The translations under genes were made by a program, and so were the position numbers. Shown here one piece after another: positions 1 to 64,000 of a DNA stretch of 64,000 bases (positions within the stretch are counted from its first letter, which is position 1; the number at the start of each line of letters is the position of its first letter). Location: positions 1 to 64,000 of the forward strand of contig NZ_JAUYUS010000002.1 in the NCBI RefSeq assembly GCF_030694575.1, in the 5' to 3' direction. Origin of the DNA: Parvibaculum sp. (GTDB lineage: Bacteria; Pseudomonadota; Alphaproteobacteria; Parvibaculales; Parvibaculaceae). Below the pieces are notes generated by a model that had not been told where the DNA came from, did not search any database, and was given only the letters and a program-made list of their open reading frames with translations.

Positions 1-1
1 C

Positions 2-1036
2 GATCTCATCCGCAACGACTTCCTGCGCCAGGCATTGGCCTGCGAACATCTGGGCTCGCCGTTCACGGCACGTGTCTGCCGCGTGCTGGCGGAAGGGCTC
101 GATGCCGGGACGCGGTTCGGACAGCGCATTCTGAATTGGGAGGGGAAGCCCGAGAGCGATGCGCTGCCGCTGCGCGCGGCGGGCGCGCTGAATGCGCTCG
201 CGCGCTCGGGCCGGGCGCCGGAACTTGCGGCGGTCTATCCGCCGCATGAAGCGGACGAGAGGGCGCTGGCGCGCGCGATCGAAAAGGCGGTGGCGGCGCA
301 TGACGATTTTCTCGCGGGCTTCCTCGACAGCGCGCCGCAGACGAACGAGGTCGCGCGCTCCAGCGCGATCCTTGGGCTCGCGCTTCACGTCGCGAAGCGG
401 ACGGGGCTGCCATTGTCGGTTCATGAGATCGGATCGAGCGCGGGATTGAATCTCGGCTTCGACGCCTATGCCTATGAGCTGGAAACGGCGTGCTGGGGAG
501 ACCCCGATGCGGCGGTGACGATTGCCGCGCGCTGGGAGGGCAAGTTGCCGCCGCTCGACGCGAAGCTGACCGTCGCGGCGCGCAAGGGCTGCGACCTCAA
601 CCCGCTCGACGCGGGAAACGTGGCCGACCGGGAAAGGCTCCTCGCCTATATCTGGCCGGACCAGACGGCCCGCCTCGCGCGGATCGAGGCGGCGCTTGGT
701 TTCGCGGCGCGCAAGGGCGTGAAGGTCGAGAAGGCGGATGCCGCCGAATGGGTGGAATGGCATTTCGGCGCGGCGGGAAAGACCGGCGAGGCGCGCGTGC
801 TGATGCATACGATCGTCTGGCAATATCTGCCGAAGGAAGTGCAGGCGCGGATCGAGGCGGCGATGGCGCGCGCGGGCGCGGCCGCGACGAAGGATGCGCC
901 GGTGGCCTGGATTTCGGTCGAGGCGGACCGGAAGGACGCGGCCTCGGCTTGCATGCGCCTGCGGCTCTGGCCGGAGGGCGAGGACGTGGAACTCGGCCGC
1001 GCGGATTTTCACGGAAGGTGGGCGAAGTGGGGATGA
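2..1036 (+). CDS. DUF2332 family protein, 5' end outside the window
   Basis: The reading frame is open from base 2 to the TGA at 1034-1036, so the gene is truncated by the window edge; the first internal start-like codon is TTG at 35. The fragment matches the DUF2332 family: an N-terminal 'LGSPFTARV' stretch, a central 'HEIGSSAGLNLGFD' motif that resembles a SAM-binding loop, and a C-terminal segment with 'HTIVWQYLP'. DUF2332 proteins are about 330-350 residues and of unknown function; the fold resembles methyltransferases, so that activity is a guess. It stands alone, followed by a repeat-bearing spacer. Confidence 0.85.
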   Translation, partial: DLIRNDFLRQALACEHLGSPFTARVCRVLAEGLDAGTRFGQRILNWEGKPESDALPLRAAGALNALARSGRAPELAAVYPPHEADERALARAIEKAVAAHDDFLAGFLDSAPQTNEVARSSAILGLALHVAKRTGLPLSVHEIGSSAGLNLGFDAYAYELETACWGDPDAAVTIAARWEGKLPPLDAKLTVAARKGCDLNPLDAGNVADRERLLAYIWPDQTARLARIEAALGFAARKGVKVEKADAAEWVEWHFGAAGKTGEARVLMHTIVWQYLPKEVQARIEAAMARAGAAATKDAPVAWISVEADRKDAASACMRLRLWPEGEDVELGRADFHGRWAKWG

Positions 1037-1073
1037 AGGGGATGCAGGATCGTCCGTAGGCGTTCAATTCACC

Positions 1074-1185
1074 CTCATATGTCATCCCGGCGGAAGCCGG
1101 GATCCATCTGGCTTTCGGCATCCAGCGGCGGATGTATGTGACGCGCCGCCCATGGGCCCCGGCTTCCGCCGGGGTGACATATGAG
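1074..1185. repeat. REP family A palindromic element, copy 1
   Basis: The element has the outer arms CTCATATGTCA and TGACATATGAG, then the inner arms CCCGGCGGAAGCCGGG and CCCCGGCTTCCGCCGGGG. The spacer between them is variable. Four more copies of the same core occur at 40287, 40625, 42582 and 46560. It lies between the DUF2332 gene and the lipoprotein lipase gene and could form a long hairpin in RNA. Confidence 0.85.
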
Positions 1186-1210
1186 AGTTTGGGAGGTTCG
1201 GGAAGCATTT

Positions 1211-1243
1211 CTTCCCACCCTCCCCCAAGGGGAGGGTGGGAAG
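1211..1243. repeat. REP family C short palindrome, copy 1
   Basis: This is a near-perfect inverted repeat, CTTCCCACCCTCCCC...GGGGAGGGTGGGAAG. Related copies occur at 37431-37600, 38445-38514, 40412-40592 and 45221-45247, with a half-site near 38224. It sits just upstream of the lipoprotein lipase start. Confidence 0.8.
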
Positions 1244-1323
1244 TGGCAGGAATGGAGACCTTGCGTTCGGTATGCAAAGCTCCGATCTTCTCTGGACGGA
1301 TAAACCGGCTGGGGAGGCGGAAG

Positions 1324-2469
1324 ATGAATGTGCGGGCCTTGGTGTTCGGGCTTGTCGCCCTGTCGCTGGCAGCTTGCGGCAAGCCGCCCGAGATTGCGGC
1401 GCCGGAGGGCGTCGAGATCACGCCGCTGAAATCCTATTCGCGGATCGAGAGCTGGTTTTTGTTGAAGGTGGCGGGAGTCGAGGGGGTTTCCGCTCCTTAT
1501 GCGGTCGACACCTATCGCGTGATCTATCCGACGAGGGCGCAGGATGGCGAGGTGGTGCGGGCGAGCGGGCTCATGGCGCTGCCGCGCGGGGTGGCGCCGG
1601 AGCGGATCGTGAGCTTTCAGCACGGCACGACGACGAGCCGCGACGAGGTGCCGTCGAAGCCGGACCTGACGGGCGTCGCGGCGTCGATCCTCTTTGCGGG
1701 CAATGGCTACACGCTCATCGCGCCGGATTATCTCGGGCTTGGCGAGAGCGAGGGCGTTCATGGCTATTATGTCGCTGCCGACCATGCGCGCGCGGTGACG
1801 GGTCTTCTCGCGGCCGTGCGGCAATTGCCCGATGCGCCCGCCGCGCCGGTTTTCCTCAGCGGCTTTTCGCAAGGCGGGCATGTCTCGCTCGCGGCGATGC
1901 GGCAGCTGGAGGCGGAAGGCGAGACGGTGCTGGGCGCGGCGCCGGTCGCGACCGCTCTCGATGTGCGGAACATTTCGCTCGGGGCGGCGCTTGAAGGCGG
2001 CTCGAAATCGCATGCGCTTTATCTCGCCTATATGGCCTGGGGCTATGCGCATCATTACGGCCGCCCGCTCGACAGCGTGCTGACGGCGGACTACGCGGCG
2101 AAGGTCGAGACGCTTTACGGCACGCCGCACACGCCGCAGGAAATCGTCGAGGGCCTGCCCGCCGATCCGCGCGCGATGTTCACGCCGGAATTTCTCGCGG
2201 CTTTCGATGAGGGTGGCGAGCACTGGATGCTGGAGGCGATTGCGGCGAACGGCGTCGGCGACTGGACGCCGAAAGCGCCGGTGCGGCTCTATTACGGCGA
2301 GGCGGACAAGGACGTCGTGCCGGAAGAGGCAATTGCCGGCGCCGAACGCTTCCGCGCGCGCGGCGCGGACGCGGAGGCGGTGAATGTCGGCGAGGTGGAA
2401 CACGATCCGTCGCTGATCCTCGCGGCGCCGCTTATTCTGGAATGGCTGGCGGAGCTGGAGGCGCGGTGA
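1324..2469 (+). CDS. Secretory-lipase-like alpha/beta hydrolase lipoprotein
   Basis: The 381-residue protein starts at ATG 1324. That start gives a clean lipoprotein signal peptide with lipobox LAAC and Cys18 as the lipidation site; upstream in-frame codons lie in the repeat spacer. The body is an alpha/beta hydrolase like the secretory lipase (LIP, PF03583) family. It has 'FQHGTTT' as oxyanion region, nucleophile elbow GFSQG with Ser182, acid candidates Asp328 or Asp330 in 'EADKD', and His360 in 'EVEHD'. It probably hydrolyses esters or lipids at the outer membrane or in the periplasm. The substrate cannot be read from sequence. It appears monocistronic. Confidence 0.8.
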   Translation: MNVRALVFGLVALSLAACGKPPEIAAPEGVEITPLKSYSRIESWFLLKVAGVEGVSAPYAVDTYRVIYPTRAQDGEVVRASGLMALPRGVAPERIVSFQHGTTTSRDEVPSKPDLTGVAASILFAGNGYTLIAPDYLGLGESEGVHGYYVAADHARAVTGLLAAVRQLPDAPAAPVFLSGFSQGGHVSLAAMRQLEAEGETVLGAAPVATALDVRNISLGAALEGGSKSHALYLAYMAWGYAHHYGRPLDSVLTADYAAKVETLYGTPHTPQEIVEGLPADPRAMFTPEFLAAFDEGGEHWMLEAIAANGVGDWTPKAPVRLYYGEADKDVVPEEAIAGAERFRARGADAEAVNVGEVEHDPSLILAAPLILEWLAELEAR

Positions 2470-2525
2470 GGAGGAGGTGAGGGTGGAAGAGGGGGCGGCC
2501 CTTTTGGGTCTCAAATTCAAAAGTT

Positions 2526-2618
2526 GTCATTGCGAGCGCAAGCGAAGCAATCCAGGAGCGGCGAGCACGGGAGTTCGCCGCTCCTGGATTGCTTCGTCGC
2601 TTCGCTCCTCGCAATGAC
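2526..2618. repeat. REP family B palindrome ('GTCATTGCGAG' type)
   Basis: Long arms begin GTCATTGCGAGCG and end CGCAATGAC. Between them AAGCAATCCAGGAGCGG pairs with CGCTCCTGGATTGCTT around a short loop. The 'cattgcgag...gcaatcc' type is a dispersed element I have seen across many proteobacterial genomes. It fills the gap between the convergent lipase and ABC permease genes and could act as a bidirectional terminator. Confidence 0.8.
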
Positions 2619-2635
2619 GGGAGAGGGGTGGAGAG

Positions 2636-3399
2636 CTAGACCTTCAGCCGGTACCCCGTCTTGAAGATCCACCAGATTGCCGCCGAGCAGAGGGCGAGGA
2701 AGGCGAGGATGGCGGCGATGCTGAGTTCGATGCCGACATCGGACGAGCCGTAGAAGCTCCAGCGGAAGCCCGAGACGAGATAGACGACCGGGTTGAAGAG
2801 CGTGACCGTCTGCCAGAAGGGCGGCAGCATGGTGATCGAATAGAAGCTGCCGCCGAGGAATGTGAGCGGCATGACGATCAGCATCGGCACGACCTGCAGG
2901 CGCTCGAAGCTGTCGGCCCAGATGCCGAGGACGAAGCCGAACATGCTGAAGGAAATCGCCGTGAGGACGAGGAAGGCAGCCATCCAGAACGGGTGCTGGA
3001 TCTCGTAATCGACGAAGAAGCGCGCCGTGACGAGGATGAGGATGCCGAGCATCATCGATTTCGTGGCCGCCGCGCCGACATAGCCGATCACCGTTTCGAG
3101 GCCGGAGATGGGCGCGGAGAGGATTTCGTAGATGGTGCCGGAATATTTCGGCATGTAGATGCCGAAGGAGGCGTTCATCACGCTTTCGGTGAGGAGCGAA
3201 AGCATGATGAGGCCGGGGATGATGAAGGCGCCGTAGCTGACGCCGTCGACTTCCTGGATGCGCGAGCCGATGGCCGCGCCGAAGACGACGAAATAAAGCG
3301 AGGTCGAGATGACGGGCGAGACGATGCTTTGCAGCAGCGTGCGGAATGTGCGCGCCATTTCGAAGACATAGATCGCGCGGATGGCGTGGAGGTTCAGTG

Positions 3400-3403
<4 letters not shown>
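2636..3403 (-). CDS. ABC-2 type transporter permease
   Basis: The 255-residue integral membrane protein has about six hydrophobic segments and ABC-2 family features. These include the N-terminal '[14 protein letters not shown]' stretch and, after a polar loop, the '[17 protein letters not shown]' and '[12 protein letters not shown]' motifs typical of daunorubicin/Nod-type exporters. It overlaps the upstream ATPase gene by four bases (ATGA), so the two are translationally coupled and form one exporter. The cargo is unknown; relatives export lipids, polysaccharides or drugs. Confidence 0.85.
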
Positions 3404-4326
<923 letters not shown>

Positions 4327-4360
4327 GACGCGAAACTAAACTATCTGGTTAAGTTTTCAA

Positions 4361-4410
4361 GGGGGATGTGGGGACGGGGTTGGGGCTGGGATTGGGACTT
4401 GGGGCCGGGG
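4361..4410 (+). other. G-run tract, possible G-quadruplex
   Basis: Eight runs of three to five G occur in 50 bases, with loops of one to five bases, 35-85 bases upstream of the exporter ATPase start. The G-rich strand is the template strand for that gene, so a quadruplex would form in template DNA rather than in its mRNA. No protein-coding role is apparent. Confidence 0.6.
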
Positions 4411-4449
4411 CGGCGTTTCTGCAAGTGGGAAGAAAAAGGAAAGGGGCGG

Positions 4450-4869
4450 TCAACAAGGCGGGTTATCGGAGAAGGCCTTGCGGACGAGGAGGATGGCGTC
4501 GCCGTCGAGGAGTTTCGGGTTCCAGTCGCCGGTGCGGACCACCTGGCGCGCGAGCTGGTCGTAGCTGCGCGGACCGTCGACATTGAGACAGGCGTAAGGG
4601 TCGCCCTCGGCGGGGCCGTAGATGCTTTTCGATGCCTTGTCGTCGCGCAGGTAGCGCAGCGATTCGAAGTAGCCGGCGAGGTATTTGCGGCAGTAGAGCG
4701 CCGCGGCGGGCGTCGGTTTTTGCGGGTTGAGCGCGTTTTCGGCGAGGACCGCGCAGGCGGCGTGGAGATCGTGCCCCGTTTCGATCCGCATGCGGGCCTC
4801 CGCCGGCGGGACCCCGGGGATCAGGACGCAAAAAATTAACGCTATAAAGCGCCGTTTCGACCTTCGCAT
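4450..4869 (-). CDS. Rap1a/Tai-like secreted protein
   Basis: The 139-residue protein is likely periplasmic. The ATG at 4869 is preceded about eight bases upstream by a strong GGGAGGAGG ribosome site and gives a Sec signal peptide ending near 'PPAEA'. The mature part has conserved cysteines and a 'CRKYLAGYFESLRYL' helix, then 'GDPYACLNV' and a final Cys. This pattern resembles the Rap1a/Tai immunity fold (PF18602). Such proteins include type VI amidase immunity proteins, but many are stand-alone genes of unknown role, and no effector gene is adjacent here. The family call is moderate. Confidence 0.6.
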   Translation of the reverse strand: MRRSKRRFIALIFCVLIPGVPPAEARMRIETGHDLHAACAVLAENALNPQKPTPAAALYCRKYLAGYFESLRYLRDDKASKSIYGPAEGDPYACLNVDGPRSYDQLARQVVRTGDWNPKLLDGDAILLVRKAFSDNPPC

Positions 4870-4948
4870 TGCAGAGCCTCCTCCCTCACCGTAACAATGG
4901 ACCATCCGGAGGGGCTTCGGAAGCCCGGCGGGCAAATTGGGGCGGGCG

Positions 4949-6118
4949 ATGAAATCGCGCATTCTCGTATACGGCGTCGACAGTTTCATGGGCGCGCTGA
5001 CCTCGCGCTCGGCGATGCGCGCGGGGCTCTCGCATGTCGCGGCCGGACGCAATATCGCACCCGTCGCGCAGCACGCGGCGGCGCTCGCGCGCGAGGCCGC
5101 CCCGGACGGCGGCGCCCCGGTACCGCTGGCCGAGCCGCGCACCTTCTCGCTCGGCAACACGGGCCGCATCGCCTCGCAGCTCGACGATGTCGGCGTGCTC
5201 GTGAACTGCACGACGCTCAACGGCAAGGACCTGGCGACGCTCATCGACGCCTGCATGGCGACCGGCACGCATTATCTCGACCTCGGCGCCGGCCGCGACA
5301 ACGTGGCGGCGCTCGTCGCGCAGGACGAGCGTGCGAAAGAGGCGAAGGTGATGCTGATGGCGGGCGCGGGCTTCGACTTCGCGGCGGCGGACGCGGTCGC
5401 CGCGCGGCTCGCCTTCATATTGCCGGCGGCTCGCGCCGTGCGGCTCGCGGTGAAACGCAGCGTGCTGACGGCGGACGAGGCCAGGCGCCTCGTCGCGGCG
5501 CTGCGCGAACCGGGCGAGACCGTGAAGAACGGGCAGATCGTGCCGGCGAAGGCAGGCGAGAAAACCATCGAGATCGATTTCGACAAGGGGCCGGAGACGG
5601 CCTGGCTCGCGCCCTGGCGCGGCGAGGCGATGGCGGCGCGGCATCGCGGCGGCTATTCGACCATCGAGACTTACGAGGTGCTGCCCGAAGCGGCCGCCCG
5701 CGCGCTGGAGCCGGGCACCTGGGCGCACAGGTTTTTCAGGCGCGGCTGGGGGCTGAAACGGCTCGAACGGAAACTCGCGCGCGGGCGGCTCTCGCCGACC
5801 TCGGAGGAACTGAAGCGCGGCCGCGCCGCCATCTGGGGCGAGGCGCGCACGCCCGACGGCGTCATTCGCCGCGCACGGCTGGAGACGCCGTCGCCGCATC
5901 TCTATTCGGCGGATGCCGCGATCCTGCTGGCGCGGCGCGCGATGGCGGCGGAAGGCGGCGCGAAGACGGGGTTCCAGCTCCCCTCCGCGATCGGCGGGGC
6001 GGCGCTGGTGGAAGACATTCCGGGCTGCGTCTGGCGCGAGATCGTCGACAGCGAGACGAATGCCGGTGCCGAAGCGGAGATGCCGGTCGCGCTCAACATG
6101 CAGGCGGGAAGCGCCTAG
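4949..6118 (+). CDS. Saccharopine dehydrogenase-like NAD(P)-binding reductase
   Basis: The 389-residue protein starts at ATG 4949, which gives 'MKSRILVYGVDSFMG', a Rossmann glycine-turn variant; an in-frame TTG at 4937 is an alternative. The N-terminal half follows the saccharopine dehydrogenase NADP-binding domain with 'LVNCTTLNG' and 'GTHYLDLGAG'. The C-terminal half resembles trans-acting enoyl reductases and YhjB-like proteins rather than true lysine-pathway enzymes, because neighbouring genes offer no lysine context. The substrate is unknown. It appears monocistronic and ends in an inverted-repeat spacer. Confidence 0.75.
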   Translation: MKSRILVYGVDSFMGALTSRSAMRAGLSHVAAGRNIAPVAQHAAALAREAAPDGGAPVPLAEPRTFSLGNTGRIASQLDDVGVLVNCTTLNGKDLATLIDACMATGTHYLDLGAGRDNVAALVAQDERAKEAKVMLMAGAGFDFAAADAVAARLAFILPAARAVRLAVKRSVLTADEARRLVAALREPGETVKNGQIVPAKAGEKTIEIDFDKGPETAWLAPWRGEAMAARHRGGYSTIETYEVLPEAAARALEPGTWAHRFFRRGWGLKRLERKLARGRLSPTSEELKRGRAAIWGEARTPDGVIRRARLETPSPHLYSADAAILLARRAMAAEGGAKTGFQLPSAIGGAALVEDIPGCVWREIVDSETNAGAEAEMPVALNMQAGSA

Positions 6119-6241
6119 AGCAGATCACGATGAAACGGAATCGCTTTGCGATCCCGTTTCATCGTGAAAATCTGCTCGTCGCTTAATAGTCTGGACCGTT
6201 TTCCGAACCGGCAGGTGTTTCCACCTGCCTGGAAAACGGTC
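6118..6241. repeat. Two tandem long hairpins
   Basis: The first hairpin (6118-6177) pairs GAGCAGAT/CACGATGAAACGG with its complement over about 27 bases, with one bulge and one mismatch. The second (6194-6241) pairs GACCGTTTTCC with GGAAAACGGTC around an inner GGCAGGTG/CACCTGCC stem. Both lie between convergent genes and touch both stop codons. They resemble the mosaic palindromes of rhizobial genomes and may also terminate transcription. Confidence 0.75.
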
Positions 6242-6501
6242 TAGGCGTCCGTCCAGCGCTGCCAGAGTTTCTCCGCGCAGCTTCGCGCCGTCATCTGGCT
6301 CGTCACCATCCGCATCGACCGTTCCATGCTTTCGGGCACCTCGTCCGGGTCGTTGCCGACGAGTTCGGCGAGCGGGCCATAGGCCTCATGCGCCATGTCC
6401 GCCGCGAGCATCCGGCACGGGTCGAGCGTGCCGTAATAGACGGCCGGCACGGCAACGGCCGCGACCAGCGCCAGAAGGATCAGTCCGAAAACAAGGCGCA
6501 T
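6241..6501 (-). CDS. Small membrane-anchored hypothetical protein
   Basis: The 86-residue protein starts at ATG 6501 with an N-terminal hydrophobic segment (residues 1-22). The rest is a short polar domain containing two Cys ('LDPCRMLA', 'TARSCAEKLW') and an amphipathic helix, 'ESMERSMRMVTSQM'. I do not recognise the family. It is likely periplasmic and tethered by its uncleaved signal. It lies 29 bases downstream of the small lipoprotein gene on the same strand, so the two are probably co-transcribed. Confidence 0.65.
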   Translation of the reverse strand: MRLVFGLILLALVAAVAVPAVYYGTLDPCRMLAADMAHEAYGPLAELVGNDPDEVPESMERSMRMVTSQMTARSCAEKLWQRWTDA

Positions 6502-6530
6502 GTGGGGCTTTCCTGTCTGAGGCGGTGGGA

Positions 6531-6836
6531 TCAGCGGACGCCGGTACCGCGATTGCTCGAGTCGGGCATGCCCATGCTGCCGCTCGTATCGCTGCGGATC
6601 TGGCAGGCGTTGTAGCCGGCCTTCCAGCCCGCATTGTAGGCGGGGTCGCTCTTGAAGGCTTCCTCGTTGCGGGTGATCGTCGAGGGATCGCCCGGCACGC
6701 GCGAGGTGGCGGTCCAGCAGCCGTCGGAATAGCCCGCCTTGTAGTTCGGCTCGTCGGCATATTCGCTGCGGCCGAGCCCGCAGCCCGCCAGCAGGGAACA
6801 GGCAAGCGCGAGGACGAGGGCGATGGCGGGTTTCAT
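6531..6836 (-). CDS. Small lipoprotein with paired Gly-Tyr/Cys repeats
   Basis: The 101-residue protein starts at ATG 6836 and has a lipoprotein signal ending in LLAGC. The mature chain contains two related motifs, 'YKAGYSDGCWTA' and 'YNAGWKAGYNACQI', each with one Cys, suggesting an internal duplication and possibly one disulfide. The family is not recognised. It probably sits on the outer membrane, with the small membrane protein as an operon partner. Confidence 0.7.
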   Translation of the reverse strand: MKPAIALVLALACSLLAGCGLGRSEYADEPNYKAGYSDGCWTATSRVPGDPSTITRNEEAFKSDPAYNAGWKAGYNACQIRSDTSGSMGMPDSSNRGTGVR

Positions 6837-6968
6837 GGGCGGCGGTCCGTTTGTGCGAGGCGGGGGAAGGATAGGGCGCGGGGCCGCGGACCGCAAATGC
6901 CGTCATGCTTTACGCGCCGTTAACGGCCCGGATGCTCTGATGGCGATGGAATTCTCTCGGGAACGGCA

Positions 6969-8057
6969 ATGGCGCTCGAAAGCTACAAGATGGCGACCGA
7001 CACGGGCTCGCGCGACCGCGAGGCCGCGCTGCGCCGCCTTGCCGACCTCGCACTGCTGCCCTCGACGCTGATCTCGCCGCAGGAACGCAGCATTCTCGAC
7101 TCCCTTCTGGCGCTCACCGTGACACGGCTCGACGAGACGGTCCGCCTGCGCCTCGCCGAACGGCTGGCGCCGCAGGCCGACGCGCCGCGCGAGCTGGCAA
7201 TGGCGCTGGCGCTCGACACCGTGGAGGTCGCCCGGCCGCTGCTTTCGGAAGGGCTGCCGCTGAAGGGCGGCGACCTCATCCATGTCGCGCGCGAGGGCGG
7301 GCCGGAACACCGCGCCCTGCTCGCCAACCGCAAGGACCTGCCGAGCGCGGTCGCCGACGTGCTGATCGAAATGGGCGATACGGCGCTCGTCTCGCGCCTG
7401 CTCGCCAACAAGACGGCGCAGCTTTCCTTCCGCGCCATCGAATCGCTGGCGCGCCGCAGCGCCGCCGAACCGGAATTCCAGCCGCTGCTGCTGGCAAGGA
7501 CCGAACTCACCGTGCGCCTCGCGCATCTCATGTTCTGGTGGGGGCCCTCGGCCCTGCGGCTCGAAATCCTCAGCCGCTTCACGGTCGAACGCCGCCATAT
7601 TCACAACGCGATGGAAGAACTGCTGGACCACGGGGCATCGGGCGACACCGCGCTCGACATCGCGCTGTCGGTCGTGCGGCGGCCGTTGCAGATCGACAAG
7701 CAGCGCCTCGCGCGCATTCTCGCAGGCACCTCGCCCGAGCGCATGGACGAACTGACGGAAGGGCTCGGCGCGGCGGCGAATGTACGCCCCGAAACGATAT
7801 ACCGCATACTGAACGATCATGGCGGCGAGCCGCTCTCGGTCTTCGCCAAGGCGACCGGCATGAACCGCAAGGAATTCGGCGAGTTGATCGTCGCCGCCGT
7901 CGATGTCCGCCGCGGCGGGCTGCCGACCAAGGCCGACCTCGAACGGATCGGCGAACTGTTCGACACGATCTCGACCGACCGTGCCGACATGGCGCTTCAT
8001 TGCTGGGATACGGCTATCGCAAGCGAGGCGCAGCTTCCATCCGGCTACGGGAGCTGA
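6969..8057 (+). CDS. DUF2336 domain-containing protein
   Basis: The 362-residue, almost entirely alpha-helical, Ala/Leu-rich cytoplasmic protein matches DUF2336 (PF10098), an alphaproteobacterial family with HEAT-like helical repeats of unknown function. Diagnostic features are the 'VTRLDETVRLRLAERLAP' helix near the N-terminus and repeated 'LLANRKDLP'/'LLANKTAQLS' repeat caps. The ATG at 6969 is the only good start. It is convergent with the antitoxin-like gene, with three bases between stops. Confidence 0.8.
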   Translation: MALESYKMATDTGSRDREAALRRLADLALLPSTLISPQERSILDSLLALTVTRLDETVRLRLAERLAPQADAPRELAMALALDTVEVARPLLSEGLPLKGGDLIHVAREGGPEHRALLANRKDLPSAVADVLIEMGDTALVSRLLANKTAQLSFRAIESLARRSAAEPEFQPLLLARTELTVRLAHLMFWWGPSALRLEILSRFTVERRHIHNAMEELLDHGASGDTALDIALSVVRRPLQIDKQRLARILAGTSPERMDELTEGLGAAANVRPETIYRILNDHGGEPLSVFAKATGMNRKEFGELIVAAVDVRRGGLPTKADLERIGELFDTISTDRADMALHCWDTAIASEAQLPSGYGS

Positions 8058-8060
8058 GAC

Positions 8061-8852
8061 CTATTCGGCCGCGCTCGGCGCATGCCACAAGGGCTCGACG
8101 GGTTCGGCCGGCGTTTCGATCCGCGCCGCCGCGAAGACGGGCCTGAAACTTTCCCCCGAAACGATCTCTTCAAGCTCGCGCCGTGCCTGCCGCGCGGTGC
8201 CGATGATGTCGCCTTCCGCCCGGTCCACGAGATCGAGCACGGCACGCACGCCCTCCAGCACTTCGTCGAGCCAGCGGTCGAGGCTGCTGTCCTGCGCCTT
8301 GAGGGCGACGGCGTCGGCGGCGAGCGTGGTGACCGCGCGGCGGACTGCGGCGGTGTTGAAATCGACCGGCCCGGTGACGAGCGCGACGAGCTTCCTGATC
8401 TGCGCCCGAACGCCGTCGATCAGCGCGGCGCGCTCGCGGGCGCGGCGGCCCTGCTCGTCGGCGGGCGGCGCGAGATCGTCGAGCGAGACATGCAGCACTT
8501 CGGCGATGCCGGCCATGGTGCGGAAGGTGCCGTCCTTCTTGCCGGTTTCGATTTCGGAGAGATAGGGCGCGCTCATGCCGGCGGCGCGGGCAAGCTCGAT
8601 CGCCTTGAGCCCGCGATATTCGCGCCAGACGCGGACAGGGTTCTCGCCGTCGGCAATGCGGTGCGCCACGATGGCGGGGACGGGGGCCGGGCCTTCGGAG
8701 CCGAGCGCGAGCGTGGCGCCCGCCGCGCGCAAATCCTCGATGTCGTCGGCGGCGCGGCGAAGCCTGTCGTAATCGGCGGCGGGCACGAGAACGAAAAGCG
8801 CCTCGCCGTCGGCGCCGAGAATTTTCTGATGGTCCTGCTTCACGGCCGTCAC
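8061..8852 (-). CDS. XRE-family regulator, antitoxin-like, with long C-terminal extension
   Basis: The 263-residue protein has three parts. Residues 1-60 form a Phd/YefM-like segment ('GEALFVLVPAADYDRL'). Residues 70-130 carry an XRE helix-turn-helix ('NPVRVWREYRGLKAIELARAAGMSAPYLSEIETG'-type, DNA-recognition part 'APYLSEIETG'). The remaining 130 residues are helical and of unknown role. The first two parts match a common alphaproteobacterial antitoxin family, usually about 110-130 residues, so this one is about twice as long. It overlaps the upstream toxin-like gene by four bases (ATGA) and probably autoregulates the pair. Confidence 0.7.
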   Translation of the reverse strand: MTAVKQDHQKILGADGEALFVLVPAADYDRLRRAADDIEDLRAAGATLALGSEGPAPVPAIVAHRIADGENPVRVWREYRGLKAIELARAAGMSAPYLSEIETGKKDGTFRTMAGIAEVLHVSLDDLAPPADEQGRRARERAALIDGVRAQIRKLVALVTGPVDFNTAAVRRAVTTLAADAVALKAQDSSLDRWLDEVLEGVRAVLDLVDRAEGDIIGTARQARRELEEIVSGESFRPVFAAARIETPAEPVEPLWHAPSAAE

Positions 8853-9118
8853 GATGCCCGCCTCCCGCGTATGCTGCGTGCCGCCGCCATGTCGCCCGTA
8901 AGCGCGAGCACGGTCGTTGCCGCCGCCTCATGCCGCAGGACGACGCGAAGCCCCGGTCCTGCATCGACGCTGAACATGTCCGGCGCGATCTCGCGGCCGG
9001 AGGGCCCTTGCGCGGCGGCTTCGCCCACACGGGCGCGGGCCGCGGCATCGAGGCACAGGAAGACGTCATAGGCGGCGCGGGAATATTCGATTGGGCGGTT
9101 GGCTGTGTCGGCGCGCAT
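8849..9118 (-). CDS. Putative RelE/HigB-like toxin
   Basis: The 89-residue protein lies directly upstream of, and overlaps, an antitoxin-like HTH gene; toxin-first order is typical of HigBA. It has a weak RelE-fold pattern: an N-terminal strand and helix ('IEYSRAAYDVFLCLDAAARARV') and a C-terminal strand pair ('GLRVVLRHEAAATTVLAL'). The basic catalytic residues normal in RelE are sparse, so it may be degenerate or a different small protein. The call rests mainly on context. Confidence 0.45.
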   Translation of the reverse strand: MRADTANRPIEYSRAAYDVFLCLDAAARARVGEAAAQGPSGREIAPDMFSVDAGPGLRVVLRHEAAATTVLALTGDMAAARSIRGRRAS

Positions 9119-9260
9119 CTGTCAAAACCCGAAATTCACGAATGGAAAATCCGAGGCCGGATTTTCGCGCGCCTGGCGTTCGCCGCCTGCTAGCATTGGA
9201 CCCGGGCGAGGCGTCGCGCAGCGCGAATCATTAGGTGAATCCGAGCATAGGGAGAGAACA

Positions 9261-10187
9261 ATGTCCAACAGGCGCGGAGAGATGAGCATAGAGCGGCTGA
9301 AGGAACTGGTGCGGGAGCGCTCGAAGCGAGGTGAATTGCCGCTCGACGAGCGCCGGAAGGTCATGGATGGCAATGCCGTCATGTTTCCCGTGCCGGCCGG
9401 CGTCGCCGTCGAGCGAGCCGATCTCGGCGGGCTTGGCGCGGAATGGGCGATCCCCAAGGGTGCCGAAGACGCACCCGTGGTGCTCTACTTTCACGGCGGC
9501 GGCTATCTCGTCGGCTCTTCCGTCTCGCACCGGCATCTGACGTCGCGGCTGGCGCTGGCGTCGAAATCCCGTGTGCTGAGCGTCGATTATGCGCTTGCAC
9601 CGGAGCATCCCTTTCCCGCCGCCGTGAACGACGGCCTGAAAGCCTATCGCTGGCTTCTCGACAAGGGCCACGCACCGGAGCGGATCGCGATGGGTGGCGA
9701 TTCGGCCGGCGGCGGCCTCACCGTCGCGACGCTGCTTGCCGCAAGGGATGCGGGGCTGCCGATGCCGGCGGGCGCGGTTCTCATCAGTCCCTGGACCGAC
9801 CTCACCTGCGCGACGGAAAGTTATGTGTCCTGCGCCGATCTCGATCCGATGATCGATGCCGCCGGGATCAGGGATACCGCCGCCACTTATCTGAACGGCG
9901 CCGATGCGCGCCATCCGCTCGCCTCGCCCAATTTCGCCGAACTCGCGGGGTTGCCGCCGATGCTGATCCATGTCGGCACCGACGAAGTACTTCTCGACGA
10001 TGCGCGCGACCTGGAAAAGCACGCAAGGGCGGCGCGCGTCGAGGCCGAACTTGAAGTCTGGGACGGCATGATCCACGTATGGCATGCGTTCTACCAGATG
10101 CTGCCCGAAGGCGAGCGGGCGCTCGAGCGTCTCGGCGACTATATTTCCGCCCGCTGGAAGGTGTCGGGAAAGATGGACGCGATCTAG
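9261..10187 (+). CDS. Alpha/beta hydrolase, hormone-sensitive-lipase (GDXG) family
   Basis: The 308-residue esterase starts at ATG 9261, eight bases after GGGAGAG. Hallmarks are the oxyanion motif HGGG (residues 78-81), the nucleophile elbow GDSAGG with Ser148, 'YALAPEHPFPAAV', acid Asp241 in 'GTDEVLLDD', and His272 in 'MIHVWH'. It has no signal peptide, so it is cytoplasmic. It likely hydrolyses short- to medium-chain acyl esters. It appears monocistronic, with an AT-rich spacer downstream. Confidence 0.9.
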   Translation: MSNRRGEMSIERLKELVRERSKRGELPLDERRKVMDGNAVMFPVPAGVAVERADLGGLGAEWAIPKGAEDAPVVLYFHGGGYLVGSSVSHRHLTSRLALASKSRVLSVDYALAPEHPFPAAVNDGLKAYRWLLDKGHAPERIAMGGDSAGGGLTVATLLAARDAGLPMPAGAVLISPWTDLTCATESYVSCADLDPMIDAAGIRDTAATYLNGADARHPLASPNFAELAGLPPMLIHVGTDEVLLDDARDLEKHARAARVEAELEVWDGMIHVWHAFYQMLPEGERALERLGDYISARWKVSGKMDAI

Positions 10188-10364
10188 GACGAGAAGCAGG
10201 GAGCCGCACTTCAGGTAAATAGAGAAATACGCATGATGACCGTCACTATTCTAATGACTCCGGCCATGCCATTGCAGAGTGCTTCTTAGACTTTTTATAA
10301 AATCATCTGCAAAGAGAGAACGGATATTTACTGGTCTCTCAGGTAGAGTGTGACAACTGAATAC

Positions 10365-10393
10365 TTGCTTGTTAAATACGGGGGAGGTTATAG
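10365..10393 (+). promoter_or_regulatory. Candidate promoter of mucR
   Basis: TTGCTT at 10365-10370 and TTATAG at 10388-10393 are separated by 17 bases. They lie in an unusually AT-rich spacer (10188-10430), which is the kind of DNA MucR/Ros proteins bind. The -10 lies within a small inverted repeat, GGAGG...CCTCC (10383-10401). Autoregulation is a family trait and is inferred here. Confidence 0.45.
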
Positions 10394-10482
10394 AGTCCTC
10401 CGTAATATTTTGTTCAATTGACGGTCCGGACAGGTGCGCAACAAATGCGATGCGCGCAGGCCCGAAATTTCAAGAGGTCCTT

Positions 10483-10899
10483 GTGGCGGAAAAGGCGGAA
10501 TTGATCGATATGACGGCCGAAATCGTTTCGGCCTACATAGGCAATAACACCATCGCTCCCGATGAAATCGCCGGTCTTATCAACAAAGTGTTCGTCGCGC
10601 TGGCGGGGGTGAACGGGAATGAAGCGCCGCCGCTCGAAAGGCCGGAGCCGGCGGTGCCGATCCGCAAGTCGATAACGCCGGATCATCTGGTCTGCCTGGA
10701 AGACGGCAAGAAATTCAAGTCGCTGAAGCGGCATCTGCGCACGCATTACAATCTGACCCCGGAGCAATACCGGGAAAAGTGGGGGCTGCCGCGCGACTAT
10801 CCGATGGTCGCGCCCAACTACGCGCAGGCCCGCTCGCGCCTGGCGAAGAAGATGGGTCTCGGCCAGAACGGACGCCGCCGCCGCCGCACCGCAAAATAA
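10483..10899 (+). CDS. mucR: MucR/Ros family transcriptional regulator
   Basis: The GTG at 10483 has AAGAGG five bases upstream and gives a 138-residue protein beginning 'MAEKAELIDMTAEIVSAY'. This matches the MucR length (about 140); ATG 10450 would add 11 residues. The N-terminus carries the family oligomerisation helix. The C-terminus has the DNA-binding block 'KFKSLKRHLRTHYNLTPEQYR' and 'YPMVAPNYAQARSRLAK'. The zinc site reads C-L-E-D instead of C-x2-C, so the second Cys ligand is Asp, as in several Ros homologues. It is probably a global nucleoid-associated repressor. Confidence 0.9.
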   Translation: MAEKAELIDMTAEIVSAYIGNNTIAPDEIAGLINKVFVALAGVNGNEAPPLERPEPAVPIRKSITPDHLVCLEDGKKFKSLKRHLRTHYNLTPEQYREKWGLPRDYPMVAPNYAQARSRLAKKMGLGQNGRRRRRTAK

Positions 10900-11075
10900 C
10901 GGTTCGGCCGTTCGCCGCCCGTTCTCCTTGCAATGCGACGCACACAAGCCCAAAATTTTCAGCGACGATTCGTTGATCTGAAGGCGGTTTCCGCCGCCAC
11001 GCGCGGTGGCGGCGCGCCCCTTGCGAGGATAATCCGCTGACCAGCGCCGACCAAGCCATCAGAGCGCAGCTCATC

Positions 11076-11546
11076 GTGCCGGAGCAGCGCGAACTCTTCG
11101 ACTACTGGCGCTCGAAATCGGTGGATGGCGGCTATCCGACGCGCGCCGATATTCAGCCTGCGGAGTTGCGGCGCATGTTGCCGTCGCTCAGTCTTCTGGA
11201 TGTGGTGGAAGGCGAACCGGAGCGGCTGCGTGTGCGCCTCGCGGGAACGCGGCTGCGCGATTATCTCGGCGTCGAAATCACGAACAGGTATCTCGACGAA
11301 TTCGATCTCGGCGACCAGACGGATTACTGGGACGCCGCTTACCGCGAAGTCATCCGCGTCGGCCGGCCCACGCAGGGCGTGATCTCGCTGGCGCCGTGGA
11401 AGCAGCCCGGCGTCTTCCAGTTCTGGCTGCGCCTGCCGCTGGCGGACGGCGAGGGCCGCATCGCGATGGTGCTCGGCCACGACGCCTTCCTGCATTCGGA
11501 GAAGGCCCACGCGCTCGCCGGAAAAGCCAATCTCCGTATCGCCTAG
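11076..11546 (+). CDS. PAS domain-containing protein (PAS_5 family)
   Basis: The roughly 156-residue protein is nearly all one PAS_5 (PF07310) domain. It shows 'LFDYWRSKSVDGGYPTRADIQP', 'LRRMLPSLSLLDVV' and 'RVRLAGTRLRDYLGVEIT', the typical alphaproteobacterial pattern. The GTG at 11076 is the nearest standard start. An in-frame CTG at 11037 would add 13 residues beginning like 'TSADQA' and has GAGG about ten bases upstream, so the true start is uncertain. The role is unknown, probably small-molecule sensing. It follows mucR by 176 bases. Confidence 0.75.
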   Translation: MPEQRELFDYWRSKSVDGGYPTRADIQPAELRRMLPSLSLLDVVEGEPERLRVRLAGTRLRDYLGVEITNRYLDEFDLGDQTDYWDAAYREVIRVGRPTQGVISLAPWKQPGVFQFWLRLPLADGEGRIAMVLGHDAFLHSEKAHALAGKANLRIA

Positions 11547-11614
11547 CACGTCGCTTGATGAAGCGCCCGGCAGGGGCCAGACTGTCCTTCAAGAATATGA
11601 GGGAGGATTTCGTC

Positions 11615-12076
11615 ATGACGACCGGTTCATCTTGTTCGCGCGCGGCGCTGATGCTGGCATTGGCGCTGGTGGCGGGCGGACCTGCTTCCGCCGCGGCCAT
11701 CGCGACGCTGGAAGGCGGGACGGCGACGATCGCGGAAGGAGAGACGGCGTCGTTTCCCATCGGCGGCGCGAGCAATGGCCCGGCCGACCTCAGGGCGCGC
11801 TGCGAAATCTCCGATGTGAGCGGGACGGCGAGCTTGACCTTCGACGGCGAGCACTACGTGCCGCTGTCGGACCCGGCCGTCGGCGATGTGATTACGCTCT
11901 CGCGCGGCGACACGCGCGTCTATGAGCTTGTCGGCGTGGCGGACGGCAGCGACGCCTATGTCGCCTTTCATTTCACAGGCGCACCCGCCGCGATGTGCTT
12001 TCCCGGCATGAACTGCGACGGCGCGGAGGGAGCGGCCGGTTCCGTGACCGTCAGTTGCGAGAACGCAGCGCGCTGA
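11615..12076 (+). CDS. Secreted hypothetical protein
   Basis: The 153-residue protein starts at ATG 11615, eight bases after GGGAGG, and has a Sec signal peptide ending near 'GGPASA'. The mature domain is Gly/Thr/Asp-rich and predicted beta, with a Cys pair, 'CEISDV' and 'MCFPGMNCDG', plus a C-terminal 'VTVSCEN'. I do not recognise the family. Its last 26 bases overlap the convergent regulator gene on the opposite strand. Confidence 0.65.
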   Translation: MTTGSSCSRAALMLALALVAGGPASAAAIATLEGGTATIAEGETASFPIGGASNGPADLRARCEISDVSGTASLTFDGEHYVPLSDPAVGDVITLSRGDTRVYELVGVADGSDAYVAFHFTGAPAAMCFPGMNCDGAEGAAGSVTVSCENAAR

Positions 12077-12647
12077 CACCCGGAAAATGACGTACCAGCG
12101 TGACGACGGGCGCGATCCAGCCGGGCCCCGCGATGTCGCGCGGCAGGGCGCCCGGCTCCGGCGGGACGAGTACGCAATGCGACGGCGATAGCGCGATGAG
12201 GCGCCCGAAGCCGTAGCCGCCCGCCGCATCCGCCGCGAAACAATCATAGCCAAGTGCCGCTGACGCCTTTTCCACCGGCAGCCGGTCCGCGATCAGGATG
12301 TCGCCGGGGCTGTAGTCCCCGATCCGTTCCACCACCTTGAAGGCCAGCGGCTCGCGCGCGGCGGAGGCGAGCGACACCGGCAATGCCGGCGGTTCGCCCA
12401 GCGGCGCGACGCCGCCGCGCCCGACTTCCCCCAGACAGGCGACGCGGCCCGGCCCCGGTGCATCCAGCAGGTCGGGCACGCCGACCTCCAGCACGCCCGC
12501 GATCCGTTCCAGCCAGTCCATCGAGATCGTCATGTCGGCGGTTTCGAGCCGCGAAACCGTGGCCGCGGTGGTGCCGAGCCGTGCCGCCAGCTCGCCCTGC
12601 GTCAGCCCACGCTGCTTCCTGAAGTGGCGAATTCGCGTGCGCATCAT
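12051..12647 (-). CDS. XRE repressor with S24-like C-terminal domain (RogA-like candidate)
   Basis: The 198-residue protein has an XRE helix-turn-helix at residues 5-58 ('GLTQGELAARLGTTAATVSRLE'-type helix pair). Its C-terminal half looks like a degenerate LexA/CI dimerisation fold ('YSPGDILIADRLP'). The usual catalytic GxSM serine is missing, so it is unlikely to cleave itself. A GGAGGAG site precedes ATG 12647. It is divergent from the DnaA-IV/DUF6456 gene pair across 120 bases. In Caulobacter the repressor RogA controls gafYZ; by domain architecture and arrangement this gene is the counterpart candidate, which is inference. Confidence 0.7.
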   Translation of the reverse strand: MMRTRIRHFRKQRGLTQGELAARLGTTAATVSRLETADMTISMDWLERIAGVLEVGVPDLLDAPGPGRVACLGEVGRGGVAPLGEPPALPVSLASAAREPLAFKVVERIGDYSPGDILIADRLPVEKASAALGYDCFAADAAGGYGFGRLIALSPSHCVLVPPEPGALPRDIAGPGWIAPVVTLVRHFPGVSALRSRN

Positions 12648-12685
12648 CCGCTGCTCCTCCGTTCCGGATGAAAATATTACACGAG

Positions 12686-12714
12686 TTTATCCCCGATATG
12701 TACGAAATATGCAA
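12686..12714 (-). promoter_or_regulatory. Candidate promoter for the RogA-like gene
   Basis: On the minus strand TTGCAT (12714-12709) and GATAAA (12691-12686) are separated by 17 bases, predicting a leader of about 30 bases before ATG 12647. It lies in an AT-rich divergent spacer, so repressor bound here could also control the opposite operon. Confidence 0.35.
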
Positions 12715-12734
12715 TTCATGGTTTAGACAAAGAA

Positions 12735-12749
12735 GTTCTCTTTTTGTTC
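12735..12749 (+). promoter_or_regulatory. LexA (SOS) box, GTTC-N7-GTTC
   Basis: GTTC-TCTTTTT-GTTC is a perfect match to the alphaproteobacterial LexA-binding direct repeat, with the T-rich centre common in real boxes. It ends 18 bases before the ATG of the DnaA-domain gene. LexA bound here would block initiation or elongation of that operon. One or so chance matches are expected per window this size, so position is the main support. Confidence 0.55.
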
Positions 12750-12767
12750 TCAGGTGGGAGCGGCAAA

Positions 12768-13136
12768 ATGGATCGGCAGGATTTCGCGGAAACGGGCTGG
12801 GTGGCGGTTCAGGGCGGCCAGGAACGGGCAGCCCAGGTGGCGCTGATGCAGGAGACGGTGGCGCGGGCATGGAACGTGCCCGTGGACGAGATGCGGTCTC
12901 CGACCCGGCGCAGGGCCCCGGTGGCGCAGGCGCGGCAGGTCGCGATGTACCTGACCCATGTGCTTTACGGCTTCAGCCTCTCGGCGGTCGGACGGTATTT
13001 CGGCCGCGACCGGACGACGGCGGCCCATGCCTGCCGCCTGATCGAGGACCGGCGCGACGACGAGAATTTCGACATGCTGCTCGACCGCCTTGAACACGCG
13101 CTCCGCCGCGCCGGCACGGGACAGGTGCGGCAATGA
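12768..13136 (+). CDS. DnaA domain IV-like DNA-binding protein (GafY-like candidate)
   Basis: The 122-residue protein is essentially an isolated DnaA C-terminal domain. It has 'RRAPVAQARQVAMYLTHVLYGFSLSAVGRYFGRDRTT' with the signature 'GRDRTTAAHACRLIE', and no ATPase domains, so it is not DnaA. GGTGGGAG precedes ATG 12768. It overlaps the DUF6456 gene by ATGA. In R. capsulatus GafA fuses a DnaA-like DNA-binding domain to a second domain, and in Caulobacter these are two proteins, GafY and GafZ, that activate GTA genes. This gene fits the GafY position. Confidence 0.75.
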   Translation: MDRQDFAETGWVAVQGGQERAAQVALMQETVARAWNVPVDEMRSPTRRRAPVAQARQVAMYLTHVLYGFSLSAVGRYFGRDRTTAAHACRLIEDRRDDENFDMLLDRLEHALRRAGTGQVRQ

Positions 13137-13945
13137 ACGCCAAGCGGACGGGACGGGCCTTCGAACGGGAACTGCGGCGCGTCTTCCGCTGCCTTGCGGA
13201 GCCGGGCGCCTATGCGCGGGCGACGGCGGACGGCCGGATCGGCCTTTACGGGCCGAGGGGCGCGAAGCCGGCGGCGACGGTCGAGCCCGCCTTCTGGGCG
13301 CTGTGCGAGGCGCGCGACCTGGTGATGGCGGAGGCAAGGAAGGGCGTGCCCGTCTGGCGCCTGAGCGAGGTGGGCCAGGCCTGTTACCGCCGGCTGACGG
13401 CGGAGGCGGAACCCTTCGGCGCGCAACACAGGCTCATGGGGCAGCGCGTTTTCCGCGAGGCCGGGGGCGGCGAGGCGCGGCTGGCGGTCAACGAGGCGGA
13501 ATCGCCGCTCGGCTGGCTCCGCCGCCGCAAGGGCGCGGACGGAAAGCCGCTGATCGACGAGGCACAATACGAGGCGGGCGAGCGGCTGCGGGCCGATTTC
13601 ACGATCGCGCAGCTCACGCCGCGCGTGACGGCCGACTGGTCGGCGGTGACGGTGAGCGGCAGGCGCGCGCGCGACCCCGCCGAGATCGCCGATCACGCGC
13701 TGGCGGCGCGCCAGCGCGTCGGCCGCGCGCTCGATGCGGTGGGCCCGAAGCTCTCGGACATATTGCTCGCCGTCTGCTGCCATCTCGACGGGCTGGAAAC
13801 GACGGAGCGCAGCTTCGGCTGGCCGAAGCGCTCGGCGAAGCTGGTGCTGCAGATCGCGCTCGACCGGCTGGCCGCGCATTACGGCATGGGCGGGAGGAAG
13901 ACGAAGGATCAGGCGGTGGCGGCGACGGCCCTGGCGTCCGACTGA
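13133..13945 (+). CDS. DUF6456 protein (GafZ-like candidate)
   Basis: The 270-residue protein has a C-terminal DUF6456 domain at roughly residues 120-260. The domain shows 'SPLGWLRRRKGADGKPLID', 'YEAGERLRADFTIAQLTPRV' and 'DVGP'-like 'DAVGPKLSDILLAVCCHLDGLE', ending 'SAKLVLQIALDRLAAHYG'. The N-terminus reads as a winged-helix-like segment. It is translationally coupled to the DnaA-IV gene. As I recall, the second domain of GafA and the Caulobacter anti-terminator GafZ belong to this class; I could not check this. A direct role on the GTA cluster here is inferred. Confidence 0.75.
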   Translation: MNAKRTGRAFERELRRVFRCLAEPGAYARATADGRIGLYGPRGAKPAATVEPAFWALCEARDLVMAEARKGVPVWRLSEVGQACYRRLTAEAEPFGAQHRLMGQRVFREAGGGEARLAVNEAESPLGWLRRRKGADGKPLIDEAQYEAGERLRADFTIAQLTPRVTADWSAVTVSGRRARDPAEIADHALAARQRVGRALDAVGPKLSDILLAVCCHLDGLETTERSFGWPKRSAKLVLQIALDRLAAHYGMGGRKTKDQAVAATALASD

Positions 13946-14334
13946 ATGCGGGCGACCATCGAATAGAGGCCGTTGGAACGCTGCGGCGTCAGATGCTCGT
14001 CGAGGCCGAGCTTCTGGAAGACGGCGCGGGCATCGACGGCGAGAATGTCGGCGGGCGCCTTGTCGGAATAAAGCCGCATCAGGATCGCCACCAGGCCGCG
14101 CACGATATGGGCATCGCTGTCGCCGCGGAAATGGAGGAGGGGGCGCCCGTTCGCGTCCCGGCGGAGCTCGTTCACCAGCCAGACCTGGCTGACGCAGCCC
14201 GGCACCTTGTTCTCCGCCGAATGCTCGGCCTCGCTCAAGGGCTCGAGATCCTTGCCCAGCTCGATCACGTAGCGGTACCGCTCCTCCCACTCATCGAGGA
14301 AGGCGAAATCGTCTATGAGGTCCTGAATGCTCAT
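13909..14334 (-). CDS. sufE: SufE family Fe-S cluster assembly protein
   Basis: The 141-residue protein matches SufE, which accepts persulfide sulfur from the cysteine desulfurase SufS. Key features are 'DFAFLDEWEERYRYVIELG', the active-site loop 'VPGCVSQVWL' with the acceptor Cys, and 'SDAHIVRGLVAILMRLYS'. The length is typical (about 140). It overlaps the 3' end of the convergent DUF6456 gene by 37 bases. sufS is not in the window. Confidence 0.92.
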   Translation of the reverse strand: MSIQDLIDDFAFLDEWEERYRYVIELGKDLEPLSEAEHSAENKVPGCVSQVWLVNELRRDANGRPLLHFRGDSDAHIVRGLVAILMRLYSDKAPADILAVDARAVFQKLGLDEHLTPQRSNGLYSMVARIQSDARAVAATA

Positions 14335-14370
14335 GCTCAGGACATAGCGACATGGGGCCGAAAGGACAAG

Positions 14371-14399
14371 CGCCCCACTGCGGGTGAGGCAGTGGGGCG
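14371..14399 (-). terminator. GC hairpin between DUF5330 and sufE
   Basis: An 11-bp perfect stem, CGCCCCACTGC/GCAGTGGGGCG, with a 7-base loop lies 65 bases downstream of the DUF5330 stop. The U-run is poor, so termination could be Rho-assisted. Confidence 0.5.
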
Positions 14400-14463
14400 T
14401 GGGTGCCCGCCGGTGCGCCTAGGCGCGCGCCGGCGATGTCGACAGATGCGCTGAAGGGTGAGG

Positions 14464-14874
14464 TCAGGCGCCTGTCATGGAGAAGGAAGGGGCGTCGGGC
14501 CGGATCGCGGCCTGATGGCCCGCGGCTTCGCCGCTGTCCTGTTGCTGTTCGCGGGCCTTGTCGGTGAGCCAGACGAGGGCCTGTCCGCCGTAATGGACAG
14601 TCTGGCGAAGGACATGGCCGATCACCGCGTGGCTCTTTTCGCAGATGTCCGGATTTCGGCCGCAGAAGCCCATGACGTCCTGGGCGGAGCGGGCGGCAAG
14701 CGTCAGCGCCTCGGTGGCGCCGATGTCGCTTTCGGCGGACGGCCGGCCTTCGACATAGGCGGCGTTGGCGAAGCCCGCCATGCCGGCGGCCTGCGGCGCG
14801 CTGTCGTAGCCCGCTGCCGGCAGCAGAAAGGCCATAACGGTGAGCCAGAACGCGGCTCTCAGAATGAACGACAT
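14464..14874 (-). CDS. DUF5330 domain-containing protein
   Basis: The 136-residue protein has an N-terminal hydrophobic segment (residues 4-22). The family core is 'AARSAQDVMGFCGRNPDICEKSHAVIGHV', where two Cys flank the N-P-D turn, followed by 'VHYGGQALVWL'. DUF5330 proteins are small, membrane-anchored and of unknown function. Next to sufE is a common alphaproteobacterial arrangement as I recall it. The C-terminal 30 residues are polar and Gln-rich. Confidence 0.8.
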   Translation of the reverse strand: MSFILRAAFWLTVMAFLLPAAGYDSAPQAAGMAGFANAAYVEGRPSAESDIGATEALTLAARSAQDVMGFCGRNPDICEKSHAVIGHVLRQTVHYGGQALVWLTDKAREQQQDSGEAAGHQAAIRPDAPSFSMTGA

Positions 14875-15204
14875 GGGACTTTCCCTTTCCCCGACGATAG
14901 ATGCAATCGACTGGGGGGCAGCCTATGTAACGGCTGCTGCTGGCAAGTTAATCCGATAATTAAAATGCAGAATCAATTAGGTTTTTTCTTGTCGAAAGCT
15001 TGAGATGGTTTCCTTGAATATTACATAATTACTGTATTTAGATTTGAAGTGTAATAAAAACAAAGTCGAATACATATAAAATTAGAGGCGCATTTGTCTC
15101 AAATGCACGGGGTATTCGATTCAAATTTTCAGGACGCGAGACATACGCAAACGCCGCGCGGGCGATGAACCCCGCGCGGCGTTTCGCCGGATGGCGATGC
15201 GAGC
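14875..15204. other. AT-rich gene-free spacer
   Basis: No supported gene lies in these 330 bases. The stretch 14945-15130 is clearly more AT-rich than the rest of the window and should hold the promoter of the minus-strand DUF5330 gene. It contains two TTAA tetramers (14948 and 14960) spaced by eight bases, one more than a CtrA site requires. A GC-rich hairpin lies at 15149-15184. Confidence 0.7.
15149..15184 (-). terminator. Strong hairpin terminator of the Ala-rich lipoprotein gene
   Basis: A 14-bp perfect stem, AAACGCCGCGCGGG/CCCGCGCGGCGTTT, with an 8-base loop lies 20 bases past the stop codon of the minus-strand lipoprotein gene. It ends in a short T-run when read on the minus strand. 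Confidence 0.7.
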
Positions 15205-16308
15205 CTAGTTCGTGGAGGCGCTGACCGAAGGCAAGGCGTCGGCGAAGCAGCCACGCACTTCCTCGACCGCATGCTTGCCGGTACACCAGGCTTCCTCGGA
15301 CGGGAAGCGGGCGGCGGCGATGCACTGGTCGAGATTGAGCCGCGCCCAGTTGAGGCAGCGGCCGGTCGGGTTGCGCGGCTGGCTTGCCTGCACCGTCTCC
15401 ATCGAGCCGTCGATCACCTGATGGGCGGCGAGGGTGAGGATGCGGTTCATGACGCTGGGCGCATAGGCCTGCGCGGTGCCGATGGGCGACATGGCGGCGA
15501 GAACGGCGCGCGCCCGGTCGATCACGCTTTCCGAGGAGGCGGCTTTGGTTTCGGCGGCGGTACCCGGCAGGGGCGTTGTCATGCCCCATTTCTGCTTCTG
15601 GAACTGGTAGGCCGTGTCGATGAAACGGGCCGACAGCGCGGCCATGCGCTCGCTCTGGTTGCGGATCGCCACGGCGACCGAAGCGGAAGCGGAGCTCACG
15701 CCGGAAATCTGGAGGACGTAATCGTCATCGGCCTTGAGAACGGCGAGGAAGGGTCCCTTGCCGAGCTTGCGGGCCTCGTCGCGCACGCCTTTCGCGAAAA
15801 CCGGGTCCTGCGCCGCGATCATGGCGTGGGAGGCGTACCAGCCATCGGCAAGCGCATCGGGCGCCTTGAAGCGGAGCGTGGCAAGCGCGCGGCGGACGTC
15901 GGACGGCGTCTTGAGACGGTTTTCGTCGACGGCGGCCAGCGCCGAACCGTAATCGAGATAGACGCCGGCAAGCTGGCGCGCGGTGGGCGCGGAGCCGATC
16001 GCGGAGATGCCGGCCGACGGATCGATCGACGCGACCTGCACGGGATTGGCCGCGCGCGGCGACGGCAGCGGGATCGGAATATTGGCGGAGGCGACGGCGA
16101 TGCCGCCGGTCGCAAGCGCATCGTTGGCGGCGGCGACGGCAGCCGCGGCCGCCGCAGCTTCCGCGGGCGGCGCCTTGGGCGCTTCGCTGGTGGATGTACC
16201 GCCTTCGACGACGGTGCAGCCCGCCACCGACAGGGCGATGGAGAGCGAAAGGGCGAGTTTCCGACAGGAACCCCCGAAGATTGCAGCCACGCTGTTACCC
16301 CTCGTCAT
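15205..16308 (-). CDS. Hypothetical lipoprotein with Ala-rich linker
   Basis: The 367-residue protein has a lipoprotein signal ending in SVAGC (Cys about residue 31). A low-complexity Ala/Pro linker (residues 45-100) is followed by a globular domain of about 260 residues with 'QLAGVYLDYGSALAAVDENRLKTP', 'MIAAQDPVFAKGVRDEARKLG' and three late Cys ('GRCLNWARLNLDQC', 'AWCTGKH', 'GCFAD'). I do not recognise the family. The linker suggests it spans the periplasm from the outer membrane. Confidence 0.7.
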   Translation of the reverse strand: MTRGNSVAAIFGGSCRKLALSLSIALSVAGCTVVEGGTSTSEAPKAPPAEAAAAAAAVAAANDALATGGIAVASANIPIPLPSPRAANPVQVASIDPSAGISAIGSAPTARQLAGVYLDYGSALAAVDENRLKTPSDVRRALATLRFKAPDALADGWYASHAMIAAQDPVFAKGVRDEARKLGKGPFLAVLKADDDYVLQISGVSSASASVAVAIRNQSERMAALSARFIDTAYQFQKQKWGMTTPLPGTAAETKAASSESVIDRARAVLAAMSPIGTAQAYAPSVMNRILTLAAHQVIDGSMETVQASQPRNPTGRCLNWARLNLDQCIAAARFPSEEAWCTGKHAVEEVRGCFADALPSVSASTN

Positions 16309-16501
16309 GGCATCCCCCGAGCCCGCTACATTTCAGGCGCTTACGGCATGACCGTTTTGCAGCGCCCGGCGACTTATCTTAATGAAGTGTTGCGGAGTCT
16401 AATGCCAGCGCGGCGTTACCGCAAACAAGAAACGCGTTAAGTATGAATATGATAGCCAAGTGACGGACGGCGCCGCGGATTACGGACAATACGGGACCAG
16501 G

Positions 16502-16837
16502 ATGGAAAGCACGCCGAGACTGAAAGCCGAGATCTGGGTGAAGGGACTGATCCGGCGCTGCGAGGTCGAGGGCGTGACGGCCATGGTCGTCCGGCGAGGC
16601 GATGCCACGTCCGGCACGGTGCTCGTCAAGGTCAACACGCTGAACGGCGAGGCGCAGGTCTACAGCCCCACCCGGGACGGCGAGGGCGCTCTCATATGGA
16701 TGTCGGCGGGCGGCGCGAAGCCGGAACCGGAAGCCGACGCCTATATAGAGAAGCAGCGGAAATTCGACCCGGACCTCTGGGTGGTGGAAATCGAGGACCG
16801 GGCGGGCCGCCACTTCCTTCAGGAGCCGGTGACCTGA
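16502..16837 (+). CDS. DUF1491 family protein
   Basis: The 111-residue protein has strong DUF1491 features: 'PRLKAEIWVKGLIRRCE', 'VVRRGDATSGTVLVKVN' and the C-terminal 'FDPDLWVVEIEDRAGRHFL'. The ATG at 16502 matches the family start; an in-frame GTG at 16460 would add 14 residues without homology. The family is alphaproteobacterial, cytoplasmic and of unknown function. Confidence 0.88.
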   Translation: MESTPRLKAEIWVKGLIRRCEVEGVTAMVVRRGDATSGTVLVKVNTLNGEAQVYSPTRDGEGALIWMSAGGAKPEPEADAYIEKQRKFDPDLWVVEIEDRAGRHFLQEPVT

Positions 16838-16848
16838 GAGTTCACGGC

Positions 16849-16915
16849 CGCATGAACATCCGGCGCCACCTGAGGGCGCATGAACCTCCAGCGCCACCTA
16901 AGGGCGCATGAACAT
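16849..16915. repeat. Short tandem duplication at a gene 3' end
   Basis: About 2.5 units of a 27-28 base sequence (GCATGAAC..CC.GCGCCACCTRAGGGC) are arranged head to tail. The last unit contains the stop codon end of the minus-strand 72-residue gene, so the gene's 3' tail has been duplicated into the spacer. Confidence 0.7.
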
Positions 16916-17116
16916 GAAGTCTTCGTCCGGGTCGAGATGATCCGCCGCCTCGACGAGTTCGGCCCGGATATCTTCCGGCGTCCGGCAGCCGCGCCAGATG
17001 CGGAGCGCCTGCTCGAACATGATCCGCGCCATGGCGTCGGTGGAGAGCTTCTTGTCGGCCCCTTCGGCGAGGGCGGCCTCGATATGCGGCATGACGATAT
17101 CGCGTGCGGTGGTCAT
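16898..17116 (-). CDS. Small hypothetical protein
   Basis: The 72-residue, acidic, helical protein ('TARDIVMPHIEAALAEG', 'IMFEQALRIWRGC', 'DIRAELVEAADHLDPDED') ends MFMRP. I recognise no family. ATG 17116 is the only standard start. It lacks a signal peptide or membrane segment. It is divergent from prfC across about 160 bases. Confidence 0.55.
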   Translation of the reverse strand: MTTARDIVMPHIEAALAEGADKKLSTDAMARIMFEQALRIWRGCRTPEDIRAELVEAADHLDPDEDFMFMRP

Positions 17117-17275
17117 GGGATCGGCCTTCGATGGTGAATGACGAGATTATCGACCATCGCACGGCCTTCCGCACCGGCGGATTTGCCAGTTTGTCGCGGC
17201 GTGGCGCCAATTGTCGCGGGTGGCGCAATTCCCGTCTTTCGGTTAGGGTCCGCCGCAAATCCACAGGAGTTCCAA

Positions 17276-18904
17276 GTGAGTACGACCGAGACCGCCGCCC
17301 GCGCCGGCTCGGAGGTGGAGACGGAGGTCCGCAACCGGCGGACTTTCGCGATCATCTCCCATCCCGACGCCGGCAAGACGACGCTGACCGAAAACCTGCT
17401 GCTGAAAGGCGGTGCGATCCGCCTTGCCGGCCAGGTGAAGGCGCGCGGCGACAAGAGGCGTGCGCGCTCGGACTGGATGAAGATCGAACAGGACCGCGGC
17501 ATCTCGGTGACGTCCGCCGTGATGACCTTCGAATACAAGGGCATCACCTGCAACCTGCTCGACACGCCGGGCCATGAGGACTTCAGCGAGGACACCTACC
17601 GGACGCTGACGGCGGCCGACAGCGCCATCATGGTGATCGACGCCGCGAAGGGCATCGAGGCACAGACGCTGAAGCTGTTCGAGGTCTGCCGCCTGCGCGA
17701 CGTGCCGATCATCACCTTCATCAACAAGATCGACCGCGAAGGCGTGAGCCCGTTCGAGCTGATGGACGAGATCGCCACGAAGCTCGCGCTCGATACCGCG
17801 CCGATGATCTGGCCGGCGGGCATGGGCGGATTGCTGCGTGGCATTTTCGATGCCGAGAACGACCGCTTCATTCCCTATGAGAAACCCGGCACCGAAAAAG
17901 GCGGCCCCGACAGCGAACCCGAAAGCCTGAGCGGCGACCGCATTGCCGAGTATCTTGGCGCCGACGAACTCGCCACCTTCCGGGAGGAGATGGAACTCGC
18001 GCGGGAAGGCAGCCCGACTTTCGACATCGAACATTATCGCGCCGGACACATGACGCCGGTCTATTTCGGCAGCGCGCTCAGAAAGCTCGGCGTGCGCGAA
18101 CTCCTCGATGCCATCGTGCGCTATGCGCCGCCGCCGCGCGCGCAACCCGCCGCCACGCGCGTCGTGGAACCGACGGAACCGAAAGTGTCGGGCTTCGTCT
18201 TCAAGGTGCAGGCGAACATGGACGCGAACCACCGCGACCGCGTGGCCTTCATGCGTATCTGCTCGGGCAAGTTCAAGCGCGGCATGCGGCTGAAACTGTC
18301 CGGCAGCGGCAAGACGATCGGCGTCCACAATCCGATCCTCTTTTTCGCGCAGGACCGCGAACTGCTGGACGAAGCTTACGCGGGCGACATCATCGGCATT
18401 CCGAACCACGGCACGATCCGCGTCGGCGATACGCTGACGGAAACGGAAGACCTGGTCTTCACCGGTATCCCGAACTTCGCGCCGGAAATCCTGCGCCGCG
18501 TTCGCCTCGACGACCCGATGAAGGCGAAGCACATGCGCCGCGCGCTGGAAAGTCTTGCCGAAGAGGGCGTGACGCAGGTCTTCAAACCGGAGATCGGCGC
18601 GAACTGGGTGGTGGGTGTGGTCGGCCAGTTGCAGCTCGAGGTGCTCGCATCCCGTATCGCCGCCGAATACGACATCAAGGTGCATTTCGAGCCCGCACCT
18701 TATGAAACCGCGCGCTGGGTGATGGCCGACGACGCAGCCGAGCTGAAACGCTTCATGGAAGCGCATCGCGGCAACATGGCGACGGACCGCGACGGCGCAC
18801 CGGTATTCATGGCGAAGAGCAATTGGGAACTCGGCTACACGCTGGAGAAGTGGCCCAGGATAAAGTTCTCCGCGACCCGCGAACGCGCGCCCGCATCCGC
18901 ATGA
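17276..18904 (+). CDS. prfC: Peptide chain release factor 3
   Basis: The GTG at 17276, six bases after AGGAG, gives 542 residues, close to E. coli RF3 (529). RF3 is a translational GTPase that recycles RF1/RF2 after termination. The G1 motif is SHPDAGKTT, G3 is DTPGHEDF and G4 is NKID; switch I reads 'MKIEQDRGISVTSA'. Domain II and the RF3-specific C-terminal domain ('WVVGVVGQLQLEVLASRI') are present. The gene is complete. Confidence 0.95.
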   Translation: MSTTETAARAGSEVETEVRNRRTFAIISHPDAGKTTLTENLLLKGGAIRLAGQVKARGDKRRARSDWMKIEQDRGISVTSAVMTFEYKGITCNLLDTPGHEDFSEDTYRTLTAADSAIMVIDAAKGIEAQTLKLFEVCRLRDVPIITFINKIDREGVSPFELMDEIATKLALDTAPMIWPAGMGGLLRGIFDAENDRFIPYEKPGTEKGGPDSEPESLSGDRIAEYLGADELATFREEMELAREGSPTFDIEHYRAGHMTPVYFGSALRKLGVRELLDAIVRYAPPPRAQPAATRVVEPTEPKVSGFVFKVQANMDANHRDRVAFMRICSGKFKRGMRLKLSGSGKTIGVHNPILFFAQDRELLDEAYAGDIIGIPNHGTIRVGDTLTETEDLVFTGIPNFAPEILRRVRLDDPMKAKHMRRALESLAEEGVTQVFKPEIGANWVVGVVGQLQLEVLASRIAAEYDIKVHFEPAPYETARWVMADDAAELKRFMEAHRGNMATDRDGAPVFMAKSNWELGYTLEKWPRIKFSATRERAPASA

Positions 18905-18936
18905 CCGCCATGACCGAAGAGAACGGCTGACAATCG

Positions 18937-20076
18937 ATGCAACGCGTGCTGGAAAATTTCGAGGATTACTGGGCCCTGATCAAGGATGTGTGGCAGACCG
19001 GCGTGTTCGGCCACGATCTCGGCAGCATCTTCGTCGCTCTGGCGATCTTCGGGATTTTCTTCGTGCTGCGCGGCCTCTTCACGCGGTTCGTGTTGCGGAT
19101 TGTCGATAGTCTGGTGGAGCGGACGGAGACCAAGGCGGACGACTACGCGCGCGACGCCGTGCGCAGCCCGATCCGCTTTCTCTTTTTCGCGCTCGGCTTT
19201 TTCTTCGCGTCCGAATATCTGGCTTTCGAAGGAACGGCGGAAGCCTTCACCCAGAACGTCAACCGGTCGCTCATAATCGTTGCCATCTTCTGGGCGATCT
19301 ACAATGCCGTGGAGCCGGTGAGCCATGCACTCGACCGGCTCAAGTCGCTGCTGACGCCCGAGATTCTCGAATGGCTTGTCGCGGGCGCGAAGACGGCGGT
19401 GGTGCTGGTCGGCGGCGCCACCATCCTCCAGACCTGGGGCATCCAGGTCGCGCCGATCATTGCGGGCCTCGGGCTTTTCGGCGTGGCGGTGGCGCTCGGC
19501 GCTCAGGACCTGTTCAAGAACCTGATCGGCGGCGTCTCGATCCTCGTCGAACGGCGCTTCGGCATCGGCGACTGGATCAAGGTGGACGGCATCGTCGAGG
19601 GAACGGTGGAAAAGATCGGCTTCCGTTCGACCCATGTGCGCCGCTTCGACAAGGCGCCTGTCTATGTGCCGAACCAGCACCTTGCCGATGGCGCAGTGAC
19701 GAATTTCAGCGCCATGACCTATCGCCGGATTTCATGGACGATCGGGGTCGAGTATCGCACCACGCATGAACAGCTTCGCCGCATACGCGACGACATCGAA
19801 GCCTATCTCCGTTCGGTCGAGGATTTCGCGCAGCCGCCTTCCGCGCCGCTCTTCGTGCGGATCGACAGCTTCGGGCCTTCCTCCATCGATATTCTCGTTT
19901 ACTGCTTCACAAAGACGACGGTGTGGGGCGAGTGGCTGGAAGTGAAGGAAGCACTCGCCTACCGGATCAAGCAGATCGTCGAGGGCGCGGGCGCGGGCTT
20001 CGCCTTTCCGAGCCAATCCATCTATGTCGAGACGATGCCGCTTGCGCCCGACGAGATCGCGGCCGAGAAGGCGTAG
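18937..20076 (+). CDS. Mechanosensitive ion channel, MscS family
   Basis: The 379-residue inner-membrane protein has about four to five N-terminal hydrophobic segments. These end in a pore-lining helix of the MscS type, 'GLGLFGVAVALGAQDLFKNLIGG', followed by the beta domain 'ILVERRFGIGDWIKVDGIVEGTVEKIGFRSTHVR' and an alpha/beta cytoplasmic cage. It probably releases solutes on hypo-osmotic shock. It starts 32 bases after prfC and may be read through from it. It is convergent with the nitroreductase gene, with one base between stops. Confidence 0.93.
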   Translation: MQRVLENFEDYWALIKDVWQTGVFGHDLGSIFVALAIFGIFFVLRGLFTRFVLRIVDSLVERTETKADDYARDAVRSPIRFLFFALGFFFASEYLAFEGTAEAFTQNVNRSLIIVAIFWAIYNAVEPVSHALDRLKSLLTPEILEWLVAGAKTAVVLVGGATILQTWGIQVAPIIAGLGLFGVAVALGAQDLFKNLIGGVSILVERRFGIGDWIKVDGIVEGTVEKIGFRSTHVRRFDKAPVYVPNQHLADGAVTNFSAMTYRRISWTIGVEYRTTHEQLRRIRDDIEAYLRSVEDFAQPPSAPLFVRIDSFGPSSIDILVYCFTKTTVWGEWLEVKEALAYRIKQIVEGAGAGFAFPSQSIYVETMPLAPDEIAAEKA

Positions 20077-20077
20077 C

Positions 20078-21280
20078 TCAAGCGATTTCCGTCACCGTTT
20101 CGACGCTTCGCCGCGCGCTGATCGCCGCGTCGCGTATCGCATAGCCTCCACGAAACGCGAATGTCGGCTGCCATGCCTCATCGCCTGTGACGGCGGCGAG
20201 ACGCGCCTCCGCCTTTGGCTCCGCGCCGAGCTGGCGTTCGCGGTCGATCATTTCTACCGGCTGGTTCAGCGGATGCATGGCGAGGCCCGCCGCCCCGGCC
20301 GCCAGGTGAATGCGTTGCCACAGGCGGCCAACGGCAAGGGCCTGGGCGCGATCGTAGCGGTCGCGCGCGGCGATGAGACCGAGCAGCGCCGCCGTCGGCA
20401 CATGCGTATCGCGCGTCTGTTTCGCCCAGGTGCCGTGACTTTGTTCGGCGGGAAGGGCCGGCAGTATTTTCGCGACGGCGAGGAGGGCGGGCGAGAGACC
20501 CGCCGTGTCGAGCTCGAGGCCACTCCGCTCGCGCGCCATCTCTTGCGGTCCGTCGCGGAACCAGCGGTGGCTGTCCTCGATCATCGCATGGTCGGCGACG
20601 ATTTCATCCGTTGCCGAGATGATGGTGGCGCCCAGCGTTTCGTAGGCCGCACCGCCGCGGAAGAGATAAAGCTTCACATCTTCATCATGCGGAGCGGCGG
20701 CGAAGTCTTGCAGCAGATCGCCGGGAAAGCCGCGCGCGAGGTCGTAGGGATTGCGGTTTGTGTGGCGCTTCGGGATGGCGTCGTAGAGAGGGTCGACCGG
20801 CGCATCCGCGCGCGAGAGATGAAGCGTCGCGGCGAGAACGGGTTCGTTGCGGCCGCCGATGTCGAGGAGCGAGCCTGCGGCGGGCGCGACGGTGACCGCG
20901 TAACCGTTCGGTGCGGCGGCGAGGACCATGTTCTCGATGGCGCAGCCGAGACCGACATGCATTTCACGCAGATAGGGGTCGAAGGTGCCGAGATTGCGCG
21001 ACGTGTCGGCGAGAATGTCGATGCGGCCGTCGCCGACGCGGAAAATCCAGGGCTGCGTATTGTGCGGGTTCGATGCGAGGACGCCGGCGGCCACAAGCGC
21101 GAGCGGCGTGCCGCGATGGGCCGGATCGTTCCAGATTTCCCACGGCAGGTAGGGCTCGTTCCCGCCGTCTCCGATGACGCCGCGTTCATTCGCGCGCCAG
21201 ATGACGCCTGCCGCCGCGACAAGCGTAATGCCGGTGCCGATTTCGAGGAGGTGACGGCGGGTGAAGGATGTCTTCGTCAT
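20078..21280 (-). CDS. Acg-type FMN-binding nitroreductase family protein
   Basis: The 400-residue protein starts at ATG 21280. Its N-terminus 'SFTRRHLLEIGTG' followed by a hydrophobic stretch resembles a Tat signal or anchor. The body matches the Acg-like nitroreductase family, with 'LASNPHNTQPWIFRV' near the N-terminus, 'KRHTNRNPYD' in the middle and 'GLAMHPLNQPVEMIDRE' near the C-terminus. Members bind FMN; the substrate is unknown. It overlaps the TetR gene by ATGA, so it is the likely regulated target of that repressor. Confidence 0.82.
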   Translation of the reverse strand: MTKTSFTRRHLLEIGTGITLVAAAGVIWRANERGVIGDGGNEPYLPWEIWNDPAHRGTPLALVAAGVLASNPHNTQPWIFRVGDGRIDILADTSRNLGTFDPYLREMHVGLGCAIENMVLAAAPNGYAVTVAPAAGSLLDIGGRNEPVLAATLHLSRADAPVDPLYDAIPKRHTNRNPYDLARGFPGDLLQDFAAAPHDEDVKLYLFRGGAAYETLGATIISATDEIVADHAMIEDSHRWFRDGPQEMARERSGLELDTAGLSPALLAVAKILPALPAEQSHGTWAKQTRDTHVPTAALLGLIAARDRYDRAQALAVGRLWQRIHLAAGAAGLAMHPLNQPVEMIDRERQLGAEPKAEARLAAVTGDEAWQPTFAFRGGYAIRDAAISARRSVETVTEIA

Positions 21281-21939
21281 GGCTTCCGTTTCCTTTGCGC
21301 GGGTTTGCCGGCGGTGGAGAAGGCGCCGTCGATCATCGCGTCGACGGTCGTGAAGAGGCGTTCCCAGTCCTTGTCCGTCTTGATTTCGACACCGCCATAG
21401 ACACGGATCTGGCGCGCGCGGGCGGCGAGATAGTCGATGGCGGCGCCGAGAATGGCGGTGAGCGCGGGAAGATCGACATGGGCAGGCGCGCCGTAGCGCG
21501 CGAAGACGGCGTCCATGAGTTCGAGCGCGCGGCGCTCGCGGACTTCTTCCAGCGCAATGACGAGCGGCGTGCGGTTTGCGGTTTCGGCGCCGATAACGGC
21601 AAGGGTGACTGGCCGCTTGCGCATCTCGGCGGCGTGGCGGCGGAAGCCGGACTTGAGGGCGCCGGCGAGGCTCGCCGCCTTTTCCGTGCCGATAATGTCG
21701 TCGACTGACCACCAGAAGTCGCCATGCTCGGCATAGGCGCGATAGACGCCGTCGAGATCGCCGAAGTAACGGTAGATCAGAACCTTGTCGATGCCGGCTT
21801 CGCGCGCGAGCGCATTGATGCCGACGCCGGACAGCCCGTCGCGCAGGATGAGGCGCGCCACCGCGTCGAGAATGGTGCGTTCGGTCCTGGCGCGGTCGCG
21901 GCGGGGGGCGGCCGGTTTCTGTGCGGTTTTTGTCACCAT
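21277..21939 (-). CDS. TetR/AcrR family transcriptional repressor
   Basis: Starting at ATG 21939, the protein has 220 residues. An N-terminal TetR helix-turn-helix ('TILDAVARLILRDGLSGVGINALAREAGIDKVLIYRYFGD'-type, recognition part 'GIDKVLIYRYF') is followed by a helical ligand domain. The start codon lies inside an 18-base operator-like palindrome, directly after a consensus promoter. A TTG at 21993 would place the promoter inside the coding region, so I reject it. It forms a two-gene operon with the nitroreductase and probably represses itself. Confidence 0.9.
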   Translation of the reverse strand: MVTKTAQKPAAPRRDRARTERTILDAVARLILRDGLSGVGINALAREAGIDKVLIYRYFGDLDGVYRAYAEHGDFWWSVDDIIGTEKAASLAGALKSGFRRHAAEMRKRPVTLAVIGAETANRTPLVIALEEVRERRALELMDAVFARYGAPAHVDLPALTAILGAAIDYLAARARQIRVYGGVEIKTDKDWERLFTTVDAMIDGAFSTAGKPAQRKRKP

Positions 21940-21975
21940 GTGGTGACATATAGGACGGAAAATGCCTGCCGTCAA
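21931..21975 (-). promoter_or_regulatory. TetR promoter and overlapping operator palindrome
   Basis: On the minus strand TTGACG (21975-21970), 17 bases and TATATG (21952-21947) form a near-consensus promoter. TGTCACCA-CA-TGGTGACA (21948-21931) is a perfect 8-bp-arm palindrome that overlaps the -10 and contains the ATG at 21939. The expected +1 falls at 21940-21939, which predicts a leaderless mRNA. Confidence 0.7.
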
Positions 21976-22049
21976 GAAAACTGCCGTCGCCAAAGCATCG
22001 CGGCTTTGGTAGGGCTAGGGAGGCGCCGGTCCGGCGCCGTTCGTCCAAG

Positions 22050-23348
22050 GTGTCGCTTCCCGTGCAGACCCCCGAAAACATCATCGTCATCGGCGCCGGT
22101 ATCGTCGGCGTCTCGACCGCTTATGAACTCGCGCTGCGCGGCGCAGCCGTGACGCTGATCGAGGCGCGCGAGGGCGCGGGGCTCGGCACGAGCTATGCGA
22201 ATGGCGGCCAGCTCTCGGCCTGCGAAGTGGCGCCCTGGGCGGGGCCGGAAGTGCCGGGGCTGATCCTCAAATGGCTCGGCCGCGACGACGCGCCGTTTCG
22301 CCTGCGTCCGAAGCTCGATCCGGACCAATGGCTCTGGCTGCTGCGCTTCCTCGCGCGCTGCCGCACATCGGCGCGGCGCGAACGCATCCCGCATAATCTC
22401 GAGCTGGCGCTGCTGACGCGGGCGCGGCTCGCGGCCTACCGCGAACAGTTCGCGGCGGCGGGCCAGCCGCTCGAATTCGAGCAGCGGCAAAGGGGTATCC
22501 TCCGCATTTTCCGCGACCGGCACGCCTTTGCCGATGCGGTCGAGGAGACGAAGCTGATGGCGCGCCTCGGCGTGGAACAGGAGCCGTTGACGCCCGCCCA
22601 ATGCATCGGCATCGAACCGGCGCTCGGCTCCGCCATGCAGCGGGGCGACATCGCGGGCGGGCTCTATTCGAGGACGGACAGCAGCGGCGACGCACATCTC
22701 TATTCGGTGGCGCTGGCGGAAGGCGCAAAGCGGCTCGGCGTCCGCTTCGTGACGACGAGCACGGCGACCGGCATCGCGACGGAAGGCGCGCGCGCCAGGG
22801 GCGTGACGACGGCGGAAGGCACGATCGAGGCCGACGCCGTGGTGGTGGCGGCGGGGACGGGCAGCGCGGCGCTGCTGAAGCCACTCGGTATCCGGTCTTA
22901 TATTTATCCGCTGAAAGGCTATTCGGTGACGCTGCCGGCGCCCGATGCGAACGCGCCGGAGGTGAGCATCACCGACGAGGAACGCAAGATCGTAATCAGC
23001 CGGCTCGGCGACCGGCTGCGCGCGGCGGGGCAGGCGGAAGTCGGCGGCTACGACCTGACGCTGGAGAAGCCGCGCGCCGAAGCCGTGCTCCGGGCGATCG
23101 AGGCGCTGTTTCCGCAAGTGGGGCCGCGCACGGACGAGGCGCTCTTCTGGTGCGGCCTGCGTCCCATGACCCCGGACGGCAGCCCGGTGATCGGCGCGGC
23201 GGCACCGTTTTCGAATCTTTTCATCAACAGCGGGCACGGAACGCTGGGTTGGACGCTCGGAGCGGGAAGCGGCGCGGCGCTGGCCGACCTGATCTGCGGC
23301 AGTGCGCCGCAATCGGACCTAAGTCCTTTTTCCATAAGCAGATTCTAG
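22050..23348 (+). CDS. dadA: D-amino acid dehydrogenase
   Basis: The 432-residue FAD-dependent oxidoreductase has the N-terminal dinucleotide motif GAGIVGVSTAYELALRG and 'TSYANGGQLSACEVAPW', the family signature. It also has 'YIYPLKGYSVT' and the C-terminal 'CGLRPMTPDGSPVIG' with 'NSGHGTLGWTL'. These match DadA, which oxidises D-amino acids to 2-oxo acids and feeds electrons to the respiratory chain. The start is GTG at 22050 or GTG 22062. No alr/dadX gene is adjacent. A 12-bp hairpin follows. Confidence 0.88.
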   Translation: MSLPVQTPENIIVIGAGIVGVSTAYELALRGAAVTLIEAREGAGLGTSYANGGQLSACEVAPWAGPEVPGLILKWLGRDDAPFRLRPKLDPDQWLWLLRFLARCRTSARRERIPHNLELALLTRARLAAYREQFAAAGQPLEFEQRQRGILRIFRDRHAFADAVEETKLMARLGVEQEPLTPAQCIGIEPALGSAMQRGDIAGGLYSRTDSSGDAHLYSVALAEGAKRLGVRFVTTSTATGIATEGARARGVTTAEGTIEADAVVVAAGTGSAALLKPLGIRSYIYPLKGYSVTLPAPDANAPEVSITDEERKIVISRLGDRLRAAGQAEVGGYDLTLEKPRAEAVLRAIEALFPQVGPRTDEALFWCGLRPMTPDGSPVIGAAAPFSNLFINSGHGTLGWTLGAGSGAALADLICGSAPQSDLSPFSISRF

Positions 23349-23350
23349 CA

Positions 23351-23377
23351 ATTTCCGGGCCCTTGGGGCCCGGAAAT
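23351..23377 (+). terminator. Hairpin after dadA
   Basis: A 12-bp perfect stem, ATTTCCGGGCCC/GGGCCCGGAAAT, with a 3-base loop directly follows the dadA stop. No U-run follows, so it may stabilise the 3' end or insulate the phasin promoter. Confidence 0.55.
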
Positions 23378-23378
23378 G

Positions 23379-23443
23379 GTGCAATGCACAAAAAATACTT
23401 GACGTTACGGTAGGGGGTATTTATCTCATTGTGCAGCGCACAA
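23379..23443 (+). promoter_or_regulatory. Phasin promoter flanked by two TGC-rich palindromes
   Basis: TTGACG (23399-23404) with a 17-base spacer to TATCTC (23422-23427) is the candidate promoter. GTGCA-A-TGCAC (23379-23389) lies just upstream of the -35, and TTGTGC-AGC-GCACAA (23429-23443) just after the -10. Their centres are 52 bases apart, about five helical turns. TGC-rich repeats upstream of phasin genes are known targets of the PHB-sensing repressor PhaR. Confidence 0.6.
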
Positions 23444-23516
23444 ATCCGGCGCGCCGGTATGTGCGGGGAAATGCCCGCAATCGATGCGAGCGGCCACGCG
23501 ATACAGGAGATAAAAC

Positions 23517-23909
23517 ATGACTGAAGCGACCCAGAAGCCGAAGACCACCAAAGCCAAGCCGCGCGCCAAGAAGGCGACGGCCTCGGTGAAAGCGACCGCG
23601 AAGACCACGGCCGCGAAAGCCGCCGCCAAGATCGACGCGAAGAACCCGCTCGAAACCGCGTCCGGGATCATCGTGGGCCTCGCGCGCACGAATTTCGAAG
23701 AGTCGGTGGAGACCGCCCGTGCCGTGATGAAGTCCGGCAGCCTCAAGACGGCGGTTGAACTCCAGAACGAATATGTCCGCTCCGCGCTGAAGCGCAACAT
23801 CGACGCCGCCCGCGAGCTCAACGAGCTCACCGTGTCGACCGTTCGCGAAGCCGTGAGCCCCTATGCCACCAAGTTCACCGAAGCGTTCGAGAAGCTCCGC
23901 GCCGCGTAA
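23517..23909 (+). CDS. Phasin family protein
   Basis: The 130-residue protein has a Lys/Ala-rich, histone-H1-like N-terminus (residues 1-42), then an amphipathic phasin helix region: 'ASGIIVGLARTNFEESVETARAVMKSGSLKTAVELQNEYVRSA'-type, ending 'VSPYATKFTEAFEKLRAA'. Phasins coat polyhydroxyalkanoate granules; the basic tail may bind DNA as in PhaM/PhaF-like proteins. It is monocistronic, with its own promoter and terminator. No PHA synthase gene is in the window. Confidence 0.85.
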   Translation: MTEATQKPKTTKAKPRAKKATASVKATAKTTAAKAAAKIDAKNPLETASGIIVGLARTNFEESVETARAVMKSGSLKTAVELQNEYVRSALKRNIDAARELNELTVSTVREAVSPYATKFTEAFEKLRAA

Positions 23910-23960
23910 TTCGCGAGAGCCGCGTTTCCTGCCTGTTGCGTCCTGTAGCATTGCGTAAAC

Positions 23961-23995
23961 AAAAGCCCGGCCCTCGAAAGAGAGCCGGGCTTTTT
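23961..23995. terminator. Bidirectional intrinsic terminator
   Basis: The stem AAAAGCCCGGC/GCCGGGCTTTT is followed by a T-run on the plus strand, and a T-rich run also follows on the minus strand. It lies between the convergent phasin and DUF934 genes and can terminate both. Confidence 0.9.
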
Positions 23996-24022
23996 ACTGC
24001 TTCGTATCAGGAAGAAGGGGCC

Positions 24023-24541
24023 TCAGACCGCTTCGCGGGCGGCGGCGCGCTGCGCTAGGCGCTGACGGAGCGAGAGCACGGGCTCGCGGCCGTCCGTCGC
24101 CGGCTGGTATGAATAGGAAAAAACCCCGACATTCTCCGCCCATATCTCCGGCGTGATGTTGTCGGCGACTTCAAGCGCGTCGAAGCCGCAGCGGATCATG
24201 AAATGAAACTGGTCGCGCAGCACGTTGCCGACGGCGCGCACTTCGCCCTTGTAGCCGTAACGCTCGCGCAGCAGCCGCGCATAGGAATAGGCGCGTCCGT
24301 TGCGGAAGATCGGCAGTTCGAGCGCGACCACCGCGAGCATGTCGAGATCGTCCGCGATGACGCTCGGCTCCTGGCCGCTTTTCAGACGGACGCCGATGGG
24401 CGTATTGCGGGCGCGGAGCGCCTCGCGCTCGGCCTGCCAGCGTTCGAGGCTGACGATAGCCGGACCTTCCGGCAGCGCCTCATCGTCGGCGACGCTCGGG
24501 AAATCCGGCTCGACAAAGGCTCCGTTCCTAATGAGTTGCAT
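24023..24541 (-). CDS. DUF934 domain-containing protein
   Basis: The 172-residue protein starts at ATG 24541 inside the end of the sulfite reductase gene (14-base overlap). It matches DUF934, found beside sulfite reductase and PAPS reductase genes: 'LERWQAEREALRARNTPIGVRL' and 'ALELPIFRNGRAYSYARLLRERYGYKGEVRAVGNVLRDQ', ending 'FDALEV'. It is presumed to help assimilatory sulfate reduction. In many genomes cysH follows; here the operon ends with this gene. Confidence 0.88.
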   Translation of the reverse strand: MQLIRNGAFVEPDFPSVADDEALPEGPAIVSLERWQAEREALRARNTPIGVRLKSGQEPSVIADDLDMLAVVALELPIFRNGRAYSYARLLRERYGYKGEVRAVGNVLRDQFHFMIRCGFDALEVADNITPEIWAENVGVFSYSYQPATDGREPVLSLRQRLAQRAAAREAV

Positions 24542-26186
24542 AGAGGCTCTCCTTGAACGGGTCGATGCCGACGCGGCGATAGGTGTCGATGAACCGCTCG
24601 CCCTGCTTGCGCGTGCCGAGATAGGTGGTGACGATCGTCTCGATGGCATCGACGATCTGCTCTTCGGTGAAGGCCGGACCGACGATGTCGCCAACGGCCG
24701 TTTTTTCGTCGGCCGCGCCGCCAAGCGTCACCTGGTAATATTCGACGCCCTTCTTGTCGACGCCGAGAATGCCGATATGGCCGACATGGTGATGGCCGCA
24801 GGCATTGATGCAGCCCGACGTGTTGATCTTCAGCTCGCCGATGTCGTGCTGACGTTCGATATCCGCGAAGCGCTCGGAAATGCGCTGAGCGATCGGGATC
24901 GACCGCGCATTGGCGAGCGCGCAGTAATCGAGCCCGGGGCAGGCGATCTGGTCGGTGATGAGGCCGACATTTGCGGTCGCGAGATCGTGAGCCTTCAGCG
25001 CTTCGTAGACGGTATGGAGATCCTTCTTGCGGACATGCGCGAGCGTCAGGTTCTGCTCATGCGTGACGCGCAGCTCGTCGAAGCTGAATTTTTCGGCAAT
25101 GTCCGCAACGGCGTCCATCTGGTCCGACGAGCAGTCGCCCGGCGTGCCGCCGATGGGCTTCAGCGAGATGTTGACGATGGCATAGCCCGGCATCTTGTGC
25201 GCCGCGACGTTGGACTTCACCCAGTTGGCGAAGCCCGGATCCGCGAGCACGGCCTTGTTGAGCTCGGTGCTTTCGTCCGGCAGCGTCTCGTAGGCAGGGG
25301 CGCGGAAATAGGCTTCGATGCGCGAGATTTCTTCCTGCGGCAGATGCAGCGCGCCGGTCTTGCGGATTTCGGCAAACTCCGCCTCGACCTGACGCCTCAT
25401 CTCATCGGCGCCGATCTCGTGCACGAGAATCTTGATGCGTGCCTTGTAGATATTGTCGCGGCGTCCGTACATGTTGTAGACGCGCAGGATCGCTTCGAGA
25501 TAGGCGAGCAGGTCTTCCTTCGGCACGAAATCCGAAATCTTCTTGCCGACCATCGGCGTGCGGCCAAGCCCGCCGCCGACGAAAATCTCGTAGCCGATTT
25601 CCTTCCGGTCGTTCTCGACGATCTGGATTCCGATGTCGTGGACGCGGATCGCGGCACGATCGTCCGGCGTGCCCGAAACGGCAATCTTGAACTTGCGCGG
25701 CAGAAACGAGAATTCCGGATGGAAGGTGGACCACTGACGGATGATTTCCGAAACGATGCGCGGGTCTTCCAGCTCGTCCCGGGCGGCACCCGCATACTGG
25801 TCCGTCGTCACGTTGCGGATGCAGTTGCCCGACGTCTGGATGCAGTGCATCTCGACGGAAGCGAGATCGCGCAGGATGTCCGGCACATCCTTCAGCGCCG
25901 GCCAGTTGAACTGGAGGTTCTGGCGTGTGGTGAAGTGGCCGTAGCCGCGATCGTATTTGCGGCCGATATGCGCGAGCATGCGGAGCTGCTTCGACGACAA
26001 CGTGCCGTAGGGCACCGCGATGCGCAGCATGTAGGCATGGAGCTGGAGATAGACGCCGTTCATCAGCCGGAGCTGCTTGAACTCGTCCTCGGTGAGCTCG
26101 CCGGACAGGCGGCGCGCAACCTGGCCGCTGAACTGCTTGACGCGCTCGTTCACGAGCTGCTGGTCGAATTCATCGTAACGATACAT
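24528..26186 (-). CDS. cysI: Assimilatory nitrite/sulfite reductase hemoprotein
   Basis: The 552-residue protein has two ferredoxin-like half domains and the siroheme/4Fe-4S region. Cluster ligands are Cys416, Cys422, Cys459 and Cys463 in 'ACPGLDYC' and 'SGCINACGHHH' (C-x5-C, C-x3-C). The N-terminus 'HFTTRQNLQFNW' and the 'TSGNCIRNVT' loop are typical. The context (DUF2849 before, DUF934 after) fits reduction of sulfite to sulfide rather than nitrite reduction. Confidence 0.92.
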   Translation of the reverse strand: MYRYDEFDQQLVNERVKQFSGQVARRLSGELTEDEFKQLRLMNGVYLQLHAYMLRIAVPYGTLSSKQLRMLAHIGRKYDRGYGHFTTRQNLQFNWPALKDVPDILRDLASVEMHCIQTSGNCIRNVTTDQYAGAARDELEDPRIVSEIIRQWSTFHPEFSFLPRKFKIAVSGTPDDRAAIRVHDIGIQIVENDRKEIGYEIFVGGGLGRTPMVGKKISDFVPKEDLLAYLEAILRVYNMYGRRDNIYKARIKILVHEIGADEMRRQVEAEFAEIRKTGALHLPQEEISRIEAYFRAPAYETLPDESTELNKAVLADPGFANWVKSNVAAHKMPGYAIVNISLKPIGGTPGDCSSDQMDAVADIAEKFSFDELRVTHEQNLTLAHVRKKDLHTVYEALKAHDLATANVGLITDQIACPGLDYCALANARSIPIAQRISERFADIERQHDIGELKINTSGCINACGHHHVGHIGILGVDKKGVEYYQVTLGGAADEKTAVGDIVGPAFTEEQIVDAIETIVTTYLGTRKQGERFIDTYRRVGIDPFKESLYATH

Positions 26187-26220
26187 AATTTGGCCTTTAA
26201 CTCTTCGCGTGCATGCACGC

Positions 26221-26556
26221 TCAGCGATGAACGTCCGGCAATTCCGCCTGCTTGCCGAGATCGAGCCGGACGGTCGGTCCGGCCTGGCGGATGACCTCGC
26301 GCACGCTCGCCGCGCGGATGCCGCCCTCGTCCCTTGCCACCTCGAAAAGGTAGGGCTCGACGATGCTGTTGTCGGCCACGGCCGGCTCGGCGCGGGCGAG
26401 AAGCGCTTCCGCAGCTTCCTTGCCTTCGGCCACCGCGGCCTCCTGAAGGGATTCGGACCAGCGTCCGCCGGCCGTCAGGTAAACGACGATACCATCGTTC
26501 AGCCGGTTGGCGGTGACGGCCTGAAACTGGGCTCCCTTGCGGGTATGCTGGGCCAT
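26221..26556 (-). CDS. DUF2849 domain-containing protein
   Basis: The 111-residue protein matches DUF2849: 'FQAVTANRLNDGIVVYLT' and 'GRWSESLQEAAVAEGKEAAEALLARAE', then 'YLFEVARDEGGIRAASVREVIRQAGPTV'. It is first gene of the sulfite-assimilation operon (cysI starts 34 bases later). The family is found beside cysG/cysI in alphaproteobacteria and its function is unknown. No signal peptide or membrane segment is present. Confidence 0.88.
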   Translation of the reverse strand: MAQHTRKGAQFQAVTANRLNDGIVVYLTAGGRWSESLQEAAVAEGKEAAEALLARAEPAVADNSIVEPYLFEVARDEGGIRAASVREVIRQAGPTVRLDLGKQAELPDVHR

Positions 26557-26762
26557 GGGGAACTGTCCTCGAATATCGTGATGCGACGCCCGCCCGTATA
26601 GCCGGGAGCGGGCATCGGCGCGAGTGTCCGGCTGTAAAAATCGGCCTATTTGACCGTTAACATGGGTTTTTTCTCAAAGATCGTCAATGCTTGTGTAAAA
26701 CAATATAATTCACTCTTTAAACTCGTTTAATATGGAATAATCGGCGGAATTCAGCGAAAAAT

Positions 26763-27569
26763 CTATCTTTCCTGCTTCACCGCACTCTCATGCCAGCGGC
26801 TCAGGATGCGCCGTTCGAGAAGCGTCAGCCCGAAGAAAATGCAGATACCGAGTGTGGAAAGAAGGAAGAGCGCGGCGAACATCCGCGGAATGTCGAGCCG
26901 GTTGCCCGCTTCCACGATGCGCCATGCGAGCCCCGTGGCGGCACCTGAGCCCGCGACGAACTCCGCGACGACGGCGCCGATGAGGGCAAGGCCGCCCGAT
27001 ATCTTCATGCCGGCCAGCATGTAGGGCAGCGCGGAGGGAAGCTGGAGTTCGGTCAGCACCTGCCAACGGCTGGCGCCGTAGAGACGGAAGAGATCGCGCA
27101 GATTGTGGTCGGCCGAGCGAAGCCCGAGCGTCGTGTTCGACAGGATCGGAAAGAAGGCGACGATCCAGGCAAGGATAAGGAGCGCGAACTCCACATTGTC
27201 GTAGCCGACCCAGATGAGAATGAGCGGTGCGATGGAAACGACGGGCGTCACCTGCAGCACGACCGCATAGGGAAAGAGCGCCATCTCGATGTGACGGCTT
27301 TGCGAGAAGAGAACCGCGAGCCCGATGCCGCCGACCGTCGCGAGCAGGAAGGCGGCGATGGTGACGCGGAGCGTGACCCAGAGCGATGCCATCAGCGAAC
27401 CGAAATTCGCGACGAGACTTTCCCATATGCGCGACGGAGCGGGGAGCACGAAAGGCTGTATTTCGTTCACCCGCACCAGCACTTCCCAGGCCCCGAGAAA
27501 GGCGATGCCGACCGCGATCGGAACGAGGATGCGCAGGATGCGCGCGAACAATGTGTCATCGCCCTTCAT
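26763..27569 (-). CDS. ABC transporter permease (SsuC/TauC class)
   Basis: The 268-residue membrane protein has about six hydrophobic segments. The cytoplasmic loop 'LRSADHNLRDLFRLYGASRWQVLTELQLPSALPYMLAGMKISGG' carries the EAA motif of BPD permeases of the SsuC/TauC/ThiX class. It overlaps the ATPase gene by ATGA and is the third gene of the importer operon. Confidence 0.9.
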   Translation of the reverse strand: MKGDDTLFARILRILVPIAVGIAFLGAWEVLVRVNEIQPFVLPAPSRIWESLVANFGSLMASLWVTLRVTIAAFLLATVGGIGLAVLFSQSRHIEMALFPYAVVLQVTPVVSIAPLILIWVGYDNVEFALLILAWIVAFFPILSNTTLGLRSADHNLRDLFRLYGASRWQVLTELQLPSALPYMLAGMKISGGLALIGAVVAEFVAGSGAATGLAWRIVEAGNRLDIPRMFAALFLLSTLGICIFFGLTLLERRILSRWHESAVKQER

Positions 27570-28345
27570 ATCGCCGTTCCCTCGCGCAACGCCGCCCCGA
27601 CGGCGGCGCAGCTTTCGACATAGGAGTGGGACTCGCGGAAGGCCCGTCCGCGCGGATAGGGCGCGTCGATGGCAATGTCGGAAAGGATGCGTCCCGGCCG
27701 CGCGCCCATGACAAGAACGCGCTCGGACAGATAGACCGATTCATAGATGCTGTGCGTGACGAAGACCACCGTGAACCTCTGGCTCGACCACAAGTCGAGG
27801 AGATCGTCGTCGAGCTTCTCGCGCGTGAATTCGTCGAGCGCGGCGAAGGGCTCGTCCATCAGCAACAACGGCGGTTCGGTGACGAGGGCGCGGGCGATCG
27901 AAACGCGCATTCGCATGCCGCCCGAAAGTTCGCGCGGAAACGCGCGCGCAAAATCGACGAGGCCGACGCGCTCCAGCGCGTTCATGATGCGGGGCAGTGC
28001 GTCCACCTTCGCGATGCCGCGAAGTTTCAGCGGCAGCCAGACATTGTCGACGACGCGCGCCCAGGGCATCAGCGTCGGGTCCTGAAAGACAAAGCCGATA
28101 TCCGCGGGCCTCGCGCCGCCGGCGGCCGGCCAGAGAAGGTCGCCCGTATCCGGCGTGATAAGACCGGCGACGATGCGGAGCAGCGTGCTCTTGCCGCAGC
28201 CGGACGGCCCGACAAGTGACACGAAGCCGCCCCGGCGGATATGCGCGTCGACGCCCGCAAGCGCGACTGTGCCGCTGCCATAGGTCTTGCCGATCCCCCT
28301 GAGCGAGATAAGGGGCGGCGCCGGAGGCGCGCTGTCCGCCGTCAT
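27566..28345 (-). CDS. ABC transporter ATP-binding protein (SsuB/TauB class)
   Basis: The 259-residue ATPase has Walker A GPSGCGKST, Q-loop 'FVFQDPTLMPWARVVDNVWLPL', signature ELSGGMRMR, Walker B 'LLLMDEPFAALD' and switch 'FVTHSIYESVYLS'. It couples with the neighbouring NMT1-type permease and binding protein. ATGA overlaps join it to genes on both sides. Confidence 0.92.
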   Translation of the reverse strand: MTADSAPPAPPLISLRGIGKTYGSGTVALAGVDAHIRRGGFVSLVGPSGCGKSTLLRIVAGLITPDTGDLLWPAAGGARPADIGFVFQDPTLMPWARVVDNVWLPLKLRGIAKVDALPRIMNALERVGLVDFARAFPRELSGGMRMRVSIARALVTEPPLLLMDEPFAALDEFTREKLDDDLLDLWSSQRFTVVFVTHSIYESVYLSERVLVMGARPGRILSDIAIDAPYPRGRAFRESHSYVESCAAVGAALREGTAI

Positions 28346-29382
28346 TCGCCCGTGAGTTCTTTCTTCAGATCGAGGCCGACGCCCTGATTGACGAATTCAA
28401 GCGTATAGGCGCTGTGAACGCTGAGGTCGTCCGGATAGACGCCGGCTTCCACCATGGCATCGTAGAACATCCGCCAGCGTTCCTCCGTCATCGCGCCGAC
28501 GCCGAGCGTTTCCGTTTCGCCCGAATCCACGATGCCGTATTCCTTCATTAGCCGGATCGCATTGGCGATGATCTCGTCGGTCATTTCCGGATTGTCGCGC
28601 TTGATGAGTTCGTTGGCGGCCGAAGGGTCGCCATGGATGTAGCTGACCCAGCCCTTGATGCTCGCGTCGACGAATGCCTGCACGACTTCCGGCCGCTCCG
28701 CGATGATGCGGTCGCTTGCGAGGATGAAGGCGGCATATCCCGGATAGCCGTAGTCCGACAGGAGGAAGACCTGCGGCTCGACGCCCTGCTGCCGGATCAT
28801 ATAGGGCTCGGAGGACAGATAGCCCTGCTGGATCGCCGTCTCGTCGGTGAGAAAGGGGGCGAGGTTGAAGGTGTATTTGCGGATCTGGGAATCCTCGAAA
28901 CCGTATTTGGATTTCAGCCACTGCCAGAAGGCGCTCACCGTCGCGTCCGACACCATGATGGGTTTGCCCTTCATGTCGGCGAGCGATTTCACGTCCGGCC
29001 GTGGATGCGTGATGAAGACCTGCGGATCCTTCTGGAAGGAAGCCATGACGGCCTTCGCGCCCGCACCTGCCTGCGCCATGTTGAGCGGAATGAAGCTGTT
29101 GGAGCCGAGGCCGAATTCGACCGTATGCGCGGCGAGAAGCTGCGGCACGTTCACGCCCGGCCCGCCCTGCAGGATCGTGACGTCGAGACCGGCTTCTTCG
29201 TAATAGCCCTTGGCGATTGCCTGATAGAAGCCGCCATGCTCGGCCTGCGCCTTCCAGTCCGTCGCGAAGGTGATGCGCGTGAGGTCGCCGCTCTGCTCGC
29301 GGCCCGGCTGAAGCACGAGCACGATGGCAATCGCCACGGCGATGGCGGCGCCCACACAGGCGAGGATGAGATTGCGGTTCAT
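28342..29382 (-). CDS. NMT1/THI5-like ABC substrate-binding protein
   Basis: The 346-residue protein has an N-terminal hydrophobic signal or anchor (residues 4-24) and an NMT1-like fold: 'ITFATDWKAQAEHGGFYQAIAKGYYEEAGLDV', 'GGPGVNVPQLLAAHTVEFGLGSNS' and 'WLKSKYGFE'. Relatives bind thiamine pyrimidine precursors, riboflavin, or sulfonates. Genes for none of these pathways are adjacent, and I see no TPP or FMN riboswitch upstream, so the substrate is open. It is first gene of a three-gene importer operon. Confidence 0.88.
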   Translation of the reverse strand: MNRNLILACVGAAIAVAIAIVLVLQPGREQSGDLTRITFATDWKAQAEHGGFYQAIAKGYYEEAGLDVTILQGGPGVNVPQLLAAHTVEFGLGSNSFIPLNMAQAGAGAKAVMASFQKDPQVFITHPRPDVKSLADMKGKPIMVSDATVSAFWQWLKSKYGFEDSQIRKYTFNLAPFLTDETAIQQGYLSSEPYMIRQQGVEPQVFLLSDYGYPGYAAFILASDRIIAERPEVVQAFVDASIKGWVSYIHGDPSAANELIKRDNPEMTDEIIANAIRLMKEYGIVDSGETETLGVGAMTEERWRMFYDAMVEAGVYPDDLSVHSAYTLEFVNQGVGLDLKKELTGE

Positions 29383-29469
29383 GAAAACGTCCCCCGAAAG
29401 GCGCGGCCTCGCGCAAAACCGGGGGAATGGTATCAGCGCGCGCCCGGGAGGGCTACAGGAGGCCGGGGC

Positions 29470-29991
29470 TCAGAGCGGGTCGCAATTCGACTGGCGGCGC
29501 ATGGCGTCGATCTCGGCACGTGCCTCCTCCGAGGTGACGAGCGAGCGGAAGAGGACGATGCCCTTGGTGCTCGGCGTGATGACGACGGGGATGCCTTTCT
29601 CGATCTTCGTGTTGCCGTCGGCCGCGAGGATGATTTCGATCCGGCCGGACTTCACCTGCCGGTCATTGACGACGAAGAAATTGTCGGTGTTGGACGCGAA
29701 GGTCGAAAGCGACCAATAGGTGTCGGGCACGGGTGAGGTAAGCTTCACCGGCTGCTTGCTCACGTCGTAGACGCAGGCCGTGTAGAGGAGGTCGGGGCTC
29801 GGTCGCACGACCCCGCGCGACGCGGCGGTGGCACGGTCGGGATAGACGGCTTTGTTGACGCCGCCGGCCTGGGTGGCGATCCCGGCCATCGCCCGGTCCA
29901 TGATGCCGTAGGGCAATCCGAAGATCGCGAGGATATGGAATACGGCCGCGAGCGCTACGGTGCCTGCGGCCCACATGGGCCAGGTTTTCAT
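29470..29991 (-). CDS. DUF1254 domain-containing protein
   Basis: The start is ATG 29991, which overlaps the DUF1214 stop as ATGA and has AAGGAGG ten bases upstream; ATG 30000 sits too close to that site. The 173-residue protein has one N-terminal membrane segment, then 'NKAVYPDRATAASRGVVRPSPDLLYTACVYDVSK' and 'TYWSLSTFASNTDNFFVVND', the DUF1254 core. Together with the upstream gene it forms a split version of the usually fused DUF1254-DUF1214 protein. Function is unknown. Confidence 0.85.
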   Translation of the reverse strand: MKTWPMWAAGTVALAAVFHILAIFGLPYGIMDRAMAGIATQAGGVNKAVYPDRATAASRGVVRPSPDLLYTACVYDVSKQPVKLTSPVPDTYWSLSTFASNTDNFFVVNDRQVKSGRIEIILAADGNTKIEKGIPVVITPSTKGIVLFRSLVTSEEARAEIDAMRRQSNCDPL

Positions 29992-30575
29992 GACGGGCAT
30001 GCCTCCTTGGCAATTTGCGGGAGTACGACCCCGGACGGGTCGCGCGCGGCAGCTTCCTCCGGATTGTAGAGCCGGAGAGTAAGCGTAAATGTGTCATCGG
30101 TTTGGCCGTCGCCGGTCGGAATCCAGTTTCCATCGGCTTTTTCCGGCCCCACCGCGATGACGAAGCTGCCGTCGTCTTCGCGGGCGACCGTATTGCCGCC
30201 ATAGGAGTAGCGGTCTTCCGGATTGGGCATGAGATAGTGGTCCGACGCATAAAGCGTGATGCTCCACCAGCGCGCGGGCGGATCGGTTCCGGCGACCTTG
30301 TAGGTGCAGTTTGTACGCAGACGCTCGCCCGTCCCGTCGCGCGCGGCGGTGAAATAAATCGTTTCGCTGCGATTGAGCGCGAGCAGGCCGGCGACGGCGA
30401 CCATCGCGCGCGTATAGGGATCGGCTTCGGCGCTGCCGATGATCGTGCTGGTGCGCCAGGGGCCCACCGCCACGTCGCCGCCGAGCCCACCGCTGCGGAC
30501 GAGAAGAAGCGCCGATCCTGCACCCAGGATGAGCGCCACCACCGTGGCCGCCAACAGTTTCAGGGCGAGCTTCAA
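29988..30575 (-). CDS. DUF1214 domain-containing protein
   Basis: The 195-residue protein has one N-terminal membrane segment and the DUF1214 pattern: 'DPYTRAMVAVAGLLALNRSETIYFTA', 'RTNCTYKVAGTDPPARWWSITLYASDHYLMPN' and 'YSYGGNT'. I chose TTG 30575, which follows a GGGGGG run and begins right at the hydrophobic segment; the open frame continues to 30665 without a good start. It is first gene of the operon with DUF1254. Confidence 0.75.
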   Translation of the reverse strand: MKLALKLLAATVVALILGAGSALLLVRSGGLGGDVAVGPWRTSTIIGSAEADPYTRAMVAVAGLLALNRSETIYFTAARDGTGERLRTNCTYKVAGTDPPARWWSITLYASDHYLMPNPEDRYSYGGNTVAREDDGSFVIAVGPEKADGNWIPTGDGQTDDTFTLTLRLYNPEEAAARDPSGVVLPQIAKEACPS

Positions 30576-30745
30576 ATGATCCCCCCTAGAGACCTTTTTT
30601 AGGTCCAGGTTTTCTTGTCTGGCCCGCGACACCCCCGCGTCCGAATCAGCACGGCTACCATCCAACCGTCTCGATACGAAACAGTCAAAGGGATTATGTG
30701 GGTGTAGTTAATGGGGAGATTGGCTAAAACGCCGCACTCGCACAG

Positions 30746-32542
30746 CTAACCGCCCGAGAGTTCCTCGCGCTTCATCTCAAGCTCGAGCCAGCGCTCCTCG
30801 GCTTCCGCAAGTTCCGCCTTAAGCGCATCGTGGCGCGTCATCGTCTTGTGAAAAAGGTCCGGATCGCGGGCATAGAGATCCGGATCGGCGAGCTTCTTCT
30901 CGATCGCCGCAATGTCGCGCGCGAGTTCCGGCATACGCGCCTGAAGTTCCTCCAGCGCGCGTGTGTCCTTGTAGCTGAGCTTGGTCGGCGTCCGGGCGCG
31001 CTCCGTCTTCGGCGCGGGGGAGGCGGCGCTTCGTGTCGCGGCGGCCGCCTGTTTCCTCTGCCTCAGATAGTCGGAATAACCGCCGGGATATTCAACCGCG
31101 GTCCCTTCGCCATCGAGCGCGACGACGGAGGTGACGACCCGGTCGAGGAAATCGCGGTCGTGGCTGACGAGAAGAACGGTGCCGTCGTAATCCGCCAGCA
31201 CTTCCTGCAGGAGATCGAGCGTATCCATGTCGAGGTCGTTGGTCGGCTCGTCGAGGATCAGGAGGTTGGAGGGCTTGGCGAGCGCGCGGGCGAGGAGCAG
31301 CCGGCATTGCTCGCCACCGGACAGCGCCTTCACCGGCTGGCGCGCCTGCGACTCGCGGAACAGGAAATCCTTCAGATAGGAAACGACATGGCGCGGCTGA
31401 CCGCGCACCAGAACCTGATCGCCGCCGCCCTCGCACAAGGTCTGCCAGAGCGTCGCCTCGGGATCGAGCGAGGAGCGCGATTGGTCGACATAGACGGGCG
31501 TGAGATTTGTGCCGAGCCGCACGCTGCCGCTGTCGGGCGCAAGCGTGCCGGTGAGGATTCTGAGAAGCGTCGTCTTGCCGGCGCCGTTTGGACCGATCAG
31601 GCCGACCTTGTCGCCGCGCATGATCCGTGTCGAAAAATCGCGCACGGCAACGCGCTCGCTTCCGTCGGGCTGCGGCCAGATTTTCGTGATGTTTTTCGCC
31701 TCGACCACGAGCGAGCCCGACGCCTGCCCGCTTTCCGCGACAAGGTCGATGCGGCCCGCCTGACCGATCTGGCCGGCACGTTCCGCGCGCAGCGAATGCA
31801 GGCGGCGCAGGCGGCCCTGGTTGCGCGTGCGTCGAGCGGATATGCCCTCGCGCGACCACTGTGTTTCCTGTTCGATCAGGCGTTCGAGCTTGCGCGCGGT
31901 GACTTCCTCCTCGGCGACGATCTGCTCCGACCATGCGTCGAATTCGGCAAAGCCCTTGTCGAGACGGCGAATGGCGCCGCGATCGAGCCAGAGGCAACCG
32001 GCGGCGAGCCGGCGGAGGAAGGCGCGGTCATGGCTGATGAGAACGAAGGCGCCGCGAAACTGCGACAGCCTTTCCTCGAGCCACTCGATGGAAGGAAGAT
32101 CGAGATGGTTGGTCGGTTCGTCGAGAAGAAGGATGTCCGGTTCTTCCGCCAGCACGCGGGCGAGCGCCGCCTTGCGGCCTTCGCCTCCCGACAGCGTGGC
32201 GGGGCCGGCGCTCGGCGACAGCTTCAGTTCGTCCAGCGCTGCAGCGGCCTTATGCGCCTCGGCGCCCCCGGCCGTCGCATAGTCGATGACGGTCCTGGCC
32301 CCGCCGAAATCCGGCATCTGTTCGAGATAGGCGATACGCGTGCCGGGCTGGCGGAAGATTTCGCCGCCATCCGGATCGACGAGACCGGCCGCGATGCGGA
32401 GCAGCGTCGACTTGCCGCTGCCGTTCCGCCCGACGAGGCAAAGCCGGTCGCCCGGTGCCAGCGCGAAGCTCGCCCCCGCGATCAGCACCTGATCGGCGAA
32501 AACGACGCGGATGTCCCGGAGAGCGAGAAGCGGTGCGGCCAA
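30746..32542 (-). CDS. uup: ABC-F family ATPase, Uup-like
   Basis: The 598-residue soluble protein has two ABC domains: Walker A GRNGSGKST with 'LSGGEGRKAALAR', then GPNGAGKTT with 'LSGGEQCRLLLAR'. The linker between them is charged, and a C-terminal coiled coil (about residues 535-595) follows. No membrane domain is present. This architecture is that of Uup, an ABC-F protein linked to ribosome function and to DNA transposon excision. Its stop lies 171 bases from the DUF1214 start. Confidence 0.88.
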   Translation of the reverse strand: MAAPLLALRDIRVVFADQVLIAGASFALAPGDRLCLVGRNGSGKSTLLRIAAGLVDPDGGEIFRQPGTRIAYLEQMPDFGGARTVIDYATAGGAEAHKAAAALDELKLSPSAGPATLSGGEGRKAALARVLAEEPDILLLDEPTNHLDLPSIEWLEERLSQFRGAFVLISHDRAFLRRLAAGCLWLDRGAIRRLDKGFAEFDAWSEQIVAEEEVTARKLERLIEQETQWSREGISARRTRNQGRLRRLHSLRAERAGQIGQAGRIDLVAESGQASGSLVVEAKNITKIWPQPDGSERVAVRDFSTRIMRGDKVGLIGPNGAGKTTLLRILTGTLAPDSGSVRLGTNLTPVYVDQSRSSLDPEATLWQTLCEGGGDQVLVRGQPRHVVSYLKDFLFRESQARQPVKALSGGEQCRLLLARALAKPSNLLILDEPTNDLDMDTLDLLQEVLADYDGTVLLVSHDRDFLDRVVTSVVALDGEGTAVEYPGGYSDYLRQRKQAAAATRSAASPAPKTERARTPTKLSYKDTRALEELQARMPELARDIAAIEKKLADPDLYARDPDLFHKTMTRHDALKAELAEAEERWLELEMKREELSGG

Positions 32543-32604
32543 TTTGCGAAAGTCCGTTGAGATTTGCCGCCGCCTGTATGGCGCATCGCGCGAGACGATG
32601 CAAA

Positions 32605-34737
32605 TCAGCGTTTGCCGCGCTCAAGGGTTTGTCCGCCGCGCCGGAATCCTCCGCCCCACCGGTCCGTTTCGCGGCTTTCGAGCTTCGGCGCGGCATCGAA
32701 GAGGTCCGAAAGCTCCGCGAAGAAGCCGCCGCGTGTGCCGCTCGTGGCAATGACGGGGGCCTCGCGGTTACGCACCGCGCCGGGCAGCGGCGCGGGCGGA
32801 AGGCTCGCTTCAGCGGCAGTCATGTAATTGCGCCATGCGGCAGCGGCGAAATTGCCGCCGGACGCGCCGCTGGTGGGCGAATTGTCGTCGTTGCCGAACC
32901 AGACGCCCGCCACTTCATGGCCCGTATAGCCCACGAACCATGCGTCGCGGTAGTCCTGGCTGGTGCCGGTCTTGCCGGCGGCGAGGCGGCCACTCAACGC
33001 GGCGCCGCGGCCCGTGCCTTCGGTCATGACCTGATGCAGCATGTAGGTCATGTCGTGCGCCTGAGTGCGGGTGATCGCCTGCGTCTCCGCCGCTTCGCGG
33101 CGATAGACGACGTCGCCGTTTTCGGCCTCGATGGCGGCGATGCCGTATGGCGCAGCGCGGCGGCCTTCATTGCCGAAAGCGGAATAGGCGGAGGTGAGCT
33201 CGAGCAGGCTTACCTCGGCGCTGCCGAGCACGATCGACAAGTTGCGCGGCAGCGGACTCTCGATGCCCAGCCGCTTGGCCGATGCAGTGATGCGGTCGAT
33301 ACCGACCTTGTCGCCGACCTGGACCGAGATGGTGTTGATCGAGTTCGAAAGCGCCGTCGCAAGACTGACTGTGCCCCAGTCGCGTGTGGACGCATTGCGC
33401 GGCGTCCAGCCACCCATCGAAACAGGTTCGTCGGTGACCGGACTGTCCGGGGTGTAGCCAGCTTCCAGCGCGGCGAGATAGACGATGGGCTTGAACGCGG
33501 AGCCGGGTTGACGCTTTGCCTGCGCCGCCCTGTTGAACTGGCTCTCGACGTAGGAGCGGCCGCCGACCATGGCAAGGACGGCGCCGTCCGGTGCCAGAGC
33601 GACGAGTGCACCCTGCGAGACATTGCGTTCCTTGCCCGTCCCGGCGAGTGCGCGCTCGACGGCGTCCTCCGCCGCCGCCTGGCGGCGCGGATCGAGCGTG
33701 GTGCGAACGACGAAGCGGCCGCTGGCTTCCGGAAAGAGCGTGCGCACCTGCTCGGCAATCCAGTCGACGAAATATTCGCGCCCTTCGCCGTCACCGCGCG
33801 CAAGCACTTCGGCCGGATGCTGCCGTGCGCCGGAGACTTCTTCGGCGGTGAGGCTGCCGGCGGAAACGAGGCGGTCCAGCACCTGATTGGCACGGGCGCG
33901 CGCCTGCTGAAGGTCGTTGGTCGGCGCGTAGCGGGTGGGTGCCTTTGGCAGGCCCGCAAGCACGGCCGCTTCGGCGAGCGAAACGTCGCGCACCGACTTG
34001 CCGAAGTAGTAGCGCGCGGCGGCGTCCATGCCGTAGTTGCCGGCACCCATATAGATGCGATTGAGATAGAGCGTAAGGATCTCGTCCTTCGAGAGATTGT
34101 TTTCGAGCCACAGCGTGATGAGCGCTTCCTGCGCCTTTCGCCAGAGCGTGCGGCTGTTGTCGAGATAGAGGTTCTTCGCCACCTGCTGCGTGATGGTGGA
34201 CCCCCCCTCGACGAAGCCGAACGAGAGCAGGTTGCGCCACATGGCGCGTGCGATGCCGCGTGCATCGAAGCCGCCATGTTCGTAGAAGCGGCGGTCTTCC
34301 GTGGCGAGGACGGCCTTCACCAGATAGGGCGGCATTTCGCCGAGGGGGACGGTAGGGGCCGTGCGGCGGCCGCGGCTGCCGATCTCCTCGCCCTGCATGT
34401 CGAGTACCGAGATCGACACCATGTCGGTCCGGTCCCGCTCAAGCGCGCGTTGCAGATCCGGTAGTGTCACGAAGACGAGCGCGATGAAACCTGCGACGAG
34501 CGCGGTGATCGAAAAGGAGACAATCCCGAGAGAGCGGGTGCCCAAGATACCTTTGGATTTACGTGCAGGACGCGGCGCGTCTTCCTCCGGGCCATCCGAC
34601 GGAAGCGGGTCGCGATCCAGCCGCGCGCGGCGGAACTGCTCGCGCATCGGGTAGTGCGGATCGATGTCGTCGGCGTCGGACAAGGTTAACCGCCTCGCTG
34701 GGCCCAATGCGGGCATGCACCGGGTTGGACTTTTCAT
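32605..34737 (-). CDS. Class A penicillin-binding protein 1A
   Basis: The 710-residue bifunctional peptidoglycan synthase has a cytoplasmic N-terminus of about 70 residues and a membrane anchor at residues 70-92. The glycosyltransferase 51 domain has catalytic Glu147 in 'EDRRFYEHGG' and GGSTITQQ at 178-185. The transpeptidase domain has S413-A-F-K416, S466-I-N468 and K589-T-G-T592. All catalytic motifs are intact. Ten residues from its N-terminus, ATG 34716 is an alternative start. It is divergent from ycgN. Confidence 0.95.
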   Translation of the reverse strand: MKSPTRCMPALGPARRLTLSDADDIDPHYPMREQFRRARLDRDPLPSDGPEEDAPRPARKSKGILGTRSLGIVSFSITALVAGFIALVFVTLPDLQRALERDRTDMVSISVLDMQGEEIGSRGRRTAPTVPLGEMPPYLVKAVLATEDRRFYEHGGFDARGIARAMWRNLLSFGFVEGGSTITQQVAKNLYLDNSRTLWRKAQEALITLWLENNLSKDEILTLYLNRIYMGAGNYGMDAAARYYFGKSVRDVSLAEAAVLAGLPKAPTRYAPTNDLQQARARANQVLDRLVSAGSLTAEEVSGARQHPAEVLARGDGEGREYFVDWIAEQVRTLFPEASGRFVVRTTLDPRRQAAAEDAVERALAGTGKERNVSQGALVALAPDGAVLAMVGGRSYVESQFNRAAQAKRQPGSAFKPIVYLAALEAGYTPDSPVTDEPVSMGGWTPRNASTRDWGTVSLATALSNSINTISVQVGDKVGIDRITASAKRLGIESPLPRNLSIVLGSAEVSLLELTSAYSAFGNEGRRAAPYGIAAIEAENGDVVYRREAAETQAITRTQAHDMTYMLHQVMTEGTGRGAALSGRLAAGKTGTSQDYRDAWFVGYTGHEVAGVWFGNDDNSPTSGASGGNFAAAAWRNYMTAAEASLPPAPLPGAVRNREAPVIATSGTRGGFFAELSDLFDAAPKLESRETDRWGGGFRRGGQTLERGKR

Positions 34738-34886
34738 GCGAGCGGCATGCCAGCCCGGGATGCGTCATTGCGAGACTGGCGGAGATTTGTGCGCTGATTG
34801 GGGCGGGATCGCGGCAAAGCGGCGGCAAATGAAGACCTGCGTGAATGCCCTTTGACAAAATCGGCGGCGCGCGCTCATGTCCCGCC

Positions 34887-35348
34887 ATGATGGATGCCGC
34901 CCAACCCTTCTGGCGCGTGAAGCGCCTCGACGAGATGACCCGCGAAGAGTGGGAGAGCCTCTGCGACGGCTGCGCGAAGTGCTGCCTGGTAAAGCTCGAG
35001 GACGAGGATACCGGCGAGCTCGAATATACGGACATCGCCTGCCGGCTGCTCGACGCGGAGACGTGCCGCTGCTCGGACTACGCGAATCGCTCCGTCAGGG
35101 TGCCCGATTGCGTGACGCTGACGCCGAAGAACCTCGAAGACATCGACTGGATGCCGCCCTCCTGCGCCTATCGGCTGCTGAAGGAGGGGAAGGACCTGCC
35201 GTGGTGGCATCCGCTTATTTCCGGAGAATACGAGGCTGTGCGGCTCGCGGGCATGTCCGTCCACGGACGGTTCCTCTTCGAGGATGAGGCCGACATGGAG
35301 GACCTCGAAGGCCGCATCGTCGACTGGCCGCTGATGCCGCCGGAGTAG
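34887..35348 (+). CDS. YcgN family cysteine cluster protein (UPF0260)
   Basis: The 153-residue protein has clustered cysteines in 'LCDGCAKCCLVKLED', 'IACRLLDAETCRCSDY' and 'VPDCVTLTP', diagnostic of YcgN/UPF0260 (CxxCxxCC-type metal or Fe-S binding). Its C-terminus 'CAYRLLKEGKDLPWWHPLISG' is also typical. ATG 34887 matches the family N-terminus 'PFWRVKRLDEMT'. Function is unknown. Confidence 0.92.
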   Translation: MMDAAQPFWRVKRLDEMTREEWESLCDGCAKCCLVKLEDEDTGELEYTDIACRLLDAETCRCSDYANRSVRVPDCVTLTPKNLEDIDWMPPSCAYRLLKEGKDLPWWHPLISGEYEAVRLAGMSVHGRFLFEDEADMEDLEGRIVDWPLMPPE

Positions 35349-35411
35349 GCTGATCCGGATCGCGGGATCCTGCGTAGGAAGCAGAGAACCGCATGATGGA
35401 TGGGGCCTCCG

Positions 35412-35807
35412 ATGATCTACGCGATCGCTTACGCCGCAACGGCACTTGTTTTCTTCAGCCTCGACTATTTGTGGTTGGGCACGCTGGCGAAGGAGTTCTA
35501 TGCGCGGGAGCTGGGACCGCTGATGCGGGAGAAGCCGGATTTCGCGGCGGCCGGCATCTTCTATCTCTTCTATATCGGCGGCGTGGTGCTCTTCGCGGTG
35601 GTGCCCGCTCTGCAGGCGCAGGGGTGGAAGACGGCATTGGTTTATGGCGGGTTGCTTGGCCTTTTTGCCTATGGAACCTACGACATGACCAACCTCGCGA
35701 CGCTGAAGGGGTGGTCTGTGAAAATGGTTGTGGTGGACATGGCCTGGGGTGCGGCGCTCACGGCCACGGCCGCGCTGGCAGGTTATCTGGCCGCCCGGAC
35801 TCTCTGA
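35412..35807 (+). CDS. DUF2177 family membrane protein
   Basis: The 131-residue protein has four hydrophobic segments and the DUF2177 pattern: 'FFSLDYLWLGTLAKEFYARELGPLM', 'GIFYLFYIGGVVLFAV' and 'GLFAYGTYDMTNLATLKGWS'. The ATG at 35412 places the first helix correctly; ATG 35400 would add four residues. Function is unknown. Its stop codon abuts the Pho box of the next gene. Confidence 0.88.
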   Translation: MIYAIAYAATALVFFSLDYLWLGTLAKEFYARELGPLMREKPDFAAAGIFYLFYIGGVVLFAVVPALQAQGWKTALVYGGLLGLFAYGTYDMTNLATLKGWSVKMVVVDMAWGAALTATAALAGYLAARTL

Positions 35808-35841
35808 CTGTCATCGAACTGTCAAAAATATGTCACAGAGG
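35808..35841 (+). promoter_or_regulatory. Pho box, three TGTCA direct repeats
   Basis: TGTCA starts at 35809, 35820 and 35831, exactly 11 bases apart, each followed by an A/T-rich stretch. That is the repeat geometry recognised by PhoB. It lies about 80 bases upstream of the pit start codon, so PhoB control of pit is expected. Whether control is activation or repression cannot be read from this. Confidence 0.75.
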
Positions 35842-35919
35842 GTAGGCGCGCCCCGCCCGAGATGATAAAGGCACTCCCCGGACAGCCAGCCGAAGAGGCG
35901 GCACGATTCGGAGGGCCAT

Positions 35920-37428
35920 GTGCCGAAGAGCGCGCTCGACAAGGATCTGAAAAAAGTCGGAAGCCTCGAAGAGGCGACTCACGCACTTTCGAGATCGATC
36001 GCGGCACCGGGACTGGCGATCCTTTTCCTCGTCGCGATTTTCCTTTTCATGAGCGGACTGGTCCCCGTCGGGCCGTTGAGCATCTTCGTGATCGCGGGCG
36101 GCGTCATCGCCGGCTACATGGCGCTGAACATCGGCGCGAACGATGTCGCCAACAATATGGGACCGGCGGTCGGCAGCCGCGCGCTGCCGCTCGGTGCGGC
36201 GCTCGTCATCGCGGCGGTATGCGAGGCGGCGGGTGCCATCCTCGCGGGCGGTGACGTGGTCTCGACCATTTCGAAAAGCATCATCGTGCCGCCGCCGGAT
36301 TTCGACGTGCGCGATTTCGTGATGCTGATGATGGCGTCGTTTCTCGCCGCCGGCATGTGGCTTCACCTCGCGACGATCCTGAACGCGCCCGTCTCGACCA
36401 CGCATTCGATCGTCGGCGGCGTGCTCGGCGCCGGTATCGCGGCGGCGGGCTTCGGTGTGGTGTCGTGGCCGACCATGGGTGCGATCGCCGCGAGCTGGGT
36501 GATCTCGCCGATCATGGGCGGCGTGGTCGCGGCGGCGCTGCTCGGCTTCATCAAATGGCAGGTGCTCTTCAAGCCCGACCGCGTCGCGGCGGCGAAGCGC
36601 TGGGTGCCGGTGATGATCGGCCTGATGGCCGGCGTCTTCGCGATGTATCTCGCGCTGAAGGGCCTGTCGCATGTCTGGAAGCCGTCCGCCGGAACGGTAT
36701 GGGCGCTCGGCATCGCTTTCTTCGCCACCGGGACGCTGGCGACGCGGCCATGGGTGGCGCGGCGCGCCGAGACGCTCGAGAACCGCCGCAAGCATGTGGC
36801 GGGGCTCTTCACGCTGCCGCTCATCTTCGCGGCCGGGCTTCTCTCCTTCGCGCACGGCGCCAACGACGTCGCGAATGCGGTCGGCCCGCTTGCCGCCATC
36901 GTCGCGGCAGCGGAAACGGGGCGCGCCGTGCCCGGCGACGTGACGCTGCCGCTCTGGGTACTGATGATCGGCGCGGTCGGCATTTCGCTCGGCCTCGCGC
37001 TGTTCGGTCCGCGCCTGATCCGCACCGTCGGCACCAAGATCACCAAGATGGACGCGCCGCGCGCCTATTGCGTGGCGCTGGCCGCCGCAATCACGGTTTT
37101 GATCGCCTCGGCGCTGGGCCTGCCGGTTTCCTCGACGCATATCGCCATCGGCGGCGTCTTCGGCGTCGGCTTCCTGCGCGAGCAACTCGCCAATCTCGGA
37201 TTGAAGGCGGACGGGCCGAAGCGGCCGAAGCCGAAGGCGAGCGAACCTTCCTCGCTGAGCAGGACGCCGGAAGACGCAATCAAGAAGCAGTTGAAGCGAG
37301 AGAAACGCCGGCTGGTGCGCCGCCGCCATGTGCTCGGCATCGCGGCTGCCTGGGTCATCACCGTGCCCGCCGCGGGCGGCCTCGCCGCGCTGCTCTACTG
37401 GATACTGAAGCTGGTCGTGGATTTGTAA
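35920..37428 (+). CDS. pit: Inorganic phosphate transporter, PiT family
   Basis: The 502-residue membrane protein starts at GTG 35920 after GGAGGG. It has two PiT signatures, 'GYMALNIGANDVANNMGPAVGS' and 'FAHGANDVANAVGPLAA', in inverted-repeat halves, and 'PVSTTHSIVGG' and 'PVSSTHIAIGG' marking the ends of each half. A cytoplasmic N-terminus and a basic loop near 425-470 are extra. It is likely a low-affinity phosphate:proton symporter. It is preceded by a Pho box. Confidence 0.95.
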   Translation: MPKSALDKDLKKVGSLEEATHALSRSIAAPGLAILFLVAIFLFMSGLVPVGPLSIFVIAGGVIAGYMALNIGANDVANNMGPAVGSRALPLGAALVIAAVCEAAGAILAGGDVVSTISKSIIVPPPDFDVRDFVMLMMASFLAAGMWLHLATILNAPVSTTHSIVGGVLGAGIAAAGFGVVSWPTMGAIAASWVISPIMGGVVAAALLGFIKWQVLFKPDRVAAAKRWVPVMIGLMAGVFAMYLALKGLSHVWKPSAGTVWALGIAFFATGTLATRPWVARRAETLENRRKHVAGLFTLPLIFAAGLLSFAHGANDVANAVGPLAAIVAAAETGRAVPGDVTLPLWVLMIGAVGISLGLALFGPRLIRTVGTKITKMDAPRAYCVALAAAITVLIASALGLPVSSTHIAIGGVFGVGFLREQLANLGLKADGPKRPKPKASEPSSLSRTPEDAIKKQLKREKRRLVRRRHVLGIAAAWVITVPAAGGLAALLYWILKLVVDL

Positions 37429-37430
37429 TT

Positions 37431-37600
37431 CTTCCACCCTCCCCCTGTGGGAGGGTCAAACGGCTGCAAGCCGTTTGGGGAGGGGTTACAGAAGAAGCGT
37501 CATATTCAAGCGGCAGAAAATTCATTGCGTAGGCGCTGCAACCCCTCCCCGAAATTCGCTTCGCAAATTTCGACCCTCCCACAGGGGGAGGGTGGGAAGA
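37431..37600. repeat. REP family C composite palindrome, copy 2
   Basis: Mirror-image outer blocks, ACCCTCCCCCTGTGGGAGGGT and its complement, enclose two inner hairpin halves (AAACGGCTGCAAGCCGTTT and GAAATTCGCTTCGCAAATTTC). A core of about 50 bases separates them. A closely related composite lies at 40412-40592. It fills the spacer between the convergent pit and Nudix genes. Confidence 0.85.
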
Positions 37601-37636
37601 ATGAATGGTTTTGTCCTCGCCGCTGCTTATTTGCAG

Positions 37637-38098
37637 CTACACCCGGTCGCGCAGCATCATTGCGAGGTCGGCGAGATAGGGATCGTAGAGAAGCTGACGG
37701 GCTTCGCGCAGGCCTGCCCAGTGGCGGCGGCGCTCATGCTGTTCTTCCCAGGTCTCATGCTGCAGCGTGACGAGCAGCGGATACATGTCGACCTCGATGG
37801 GCTTCACAATGACGCCGCGCCGCTTGATCGTGCGCCAGACGCCGAGCGGCCGGTCGGCGACGACGCCCTGGACGCCTGCCTCCTCGAGCGCTTCCTGCGC
37901 GGCAGCCTCGTGCGGATCGAGGCCCTCCATCAACCCACCCTTCGGAAAGACCCAGCGCCCCGTCCGCCGCGAGGTGACGAGCAGCACCGCGACCTGGCCG
38001 TCGACCAGCGAATAGGGAATGGCTCCCGCCTGCCGCTCGATGGCGGACTGGCGCGCGACGAAACGGAAGCGGAGCTTGGTGGCGAGACGTTCGAGCAT
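37637..38098 (-). CDS. Nudix hydrolase
   Basis: The 153-residue protein starts at ATG 38098. The Nudix box reads 'GGLMEGLDPHEAAAQEALEEAGV', with Gln where the canonical Arg precedes the catalytic Glu block. The surrounding 'GRWVFPKG' and 'KRRGVIVKPIEVDMYPLLVT' fit the diphosphoinositol-polyphosphate-phosphohydrolase-like subgroup common in rhizobia. The substrate is unknown. It is divergent from the GTA cluster. Confidence 0.85.
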   Translation of the reverse strand: MLERLATKLRFRFVARQSAIERQAGAIPYSLVDGQVAVLLVTSRRTGRWVFPKGGLMEGLDPHEAAAQEALEEAGVQGVVADRPLGVWRTIKRRGVIVKPIEVDMYPLLVTLQHETWEEQHERRRHWAGLREARQLLYDPYLADLAMMLRDRV

Positions 38099-38338
38099 GG
38101 AGGTTCCCTGGGAGCAGTGGGGGAAGTATGCACGACGGCTGCCAAAACAGAAGTGCGAAGGGGGGCGGCGCGTGCCGCGCCTTCTGGATTGCCGGGTCAA
38201 GCCCGGCAAAGACGAGTAATGGGAAAGGGGAGGGTGGGAAGCACCGGCAGCGGCTTCAATTCAAAAGATATCCCCAATTGTCAGCGCGGCGCTCCATCCC
38301 TACCTTCCATCCATCTCCAGAATTGTGCGGTGAGGAAC

Positions 38339-39055
38339 ATGGCAGCGAAGAAGGCGGCGCCTGCGAAGGTGCGCGCGGTGAAGAAGGCCGTGCCGAAGAA
38401 AGCGCCGGCAAAGAAGCGGGCGGTTGGAAAAGACGAGGCGCCGCTACCCCTCCCCGAAATTTGCCCCGCCGACGCGGCTCAAATTTCGACCCTCCCGCAG
38501 GGGGAGGGTGGAGAGATACTGCGCGCGGCGAAAGATGAAGACATCGATTGGGAAACGATCCGCGCGGATTACGAGATCGGGACGCGATCTCTCTCGGAGA
38601 TTGCGCTCGAACACCGGATCACGACGCAGAAAATCACATCGAGAGCGTGGCGGGAGAGCTGGCCGAAGCGCGGCGAGGTCGTGCAGGAGGCGGCGCTTGC
38701 AACCGAACTGCCCGACGACGCGGAGGCGCTGGCGGCGCGGCTGACGAAGCTGATCGCCCGCGAAATCGCGGATATCGAGCGCCAGAGCAAGGTGACGCGC
38801 GACGACGCGGAAGGCGAGCGGCAGGCGCGGCGGCTGTCGTCGCTGGTACGCTCCATCGACAAGCTCCACGAAATCGAACAGGCGGCGAGGCTGGCGAAAA
38901 AACATGACCCTGCATCCGACAAGGCAAAACGCGCCGCGGAGGACAAGCGGCTGCGCGCCGAACTTGAACAGCGGCTTGCTCGCCTCTTTGCCACCGCCGA
39001 TGCGGACGGACTTCGTGAAAGGGCTGACGCGGCGGGAAGTGCGGCTGCTTGCTGA
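38339..39055 (+). CDS. GTA small terminase-like protein (g1) with repeat-derived insert
   Basis: The 238-residue protein starts at ATG 38339, after GTGAGG. The N-terminus is a Lys/Ala-rich tail ('AAKKAAPAKVRAVKKA'). A helix-turn-helix-like region around residues 75-110 ('WETIRADYEIGTRSLSEIALEHRI') and a helical C-terminus ('RQARRLSSLVRSIDKLHEIEQAARLAKK') are as expected of GTA g1/TerS proteins. Residues about 37-58 ('PEICPADAAQISTLPQGEGG'-type) are translated from an inserted REP family C palindrome. It is first gene of the GTA cluster and overlaps terL. Confidence 0.75.
   Translation: MAAKKAAPAKVRAVKKAVPKKAPAKKRAVGKDEAPLPLPEICPADAAQISTLPQGEGGEILRAAKDEDIDWETIRADYEIGTRSLSEIALEHRITTQKITSRAWRESWPKRGEVVQEAALATELPDDAEALAARLTKLIAREIADIERQSKVTRDDAEGERQARRLSSLVRSIDKLHEIEQAARLAKKHDPASDKAKRAAEDKRLRAELEQRLARLFATADADGLRERADAAGSAAAC
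38445..38514 (+). repeat. REP family C element inside the g1 coding sequence
   Basis: The 70-base segment matches the right half of the 37431 composite (ACCCCTCCCCGAAATT...CAAATTTCGACCCTCCC.CAGGGGGAGGGTGG) and is read in frame through the g1 gene without a stop. It is comparable in idea to protein-inserted palindromic elements of Rickettsia. Confidence 0.8.
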
Positions 39056-40250
39056 CGACTGGCGCTTCTGGGCGCGGGAAGACCAGCTTGCGCCGGAGGG
39101 CGGCTGGACGACATGGCTGGTGCTGGGCGGGCGCGGCGCGGGCAAGACGCGCGCCGGCGCCGAATGGGTGGCGGCGGAAGTGGCCGCAGGCCGGGCGAGC
39201 CGCATCGCGCTGATCGGCGAGACGCTGGCGGATGCGCGCGAGGTGATGATCGACGGGCCCTCGGGGCTCCGCACGATTGCGCGGGCGGACGAGAAACCAC
39301 GATATGAGGTGACGCGGAAGCGTCTCCTTTGGCCGAACGGCGCTGTGGCCCATGTGTTTTCCGCGGGCGAGCCGGAAAGCCTGCGCGGGCCCCAGTTCGA
39401 CGCGGCCTGGGGCGACGAGCTGGCGAAGTGGCGCTATGCGGAAGCGGCCTGGGACATGCTGCAATTCGGATTGCGCCTCGGCGAGAACCCCCGCCAGGTG
39501 ATGACGACGACGCCGCGCCCCGTGCCGGTGCTGAAGCGGCTGATCGCGGACAAGACGACCGTGACGACAAGGGCCGCGACGGCGGCGAACCGCGCGAACC
39601 TCGCCGACGGATTTTTCCGCGCCGTGATCGCGCGCTACGAGGGCACGCGGCTCGGGCGGCAGGAACTCGACGCCGAACTGATCGACGACAACCCGGACGC
39701 GCTGTGGAAGCGCGAAACGATCGAGCGCGGCCGCGTGGAGCGGGCCGTGGAGTTCGTGCGCGTGGTGGTGGGCGTCGATCCGCCGGCGACGAGCGGCGCG
39801 AAGTCGGACGAATGCGGCATCGTCTGCGCCGCGCTGGGCGCGGACGGGCATGGCTATGTGCTGGACGACCGCTCGATGGGCGGCTTGTCGCCGCTCGCCT
39901 GGGCGAAGCGCGTGGCCGGCTGCTACCGCGCGCATGAGGCGGACCGGATCGTCGCGGAAAGCAATCAAGGCGGCGAGATGGTCGGCTCGGTGATGCGGCA
40001 GGAAATGCCCGACGCGCCGATCCGTCTTGTGCGGGCGACGCGGGGGAAGGCGGTGCGCGCCGAACCCATCGCGGCTTTATATGAGCGCGGGCTGGTGCAT
40101 CACGTGGGTGCATTCGCGAAGCTCGAGGATCAGTTATGCGATTGGGTGCCGGGCGGGAAAAGCCCGGACAGGCTGGATGCGCTGGTCTGGGCACTGACGG
40201 AGTTGATGCTGCTTGGCGAGGCGGGGGTGCCGAGGATGCGGAGGTTGTAG
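38976..40250 (+). CDS. GTA large terminase, TerL (g2)
   Basis: The roughly 424-residue packaging ATPase/nuclease has Walker A 'LGGRGAGKTRAGAEW', adenine/Walker B 'FSAGEPESLRGPQFDAAWGDELAKW', coupling 'MTTTPRPVPVLKRL' and RNase-H-type nuclease acids in 'VVGVDPPATSG'. It packages host DNA into GTA heads. The start is uncertain: ATG 38904, TTG 38976 and ATG 39000 are in frame. TTG 38976 is chosen because it keeps 'LLASLPP...R.DFV..L', a segment I recall from GTA TerL N-termini. Confidence 0.88.
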   Translation: MLASLPPPMRTDFVKGLTRREVRLLADDWRFWAREDQLAPEGGWTTWLVLGGRGAGKTRAGAEWVAAEVAAGRASRIALIGETLADAREVMIDGPSGLRTIARADEKPRYEVTRKRLLWPNGAVAHVFSAGEPESLRGPQFDAAWGDELAKWRYAEAAWDMLQFGLRLGENPRQVMTTTPRPVPVLKRLIADKTTVTTRAATAANRANLADGFFRAVIARYEGTRLGRQELDAELIDDNPDALWKRETIERGRVERAVEFVRVVVGVDPPATSGAKSDECGIVCAALGADGHGYVLDDRSMGGLSPLAWAKRVAGCYRAHEADRIVAESNQGGEMVGSVMRQEMPDAPIRLVRATRGKAVRAEPIAALYERGLVHHVGAFAKLEDQLCDWVPGGKSPDRLDALVWALTELMLLGEAGVPRMRRL

Positions 40251-40286
40251 AAGGTGGGAAGAGTGTTGGCAGTAGCCAAAACAAAT

Positions 40287-40370
40287 TGTCATCCCGGCGG
40301 AAGCCGGGATCCATCTGACTCTCGTATCTGTGTTGTCCGCTCATGGGCCCCGGCTTTCGCCGGGGTGACA
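40287..40370. repeat. REP family A, copy 2
   Basis: Arms TGTCATCCCGGCGGAAGCCGGG and CCCCGGCTTTCGCCGGGGTGACA enclose a 40-base centre. The centre differs from copy 3 by a single base (C/T), so the two are a recent duplication. Confidence 0.9.
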
Positions 40371-40411
40371 CTGAGTTTTTGGTTTGGTCCGGTGGCTAAA
40401 AGGGCCGGTTT

Positions 40412-40592
40412 CTTCCACCCTCCCCTTGGGGGAGGGTCAGACCGCTGCAAGCGGTTTGGGGCGGGGTCGCCGTGGTGCGATGGGTGCAGGCGCGAGCGTG
40501 TTCGTTGTATTTAGCGCCGCGACCCCGCCCCGAAAAATTCTTCGCGTTCCGCTCGAATTTTGTCGACCCTCCCCCAAGGGGAGGGTGGGGAG
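40412..40592. repeat. REP family C composite palindrome, copy 3
   Basis: It has the same design as 37431-37600: outer CCACCCTCCCC/GGGGAGGGTGG blocks and inner hairpins (GACCGCTGCAAGCGGTTT). The centre is unrelated. Confidence 0.85.
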
Positions 40593-40624
40593 AATGGTTT
40601 GATTGGCGGGACATAAAACAAAAC

Positions 40625-40708
40625 TGTCATCCCGGCGGAAGCCGGGATCCATCTGACTCTCGTATTTGTGTTGTCCGCTCATGGGCCCCGGCTTTCGCCG
40701 GGGTGACA
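40625..40708. repeat. REP family A, copy 3
   Basis: It is almost base-for-base the same as the copy at 40287, including the centre, in the same orientation. Confidence 0.9.
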
Positions 40709-40778
40709 CCGAGTTTTTTGTTTTTGCCGGCGTTCAACCTTGTCCGTCGCCGCTGCAATTCACATACAGGAAATCAAC

Positions 40779-41954
40779 ATGCCCAATCCGTTGACGGCGC
40801 TTGCGCGGCTGGTGCGGCCGCGTGAGGCGAAGCAGAGCCGGGTGGCGCCGGTGATTGCGCTGCATATGCAGGGGCGGGCCGTGTGGACGCCGCGGGATTA
40901 TGCGCCGCTGGCGGAGGAGGGCTATCAGCGCAATGCGGTGGCCTATCGCTGCGTGCGGATGATCGCGGAGGCGGCGGCGAGCGTGCCCTGGCTGCTTTAC
41001 GACGGCGCGCGGGAACTGACCGAGCATCCGCTGCTGCGGCTGATCGAAAGCCCGAACAAGGGGCAGGCGGGCGCCGAGCTTTTCGAGACCTGGTACAGTT
41101 ATCTGCAGGTGGCGGGGAATGCCTATCTCGAACTTGTGGAGGTGGACGGGGCCCCGCGCGAGCTTTATGCGCTCAGGCCCGACCGCATGAAGGCGGTGCC
41201 GGGGCGGGCGGGCTGGCCGGAGGCTTACGAATATTCCGTGAACGGACGGAGCGTGACCATTCCCTGCGGCGAGCGGAGCCCGATCCTGCATATGCGGCTC
41301 TTCCACCCCTCCGACGATCATTATGGACTGAGCCCGCTCGAAGCGGCGGCCTATGCCATCGACATCCACAACGCAGCCGGCGCCTGGAACAAGTCGCTGC
41401 TCGACAATGCGGCGCGGCCCTCCGGCGCGCTCGTCTACAAGGGCGGCGAGGCGGGCGCGAACCTGACCGAAGACCAGTTCGAGCGGCTGAAACGGGAGCT
41501 GGCGGAAAACTATCAGGGCGCGGCGAATGCCGGGCGTCCGCTGCTGCTGGAAGGCGGGCTCGACTGGCAGAGCATGGGACTTTCGCCCAAGGACATGGAC
41601 TTCATCGAGGCGAAGCGGACGGCGGCGCGCGAAATCGCGCTCGCCTTCGGCGTGCCGCCGATGCTGCTCGGCATTCCGGGCGACAACACCTATTCCAATT
41701 ACCGCGAGGCGAACCGGGCCTTCTGGCGCGGCACGGTGCTGCCGCTGGTCGGCCGCTCGGCCCGCGCGCTGACGCATTGGTTGGGGCCCCGCTACGAGGG
41801 CAAGCTGCGGCTCTGGTACGACGCCGACCAGGTGGAAGCGCTCGCCGCCGACCGGGACGCGCTGTGGGCGCGGGTCTCGAAGGCCGACTTCCTCAGCGAC
41901 GAGGAGAAGCGCGAGGCGGTGGGCTATGGGAAGGTCAGAGCGTCTTCGACTTGA
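40779..41954 (+). CDS. GTA portal protein (g3)
   Basis: The 391-residue HK97-family portal protein starts at ATG 40779 (AGGAAA upstream). It has 'GYQRNAVAYRCVRMIAEAAASVPWLLYDG', 'LFETWYSYLQVAGNAYLELV', 'DHYGLSPLEAAAYAIDIHNAAGAWNKSLLDN' and 'FGVPPMLLGIPGDNTYSNYREANRAFWR'. The dodecameric portal forms the DNA entry vertex of the GTA head. Its last 20 bases overlap a minus-strand gene. Confidence 0.93.
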   Translation: MPNPLTALARLVRPREAKQSRVAPVIALHMQGRAVWTPRDYAPLAEEGYQRNAVAYRCVRMIAEAAASVPWLLYDGARELTEHPLLRLIESPNKGQAGAELFETWYSYLQVAGNAYLELVEVDGAPRELYALRPDRMKAVPGRAGWPEAYEYSVNGRSVTIPCGERSPILHMRLFHPSDDHYGLSPLEAAAYAIDIHNAAGAWNKSLLDNAARPSGALVYKGGEAGANLTEDQFERLKRELAENYQGAANAGRPLLLEGGLDWQSMGLSPKDMDFIEAKRTAAREIALAFGVPPMLLGIPGDNTYSNYREANRAFWRGTVLPLVGRSARALTHWLGPRYEGKLRLWYDADQVEALAADRDALWARVSKADFLSDEEKREAVGYGKVRASST

Positions 41955-42231
41955 GGATGTTGCGTATCACCACGACGAACGAGACGAAGCCGAAGATCAT
42001 GAAGACGAGGCCGAGGCCGATGCCGCGCATCTGGTACGACAGGAAGATGAGCATCAGCCCGATGATGAGACCGAAGACGCTGTGCGGCGAGAGCCTGTAG
42101 CCCTTGACGGTGAGCAGGGCGGGGATGGCGGCGCCCCGGGCGCGCGTCTTGTCTTCCATCCAGATCAGCAGGACGGGGCCGCAGGCCAGCGCCATGCCCA
42201 TGATGAGGATCATCCATTCGTCGCTCGTCAT
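41935..42231 (-). CDS. Small membrane protein on the opposite strand within the GTA cluster
   Basis: The 98-residue protein starts at ATG 42231. Three hydrophobic segments ('WMILIMGMALACGPVLLIW', 'SVFGLIIGLMLIFLSY', 'GLGLVFMIFGFVSFVVVI') are separated by a basic loop. I do not recognise the family. It reads against all neighbours and fills the g3-g3.5 gap, ending inside the portal gene. It may be a cargo gene or an antisense relic; the well-formed membrane helices support a real gene. Confidence 0.6.
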   Translation of the reverse strand: MTSDEWMILIMGMALACGPVLLIWMEDKTRARGAAIPALLTVKGYRLSPHSVFGLIIGLMLIFLSYQMRGIGLGLVFMIFGFVSFVVVIRNILKSKTL

Positions 42232-42276
42232 CTTGTCTCGTCTTTCGCCGTGGAGAAGGGATCGGGTGAAGTGGAA

Positions 42277-42531
42277 ATGACAGCATACACAAAAGACGAG
42301 GAAAGGGCCTGGCATCTCGACCGCCGGGTGCCCATCGCCGTGATCGTGACGCTGCTGCTGCAATCGGCGGCGGCGCTGGTCTGGGCGGGCTCGGCGAACG
42401 AGCGGCTCTCGGCGCTGGAGGTTCGGGCGGTGCGGATCGACGAGATGGTGGAGCGGACCGCGCGGCTGGAGGAGCGGGCAAAGGCCGCATCGGCGGCGCT
42501 GGAGCGGATCGAGGCGAGGCTGGAGCGGTAG
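42277..42531 (+). CDS. GTA g3.5-like small membrane protein
   Basis: The 84-residue protein has the N-terminal basic segment 'RRVP', one transmembrane helix ('IAVIVTLLLQSAAALVWAG') and a coiled-coil tail rich in Glu/Arg/Ala. It resembles the small gene between portal and protease in RcGTA-type clusters (g3.5). GGGTGAAGTGG precedes ATG 42277. The role is unknown. Confidence 0.7.
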   Translation: MTAYTKDEERAWHLDRRVPIAVIVTLLLQSAAALVWAGSANERLSALEVRAVRIDEMVERTARLEERAKAASAALERIEARLER

Positions 42532-42581
42532 CCATCCTTTCACTGATGGCGAGAAACGACCGGCCGATCACAAATAAAAGC

Positions 42582-42725
42582 TGTCATCCCGGCGAAAGCC
42601 GGGACCCACTCGCGAGGCAGCTTGCCGCAGCGACGGACAGATTGTGCCCGTTTCCCGCGAGCGACGCCCCGCCGGACAACCCTTGCTGAGAGAACCAATG
42701 GGTCCCGGCTTTCGCCGGGATGACA
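42582..42725. repeat. REP family A, copy 4
   Basis: TGTCATCCCGGCGAAAGCCGGGACCCA and ATGGGTCCCGGCTTTCGCCGGGATGACA arms are separated by about 95 bases with a weak inner palindrome. It fills the gap between g3.5 and the prohead protease. Confidence 0.9.
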
Positions 42726-42777
42726 ATTGTGGTTTGGGCGGCCCTGCGTCGCAACCATCCTTGAACGGAGGAAGACC

Positions 42778-43437
42778 TTGAGTGGAATGAGAGGCGGCGA
42801 GCGCAAGGCGGCGCGGTTTCTGGCGAAGGCGGTGAAGCCGGATGGGACGTTTGAGGGCTATGCGTCGCTGTTCGGGGCGGAGGATCTCGGCCGCGACGTG
42901 GTGATGCCGGGCGCGTTCCGCAAATCGCTTCTGAAGCGCGGGCCGAAGGGCGTGAAGCTTCTCTATCAGCATGAGCCGAACGAGGTGATCGGCATCTGGA
43001 CCGGGATCGCGGAGGACCATGAAGGGCTCTTCGTGCGCGGGCAGTTGCTGCAGGACGTCTCCCGCGCGCGCGAGGTGCTGGCGCTGATGCGCGCCGGCGC
43101 GGTCGACGGATTGTCGATCGGCTATCGCGTCGTGAAGGCGGAGGCCGACCGCGCGACCGGCGCGCGACGTCTGATCGAGGTCGATCTCTGGGAAATTTCC
43201 GTCGTGACCTTTCCGATGCTGCCGGAAGCGCGCGTGCGCGCGGTGAAGGGGGCGAGGCCGACGACACGCGAATTCGAACGCTGGCTCATGCGGGACGCTG
43301 GGCTGAGCCGGACGGAAGCCCGGACGGTGATCCACAAGGGCTTCAAGGCGCTGAACTCCCCGCGGGAAGCGGGCGGGCCCGGCGATGCGGCGCTGGCACG
43401 GGCGCTTCGCCTGGCCGCGCGGCTTTTCAACAACTGA
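42778..43437 (+). CDS. GTA prohead protease (g4)
   Basis: The 219-residue HK97-type serine protease (herpes-assemblin fold) has 'GYASLFGAEDLGRDVVMPGAFRKSL', catalytic His in 'LLYQHEPNEVIG' and Ser in 'AGAVDGLSIGYRVVKAE'. TTG 42778 is six bases after GGAGG and is preferred; ATG 42787 is second. It cleaves the scaffold part of the capsid precursor during head maturation. A C-terminal extension of about 60 residues follows the protease core. Confidence 0.9.
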   Translation: MSGMRGGERKAARFLAKAVKPDGTFEGYASLFGAEDLGRDVVMPGAFRKSLLKRGPKGVKLLYQHEPNEVIGIWTGIAEDHEGLFVRGQLLQDVSRAREVLALMRAGAVDGLSIGYRVVKAEADRATGARRLIEVDLWEISVVTFPMLPEARVRAVKGARPTTREFERWLMRDAGLSRTEARTVIHKGFKALNSPREAGGPGDAALARALRLAARLFNN

Positions 43438-43467
43438 CCATCATCACATCTCTAACGGAGTGGACCC

Positions 43468-44775
43468 ATGTCCCATTGGAATGACGGCGTGCCGCGCATC
43501 GGCGCGTCGCTGAAGAAGGAACCGCGCGCGCCCGAGACGAAAAGCGCGGAGACGCGGAGCGCGAGCGCGCATGAAGTGCGGGACGCGATGGACGAATTTC
43601 TCTCGTCCTTCGAGGATTTCAAGTCGGCGAACGACGAGCGGCTCGGCGAACTCGAGCGCAAGCTCTCAGCCGACGTGCTGACGGAAGAGAAGGTCGACCG
43701 CATCAACCGCGCGCTCGACATGCAGAAGAAGAAGATGGACGAGCTGACGCTCGCCGCCGCCCGCCCCGAGATCGGCGGCACACGCGGGGGCGAGGGTTAT
43801 GCCGGCCGCGAACACAAACGCGCCTTCGACCGCTATGTCCGCAAGGGCGAGGCGCATGAGTTGCGCGGGCTGGAGGCGAAGGCGCTTTCGGTCGGCTCCG
43901 ATCCCGACGGCGGCTACCTGGTGCCGGCCGAGACGGAGAAGATGATCGACCGCATCATCTCCGAAGTCTCGCCGATCCGCGCCATCGCGGGCATCCGCCA
44001 GATCGGCTCGGCAAGCTACAAGAAGCCCTTCGCCGCCGGCGGCATGCAGACCGGCTGGGTCGGCGAAACGGAAGCGCGGCCGCAGACCGCGACGCCCTCG
44101 CTCGCCGAGATCGAATTCCCGGCGATGGAGCTCTATGCGATGCCGGCGGCGACGCCGACGCTGCTCGACGACGCGGCGGTGAACATCGACCAGTGGCTGG
44201 CGGAGGAAGTGCAGACGGCCTTCGCCGAACAGGAAGGCGCCGCCTTCGTCATCGGCGACGGCGTGAAGAAGCCGCGCGGCTTCCTCGACTACGACATGGT
44301 GGCGGAGAATGCCTGGGAATGGGGCAAGCTCGGCTTCATCGCGACGGGGAACGAAGGCGGCTTCCCGACCTCGAACCCGGCCGACAAGCTGATCGACCTC
44401 GTCTATGCGGTGAAGGCGGGCTACCGCGCCAATGGCCGCTTCGTCATGAACCGCGCGACGCAATCCTCGATCCGCAAGTTCAAGGATACGGACGGCAACT
44501 ATCTCTGGCAGCCGGCCGTCGCGGCAGGACAGCCGCCGACGCTGCTCAATTATGCGGTGACGGAGGCGGAGGACATGCCGTCCATGGAAGCGGGCGCACC
44601 GGCGGTCGCCTTCGGCGATTTCCGGCGCGGCTACCTGATCGTCGACCGGCTCGGCGTGCGCGTGCTGCGCGATCCCTACAGCGCCAAGCCCTATGTGCTC
44701 TTCTACACGACGAAGCGCGTGGGCGGCGGCGTGCAGAACTTCGAGGCGATCAAGTTCCTCAAGTTCCAGGCCTGA
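43468..44775 (+). CDS. GTA major capsid protein (g5)
   Basis: The 435-residue HK97-fold capsid has an N-terminal helical scaffold/delta domain (residues 1-110, coiled coil 'ERLGELERKLSADVLTEEKVDRINRAL'), then the mature capsid from about 'LSVGSDPDGGYLVPAETEKMI'. It also shows 'GWVGETEARPQTATPSLAEIEFPAMELYA' and the C-terminal 'YFTTKRVGGGVQNFEAIKFLKF'-like end (here 'FYTTKRVGGG'). The g4 protease should remove the N-terminal domain. Confidence 0.95.
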   Translation: MSHWNDGVPRIGASLKKEPRAPETKSAETRSASAHEVRDAMDEFLSSFEDFKSANDERLGELERKLSADVLTEEKVDRINRALDMQKKKMDELTLAAARPEIGGTRGGEGYAGREHKRAFDRYVRKGEAHELRGLEAKALSVGSDPDGGYLVPAETEKMIDRIISEVSPIRAIAGIRQIGSASYKKPFAAGGMQTGWVGETEARPQTATPSLAEIEFPAMELYAMPAATPTLLDDAAVNIDQWLAEEVQTAFAEQEGAAFVIGDGVKKPRGFLDYDMVAENAWEWGKLGFIATGNEGGFPTSNPADKLIDLVYAVKAGYRANGRFVMNRATQSSIRKFKDTDGNYLWQPAVAAGQPPTLLNYAVTEAEDMPSMEAGAPAVAFGDFRRGYLIVDRLGVRVLRDPYSAKPYVLFYTTKRVGGGVQNFEAIKFLKFQA

Positions 44776-44779
44776 TGCG

Positions 44780-45211
44780 ATGCGCGATATTCATCACGGA
44801 CTGAAGGTGGTGCAGACGCTCGACCCCGCGCAGACCACCGCCACGCGCTACGGCGCGCCGGTGGACCGCAAGGGCTTCGAGGCAGTGGAGCACATCGTCT
44901 GCATCGGCACGGCGGGCGACGAACTGTCGGAGGAGGCCGCGATCGCCTGCGCGATCGAGGACTCCGAGGACGGCTCCACCTGGGCGGCGGTGACGGAGCC
45001 GCGCGAGGTGCTGGGCGGCCCGGTGGACGAGGACGGTGTCTTCGCCACGGTGGACGACGTGGCGCACGACCAGCGCGACTACCGCATCGGCTATGTCGGC
45101 CCCGCCCGCTACACACGGGTCGCCGTCATCCTCACGGGCGAGCACGAGGAAGGCACGCCCGTCGCGGCGCTCGCCCTGCTCGGCAACGCGAACCTGAAGC
45201 CGGTGAACTGA
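44780..45211 (+). CDS. Putative GTA head protein, possible capsid cement or decoration
   Basis: The 143-residue protein starts at ATG 44780, five bases after the capsid stop. It is predicted beta-rich: 'GLKVVQTLDPAQTTATRYGAPVDRKGFEAVEHIVCIG', 'EDGSTWAAV' and 'DYRIGYVGPARYTRVAVILTG'. RcGTA has no gene at this position. Its place right after the capsid gene and its size suggest a head decoration or cement protein; this is an inference. Confidence 0.6.
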   Translation: MRDIHHGLKVVQTLDPAQTTATRYGAPVDRKGFEAVEHIVCIGTAGDELSEEAAIACAIEDSEDGSTWAAVTEPREVLGGPVDEDGVFATVDDVAHDQRDYRIGYVGPARYTRVAVILTGEHEEGTPVAALALLGNANLKPVN

Positions 45212-45220
45212 TACTTCTCC

Positions 45221-45247
45221 TCCCACCCTCCCTTCGGGGAGGGTGGA
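45221..45247. repeat. REP family C short palindrome
   Basis: TCCACCCTCCC-type arms (TCCCACCCTCCC/GGGAGGGTGGA) lie 9 bases after the preceding stop, in the short gap before g6. They could attenuate read-through. Confidence 0.75.
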
Positions 45248-45266
45248 TTTTATTGGCAGGATTTTC

Positions 45267-45830
45267 ATGACGCTCATGCTCATTACGGGGCCGGCGGAGG
45301 AGCCGGTGACGCTGGCGGAGGCGCGGGCGCATCTGCGCCTCGACGCGGGCGGCGAAGACGCGCTGCTCGGCGCGCTCGTCACCGCGGCGCGGACCGCGCT
45401 CGAAGCGGAAACGCGCCGTGCCTTCGTCACGCAATCCTGGCGGCTCCTGCTCGACGACTGGCCGGCGAAACCGATCCGGCTGCCGCTCGCACCCGTGCAG
45501 AGCGTGACGGCGGTGACGGTGGCGACGATGAGCGGAGCGATGGTGCCGCTCGACCCGGCCTTTTACGAGGTGGACGCCAAGGGCGAACCGCCGCGCGTCG
45601 CGGCCAAACGCGGACAGGCCTGGCCGATGCCGGCAACGCGGCTGGCAGGCATCGCGGTCGACTTCACGGCGGGCTATGGCGCGCCTTCCGCCGTGCCCGC
45701 GCCGCTGAAACAGGCGGTGCTGCTGCTCGCGGCGCACTGGTTCGAGAACCGCGAGCCGCTTGGCAATGGCGTGGAACTGCCGTTGACAGTTTCCGCGCTC
45801 GTCGCGCGTTACCGGAGACTGCATCTGTGA
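45267..45830 (+). CDS. GTA head-tail connector (g6, phiE125 gp8 family)
   Basis: The 187-residue protein starts at ATG 45267 after AGGA. 'PAEEPVTLAEARAHLRLDAGGEDALLGALVTAARTALEAETRRAF' is the classic DNA-packaging/connector fold start, followed by 'SWRLLLDDWP' and a beta domain, ending 'LKQAVLLLAAHWFENRE'. It builds the ring below the portal. It overlaps g7 by GTGA. Confidence 0.9.
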   Translation: MTLMLITGPAEEPVTLAEARAHLRLDAGGEDALLGALVTAARTALEAETRRAFVTQSWRLLLDDWPAKPIRLPLAPVQSVTAVTVATMSGAMVPLDPAFYEVDAKGEPPRVAAKRGQAWPMPATRLAGIAVDFTAGYGAPSAVPAPLKQAVLLLAAHWFENREPLGNGVELPLTVSALVARYRRLHL

Positions 45831-46144
45831 TCGGCGCCATGAGCGAGCGCGTGACGCTGCAATCTCCGGTCCGCACGGCCGACGGCGCGGGCGGCGCGGC
45901 GGTCACGTGGAATGAAGGCGCGAGCGTCTGGGCGAAGGTCGAAATGCTGGGCGGCGGCGAAACGCCCATGGCGGAGCGGCTGGAAGCGCGGGCGCGGGTC
46001 CGCGTGACCATCCGGCATCACCCGGGCGTGACGGCGGAAATGCGCGCCGTCTGGCAAGGCCGCGCGCTCGACATTCGCAATGTGCGGGACCTGGACGGGC
46101 GGAAGCGTTTTCTCGTGCTCGATTGCGAGGAGGTGCGGCCATGA
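45827..46144 (+). CDS. GTA head closure protein (g7)
   Basis: The 105-residue head closure/adaptor (SPP1 gp16-like) protein has 'RVTLQSPVRTADGAGGAAVTWNEGASVWAKVEML' and 'RVTIRHHPGVTAEMRAVWQGRALDIRNVRDLDGRKRFL'. The GTG start overlaps the g6 stop; ATG 45839 is an alternative. It overlaps g8 by ATGA. Confidence 0.9.
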   Translation: MIGAMSERVTLQSPVRTADGAGGAAVTWNEGASVWAKVEMLGGGETPMAERLEARARVRVTIRHHPGVTAEMRAVWQGRALDIRNVRDLDGRKRFLVLDCEEVRP

Positions 46145-46542
46145 ACGCGGACCTTGCGCTGCAGAAGGCGATATACGCGCGGCTGGCGGCGGACGAGGCC
46201 CTGGCGGCGCTGGTGGGCGGACGCATCCACGACAATGTGCCGGGCGACGTGGACCTGCCTTACCTGACGCTCGGCGACAACGATACGCGCGACTGGCCCG
46301 GCGGCACCGAGCACCGGCTCTCATTGCATGTGTTTTCGCGCGGCGGCGGGCGGGCGGAGGCGAAGGCGATCATCGGCGCGGTGAATGCGGCGCTGCATGA
46401 CGCGGCGCTGACGCTCGAGGGACATGCTCTCGTCAACCTGCGTTTTCTCGATGCGATGACGCGGCGCGAGCGCGACGGCGAAACATGGCGCGGCACGATC
46501 CGCTTTCGCGCGGTGACGGAGGAGATTTCCGATGCGCTGTAA
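46141..46542 (+). CDS. GTA tail terminator, DUF3168 (g8)
   Basis: The 133-residue DUF3168 protein has 'LQKAIYARLAADEALAALVGGRIHDNVPGDVDLPYLTLGD' and 'HVFSRGGGRAEAKAIIGAVNAAL'. Tail terminators cap the tail tube and join it to the connector. It is coupled to g7. Confidence 0.9.
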   Translation: MNADLALQKAIYARLAADEALAALVGGRIHDNVPGDVDLPYLTLGDNDTRDWPGGTEHRLSLHVFSRGGGRAEAKAIIGAVNAALHDAALTLEGHALVNLRFLDAMTRRERDGETWRGTIRFRAVTEEISDAL

Positions 46543-46559
46543 ATCGCCAGATATAGAAG

Positions 46560-46702
46560 TGTCATCCCGGCGAAAGCCGGGACCCACTCGCAAATCAGAT
46601 TGTTCAGCCGTCGAATGGTTTTGGCGTTCACGGCCATTGAGCCCCGTGCTCCTCGACATCTGCTGAGGGAACCAATGGGTCCCGGCTTTCGCCGGGATGA
46701 CA
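46560..46702. repeat. REP family A, copy 5
   Basis: It has the same arms as copy 4 (CCCGGCGAAAGCCGGGACCCA and GGGTCCCGGCTTTCGCCGGGATGACA), a centre of about 90 bases and the same orientation. It separates g8 from the major tail gene. Confidence 0.9.
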
Positions 46703-46754
46703 CTGGGTTTTTGATCTCGTCAACACTCAAGACCGACAGTCAGGAAAAAGAATC

Positions 46755-47168
46755 ATGACGGCCCAGAAAGGCAAGGACCTTCTCATCAAGCTCGACGCGG
46801 CCGGAGAGGGGAGCTTCACCACCGTGGCAGGGTTGCGCACGCGGGCGCTCGCCTTCAACGCGCGCGCGGTCGATGTGACACATGCGGAATCCGCCGGGCG
46901 CTGGCGCGAGCTGCTGGAAGGCGCGGGCGTGCGCTCGGCGGGGATCACCGGACGCGGCATCTTCAAAGATGCGGCGTCGGACGCCGCGGTGCGGCAGATA
47001 TTCTTCGACGGCGCGATCCGCAACTGGCAGGTCGTGATCCCCGATTTCGGCACGGTGCAGGGCCCATTCCAGATCACGGCGCTGGAATTCTCCGGCGAGC
47101 ATGACGGCGAAGTGAGTTTCGACCTGGCGCTCGAAAGCGCGGGCGAGATTGCGTTCGCGGCGGTCTGA
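46755..47168 (+). CDS. GTA major tail protein (g9, TP901-1 family)
   Basis: The 137-residue tube protein has 'AQKGKDLLIKLDAAGEGSFTTVAGLRTRALAFNARAVDVTHAESAGRW', 'GRGIFKDAASDAAVRQIFFDGAIRNWQVVIPDFG' and 'LEFSGEHDGEVSFDLALESAGEIAF', matching phage major tail TP901-1/GTA g9. Confidence 0.93.
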   Translation: MTAQKGKDLLIKLDAAGEGSFTTVAGLRTRALAFNARAVDVTHAESAGRWRELLEGAGVRSAGITGRGIFKDAASDAAVRQIFFDGAIRNWQVVIPDFGTVQGPFQITALEFSGEHDGEVSFDLALESAGEIAFAAV

Positions 47169-47197
47169 GGCGCAACACGTTCAGTCGCCAGAGGTCG

Positions 47198-48109
47198 TTA
47201 GAGAACCGGATAGTAGGCGGTGGGAATATCTGTTTTCGGCAGTGCTATCGAGCCGTCGGATTCATTCTCGATCCAGACCGTAGCGGTGAAGATGCGCACG
47301 CTGCCGTGCCGTTTCAGCCCACGTTCATACTTGATGACATAGGAAACATTGGGCTTCGCATCGAAAAGGATCGGCAGATATGAGGTTCCCGTGCCACCGC
47401 GAACGGCAATAGCCAGTGCGTGCAAACCGGGAGTCAGGGCGATGGGTGTAGCGGGTTCGTAACTTTCGACCGTCATCAGGGTTGCTTCCTTTTTTGCTCT
47501 GACGATCTCACCGTCTACTGCAATCAGGAGGGCGTAGAAGCTGTCGAGAAGTCCGTCGTCCCCTGTACCACGCATGGTGGCGAGGTCTGGCCCGGTGGGA
47601 GGTGCGTACCGGCCTTCGATAGAACGCAGGACGTCCGGTGTTTTGGGTACGACGATCTCGCCGGTTTTCTCGTCTTCGATGTAGACGTATGTCCTGATGC
47701 GATCGTAACGCAGTCCGTCCATCATGTCGGTGCCGCGCTCCCGCTTCACCACGTACCGGGCACCCGGTTCGGCGACGAGCTTCACGGGTACGGCGTCGCC
47801 GATGCCACCTGTGAGATAGCCGATCGTGAGCGAGTGGAGTCCTGGCGTCAGCGGCAGGGGGGCAGCGAGTTCTCTTGTCTCGAAGGCCGTATTTCCGTCA
47901 ATGGCGAAGACTCCGGTTGCTCTCGCGGGGGTTCCGAGCAGGCCTGTACTTTCTTCGAAGGTACCGCGGATCGTCGCCGCCGCGGCAGGGTCCGACATAT
48001 CCGGTTTGTAGAGTTTGAGCGAGGCGGTAGGAAGCGACTCGAGATTCGGTGCGCAAGCGGCGAGACCGGCGAGCAGGATTCCGAACGATAGCTTGAGAAG
48101 GTTCCGCAT
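47198..48109 (-). CDS. Tandem-repeat lipoprotein on the opposite strand within the GTA cluster
   Basis: The 303-residue lipoprotein has signal ending LAAC and Cys19. Two homologous repeats of about 130 residues follow, each with 'LxTPGLHxLxI', 'YVxKxERG', and a final 'VYIEDEKTGEIVVPKT' or 'VWIENESDGSIALPKT'. I do not recognise the family. It points against all neighbours and looks less GC-rich than they do, so it may be an acquired 'moron' gene lying between g9 and g10. Confidence 0.75.
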   Translation of the reverse strand: MRNLLKLSFGILLAGLAACAPNLESLPTASLKLYKPDMSDPAAAATIRGTFEESTGLLGTPARATGVFAIDGNTAFETRELAAPLPLTPGLHSLTIGYLTGGIGDAVPVKLVAEPGARYVVKRERGTDMMDGLRYDRIRTYVYIEDEKTGEIVVPKTPDVLRSIEGRYAPPTGPDLATMRGTGDDGLLDSFYALLIAVDGEIVRAKKEATLMTVESYEPATPIALTPGLHALAIAVRGGTGTSYLPILFDAKPNVSYVIKYERGLKRHGSVRIFTATVWIENESDGSIALPKTDIPTAYYPVL

Positions 48110-48220
48110 AAGTCCCCCATTTTCGCGAACGTACAGTTCTGCAAGTTGCCCCGCTTCAACAATAGCTGTCTTGCGCCGCGGAAATCCAGCGGCATGTCGC
48201 CGACGAAATCGAGGAGTCAT

Positions 48221-48538
48221 ATGGCGAACCGTCACAGAGGCGAAATCGAAGCGGTGCTCGACGGCGAGCGGATGACGCTGGTGCTGACGCTCGGTGCGCT
48301 GGCGGAGCTGGAACAGGCGTTCGGCGGCGAGGACATGCTGGCGCTGGCGAGCCGTTTCGAGACCGGACGCATTTCGGCGAGCGATGCCATTCGCATTATC
48401 GGCGCGGGACTGCGCGGCGCGGGTTATGAGCGGAGCGATGCGGATGTCGCGCGCATGACGGCCGAGAACGGCGCGGGCGGCTTCGTCGCCATCGTCGCGG
48501 ACCTGCTGTCGGCGACGTTCGGCGGAAGCGCGGCGTGA
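48221..48538 (+). CDS. GTA gene 10 family protein
   Basis: The 105-residue protein starts at ATG 48221, after GAGGAG. 'RHRGEIEAVLDGERMTLVLTLGALAELEQAFGGEDMLALASRF' and 'VARMTAENGAGGFVAIVADLLSATFG' match GTA_gp10 (PF11836), a tail assembly chaperone-like family. It overlaps g10.1 by GTGA. Confidence 0.92.
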   Translation: MANRHRGEIEAVLDGERMTLVLTLGALAELEQAFGGEDMLALASRFETGRISASDAIRIIGAGLRGAGYERSDADVARMTAENGAGGFVAIVADLLSATFGGSAA

Positions 48539-48729
48539 GCGAGGCGCGCTTCCCCTGGGAAGAGGCCATGACACTCGGCCTCGGCACGCTGCGGCTTGCA
48601 CCGGAAATTTTCTGGCGCATGACGCTGCCGGAGCTGGCAGCGGCCGCGCGGGCGGTGAGGCCGGACCGGACGGACGGCACGATGAAGCGCGGCGAGCTTG
48701 GCGCGCTGATGACGAGATTTCCCGATTGA
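48535..48729 (+). CDS. GTA tail assembly chaperone (g10.1)
   Basis: The 64-residue protein (GTG start, coupled to g10) matches the small phage tail chaperone family: 'FPWEEAMTLGLGTLRLAPEIFWRMTLPELAAAARAV'. In RcGTA this ORF follows g10 and precedes the tape measure gene. Confidence 0.88.
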   Translation: MSEARFPWEEAMTLGLGTLRLAPEIFWRMTLPELAAAARAVRPDRTDGTMKRGELGALMTRFPD

Positions 48730-48736
48730 GGATCCC

Positions 48737-49354
48737 ATGACCGAAGACAACGATCCCGAAGCCCTCACGCTTGCCATGGAAGCGGCCGCGGAGGCGACGC
48801 GCGCTTTTGGGCTGGAGACGCAGCGGACGATGAAGGCGGTGACCGACGATTTCCGGCGCGCGGGCGCGGGCGGGCGCGACTTCGGCAGCGCGGTGGCCGG
48901 CGCCTTCGACGGCATTGCGCTGAAGGGGCGGTCGCTTTCGGACGTGTTGCGGAAGCTGGCGCTCGATCTGTCGCGCATGGCGCTTGAAAGCGCGGGCAAT
49001 GCGATGGGGAGCGCGATTTCCGGCGCGATGGGGAACCTGTTCGCCAGCGCGAAGGGCAATGCTTTCTCCGACGGGCGTGTGATGCCGTTCGCCAAGGGTG
49101 GCGTGGTGTCGAGCCCGATGCTCTTTCCGCTGCGTGGGGGCACGGGGCTCGCGGGCGAAGCGGGCGCGGAGGCGATATTGCCGCTGCGGCGCGGCGCGGA
49201 TGGGCGGCTCGGCGTGGCAGCGGAAGGCGGCGCGGCGCCGATGCAGATTACTTTCAATGTGACGGCGGCGGACGCCGAGAGTTTCCGCCGCTCGGAATCG
49301 CAGATCGCCGCGATGCTCGCGCGTGTGGCGGGGCGCGGCGCAAGGAATCTTTGA
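48737..49354 (+). CDS. GTA tape measure protein (g11)
   Basis: The 205-residue protein has an Ala-rich helical body ('FRRAGAGGRDFGSAVAGAFDGIALKGRSLSDVLRKLALDLSRMAL'), the glycine stretch 'GGVVSSPMLFPLRGGTGLAGEAGAEAILPLRRGADGRLG' and a C-terminal helix. It is short for a tape measure, as in GTAs with short tails. It starts just after g10.1 and is followed at once by g12. Confidence 0.88.
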   Translation: MTEDNDPEALTLAMEAAAEATRAFGLETQRTMKAVTDDFRRAGAGGRDFGSAVAGAFDGIALKGRSLSDVLRKLALDLSRMALESAGNAMGSAISGAMGNLFASAKGNAFSDGRVMPFAKGGVVSSPMLFPLRGGTGLAGEAGAEAILPLRRGADGRLGVAAEGGAAPMQITFNVTAADAESFRRSESQIAAMLARVAGRGARNL

Positions 49355-49355
49355 A

Positions 49356-49988
49356 ATGGCCTTTCACGAAATTCGCTTTCCGCTGGAGATTGCGCTGGGT
49401 GCGTCGGGCGGGCCGGAGCGGCGGACGGAGATCGTTACGCTGGGTTCCGGACATGAGGAACGCAACTCGCCCTGGGCGGCGTCGCGGCGGCGCTACAATG
49501 CGGGCTACGGCATTCGCGCGCTCGACGACATCCATGCGCTGGTCGCCTTCTTCGAGGCGCGGCACGGACGGCTGCATGGCTTTCGCTGGCGCGACCGCGC
49601 CGATTGCAGGAGCTGCGCGCCCGGCGCCGCTGTGAGCGCTGCGGACCAGATGCTCGGCACGGGCGACGGAGAGCGGACGGCGTTTCAGCTCGTGAAGACC
49701 TATGCCTCGGGCGAGGCGAGCTATACGCGCGTTATAGAGAAGCCCGTTGCGGGAAGCCTGCGCGTTGCCGTTGGCGGCGCGGCGATGGAAGAGGGAGCGG
49801 ATTTCGGAGTCGATCTTTCGACGGGCATCGTGAGTTTCGCGGTGGCGCCGGGCGAGGGCGTGAGCGTGACGGCGGGCTTCGAGTTCGACGTGCCGGTCCG
49901 CTTCGACACGGATTTTCTCGACATCAATCTCGCCGCCTTCGAGGCAGGCAGCGTTCCCAATATTCCGATCGTCGAAATCAGGGTCTAG
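49356..49988 (+). CDS. GTA DUF2460 baseplate protein (g12)
   Basis: The 210-residue protein matches DUF2460: 'FHEIRFPLEIALGASGGPERRTEIVTLGSGHEERNSPWA', 'ALVAFFEARHGRLHGFRWRDRADCRSC' and 'VRFDTDFLDINLAAFEAG'. It is a distal tail protein of the GTA. ATG 49356 gives the family N-terminus; only one base separates it from g11. Confidence 0.92.
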   Translation: MAFHEIRFPLEIALGASGGPERRTEIVTLGSGHEERNSPWAASRRRYNAGYGIRALDDIHALVAFFEARHGRLHGFRWRDRADCRSCAPGAAVSAADQMLGTGDGERTAFQLVKTYASGEASYTRVIEKPVAGSLRVAVGGAAMEEGADFGVDLSTGIVSFAVAPGEGVSVTAGFEFDVPVRFDTDFLDINLAAFEAGSVPNIPIVEIRV

Positions 49989-49992
49989 CTAA

Positions 49993-50868
49993 ATGAAAAC
50001 GCTTCCTCCGGCCCTCGCGGAACATCTCGCGAGCGGTGCGACGACGCTTGCCTGGTGCTGGAAGCTGACGCGCGCGGACGGCACGGTGCTCGGCTTTACC
50101 GATCACGACGGCGATCTCGAATTCGACGGCACGACGTATGAAGCGGCGGGCGGCTTCACCGCGTCGGCGCTGGAAAGCTCGGGCGGGCTCAATGTGGACA
50201 ATCTCGATATCGCGGGCGCGCTGAGCTCCGCGCGGATCGACGAGGGCGATCTCGCGGCGGGGCTCTATGACGACGCGGAGATCGAAATCTGGCGCGTGAA
50301 CTGGCAGGACGCGGAACAGCGCGTGCCGATGCGGAAGGGCAATCTCGGCGAGGTGACGCGCTCCGGCGCAAGCTTCTCGGCGGAGCTGCGCGGCCTTGCG
50401 CACCGGTTGAACCAGCCCACGGGACGGCTCTTCCAGTATGGCTGCGATGCGGATTTCTGCGATGCGCGCTGCGGCCTCGACATCGCCGCCTGGGAGGCAA
50501 CGGGCGCGGTGGCGAGCGCGAGCGGCAACCGGGAGATCGTCCCGGACGGGCTGGACGGCCACGAGGACGGACATTTCACGCGCGGAAGGCTGACTTTCAC
50601 GAGCGGCGCGAACGCGGGCGCCTCGATGGAAGTGAAGGCGCATCGCGCCGGCACGGGCGGCGTCCGGATCGAACTCTGGCGGGCGATGGCGCGGGACGTG
50701 GCGGCGGGCGACAGCTTCACCGTGACGGCCGGATGCGACAAGCAGTTCGGCACCTGCCGCGCAAAATTCGACAATGGCGGGAATTTTCGCGGCTTCCCGC
50801 ATATGCCCGGCAACGACTACGTGCTGGCGGGCGCGAGCGGCACGACCGACGGCGGAAGGCGCGGCTGA
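49993..50868 (+). CDS. GTA DUF2163 baseplate hub protein (g13)
   Basis: The 291-residue protein matches DUF2163/phage hub: 'TTLAWCWKLTRADGTVLGFTDHDGDLEFDGTTYEAAGGFTASALE', 'LAAGLYDDAEIEIWRVNW' and several Cys in 'CDADFCDARCGLDI' and 'GCDKQFGTCRAKF', which ligate a [4Fe-4S] cluster in RcGTA g13-like hubs as I recall. It ends 'FPHMPGNDYVLAG'. Confidence 0.92.
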   Translation: MKTLPPALAEHLASGATTLAWCWKLTRADGTVLGFTDHDGDLEFDGTTYEAAGGFTASALESSGGLNVDNLDIAGALSSARIDEGDLAAGLYDDAEIEIWRVNWQDAEQRVPMRKGNLGEVTRSGASFSAELRGLAHRLNQPTGRLFQYGCDADFCDARCGLDIAAWEATGAVASASGNREIVPDGLDGHEDGHFTRGRLTFTSGANAGASMEVKAHRAGTGGVRIELWRAMARDVAAGDSFTVTAGCDKQFGTCRAKFDNGGNFRGFPHMPGNDYVLAGASGTTDGGRRG

Positions 50869-50869
50869 G

Positions 50870-51313
50870 ATGACGACAAGAGATGAGATCGTTGCGGCGG
50901 CGCGCGGCTGGGTCGGCACGCCCTACCGCCACCAGGCGAGCGTGAAAGGAGCGGGCGCCGACTGCCTCGGCCTCGTGCGGGGCGTCTGGCGGGAGACGAT
51001 GGGCGCGGAGCCGGAGACGCCGCCGCCCTATACGCCGGACTGGGCGGAGACGCCCGGCGGCGCGGGCGATGAGACCATGGCCGACGCGGCGCGGCGGCAC
51101 ATGAGCGAGATTGCCTGTGGCGAGGCCGGCGCGGGCGACATCATGCTGTTCCGCATGCGCGCGAACGGGCCGGCGAAGCATGTCGCGATCGTGAGCGGCG
51201 AGGACCGGATGATCCATGCCTGGTCGGGGCGCGCCGTCGTCGAGACCTCGCTCGGCCGCTGGTGGCGCGCGCGGGCGGCCTGCGCTTTTCGTTTCCCCGG
51301 CCTGGAGGGCTGA
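50870..51313 (+). CDS. GTA NlpC/P60 peptidase (g14)
   Basis: The 147-residue NlpC/P60 family peptidoglycan peptidase has Cys32 in 'GAGADCLGLVRGVWRE' and His in 'AKHVAIVSGEDRMIHAW'. It is part of the tail tip and is thought to open the recipient wall. ATG 50870 follows the g13 stop directly. Confidence 0.92.
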   Translation: MTTRDEIVAAARGWVGTPYRHQASVKGAGADCLGLVRGVWRETMGAEPETPPPYTPDWAETPGGAGDETMADAARRHMSEIACGEAGAGDIMLFRMRANGPAKHVAIVSGEDRMIHAWSGRAVVETSLGRWWRARAACAFRFPGLEG

Positions 51314-51316
51314 CGC

Positions 51317-54300
51317 ATGGCGACGATCGTTCTATCGAGCGCCGGCTCCGCGCTCGGCAGCGCGCTGCTGCCTTCGGGCCTGAGCTTTTTCGGCGCGACG
51401 ATTTCGGGAGCCGCCATCGGCAGCGCGATCGGCACGATGGCCGGCTCCTATGTGGACGCGCAACTCTTCGGCAGCGCGGCATCGGCGGAAGGCCCGCGCC
51501 TCAACGACCTTCACGTGATGTCGTCGACGGAAGGCGCGCCGATCGCGCGCGCCTATGGCCGCGTGCGGCTGGCCGGGCAGGTGATCTGGGCGACGAATTA
51601 CCGCGAGCACGCGAGCACGCGCTCGTCCGGCGGCGGCAAGGGCGGCGGCTCTTCCGCGAGCGTGACGGAATACAGCTACAGCGTTTCCTTCGCGGTCGCG
51701 CTCTGCGAAGGCGAGGTGGCGCGCATCGGCCGCGTCTGGGCGGACGGCAAGCCGCTGTCGCTGGCGAATGTCGCATGGCGGCTCCACCCGGGCGGCGAGA
51801 TGCAGGAATGCGATCCGCTGATCGAGGCGGTGGAAGGCGCGGCACCGGCCTATCGCGGTACGGCCTATATCGTGTTCGAGGAGATGGACGTAACGGCGTT
51901 CGGCAACCGCATCCCGCAACTGAGCTTCGAGGTTTTCCGCAACCTCGACGACGTGGAAGGACTGGTGCGCGCGGTGACGGTCATCCCCGGCGCGGGCGAG
52001 TTCGTCTATGACACCCAAAGTCCGCGCGAAATATTGAGCGAGACCTCGAGCCGCGCGATCAATGTGCATACGTCGGACGGGCGCGCCGATTTTCTCGTCG
52101 CGATGGATCAGCTCGAGGCGACGTTGCCGAATGCGCGCTGCGTGTCGCTCGTCGTGTCGTGGTTCGGCGACGATCTTCGCTGCGGCCATTGCAGCGTGCG
52201 GCCGAAGGTCGAGACGGGCCACAAGATAAGCTGGCCGGGAAGCTGGAACGTCGCCGGGCTCGCGCGCGGCGGCGCCGGCGTCGTCAGCACGGTGAACGGA
52301 CATCCGGCCTATGGCGGCACGCCGTCCGACGCATCCGTCACGCGCGCGCTGCAGAACCTGCGCGCGCGGGGGCTCGAGGTCGTCTTCTATCCGTTCGTCA
52401 TGATGGACGTGGCGGCGGACAATACGCTCACCGATCCGTGGACCGGCGCGGCGGGGCAACCCGCCTATCCCTGGCGCGGACGCATCACCTGCGACCGCGA
52501 CCTCGACGGGACGGACGCGGCGGCGGCGGAGGTGGCGGCGTTCTTCGACGGCGGCGCGTGGTCATACCGGCGCATGGTGCTGCATTATGCAGGGCTTTGC
52601 GCGGCGGCGGGCGGCGTCGATGCTTTCCTCATCGGTTCGGAAATGCGCAGCCTGACGCAGATCCGCGATGGAGCGGGAAACTATCCGGCCGTTGCGGCAC
52701 TGAAGACCCTGGCGGCGGATGTGCGCGCGATCCTCGGCCCCGGGACGAAGATTTCCTATGCCGCCGACTGGAGCGAATATCGCGGGCACGATGCGGGCGG
52801 CGGCGAATTCATCTTTCACCTCGACCCGCTCTGGGCCGACCCCGGCATCGACTTCATCGGCATCGACAATTATGCGCCGCTGACCGATTGGCGCGACGGC
52901 CAGGCGCATCTCGATGCGGCGGAAGGCTGGCGTTCGATCTACGACCTCGACTATCTCCGCAGCCGCATCGCGGGCGGGGAGGGTTTCGACTGGTATTATG
53001 CGAATGATGAAGACCGCGCGGCGCAGATCCGCACGCCGATTACCGACGGTGCTTACGAAAAGCCCTGGGTGTGGCGCGCGAAGGACATCGCGTCGTGGTG
53101 GGCGAACGCGCATTACGACCGGCCGGGCGGCATAGAAGAGGCGGCGCCGACGGCATGGGTGCCGCAATCGAAGCCCATATGGCTGACGGAGACCGGCTGT
53201 CCGGCGGTCGACAAGGGCACCAACGAGCCGAATGTCTTCAGCGATCCGAAATCGTCGGAGAGCGGGCTGCCGCATTTCTCCGACGGGCTGCGGGACGATT
53301 TCATACAGCGCCGCTTCATCGAGGCGCAGATGTCCTGGTGGGATCCGTCGCATCAAGACCATGTGGAGGGCTCGAACCCGGTCTCCGGCCTTTATGGCGG
53401 GCGGATGGTCGATCCGTCGCGCGTCTTCTTCTGGACTTGGGACGCGCGGCCCTTCCCCGCCTTTCCCGAACGGCGCGACATCTGGGCGGATGCGGACAAC
53501 TGGCAATGCGGCCACTGGCTCAACGGGCGGATGGGCGCGGCTTCGCTGCCGGCGCTCGCGGCCGCGATCATGCGCGATGTCGGCTTCGAGGCTTTCGATG
53601 CAGGCGCGCTCACGGGCGTCGTCGATGGTTTCGTCATCGACCGCATCATGTCGCCGCGCGCGGCACTGGAGCCGCTGATGCTCGCCTGCTTCTTCGACGC
53701 GGCGGAGAGCGGCGGCGTGGTCCGCTTCCGCCATTTCGGCGAGACCTCGGCGATGGTGCTGACGCCGGCCAAGCTCGCGGTGGCGGAGGAGAGCGCGGCG
53801 CCCGGCTACCGGCTGACGCGCGGGCAGGAGACGGAGCTGCCGGTCTCGGCGAAGCTGCTCTATGTCGAGGGCGGCGGCGAATACCGGCAGGCGGCGGTGG
53901 AGGCAAGGCGGCTCGGCGCGCGCAGCGAGCGCGTGGCGACGGCGGCACTGCCGATGGTGCTGACGCAGGCCCGCGCCCAAGGTATCGCCGATCTCTGGTT
54001 GCAAAAGGCATGGAGCGAACGGGAGCGCGCGACGCTGGCGCTGCCGCCGAGCCTGCTGGCGCTCGATCCGGGCGACGTGGTGACGCTCGAACTGCCGGAG
54101 CGCATGGCGCATTACCGCCTGACGACGGTGACCGACGCGGGCGCGCGTGAGGCGGCGGGCGTGGCGCATGAGGCGAGCCTCTTCGGCCGCGCGCCGATGC
54201 CGGAGCGCATGACCGCGGGCGCGGAAACGCCGAGCTGGGGCGTGCCGCTCGCGGTCTTCTTGGATTTGCCCCTGCTGACGGGCGAAGACACGCCGCATGC

Positions 54301-55177
54301 GCCGCGCGTGGCGGTTGCCGCCGATCCGTGGCCGGGTGGCGTCGCGATCTACAAAAATGCGGGCGCGGGCTTCGCGCTCGACCGGGTGGTGAGGAAGGTC
54401 GCGACCATCGGCCGGACGCTGACGCCGCTGATGCCGGGACCGGCCGGACGCTGGGACGAGGCGAACGCGTTCACCGTCGAACTCGTGAGCGGCGGTCTCG
54501 CAAGTGCCGGCGCGATGGCGGTGCTGGCGGGGGCGAATGCCGCCGCGCTGGAGACGCCGGAAGGCGACTGGGAGATCGTGCAGTTTCGAGACGCGGTGCT
54601 GGTCGCCGACGACACGTTCCTGCTTCGCGGCCTGCTGCGCGGGCAGGCGGGCACGGAGGCGGCGATGCGCGCGCCGCTCGAGGCCGGAGCGCGCTTCGTC
54701 GTTCTCGACGCTGCCGTCAGCGAAATCGGTCTGGCAGACGCTGAACGCGGTCTGGCGCGCGACTGGGCGTACGGACCCGCGCCGTTGCCCTTCGACGATC
54801 CTTCCTATGCGAGTACGACACGGATTTTCAACGGCATCGGGTTGCGTCCGCTGAGCCCGGTCCATGTCCGCGCGCGACGCGATGCCGACGGAGCGATCGA
54901 TATTCGCTGGACGCGGCGCACGCGGTGGGGCGGCGACGGTTGGGCGGGGCTCGACGTGCCGCTCGCCGAGGAGATCGAAGTCTATGAGGTGGCGATCCGC
55001 GACGGCGATGCGGTGAAGCGCGTGCTCGCCACGTCGGCACCCCATGCAAGCTACGGCGTGGCCGAACAGACCGCCGATTTCGGCGGCGCGGATTTCCCGA
55101 GCCTCGAACTCACAATCTATCAATTGAGCCGCGCATACGGGCGCGGCACCGGAAGGAGCGTCCGTCTCGATGTCTGA
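51317..55177 (+). CDS. GTA tail tip/host-specificity protein (g15)
   Basis: The 1286-residue protein has an N-terminal tail region, then a TIM-barrel-like GTA domain (about residues 450-740; 'WLTETGCPAVDKGTNEPNVFSDPKSSESGLPHFSDG' region). Around 780-950 is the phage tail 3 domain ('RYLTRGQETELP'-type) and at the end fibronectin-like beta domains. It is the largest gene of the cluster, and its product should contact the recipient surface. The reading frame is intact. Confidence 0.93.
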   Translation: MATIVLSSAGSALGSALLPSGLSFFGATISGAAIGSAIGTMAGSYVDAQLFGSAASAEGPRLNDLHVMSSTEGAPIARAYGRVRLAGQVIWATNYREHASTRSSGGGKGGGSSASVTEYSYSVSFAVALCEGEVARIGRVWADGKPLSLANVAWRLHPGGEMQECDPLIEAVEGAAPAYRGTAYIVFEEMDVTAFGNRIPQLSFEVFRNLDDVEGLVRAVTVIPGAGEFVYDTQSPREILSETSSRAINVHTSDGRADFLVAMDQLEATLPNARCVSLVVSWFGDDLRCGHCSVRPKVETGHKISWPGSWNVAGLARGGAGVVSTVNGHPAYGGTPSDASVTRALQNLRARGLEVVFYPFVMMDVAADNTLTDPWTGAAGQPAYPWRGRITCDRDLDGTDAAAAEVAAFFDGGAWSYRRMVLHYAGLCAAAGGVDAFLIGSEMRSLTQIRDGAGNYPAVAALKTLAADVRAILGPGTKISYAADWSEYRGHDAGGGEFIFHLDPLWADPGIDFIGIDNYAPLTDWRDGQAHLDAAEGWRSIYDLDYLRSRIAGGEGFDWYYANDEDRAAQIRTPITDGAYEKPWVWRAKDIASWWANAHYDRPGGIEEAAPTAWVPQSKPIWLTETGCPAVDKGTNEPNVFSDPKSSESGLPHFSDGLRDDFIQRRFIEAQMSWWDPSHQDHVEGSNPVSGLYGGRMVDPSRVFFWTWDARPFPAFPERRDIWADADNWQCGHWLNGRMGAASLPALAAAIMRDVGFEAFDAGALTGVVDGFVIDRIMSPRAALEPLMLACFFDAAESGGVVRFRHFGETSAMVLTPAKLAVAEESAAPGYRLTRGQETELPVSAKLLYVEGGGEYRQAAVEARRLGARSERVATAALPMVLTQARAQGIADLWLQKAWSERERATLALPPSLLALDPGDVVTLELPERMAHYRLTTVTDAGAREAAGVAHEASLFGRAPMPERMTAGAETPSWGVPLAVFLDLPLLTGEDTPHAPRVAVAADPWPGGVAIYKNAGAGFALDRVVRKVATIGRTLTPLMPGPAGRWDEANAFTVELVSGGLASAGAMAVLAGANAAALETPEGDWEIVQFRDAVLVADDTFLLRGLLRGQAGTEAAMRAPLEAGARFVVLDAAVSEIGLADAERGLARDWAYGPAPLPFDDPSYASTTRIFNGIGLRPLSPVHVRARRDADGAIDIRWTRRTRWGGDGWAGLDVPLAEEIEVYEVAIRDGDAVKRVLATSAPHASYGVAEQTADFGGADFPSLELTIYQLSRAYGRGTGRSVRLDV

Positions 55178-55886
55178 CAGCATTCATCTCGGCCTGCCTT
55201 ATGTCGAAGCGGCGCAGGCGCAGAAGCATGTGACCGTGAACGAGGCGCTGCGGCGGCTCGATGCGCTGGTGCATCTTGCCGTCGCCTCGCGGAGCCTTTC
55301 GTCGCCGCCCGACGCGCCGGAGGAGGGCGTGCGCTATATCGTGGCCGCGGAGCCCGCAGGTGCATGGACGGGGCATGCGGGCGAGGTGGCCGGCTTTATT
55401 GACGGGGCGTGGATTTTTTTCGTGCCCGGTACAGGCTGGCGTGCCTGGGACGAGGCTGCAGGAGAGCTGCTGATTTGTTCGGGCGGTGCCTGGAGCGCCG
55501 TCGGCGGTGCGGGCGGGCCGACAAGCGCACATGGCGCAACGACGCGCATGACCATCGTCGAAGGCGACCATGTACTTGCGGCGGGGACGACTTCCGAACC
55601 CGGCTTCGTCATTCCCGACCGCGCCGTGGTACTCGGCGTCACGGGCCGCGTCATCGACGCGGTGACAGGCGCGAGTTCGTGGCACCTGGGCGTTGCCGCC
55701 GACCCGCAGCGATACGGCAATTACATCGGCACGGCACCCGGCAGCACGGTGATTGGCGTGAGCGGTACGCCCTGCGCCTATTACGGTGCGACGCCGCTTG
55801 TCGTGACCGCCGAGGGCGGCGCCTTTACCGGCGGCGAGCTGCGACTCGCCATTCATTGCCTCGAACTGACCGGACCGGCTGCCTGA
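55170..55886 (+). CDS. DUF2793 domain-containing tail-associated protein
   Basis: The 238-residue protein starts at ATG 55170, overlapping g15 by 8 bases, with GGAAGGAG upstream. 'LPYVEAAQAQKHVTVNEALRRLDALVHLAV' and 'GVRYIVAAEPAGAWTGHAGEVAGFIDGAWIFFVPGTGWRAW' are diagnostic DUF2793. The C-terminal 110 residues form a beta domain, possibly a fibre head. It is the last structural gene. Confidence 0.9.
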   Translation: MSDSIHLGLPYVEAAQAQKHVTVNEALRRLDALVHLAVASRSLSSPPDAPEEGVRYIVAAEPAGAWTGHAGEVAGFIDGAWIFFVPGTGWRAWDEAAGELLICSGGAWSAVGGAGGPTSAHGATTRMTIVEGDHVLAAGTTSEPGFVIPDRAVVLGVTGRVIDAVTGASSWHLGVAADPQRYGNYIGTAPGSTVIGVSGTPCAYYGATPLVVTAEGGAFTGGELRLAIHCLELTGPAA

Positions 55887-55917
55887 GTCGAAGTTTCCGT
55901 CGCGGACGCTTCGTTTC

Positions 55918-55947
55918 TTGACAATGTTCTGTGTTTGTTCTTTGATA
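55918..55947 (+). promoter_or_regulatory. Lysis-module promoter with LexA box in the spacer
   Basis: TTGACA at 55918-55923 is a perfect -35. GTTC-TGTGTTT-GTTC at 55926-55940 matches the LexA box GTTC-N7-GTTC. TTTGAT/TTGATA at 55941-55947 gives a -10 with a 17-18 base spacer. LexA here would sit exactly between -35 and -10, the classic repressing position. Confidence 0.6.
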
Positions 55948-55992
55948 ATAGGATTAAAAACCTACAACTGCACACACGCGGGACAGGCGGCG

Positions 55993-56352
55993 ATGAGCCG
56001 GGCGAGCGACCTTTTCGAATGGACACCGGACCTCGCAGAAATGGCGCGGCTTGCGGCGGCAGTCGGCAAACTGGCTGAGGGAGAGGACGACGAAGGCCGC
56101 CTCGCCATCGCCTGGACGCTGCTCAACCGGCTGGCCAGGACCCGAAAGCGCGATGGCGGCCCGGCCGGTGCGGACTTCGCCGACAGGGATTTCCTGCTGG
56201 CGCTGGCGGCGCTCTGCCGCGCATGGGCAGGCGCGGCCCCCGATCCGACACGCGGAGCGACCCGCTTCCATCCGCATACGGAATTGCCCCGGTGGGCAAG
56301 GCATAAAGCGCCGAATGCGCTGATTGGCGGCAATTTTTTTTATGCGCCCTGA
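55993..56352 (+). CDS. Putative SleB-like cell wall hydrolase (endolysin candidate)
   Basis: The 119-residue protein starts at ATG 55993. It has the SleB/hydrolase_2 pattern: 'GEDDEGRLAIAWTLLNRLA' with an acidic active-site candidate, 'FLLALAALCRAWAGAAPDPTRGATRFHPHTELPRWARHKAPNALIGGNFFYA'-type end ('DPTRGATRFH...W...IGGNFFY'). Relatives cut peptidoglycan glycan chains. It has no signal peptide, so a holin would be needed. It is transcribed from its own promoter and followed by a holin-like gene. Confidence 0.65.
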   Translation: MSRASDLFEWTPDLAEMARLAAAVGKLAEGEDDEGRLAIAWTLLNRLARTRKRDGGPAGADFADRDFLLALAALCRAWAGAAPDPTRGATRFHPHTELPRWARHKAPNALIGGNFFYAP

Positions 56353-56391
56353 TCCGGTGTGGAGAGGGCATCACAGGTGAAAGGAACTGAT

Positions 56392-56571
56392 ATGGATTTT
56401 CTCTTTTCCGGCATTCTCGGCGAATGGATCGAGGCGGTACTTGCCATTGTCGGCGCCGCATCAGCGGTGGCGGCGGCCACGCCGACCAAGAAAGACGACA
56501 ATATCATCGGCACGATCTCGCGGGTGATCGACGTGATCGCGCTCAATGTCGGGCATGCCAAACGCCAGTAA
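56392..56571 (+). CDS. Small holin-like membrane protein
   Basis: The 59-residue protein starts at ATG 56392, after AAGGAACTGAT. One hydrophobic helix ('WIEAVLAIVGAASAVAAATP') is followed by a Lys/Asp stretch ('TKKDDNII') and an amphipathic helix ending 'LNVGHAKRQ'. I recall similar 'PTKKDD' proteins near phage lysis genes, and its position next to a wall hydrolase supports holin-type function. A true holin role is inferred. Confidence 0.5.
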   Translation: MDFLFSGILGEWIEAVLAIVGAASAVAAATPTKKDDNIIGTISRVIDVIALNVGHAKRQ

Positions 56572-56588
56572 TACGTCGAAAAACGAGC

Positions 56589-56613
56589 CCCGGCCGCCGC
56601 AAAGGCGGCCGGG
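56589..56613 (+). terminator. Hairpin terminator after the lysis-like genes
   Basis: A 10-bp GC stem, CCCGGCCGCC/GGCGGCCGGG, with loop GCAAA lies 18 bases past the holin-like stop. The downstream region is AT-rich but has no immediate U-run. Confidence 0.6.
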
Positions 56614-56775
56614 AAACGAGCTGTTTATTGTTCGATTGTAAATAAAAAACATTCAGTCTCGTTAAAACCACCTTAGTAAGCCGCCACCTACCATTCCCCC
56701 GTAGCGTACCCCCGGCCCGGAAAATGACGTCGACGTGAGGTCATGACGAGGCCCGAAACGAAGCAGGGGATGCAT

Positions 56776-56967
56776 ATGGCGAGGAAGATTTTCTACAACC
56801 GCCGCTCCCGCCGCCGCCTTGCGGTCGCGACGGGCATGCTTGCGTCCGCCGCGATGCTCTTTTCCGCAGGCGTCTATGCCGGCAAGACCTATCCAACCGT
56901 GTTCAGCGCCTCCACCTATCTGAACAGCGACGCAGCGCCCCTGACGCTTGCCGCAACGGAATTCTGA
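56776..56967 (+). CDS. Small exported hypothetical protein
   Basis: The 63-residue protein has a basic N-terminus ('RRSRRRLAVATGMLASAAMLFSAGVYAG') forming a signal or single anchor helix, then 30 polar residues. The family is unknown. ATG 56776 follows AGGGG; ATG 56743 would add 11 residues. Short length makes the gene call moderate. Confidence 0.45.
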   Translation: MARKIFYNRRSRRRLAVATGMLASAAMLFSAGVYAGKTYPTVFSASTYLNSDAAPLTLAATEF

Positions 56968-57092
56968 CCTCTCCCTACCTTCCTTCCCTCTTGTTCTTCC
57001 CCAAAACATTCGCCGACCGTTCTCCGCCGGACAGCGGAGCCATATACTGCTAGAAAAACCGCCACGGAAAAATCGTGTGGCGGAGCGGCGGG

Positions 57093-57884
57093 ATGGATTT
57101 GAAGCTCAACGGAAAGCGGGCGCTTGTCTCCGGTTCTCATCGGGGTACCGGACGGGCCATCGCGCATGCGCTGGCGCGCGAAGGCGCGGAAACCATCGTG
57201 CATGGCTTCGAGCATGACGCCGCGGAAGCGGTTGCCGCCGAAATCCGCGCAAAAGGCTTCGCCGCCAGCGCCGTTGCCGGCGACATCACGACGGACACGG
57301 GCGCCGCAGACGTCGTAAGCGCGGCCGGCGAGGTCGACATCCTCATCAACAATTACGGCACGGCCGATGCTGGCTCGTGGACGAGAACGGAAACCGCCGA
57401 CTGGATCGACGCCTATCAAAAGAACGTGCTCTCCGCCGTGCGGCTGACGCGCGGCCTGATGGGCGGGATGAAGCAACGCGGCTGGGGCCGCATCGTGATG
57501 CTCGGCACCATAGGCTCGACGGAGCCGGCCGCGCGCATGCCGCATTACTATGCGTCGAAGGGTGCGCTCGCGACGATGACCGTTTCGCTTGCGAAGGAAC
57601 TCGCCGGGACGGGCATCACCGTCAACCTGGTGTCGCCCGGCCTCATACGCACCAAGGAAGTGGAAGAACGTTTTCTCGCCCAGGGCCGCGAGCGAGGCTG
57701 GGGCACGACATGGGAAGAAGTCGAGCCGCACGTCCTGAAAAATTTCATGGGAAACCTGACTGGACATATTCCGGTGCCTGAGGAAATCGCCGATCTTGTC
57801 GTCTTCGTCGCAAGCCCGCTTGCAAGCGCGATCCACGCGCTCAACATGCGGATCGATGGCGGTTCCACGGCGCTGGTCACATAA
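57093..57884 (+). CDS. SDR family oxidoreductase
   Basis: The 263-residue protein starts at ATG 57093. The NAD(P) motif is 'VSGSHRGTGRAIA' (TGxxxGxG variant), 'INNYGTA' is the NNAG-equivalent, and the catalytic Ser lies in 'LGTIGS' with 'YYASKGA' (YxxxK). It is first gene of a likely catabolic operon with two acyl-CoA dehydrogenases 24 bases downstream. It probably oxidises a hydroxyacyl intermediate; the substrate is unknown. Confidence 0.9.
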   Translation: MDLKLNGKRALVSGSHRGTGRAIAHALAREGAETIVHGFEHDAAEAVAAEIRAKGFAASAVAGDITTDTGAADVVSAAGEVDILINNYGTADAGSWTRTETADWIDAYQKNVLSAVRLTRGLMGGMKQRGWGRIVMLGTIGSTEPAARMPHYYASKGALATMTVSLAKELAGTGITVNLVSPGLIRTKEVEERFLAQGRERGWGTTWEEVEPHVLKNFMGNLTGHIPVPEEIADLVVFVASPLASAIHALNMRIDGGSTALVT

Positions 57885-57908
57885 AGTAAAAGAGAACGGG
57901 AGACGAGA

Positions 57909-59060
57909 ATGCAGCCATTCCGGTTCGATCTGTGCGAACTGCCCGGTGAGACGAAAGGGCTCCGCGAAGAGATACGCGCCTTTCTCGCCGAGGAACTCGC
58001 GCGCGTGCCGCCGGTGACGCGAGCACAGACATGGTCGGGCTCGGACGCGGAATTCAGCCGAAAGATGGGTGCGAAGGGCTGGATCGGGATGACCTGGCCG
58101 AAGAAGTACGGCGGCCATGAGCGGAGCTTCTTCGATCGCTATGTGATGCTGGAGGAAATGCTGGCAGCGGGCGCGCCTGTCGGTGCGCACTGGATCGGCG
58201 ACCGGCAGTCCGGGCCGCTGCTGCTGCGTTTCGGCACGGAGGAACAGCGGCAGAAAATCCTGCCGCGCGTGGCGAAAGGCGAATGCTATTTCTGCATCGG
58301 CATGTCGGAACCGGATTCGGGCTCCGACCTCGCGGCGACACGGACCCGAGCCGACAAGGTCGACGGCGGCTACAAGGTGAACGGCACCAAGCTCTGGACG
58401 TCCGGCGCACACACCGCCCACTACATGATCGGTCTCTTCCGCACCCATCTCGATCCGCAGAACAAGCATGCGGGACTGACGCAGTTTCTGGTCGACCTCA
58501 AGACGACCGACGGCATCACGATCCGCCCGATCAAGGACCTCGCCGGCAACGCGCATTTCAACGAGGTGGTATTTCAGGACGCATTCGTTCCCGACGACAT
58601 GATGGTCGGCACCGAAGGAGGCGGCTGGGGGCAGGTGACGGCGGAGCTCGCCTTCGAGCGTTCCGGCCCGGAGCGCTATCTGTCGAGTTTCATCCTGATG
58701 GTCGAGATGATCCGCGAACTGGAGAAGCAGGGCGGCGAAAAGGGCGCGCGCGAGATCGGGCGCCTCGTCGCGCATCTCGTGACGCTGCGACAGATGTCGC
58801 TCTCGGTCGCCGGCATGCTGGAGAAGGGCGAGAACCCGGCGCTCGAGGCCTCGGTCGTGAAGGACCTCGGCGCCATCTTCGAACAGGACATGCCCGTGCG
58901 CGCGCATGAGCTTCTGGGGCTCGCGCCGACAATCGGCGAAGGGAGCGACTACGAGCAGGTACTCGGCTATCTGACGCAGACGGTGCCTTCCTTCTCGTTG
59001 CGCGGCGGCACGCGCGAAATCCTGCGCGGCATCATCGCCCGCGGGCTCGGATTGCGGTGA
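57909..59060 (+). CDS. Acyl-CoA dehydrogenase, larger subunit-like
   Basis: The 383-residue flavoprotein has 'FCIGMSEPDSGSDLAATRTRADKVDGGYKVNGTKLWTSGAHTAHY' (flavin and substrate loop), 'LVDLKTTDGITIRPIKDLAG' and the C-terminal 'FSLRGGTREILRGIIARGLG'. It lies 10 bases ahead of a second acyl-CoA dehydrogenase gene, the layout of heteromeric FadE pairs used on steroid- or branched-chain acyl-CoAs. Confidence 0.9.
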   Translation: MQPFRFDLCELPGETKGLREEIRAFLAEELARVPPVTRAQTWSGSDAEFSRKMGAKGWIGMTWPKKYGGHERSFFDRYVMLEEMLAAGAPVGAHWIGDRQSGPLLLRFGTEEQRQKILPRVAKGECYFCIGMSEPDSGSDLAATRTRADKVDGGYKVNGTKLWTSGAHTAHYMIGLFRTHLDPQNKHAGLTQFLVDLKTTDGITIRPIKDLAGNAHFNEVVFQDAFVPDDMMVGTEGGGWGQVTAELAFERSGPERYLSSFILMVEMIRELEKQGGEKGAREIGRLVAHLVTLRQMSLSVAGMLEKGENPALEASVVKDLGAIFEQDMPVRAHELLGLAPTIGEGSDYEQVLGYLTQTVPSFSLRGGTREILRGIIARGLGLR

Positions 59061-59070
59061 GGAGACGAAG

Positions 59071-60090
59071 ATGAATGAATTGCAGACGATCCTCTCCGAC
59101 AGCGTGAACGGGCTTCTCTCGGAGCGCGTGACGAAAAATCTCGTGCAAGGTGCGGAGGAGGGCGTGTGGCCCGGTGCGCTGTGGGACGAGATCGAAGCGA
59201 ACGGCCTCACCCGCGTGCTGGTGCCGGAAGCGCAAGGCGGCGCCGGCGGTACGTGGGCGGACGCGGCCATCGTGCTGAAGGCCGCGGGCGAGCATGTTGC
59301 GCCGGTGCCCCTTGCCGAAGCGGTGCTTGCGAACTGGCTGCTGGCCGAAGCCGGGATCGACATCCCCGAAGGTGTCGTCACGCTGCTCGACGGCGACTTC
59401 AATCTGGAAGGCGGCAGGGTTTCCGGTACAGCGGCCGGCGCGCCGTGGGCGCGCGATGCGGTTTATGGCGTCGCGGTATTCGGCGAATCGGTGGCGCTGG
59501 TGCCGCTGGCGGGGGCGGATATCGAGCCCGGTATCAACGTCGCGCGCGAGCCGCGCGACCGCGTGACGCTGAAAGGCGCCGCGGCGGCGACGAAGCCCGC
59601 CGACCTCCCACGCGATGCGCTGATGCTCTACGGCGCTCTCATCCGGTCCTGTCAGATGGCGGGCGCGCTCGGTTATCTTTCCTCGCAATCCGTCGCCTAT
59701 GCCAATGAGCGCACGCAATTCGGCAAGCCCATCGGCAAGTTCCAGGCAATCCAGCAGCAGCTCGCCGTGCTGTCGACGCAAGCCGCCGCGGCGGGCATTG
59801 CAGCGGATCATGCCTGTGCGCAACTGGACAAACGCGTCAGCGACGCCGCCTTCGAAATCGCGGTTGCTAAAATCCGGGTCGACGATGCGTCGAGCATCGC
59901 GACGTCGATCGCGCATCAGGTGCATGGTGCGATCGGCTTCACCTATGAACACGGGCTTCATTTCGCGACGCGGCGGCTCTGGTCGTGGCGCGCGGAATTC
60001 GGCGCGGGCGCGGAATGGGCCGAACGGCTCGGGCGTGAGACGATCTCACGCGGCGCCGACGCGCTGTGGCCGCATGTGACGGCCAGATAG
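59071..60090 (+). CDS. Acyl-CoA dehydrogenase, smaller subunit-like
   Basis: The 339-residue protein is shorter and more divergent than its neighbour: 'EAQGGAGGTWADAAIVLKAAGEHVAPVPLAEAVLANWLLAEAG', 'AYANERTQFGKPIGKFQAIQQQLAVLS' and 'QVHGAIGFTYEHGLHFATRRLWSW'. The pairing suggests one subunit binds substrate and flavin fully while this one completes a heterotetramer. Function on a bulky acyl-CoA is inferred. Confidence 0.88.
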   Translation: MNELQTILSDSVNGLLSERVTKNLVQGAEEGVWPGALWDEIEANGLTRVLVPEAQGGAGGTWADAAIVLKAAGEHVAPVPLAEAVLANWLLAEAGIDIPEGVVTLLDGDFNLEGGRVSGTAAGAPWARDAVYGVAVFGESVALVPLAGADIEPGINVAREPRDRVTLKGAAAATKPADLPRDALMLYGALIRSCQMAGALGYLSSQSVAYANERTQFGKPIGKFQAIQQQLAVLSTQAAAAGIAADHACAQLDKRVSDAAFEIAVAKIRVDDASSIATSIAHQVHGAIGFTYEHGLHFATRRLWSWRAEFGAGAEWAERLGRETISRGADALWPHVTAR

Positions 60091-60114
60091 AATTCGCAAC
60101 CGACACAGGACGAG

Positions 60115-60792
60115 ATGAACATGAAAGTTTCCGAAGCGCTGAAGAGCCGCATTACCTGCCGCGCCTTTCTCGACAAGCCGGTGCCGGAGACGACGGTGCG
60201 CCAGATTCTCGAAGATGCGAAATACGCGCCTTCGGGCGGTAACCTCCAGCCCTGGCATGTCTATGTCGTTGCGGGCGAGCGCCTGAAGGAGTTCCTCGCC
60301 ATCATTGCCGAAAAGCAGAAGACGGCGACCTTCGGCGAGGGGACGGAGTACGACATTTATCCGAAGGGGCTGAAGGAGCCCTACAAGGCGCGCCGCTTCA
60401 AATGCGGCGAGGACATGTATGCGACGATCGACGTCGCGCGCGAGGACAAGGCGGGGCGGCTGCAGCAATTCGCCCGCAATTTCCGCTTTTTCGATGCACC
60501 GGTGGGCATGTTCTTCGCCATCGACCGTCAGATGGGCCTCGGCCAATGGTCCGACCTCGGCATGTTCATCCAGTCCCTGATGCTGGCGGCCCGGGAACAC
60601 GGGCTCCATACCTGCCCGCAGGAGGCCTGGGCGATCTGGCACAAGACCGTCTCGGAGTTTGTCGGCATCCCGGATGAGCTTATGCTCTTCTGTGGATTGG
60701 GACTGGGTTATATGGATGAGAGTGCGCCCATTAATCATTTGCGGACGGACCGTGCGCCGCTGGAGGAGTTTGCGACATTCAGCGGCTTCTGA
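60115..60792 (+). CDS. Nitroreductase family protein
   Basis: The 225-residue FMN enzyme has 'SRITCRAFLDKPVPETTVRQILEDAKYAPSGGNLQPWHVYVVAG' and 'GQWSDLGMFIQSLMLAAREHGLHTCPQEAW', then 'FCGLGLGYMD'. It is 24 bases after the second acyl-CoA dehydrogenase, so it is likely in the same operon. The substrate is unknown; such enzymes reduce quinones, nitro groups or enones. Confidence 0.9.
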   Translation: MNMKVSEALKSRITCRAFLDKPVPETTVRQILEDAKYAPSGGNLQPWHVYVVAGERLKEFLAIIAEKQKTATFGEGTEYDIYPKGLKEPYKARRFKCGEDMYATIDVAREDKAGRLQQFARNFRFFDAPVGMFFAIDRQMGLGQWSDLGMFIQSLMLAAREHGLHTCPQEAWAIWHKTVSEFVGIPDELMLFCGLGLGYMDESAPINHLRTDRAPLEEFATFSGF

Positions 60793-60866
60793 GGGGCCCG
60801 TTCCTGACGGATACATGCAAACGCCGTTCATCCCGGGTTCAGCGTCGATGACTTAGGAACGAAGCC

Positions 60867-61220
60867 ATGACGCAGAAACCTACATGGATCGCCCTGACGA
60901 TCGTCGCCGCCGCCCTCCTGTTCACGGGGCAGGGGCAGGCGCATGCCGGCACCATCGTGCCCGAACCGGCGGCGGCGGAGCTTGTGCAGGAGGCGCAGTG
61001 GCACCGTTCCGAGCAGGACAACGCGCGTGACGCCGTGCGCTCCGGTCAGGTGATCTCGCCGGGCCAGGCCAAACAGGCGGCGCTGTCGCGCTATCCCGGC
61101 CGATTCCTCGATATGAGTTTCGGTGGCAACGCCTATTACGTGAAGATCATGACGCCGGACAGCCGGGTGGTTGTCGTGACCGTGGATGCGGCATCCGGCC
61201 GCGTCACGGGCGCAAGATAG
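60867..61220 (+). CDS. PepSY domain-containing secreted protein
   Basis: The 117-residue protein has a Sec signal ending near 'GQAHAG', then 'SEQDNARDAVRSGQVISPGQAKQAALSRYPGRFLDMSF' and a C-terminal PepSY strand-helix ('YYVKIMTPDSRVVVVTVDAASGRVTGAR'). It is 33 bases upstream of the response regulator, so it is co-transcribed and probably modulates the kinase in the periplasm. Confidence 0.88.
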   Translation: MTQKPTWIALTIVAAALLFTGQGQAHAGTIVPEPAAAELVQEAQWHRSEQDNARDAVRSGQVISPGQAKQAALSRYPGRFLDMSFGGNAYYVKIMTPDSRVVVVTVDAASGRVTGAR

Positions 61221-61253
61221 CGGGCGGCAACAGGCAAAGGGACGGAGAGGGGT

Positions 61254-61925
61254 ATGCGGCTCTTGGTTGTCGAAGACGATCCCGACCTCAACAGGCAGCT
61301 TGTCAGCGCGCTTGAGGAGGCCGGCTATGTGGTGGACAGCGCAAAGGACGGCGAGGAAGGCCATTATCTCGGCGATACCGAACCTTACGACGCCGTGGTG
61401 CTCGATCTGGGCCTGCCCGAGATGGACGGCGTGACGGTCTTGGAAAAGTGGCGCCGCGACGGCCGGCTGATGCCGGTGCTGATCCTGACGGCGCGCGACC
61501 GCTGGAGCGACAAGGTCGCCGGCTTCGACGCCGGCGCGGACGACTATGTCGCCAAACCCTTCTTCATGGAGGAGGTCCTTGCCCGCCTCCGCGCGCTGCT
61601 GCGCCGCTCCACGGGGCATGCCTCAAGCGAACTGGAATGCGGCCCCGTCCGCGTCGATACCCGCAGCTCGCGCGTGACGGTGAACGGCCGCGCAATCAAG
61701 CTGACCTCGCTCGAATACCGGCTGCTGTCCTACCTGATGCACCATCAGGGCCGGGTGATCTCGCGCACCGAGCTTGTCGAACACCTCTACGACCAGGATT
61801 TCGATCGCGATTCGAATACCATCGAAGTCTTTGTCGGCCGCCTCCGCCGCAAGCTCGGCAAGGATGTGATCGAAACCGTGCGCGGTCTCGGCTACCGGCT
61901 GGCGGCGCCCGAAGATGCGGTCTGA
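61254..61925 (+). CDS. OmpR-family response regulator
   Basis: The 223-residue protein has a receiver domain with acidic pair Asp8-Asp9, phospho-acceptor Asp51 in 'AVVLDLGLPEMDG' and Lys in 'DDYVAKPF'. The C-terminal winged helix has 'LTSLEYRLLSYLMHHQGRVISRTELVEHLYDQDFDRDSNTIEVFVGRLRRKL'. It resembles QseB/FeuP-type regulators. It overlaps the kinase gene by 11 bases. Confidence 0.95.
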   Translation: MRLLVVEDDPDLNRQLVSALEEAGYVVDSAKDGEEGHYLGDTEPYDAVVLDLGLPEMDGVTVLEKWRRDGRLMPVLILTARDRWSDKVAGFDAGADDYVAKPFFMEEVLARLRALLRRSTGHASSELECGPVRVDTRSSRVTVNGRAIKLTSLEYRLLSYLMHHQGRVISRTELVEHLYDQDFDRDSNTIEVFVGRLRRKLGKDVIETVRGLGYRLAAPEDAV

Positions 61926-63294
61926 CAGTCTCGCATTCCGGCTGGTTGCGGGCGCGGCGCTCTGGAGCGCCATCGCGCTTCTGGCCGGCGGCCTCGTTCT
62001 GTCGACGATCTTCCGCACCTCTGTGGAACGCAGTTTCGACGCGCGCCTGAATGTGTTGCTGCACAGCCTCATCGCGACGACGGAAGTGGACGCGGATGGA
62101 GAGATCGAACGATCGCGGGGGCTTTCCGAAACGCGGTTCGACCTCGCCTATTCCGGCTGGTACTGGCAAATCTGGCCGGTTGCAGCACGGCCCGCCTTGC
62201 GTTCCCGCTCGCTCTTCGACCAGTCGCTGGACCTGACGCCGGGCGAGGCAACGGAACGCAACGATGTCGGCCTCAAGGTCTTCGACACGCTGGGTCCGGA
62301 GAACCAGCCGCTTCGCGTGGTCGAGCGGCGAGTAACGCTGCCGGGCTACGACGTGCCGGTTTCCTTCGCGGTGGCGGGCGACCGCACCGAGATGAACGTC
62401 GAAATCCAGGGCTTCAACACATGGCTCTTCGCGGCGATGGCGGCGATGGGCGCCGGGCTTCTCGTCGCGCTTCTCATCCAGGTCAGGTTCGGACTGCGTC
62501 CCCTCGAACGGGTGCGCCACTCGCTCGCGCAAATCCGCTCCGGCCGCGCAACCAGGCTCGAAGGCGATTTCCCGCTCGAAATCGAACCGCTGGCGGAGGA
62601 GCTGAACGGCCTGCTTGAAAGCAATCGCGAGGTGCTGGAGAGAGCCCGCACCCATGTCGGCAATCTCGCCCACGCGCTGAAGACGCCGCTCAGCGTTCTC
62701 ACGAACGAAGCCCGCTCGCACAAGGATCCGTTCGGCGAAAGCGTCGCCCGGATGACGTTGCAGATGCGAGAGCAGATCGACCACCACCTCGCACGCGCGC
62801 GTATGGCAGCCTCGGCGAATGTGCTCGGCGCTCATACGCCCGTGGCGCCGGTGCTGGCGCGGATCGTCCGTGCGCTCGACCGCATCTACGCCGAACGCGG
62901 CATCTCGATCGAAATCGACTGCCCTGAAAAGGCCGGCTTTCGAGGCGAAGCGCAGGATCTCGAGGAAGTCGCTGGCAACCTGCTGGACAATGCCTGCAAA
63001 TGGGCCGCCGCCCGCGTCCGGATGACTGTGATCGTCGACGGCGCGACGCGAAAGGGACGGCCCTTCCTGTTGCTCAGGGTGGAGGATGACGGACCGGGCC
63101 TGCCGGAAGACGCGCGCGAGACGGTGCTCAAGCGCGGGACCCGGCTCGACGAAACGAAGCCAGGCTCCGGTCTCGGTCTTTCGATCGTCACTGAAATCGC
63201 CGAACTTTACGGTGGCGAGTTGAAGCTTGAGAGTTCGGAAATGGGAGGGCTGAAGGCGGAGCTCTATCTGCCCGCTTCCGTCGCCCGAAGCTGA
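61915..63294 (+). CDS. Sensor histidine kinase
   Basis: The 459-residue kinase has two transmembrane helices (about residues 8-30 and 165-187) around a periplasmic domain, then HAMP-like sequence, the H-box 'VGNLAHALKTPLSVLTNEA', N-box 'EEVAGNLLDNACKWA' and G-box 'DDGPGLPEDARETVLKRGTRLDETKPGSGLGLSI'. It pairs with the upstream response regulator; signal and targets are unknown. The FeuQ-like class is the closest I can suggest. Confidence 0.93.
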   Translation: MRSDSLAFRLVAGAALWSAIALLAGGLVLSTIFRTSVERSFDARLNVLLHSLIATTEVDADGEIERSRGLSETRFDLAYSGWYWQIWPVAARPALRSRSLFDQSLDLTPGEATERNDVGLKVFDTLGPENQPLRVVERRVTLPGYDVPVSFAVAGDRTEMNVEIQGFNTWLFAAMAAMGAGLLVALLIQVRFGLRPLERVRHSLAQIRSGRATRLEGDFPLEIEPLAEELNGLLESNREVLERARTHVGNLAHALKTPLSVLTNEARSHKDPFGESVARMTLQMREQIDHHLARARMAASANVLGAHTPVAPVLARIVRALDRIYAERGISIEIDCPEKAGFRGEAQDLEEVAGNLLDNACKWAAARVRMTVIVDGATRKGRPFLLLRVEDDGPGLPEDARETVLKRGTRLDETKPGSGLGLSIVTEIAELYGGELKLESSEMGGLKAELYLPASVARS

Positions 63295-63388
63295 ACGTCA
63301 GATGAATGGCCCATTCAGGGGCCGCTCAACCGCCATTCCCTATCTTCATGACCATCGGTTCAACCAAACAGGATTTGGGGTACGTGTC

Positions 63389-63877
63389 ATGAAGATCAAA
63401 AGCACTCTCCTTGTAGGTGTTCTCGCCCTCGCGCTGGCGGGCTGTCAGACCGGCAGCCCCTATGGCGGCGGGTATGGCGGCACCGGCCCGAAGCAGGGCA
63501 TCGGCACGCTCGCTGGCGCCGTCGCCGGCGGTCTCGCCGGCTCGCAGATCGGCGGCGGCTCCGGCCGTCTCTGGGCCACCGGTGCCGGCGTGCTGATCGG
63601 CGCGCTGGTCGGTAACAATATTGGCCGCAGCCTCGACCGCGCCGACCAGGCCTATCTCCAGAACGCGTCCTACGGCGCCTTCCAGACCGGTCAGACGACC
63701 CAGTGGCGCAATCCGGACAGCGGCAATTACGGGTACGTGGAACCCGGCCGTTCGTACCAGAGCTCCGGCGCCTATTGCCGTGAATACACCCAGACCGTTT
63801 ACATCGGCGGCCGTCCGGAAAGTGCCTATGGCACCGCATGCCGGCAGCCCGACGGCAGCTGGCAGATCCGCGGCTGA
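63389..63877 (+). CDS. Glycine-zipper 17 kDa surface-antigen-like lipoprotein
   Basis: The 162-residue lipoprotein has signal ending LALAGC (Cys19). A Gly-rich stretch and the glycine-zipper '2TM' region ('GTLAGAVAGGLAGSQIGGGSGRLWATGAGVLIGALVGNNIGRSLD') follow. The C-terminal RT0821/Lpp0805-like domain reads 'CREYTQTVYIGGRPESAYGTACRQPDGSWQI'. It is an outer membrane lipoprotein; the structural role is inferred. Confidence 0.9.
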   Translation: MKIKSTLLVGVLALALAGCQTGSPYGGGYGGTGPKQGIGTLAGAVAGGLAGSQIGGGSGRLWATGAGVLIGALVGNNIGRSLDRADQAYLQNASYGAFQTGQTTQWRNPDSGNYGYVEPGRSYQSSGAYCREYTQTVYIGGRPESAYGTACRQPDGSWQIRG

Positions 63878-63896
63878 TGCCGCGATCTGCGACGAT

Positions 63897-63916
63897 GAAC
63901 GGCTGAGAAGCCGTTC
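63897..63916 (+). terminator. Weak hairpin after the surface-antigen lipoprotein
   Basis: An 8-bp stem, GAACGGCT/AGCCGTTC, with a 4-base loop lies 20 bases after the stop. There is no U-run. The remaining sequence to 64000 shows no supported gene. Confidence 0.4.
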
Positions 63917-64000
63917 GGCCTCACCTCGTGTCAACTCGTGCCCCGAGCAGCATAGGGTGAGGCCACCTCTTCAGGGGTCGAACGTGAAAAGGCCGCCGCT

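Follow-up and report, generated by a model that had tools for sequence, protein, structure and literature searches.

The window analysed here is a 64,000-nucleotide stretch of a Parvibaculum sp. contig which contains a GTA cluster and a locus resembling a GTA master switch. RogA has been described as a common, conserved GTA brake (PMC9632790), and the question raised by this locus is whether the XRE-type protein encoded beside its two activator genes is RogA or another repressor in the same position. We consider it probable that the locus is a GafYZ GTA master switch whose repressor, encoded beside gafYZ, takes the place of RogA and that it operates through the XRE, GafY and GafZ sites and actions proposed below.

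The gafYZ locus and its GTA cluster

The initial annotation described an XRE gene divergent from a stand-alone DnaA domain IV gene, itself ATGA-coupled to a DUF6456 gene, with a full GTA cluster about 25 kb away. All three ORFs are present and both the Pfam domains and the ATGA overlap agree with this description. The XRE gene occupies 12051-12647 on the reverse strand. The gafY ORF (12744-13136, forward strand; 130 aa) matches Bac_DnaA_C (E 1.3e-19), although the likelier start is an in-frame ATG at 12768, behind GGTGGGAG, giving a product of 122 aa. It overlaps the gafZ ORF (13133-13945, forward strand; 270 aa; DUF6456, E 3e-53) at the ATGA (13133-13136). DUF6456 has this single match in the host genome. 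GafZ includes a winged helix (residues 6-91 approximately), the DUF6456 region (residues 119-251) and a sigma-4-like helix-turn-helix (HTH; residues 191-252), and this predicted fold matches the published description. A PDB sequence search with GafZ returned only two chance-level matches (E 1.7 and 2.1) and Foldseek returned no match at E <= 0.001. DUF6456 relatives are also encoded on six viral contigs.

The GafY profile scores Caulobacter gafY at 80-113 bits and the GafZ profile scores Caulobacter gafZ at 161-183 bits, in each case in eight of the eight loci tested. These scores support the identification of the two activators as homologues of GafY and GafZ, with the DUF6456 protein encoded after the stand-alone DnaA domain IV protein. 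The distance from position 13945 to the first GTA gene is 24.4 kb. This gene, g1 (38339-39055, forward strand), is the small terminase gene by position. The rest of the cluster (38904-55886, forward strand) encodes terminase, portal, connector, prohead protease, capsid, tail, DUF2460, Gp84/BR0599, NlpC/P60, GTA_TIM/Rcc01698 (E 1.1e-152) and DUF2793 proteins. With terminase, portal, protease and capsid together with a GTA_TIM protein, this is a genuine RcGTA-type cluster.

The neighbouring mucR/ros (10369-10899, forward strand), PAS_5 (11076-11546, forward strand) and sufE (13909-14334, reverse strand, overlapping the 3' end of gafZ) genes are in conserved synteny. A split gafA in the same gene order, with DnaA-like and DUF6456 genes, sufE downstream and mucR/HTH upstream, has been published for the Hyphomicrobiales (Sherlock and Fogg 2022, PMC9638019), and a split locus of this kind was thus already known. 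The passages of that account which describe the locus give the HTH gene no role in GTA control and name no operators. In Rhodobacter capsulatus the same two domains are fused in one protein, GafA, which is described as binding the GTA promoter; its gene is flanked by those for lipoyl synthase and GMP synthase, and control by CtrA and GtaR is reported (PMC6363796, PMC9638019). Caulobacter crescentus (PMC9632790, PMC11150451) shares with the window a gafY/gafZ operon and a repressor with HTH and LexA/CI-like domains, but its components lie in three separate places (RogA, CCNA_00080; gafYZ, CCNA_01111-01112; GTA, CCNA_02880-02861), whereas in the window a non-RogA candidate repressor is encoded beside gafYZ.

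Full-length matches to the XRE profile occur in 36 of the 146 genomes searched (at least 183.6 bits, the next match scoring 67.9): 33 of the 40 genomes of the host's family and three from other families. In 35 of these 36 the match lies within 2 kb of a DUF6456 match on the same contig, so the arrangement is far from chance; the remaining genome (G005) has no DUF6456 match. Since chance can make divergent genes share a spacer, XRE might be an independent neighbour which serves, for example, the PAS/mucR side or only its own promoter, with no role in the GTA switch. We regard this as very unlikely in view of its full-length homologues beside gafYZ in 35 genomes, while mucR and PAS are farther away or missing at some gafYZ loci. 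A search for XRE genes carried by phages produced one viral contig, matched in the HTH part only.

The linked candidate repressor and RogA

XRE is a protein of 198 aa with Pfam matches to HTH_3 (E 1.2e-10) and HTH_31 (E 9.8e-12). A CI-type HTH (residues 1-66) is followed by a LexA/CI-like C-domain (residues 67-190 approximately), the model of which aligns to LexA with Z scores of 9.6-10.2 over 110-115 residues (rmsd 2.9-3.3). The predicted fold is therefore like that of lambda CI/LexA-type repressors, but without a conserved catalytic Ser/Lys dyad: among 34 aligned sequences none of the Ser and Lys residues in the C-domain reaches 90% conservation and, because of this, self-cleavage is not expected.

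The original interpretation of the locus as RogA-GafY-GafZ holds for GafY and GafZ, through their Caulobacter homology, but fails for RogA. If XRE were the RogA of the Parvibaculum lineage, the switch would be the canonical one. The two proteins do have similar HTH and LexA/CI-like architecture and similar length (198 aa compared with 213 aa for Caulobacter RogA), XRE is positioned on the gafYZ operon, and it gives a weak local match, 87 aa long (E 0.031, in a 12-sequence set), to the RogA orthologue of the host. Against this, comparison of XRE with Caulobacter RogA gives nothing significant (best E 23-25), and an orthologue 51% identical to the Caulobacter protein (213 aligned columns, E 1.7e-71) is encoded on another contig of the host genome (C8). 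RogA orthologues were found in all four Parvibaculum genomes searched, including one lacking XRE (G017), and in a one-contig genome (G013) the orthologue is 475 kb from gafYZ. The XRE profile gave no full-length match in 10 Caulobacter genomes, only weak matches to the HTH part (best 50.7 bits), while the Pfam S24 profile finds RogA and misses XRE even at E 10. Orthology of XRE to RogA (CCNA_00080) was rejected on these grounds, and we give the canonical reading almost no credence.

XRE is thus a separate CI/LexA-fold protein which shares with RogA only its architecture, and we infer that it also shares its role. A common repressor function of the two proteins belongs to the explanation that we prefer, and the sequence comparisons suggest that XRE has taken over the job of RogA.

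Candidate operators at gafYZ promoters

Two elements lie between the divergent genes. One, TTATCCCC (12687-12694, forward strand), is DnaA-box-like and may be the part of the gafYZ promoter to which GafY binds, a related Caulobacter sequence overlapping the mapped GafY-binding element (YBE). The other, GTACGAAATATGCAA (12700-12714), is a candidate XRE operator which matches the family consensus, TTACG-N5-CGTAA, at 7/10 positions in the host genome. We compared gafYZ promoters from 101 loci, leaving out those with a fused or no GafY or with fewer than 250 bases upstream. This provided 90 distinct promoters, 40 with a linked XRE gene (XRE+) and 50 without (XRE-).

TTACG-N5-CGTAA, a motif derived from XRE+ loci that are themselves part of the set counted, is present at 8/10 or better in 29/40 XRE+ compared with 5/50 XRE- promoters (shuffles, 4.4 and 4.2). 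Other spacings (N3, N4, N6 and N7) give 1, 2, 1 and 7 of the 40 XRE+ promoters. Twenty-three of the 29 matches adjoin a GafY-type box or a variant of it. The window is among the six which do not: the site beside its box scores just 7/10 and its 8/10 match falls within the XRE gene, as does the best match at several other loci. When only sites no more than 45 bases from a box are considered, the counts are 28/29 XRE+ and 4/20 XRE- at 7/10 or better, and 17/29 and 2/20 at 8/10 or better. The site accompanies the XRE gene and its spacing from the GafY box is almost constant, which also argues against XRE being an independent neighbour.

The RogA-type pattern behaves in the opposite way. AGGA-N6-TCCT at 7/8 or better is found in 37/50 XRE- but only 4/40 XRE+ promoters (shuffles, 4.2 and 2.9). 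This wider pattern was chosen after the XRE- promoters had been seen, and spacing and shuffle controls were therefore included: other spacings occur in at most 12/50 XRE- promoters, and N4 and N9 in 8/40 and 11/40 XRE+ loci. The strict RogA pattern, GGAA-N4-TTCC, occurs in 0/40 XRE+ and 5/50 XRE- promoters, a difference which is not significant (p 0.063). The gafYZ promoter of the window has no RogA-type operator, and the sole GGAA-N4-TTCC match in the window is at 6010. The RogA-type operator is absent from 13/50 XRE- promoters, and at one XRE-less locus (L068, in G027) the box is accompanied by neither operator. As a tendency, therefore, gafYZ promoters have the TTACG type of operator when XRE is linked and the RogA type when it is not, a new observation derived from sequence comparison.

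XRE and the unlinked RogA orthologue could also both repress gafYZ, RogA acting through sites outside the consensus used. The retention of RogA in the four Parvibaculum genomes would fit such a double control, as would three XRE+ loci outside the host's family (L062, L073 and L092) which also have AGGA-N6-TCCT and so carry both operator types. In addition, the relevant parts of two reports describe several XRE proteins besides RogA that repress gafYZ in Caulobacter (PMC10688885, PMC13236601). We nevertheless think it unlikely: AGGA-N6-TCCT is absent from 36/40 XRE+ promoters, and two XRE-less Parvibaculum carry a RogA-type site, AGAGGAATTTATTCCTCT, at gafYZ. The regions preceding the RogA orthologues of G000, G013, G017 and G019 contained neither operator type; upstream of rogA in four Caulobacterales (G101, G256, G301 and G311) a 7/8 match to AGGA-N6-TCCT was present in 4/4.

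The contrast between XRE and the RogA operator was also followed on a quick tree, with two long branches joined (L066/L067), which provided five independent pairs on well-supported branches. The RogA operator changed in the opposite way to XRE in 2.2 pairs on average, in the same way in 0.1 and was unchanged in 2.7. The TTACG site changed in the same way in 1.7, in the opposite way in 0.1 and was unchanged in 3.2. These directions are as predicted, although with so few pairs neither sign test can reach 0.05, and the independent events behind the apparent repressor swap are few.

The TATCCCC box, the GTA promoter and the proposed switch

TATCCCC is common to the gafYZ and GTA promoters. In the latter it occurs as ATATCCCC (38268-38275, forward strand), a candidate GafY element 2 bp upstream of the -35 of a proposed main promoter (38278-38306, forward strand; TTGTCA at 38278-38283, a 17-bp spacer and TACCTT at 38301-38306). 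Between the -35 and -10 of this promoter, which was placed by sequence only, is a palindrome, AGCGCGGCGCT (38283-38293), a candidate GafZ-binding element in the same position as the Caulobacter ZBE. CATCTCCAGAA (38312-38322, forward strand) is conserved at the expected transcript start, and Caulobacter has CATGGCCGGAA equally far from its -10. The Caulobacter promoter is similar in its GafY-type element, palindrome, -10 (TATCTT, compared with TACCTT in the window) and first transcribed stretch. It differs in the position of the GafY-type element, which abuts the -35 in the window but lies at -123 to -113 in Caulobacter, where IHF is needed. The E. coli IHF consensus is WATCARNNNNTTR. No IHF site with one mismatch or fewer to it was found in the gafYZ or GTA promoter, which is weak evidence in view of the origin of the consensus.

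The box, as TATCC(C/A)C, is present in 29/40 XRE+ and 20/50 XRE- gafYZ promoters (shuffles, 1.4 and 2.2) and missing from 11/40 and 30/50, respectively; one genus (L208-L210, L214 and L219) also lacks it at the GTA promoter. It resembles the DnaA box, whose consensus is TTATCCACA, and might be a site for chromosomal DnaA or some other factor rather than GafY. This seems improbable given its presence at both promoters and its relation to the Caulobacter element: the mapped site there (-123 to -113) reads ACTATGGGGAT, the reverse complement of ATCCCCATAGT, and overlaps a TATCCCC-related sequence, and mutation of this element abolishes GafY binding. Tran and colleagues could not derive a GafY motif from ChIP data (PMC11150451). 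TATCCCC, newly proposed here as a candidate GafY recognition motif, offers one.

In the switch that we propose, XRE would bind TTACG-N5-CGTAA adjacent to the GafY box, shutting gafYZ and probably also its own divergent promoter. It would be displaced by some signal, not by self-cleavage. GafY would then bind the TATCCCC boxes in its own promoter, generating positive feedback, and the one that immediately precedes the -35 in the GTA promoter, a position from which it could touch sigma-70 region 4. GafZ would bind AGCG-N3-CGCT between -35 and -10 and run with RNA polymerase through the cluster as an anti-terminator. Activation, the sigma contact and anti-termination are proposed here by analogy with Caulobacter.

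A more general reading, to which we give slightly less than an even chance, is that in several alphaproteobacterial lineages a non-cleavable CI-like repressor (TTACG-N5-CGTAA) replaced RogA (AGGA-N6-TCCT) at gafYZ, with a RogA-type operator where the XRE gene was lost again, and that TATCCCC is the GafY site, its place at the -35 in Parvibaculum making a simple class II GTA promoter without IHF. If another repressor does replace RogA in Parvibaculum and scattered lineages, other signals may govern GTA production there, and the release of a repressor which is not expected to self-cleave would bear on the natural inducers of GTAs. Some Parvibaculum have extra copies of the GTA-type promoter.

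The GafYZ switch and its linkage to the GTA cluster

The three genes described in the initial annotation, their order and their ATGA coupling are all borne out in the window sequence. An XRE candidate repressor gene (12051-12647, minus strand, 198 amino acids) is divergent from gafY, which encodes a DnaA domain IV protein (12744 or 12768-13136, plus strand) and is followed by the DUF6456 gene gafZ (13133-13945, plus strand). Their neighbours are mucR (10369-10899) and a PAS_5 gene (11076-11546), both on the plus strand, and sufE (13909-14334, minus strand). The gene transfer agent (GTA) structural cluster claimed near the switch is also present, from the g1 start at 38339 to about 55886, and includes the GTA_TIM protein (51317-55177). 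The GafYZ switch next to a GTA cluster is real and its novelty is its candidate repressor. A split gafA in Hyphomicrobiales with sufE/mucR/HTH synteny (PMC9638019) and the RogA-GafYZ pathway (PMC9632790, PMC11150451) are already described.

The proposed identity of GafY and GafZ holds: profiles built from the Parvibaculum family match the Caulobacter pair at 8/8 loci (GafY, 80-113 bits; GafZ, 161-183 bits), and a whole-genome profile search finds GafZ in 10/10 genomes of what we take to be the genus Caulobacter (PopZ of one, G256, is identical to that of C. crescentus). In a structure model of GafZ (mean pLDDT 88.0), the N-terminus is predicted to be a winged helix (residues 6-91; top VIA matches Z 8.2 and 8.0) and the C-terminal part resembles sigma region 4 (Z 6.8 to 3vfz, rmsd 1.5 over 62 residues). 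These Z values are middling, yet the model agrees with the sigma-like HTH published for GafZ (PMC11150451). Ten Parvibaculaceae loci (L033, L038, L040, L042, L045, L049-L052, L061) encode a GafZ without the winged helix, the profile match beginning between positions 79 and 90 of 266. Rhodobacter GafA binds RNA polymerase omega through the part preceding its C-terminal domain (PMC9638019); if the two correspond, these short proteins would be natural deletions of its counterpart.

DUF6456 is matched in 54 and GTA_TIM in 42 of the 146 genomes searched. In the 19 Parvibaculaceae genomes having both on one contig they lie about 30-47 kb apart, and linkage of switch and GTA is therefore a family trait. 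Two genomes that are 100% and 99% complete (G019, L059; G029, L039) keep XRE-gafY-gafZ with no GTA_TIM match, reflecting either cluster loss or an assembly gap; in G019 a GTA-type promoter is still found on the gafYZ contig. G006, of the window's genus, has two full-length GTA_TIM loci (C1:290057 and C23:120519).

A candidate repressor distinct from RogA

A divergent XRE gene is present in 33/40 loci fetched for the DUF6456 gene. Of the 146 genomes, 36 have a full-length match (at least 183.6 bits), including 33 of the 40 in the family, and in 35 of the 36 it lies no more than 2 kb from DUF6456. It is missing from seven family genomes: G014, G017, G026 and G027, and also G023, G031 and G034, whose completeness is below 80%. 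Among the 80 named loci, XRE is scattered outside the Parvibaculum group (for example, in Rhodomicrobium L097, and in L073, L076, L081, L083, L087 and L092); the Kaistia, Hyphomicrobium, Afipia, Xanthobacter and Nitrobacter loci yielded none. At L069, XRE adjoins a short DUF6456 gene; the locus as retrieved has no match to GafY, and its one-contig genome (G050) none to GTA_TIM. The pair is possibly a relic or has been re-used.

The XRE protein had been taken as the probable RogA. As orthology this is ruled out: Caulobacter RogA gives at best E 23-25 against it, and the RogA orthologue of the same genome lies on contig C8 (51% identity, E 1.7e-71). The RogA label should be dropped for XRE. RogA is CCNA_00080, of 213 amino acids (PMC9632790). 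With an S24 profile, a RogA-like gene was located in a Caulobacter chromosome assembled as one contig (G301, at 85.7 kb), with a counterpart in G256; counted from its first Met, the G301 protein is exactly 213 residues long. It carries GDEL at the place of GDSM in LexA-like proteins, in keeping with the catalytic residues that RogA is reported to have lost. XRE and the C8 protein share a weak local match (E 0.031 in a 12-sequence set, 87 amino acids from residue 20), suggesting kinship at the HTH level at most. In the XRE structure model (mean pLDDT 86.9), residues 1-66 pair with CI-type HTHs and about residues 67-190 with LexA C-domains (Z 9.6-10.2); past residue 66, no Ser or Lys is 90% conserved in a 34-row alignment.

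RogA orthologues occur in 4/4 Parvibaculum genomes searched (G000, the window's genome, G013, G017 and G019), including G017, which lacks XRE. The G256 and G301 proteins lack the two residues that LexA-type autopeptidases should have, the Ser of GDSM and the Lys of VVVKT. Both are kept in G000, G013, G017 and Caulobacter-genus G311 (L183, L185, L187 and L186, the last being G000 C8), so that these orthologues may be cleavable; that of G019 has GDSM and lacks the lysine of VVVKT.

Candidate operators at gafYZ promoters

As a positive control, GGAATATCTTCC, the published RogA inverted repeat, is present in 3/7 Caulobacter gafYZ promoters shown, and the remaining four carry GGAAAGTTATCC or GGAAAATTATCC. 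We compared 90 distinct gafYZ promoters, 40 with linked XRE (XRE+) and 50 without (XRE-), and two patterns set these groups apart. AGGA-N6-TCCT (at least 7/8) occurs in 37/50 XRE- and 4/40 XRE+ promoters (shuffles, 4.2 and 2.9; Fisher p 6e-10 against XRE presence, kinship ignored). Spacings of N3, N4, N5, N7, N8 and N9 give 4, 3, 12, 3, 4 and 9 of 50 XRE- and 6, 8, 2, 3, 0 and 11 of 40 XRE+. TTACG-N5-CGTAA (at least 8/10) occurs in 29/40 XRE+ and 5/50 XRE- promoters (shuffles, 4.4 and 4.2); N3, N4, N6 and N7 give 1, 2, 1 and 7 of 40 XRE+. A GafY-type box or variant adjoins 23 of the 29 matches and is not next to the other six, which include the window's; in the window, the site adjoining the box scores 7/10. 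Within 45 bases of a TATCC(C/A)C box, the repeat reaches at least 7/10 in 28/29 XRE+ and 4/20 XRE- promoters (shuffles, 8/29 and 5/20), and at least 8/10 in 17/29 and 2/20.

Parvibaculum G017 and G026 have lost XRE (best leftover match below 40 bits) and carry AGAGGAATTTATTCCTCT at gafYZ. Other findings count against this division. G027 (L068), which lacks XRE, shows no RogA-type site, and near its box TTACG scores 6/10 at best; L062, L073 and L092 have XRE plus AGGAAAGTTATCCT or a near variant. On the GafY+GafZ tree, too, the XRE state changes at least eight times, five of these forced by well-supported branches. Five independent pairs can be compared: on average, the RogA operator changes opposite to XRE in 2.2, along with it in 0.1, and shows no difference in 2.7; this contrast cannot be significant. 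We propose a repressor swap at gafYZ. Caulobacter XRE proteins RtrA, RtrB, CdxA and CdxB and phage protein TgrL also repress gafYZ (PMC10688885, PMC13236601). By title and abstract, with subscription literature mostly outside the scope, we found no literature on this XRE, its operator or the GafY motif; the interest lies in the proposed swap and motif, both open to testing.

Between the candidate operator and gafY, the window has a GTTC-N7-GTTC direct repeat (12735-12749, 11-bp period), seen by eye in a number of related loci too.

The candidate GafY box and the GTA promoter

Candidate GafY boxes are TTATCCCC at the gafYZ promoter (12687-12694) and ATATCCCC at the GTA promoter (38268-38275). 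The 8-mer is at chance level within the window (1 match, 1.07 expected) and the evidence is therefore comparative: 49/90 gafYZ promoters have TATCC(C/A)C-type boxes on either strand, against 3.6 expected from shuffles. We propose this as the GafY motif. It is missing at the GTA promoter of one family genus (L208-L210, L214, L219).

The proposed GTA promoter has the form ATATCCCCAA-TTGTCA-17 bp-TACCTT, the spacer holding AGCGCGGCGCT, with -35 and -10 set by sequence rather than mapping. Its 19-base head (up to three mismatches) has 40 matches in 14 Parvibaculum genomes, 25 with at most one mismatch (reversed control, 1), and is matched in 13 of the 14. The sole G006 match has three mismatches and is not at a GTA; neither G006 nor G015 has a close copy at its GTA promoter. 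Extra near-perfect heads occur in G001 (C1:190288, 1329174, 3564716), G017 (C2:55924, 56732), G012 and G022 (loci L259-L261, L278, L282, L283, L288, L292, L299, L300). In one case the gene 179 bases downstream (L259 3968-4771, plus strand) encodes a penicillin-binding transpeptidase domain (PF00905, E 1.3e-33), and its predicted product, by eye, resembles a class D beta-lactamase. Others are directed at the 3' ends of convergent genes (for example, a PNPOx gene, L260), with no gene obviously served.

The Caulobacter GafY element was mapped to -123 to -113 by truncation and mutation, and a palindrome in the -35/-10 spacer, GCGCCCG-CTGGCGC, forms the GafZ element (PMC11150451). At the former, which falls at -123 when counted from our placement of the start site, G256 reads ACTATGGGGAT; this is the reverse complement of ATCCCCATAGT. 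Its near relative G301 has ATGATGGGGAT at the same spot. The palindrome occupies the place of AGCG-N3-CGCT in Parvibaculum, and the two promoters share first transcribed bases CAT..CC.GAA at the same distance from -10. The Parvibaculum GafY-type box lies 2 bp from -35, whereas that of Caulobacter lies about 80 bases upstream and IHF is needed. Activators contacting sigma region 4 usually bind at that spot by -35. The new point relative to Caulobacter is the apparent geometry of the GafY-type box at -35.
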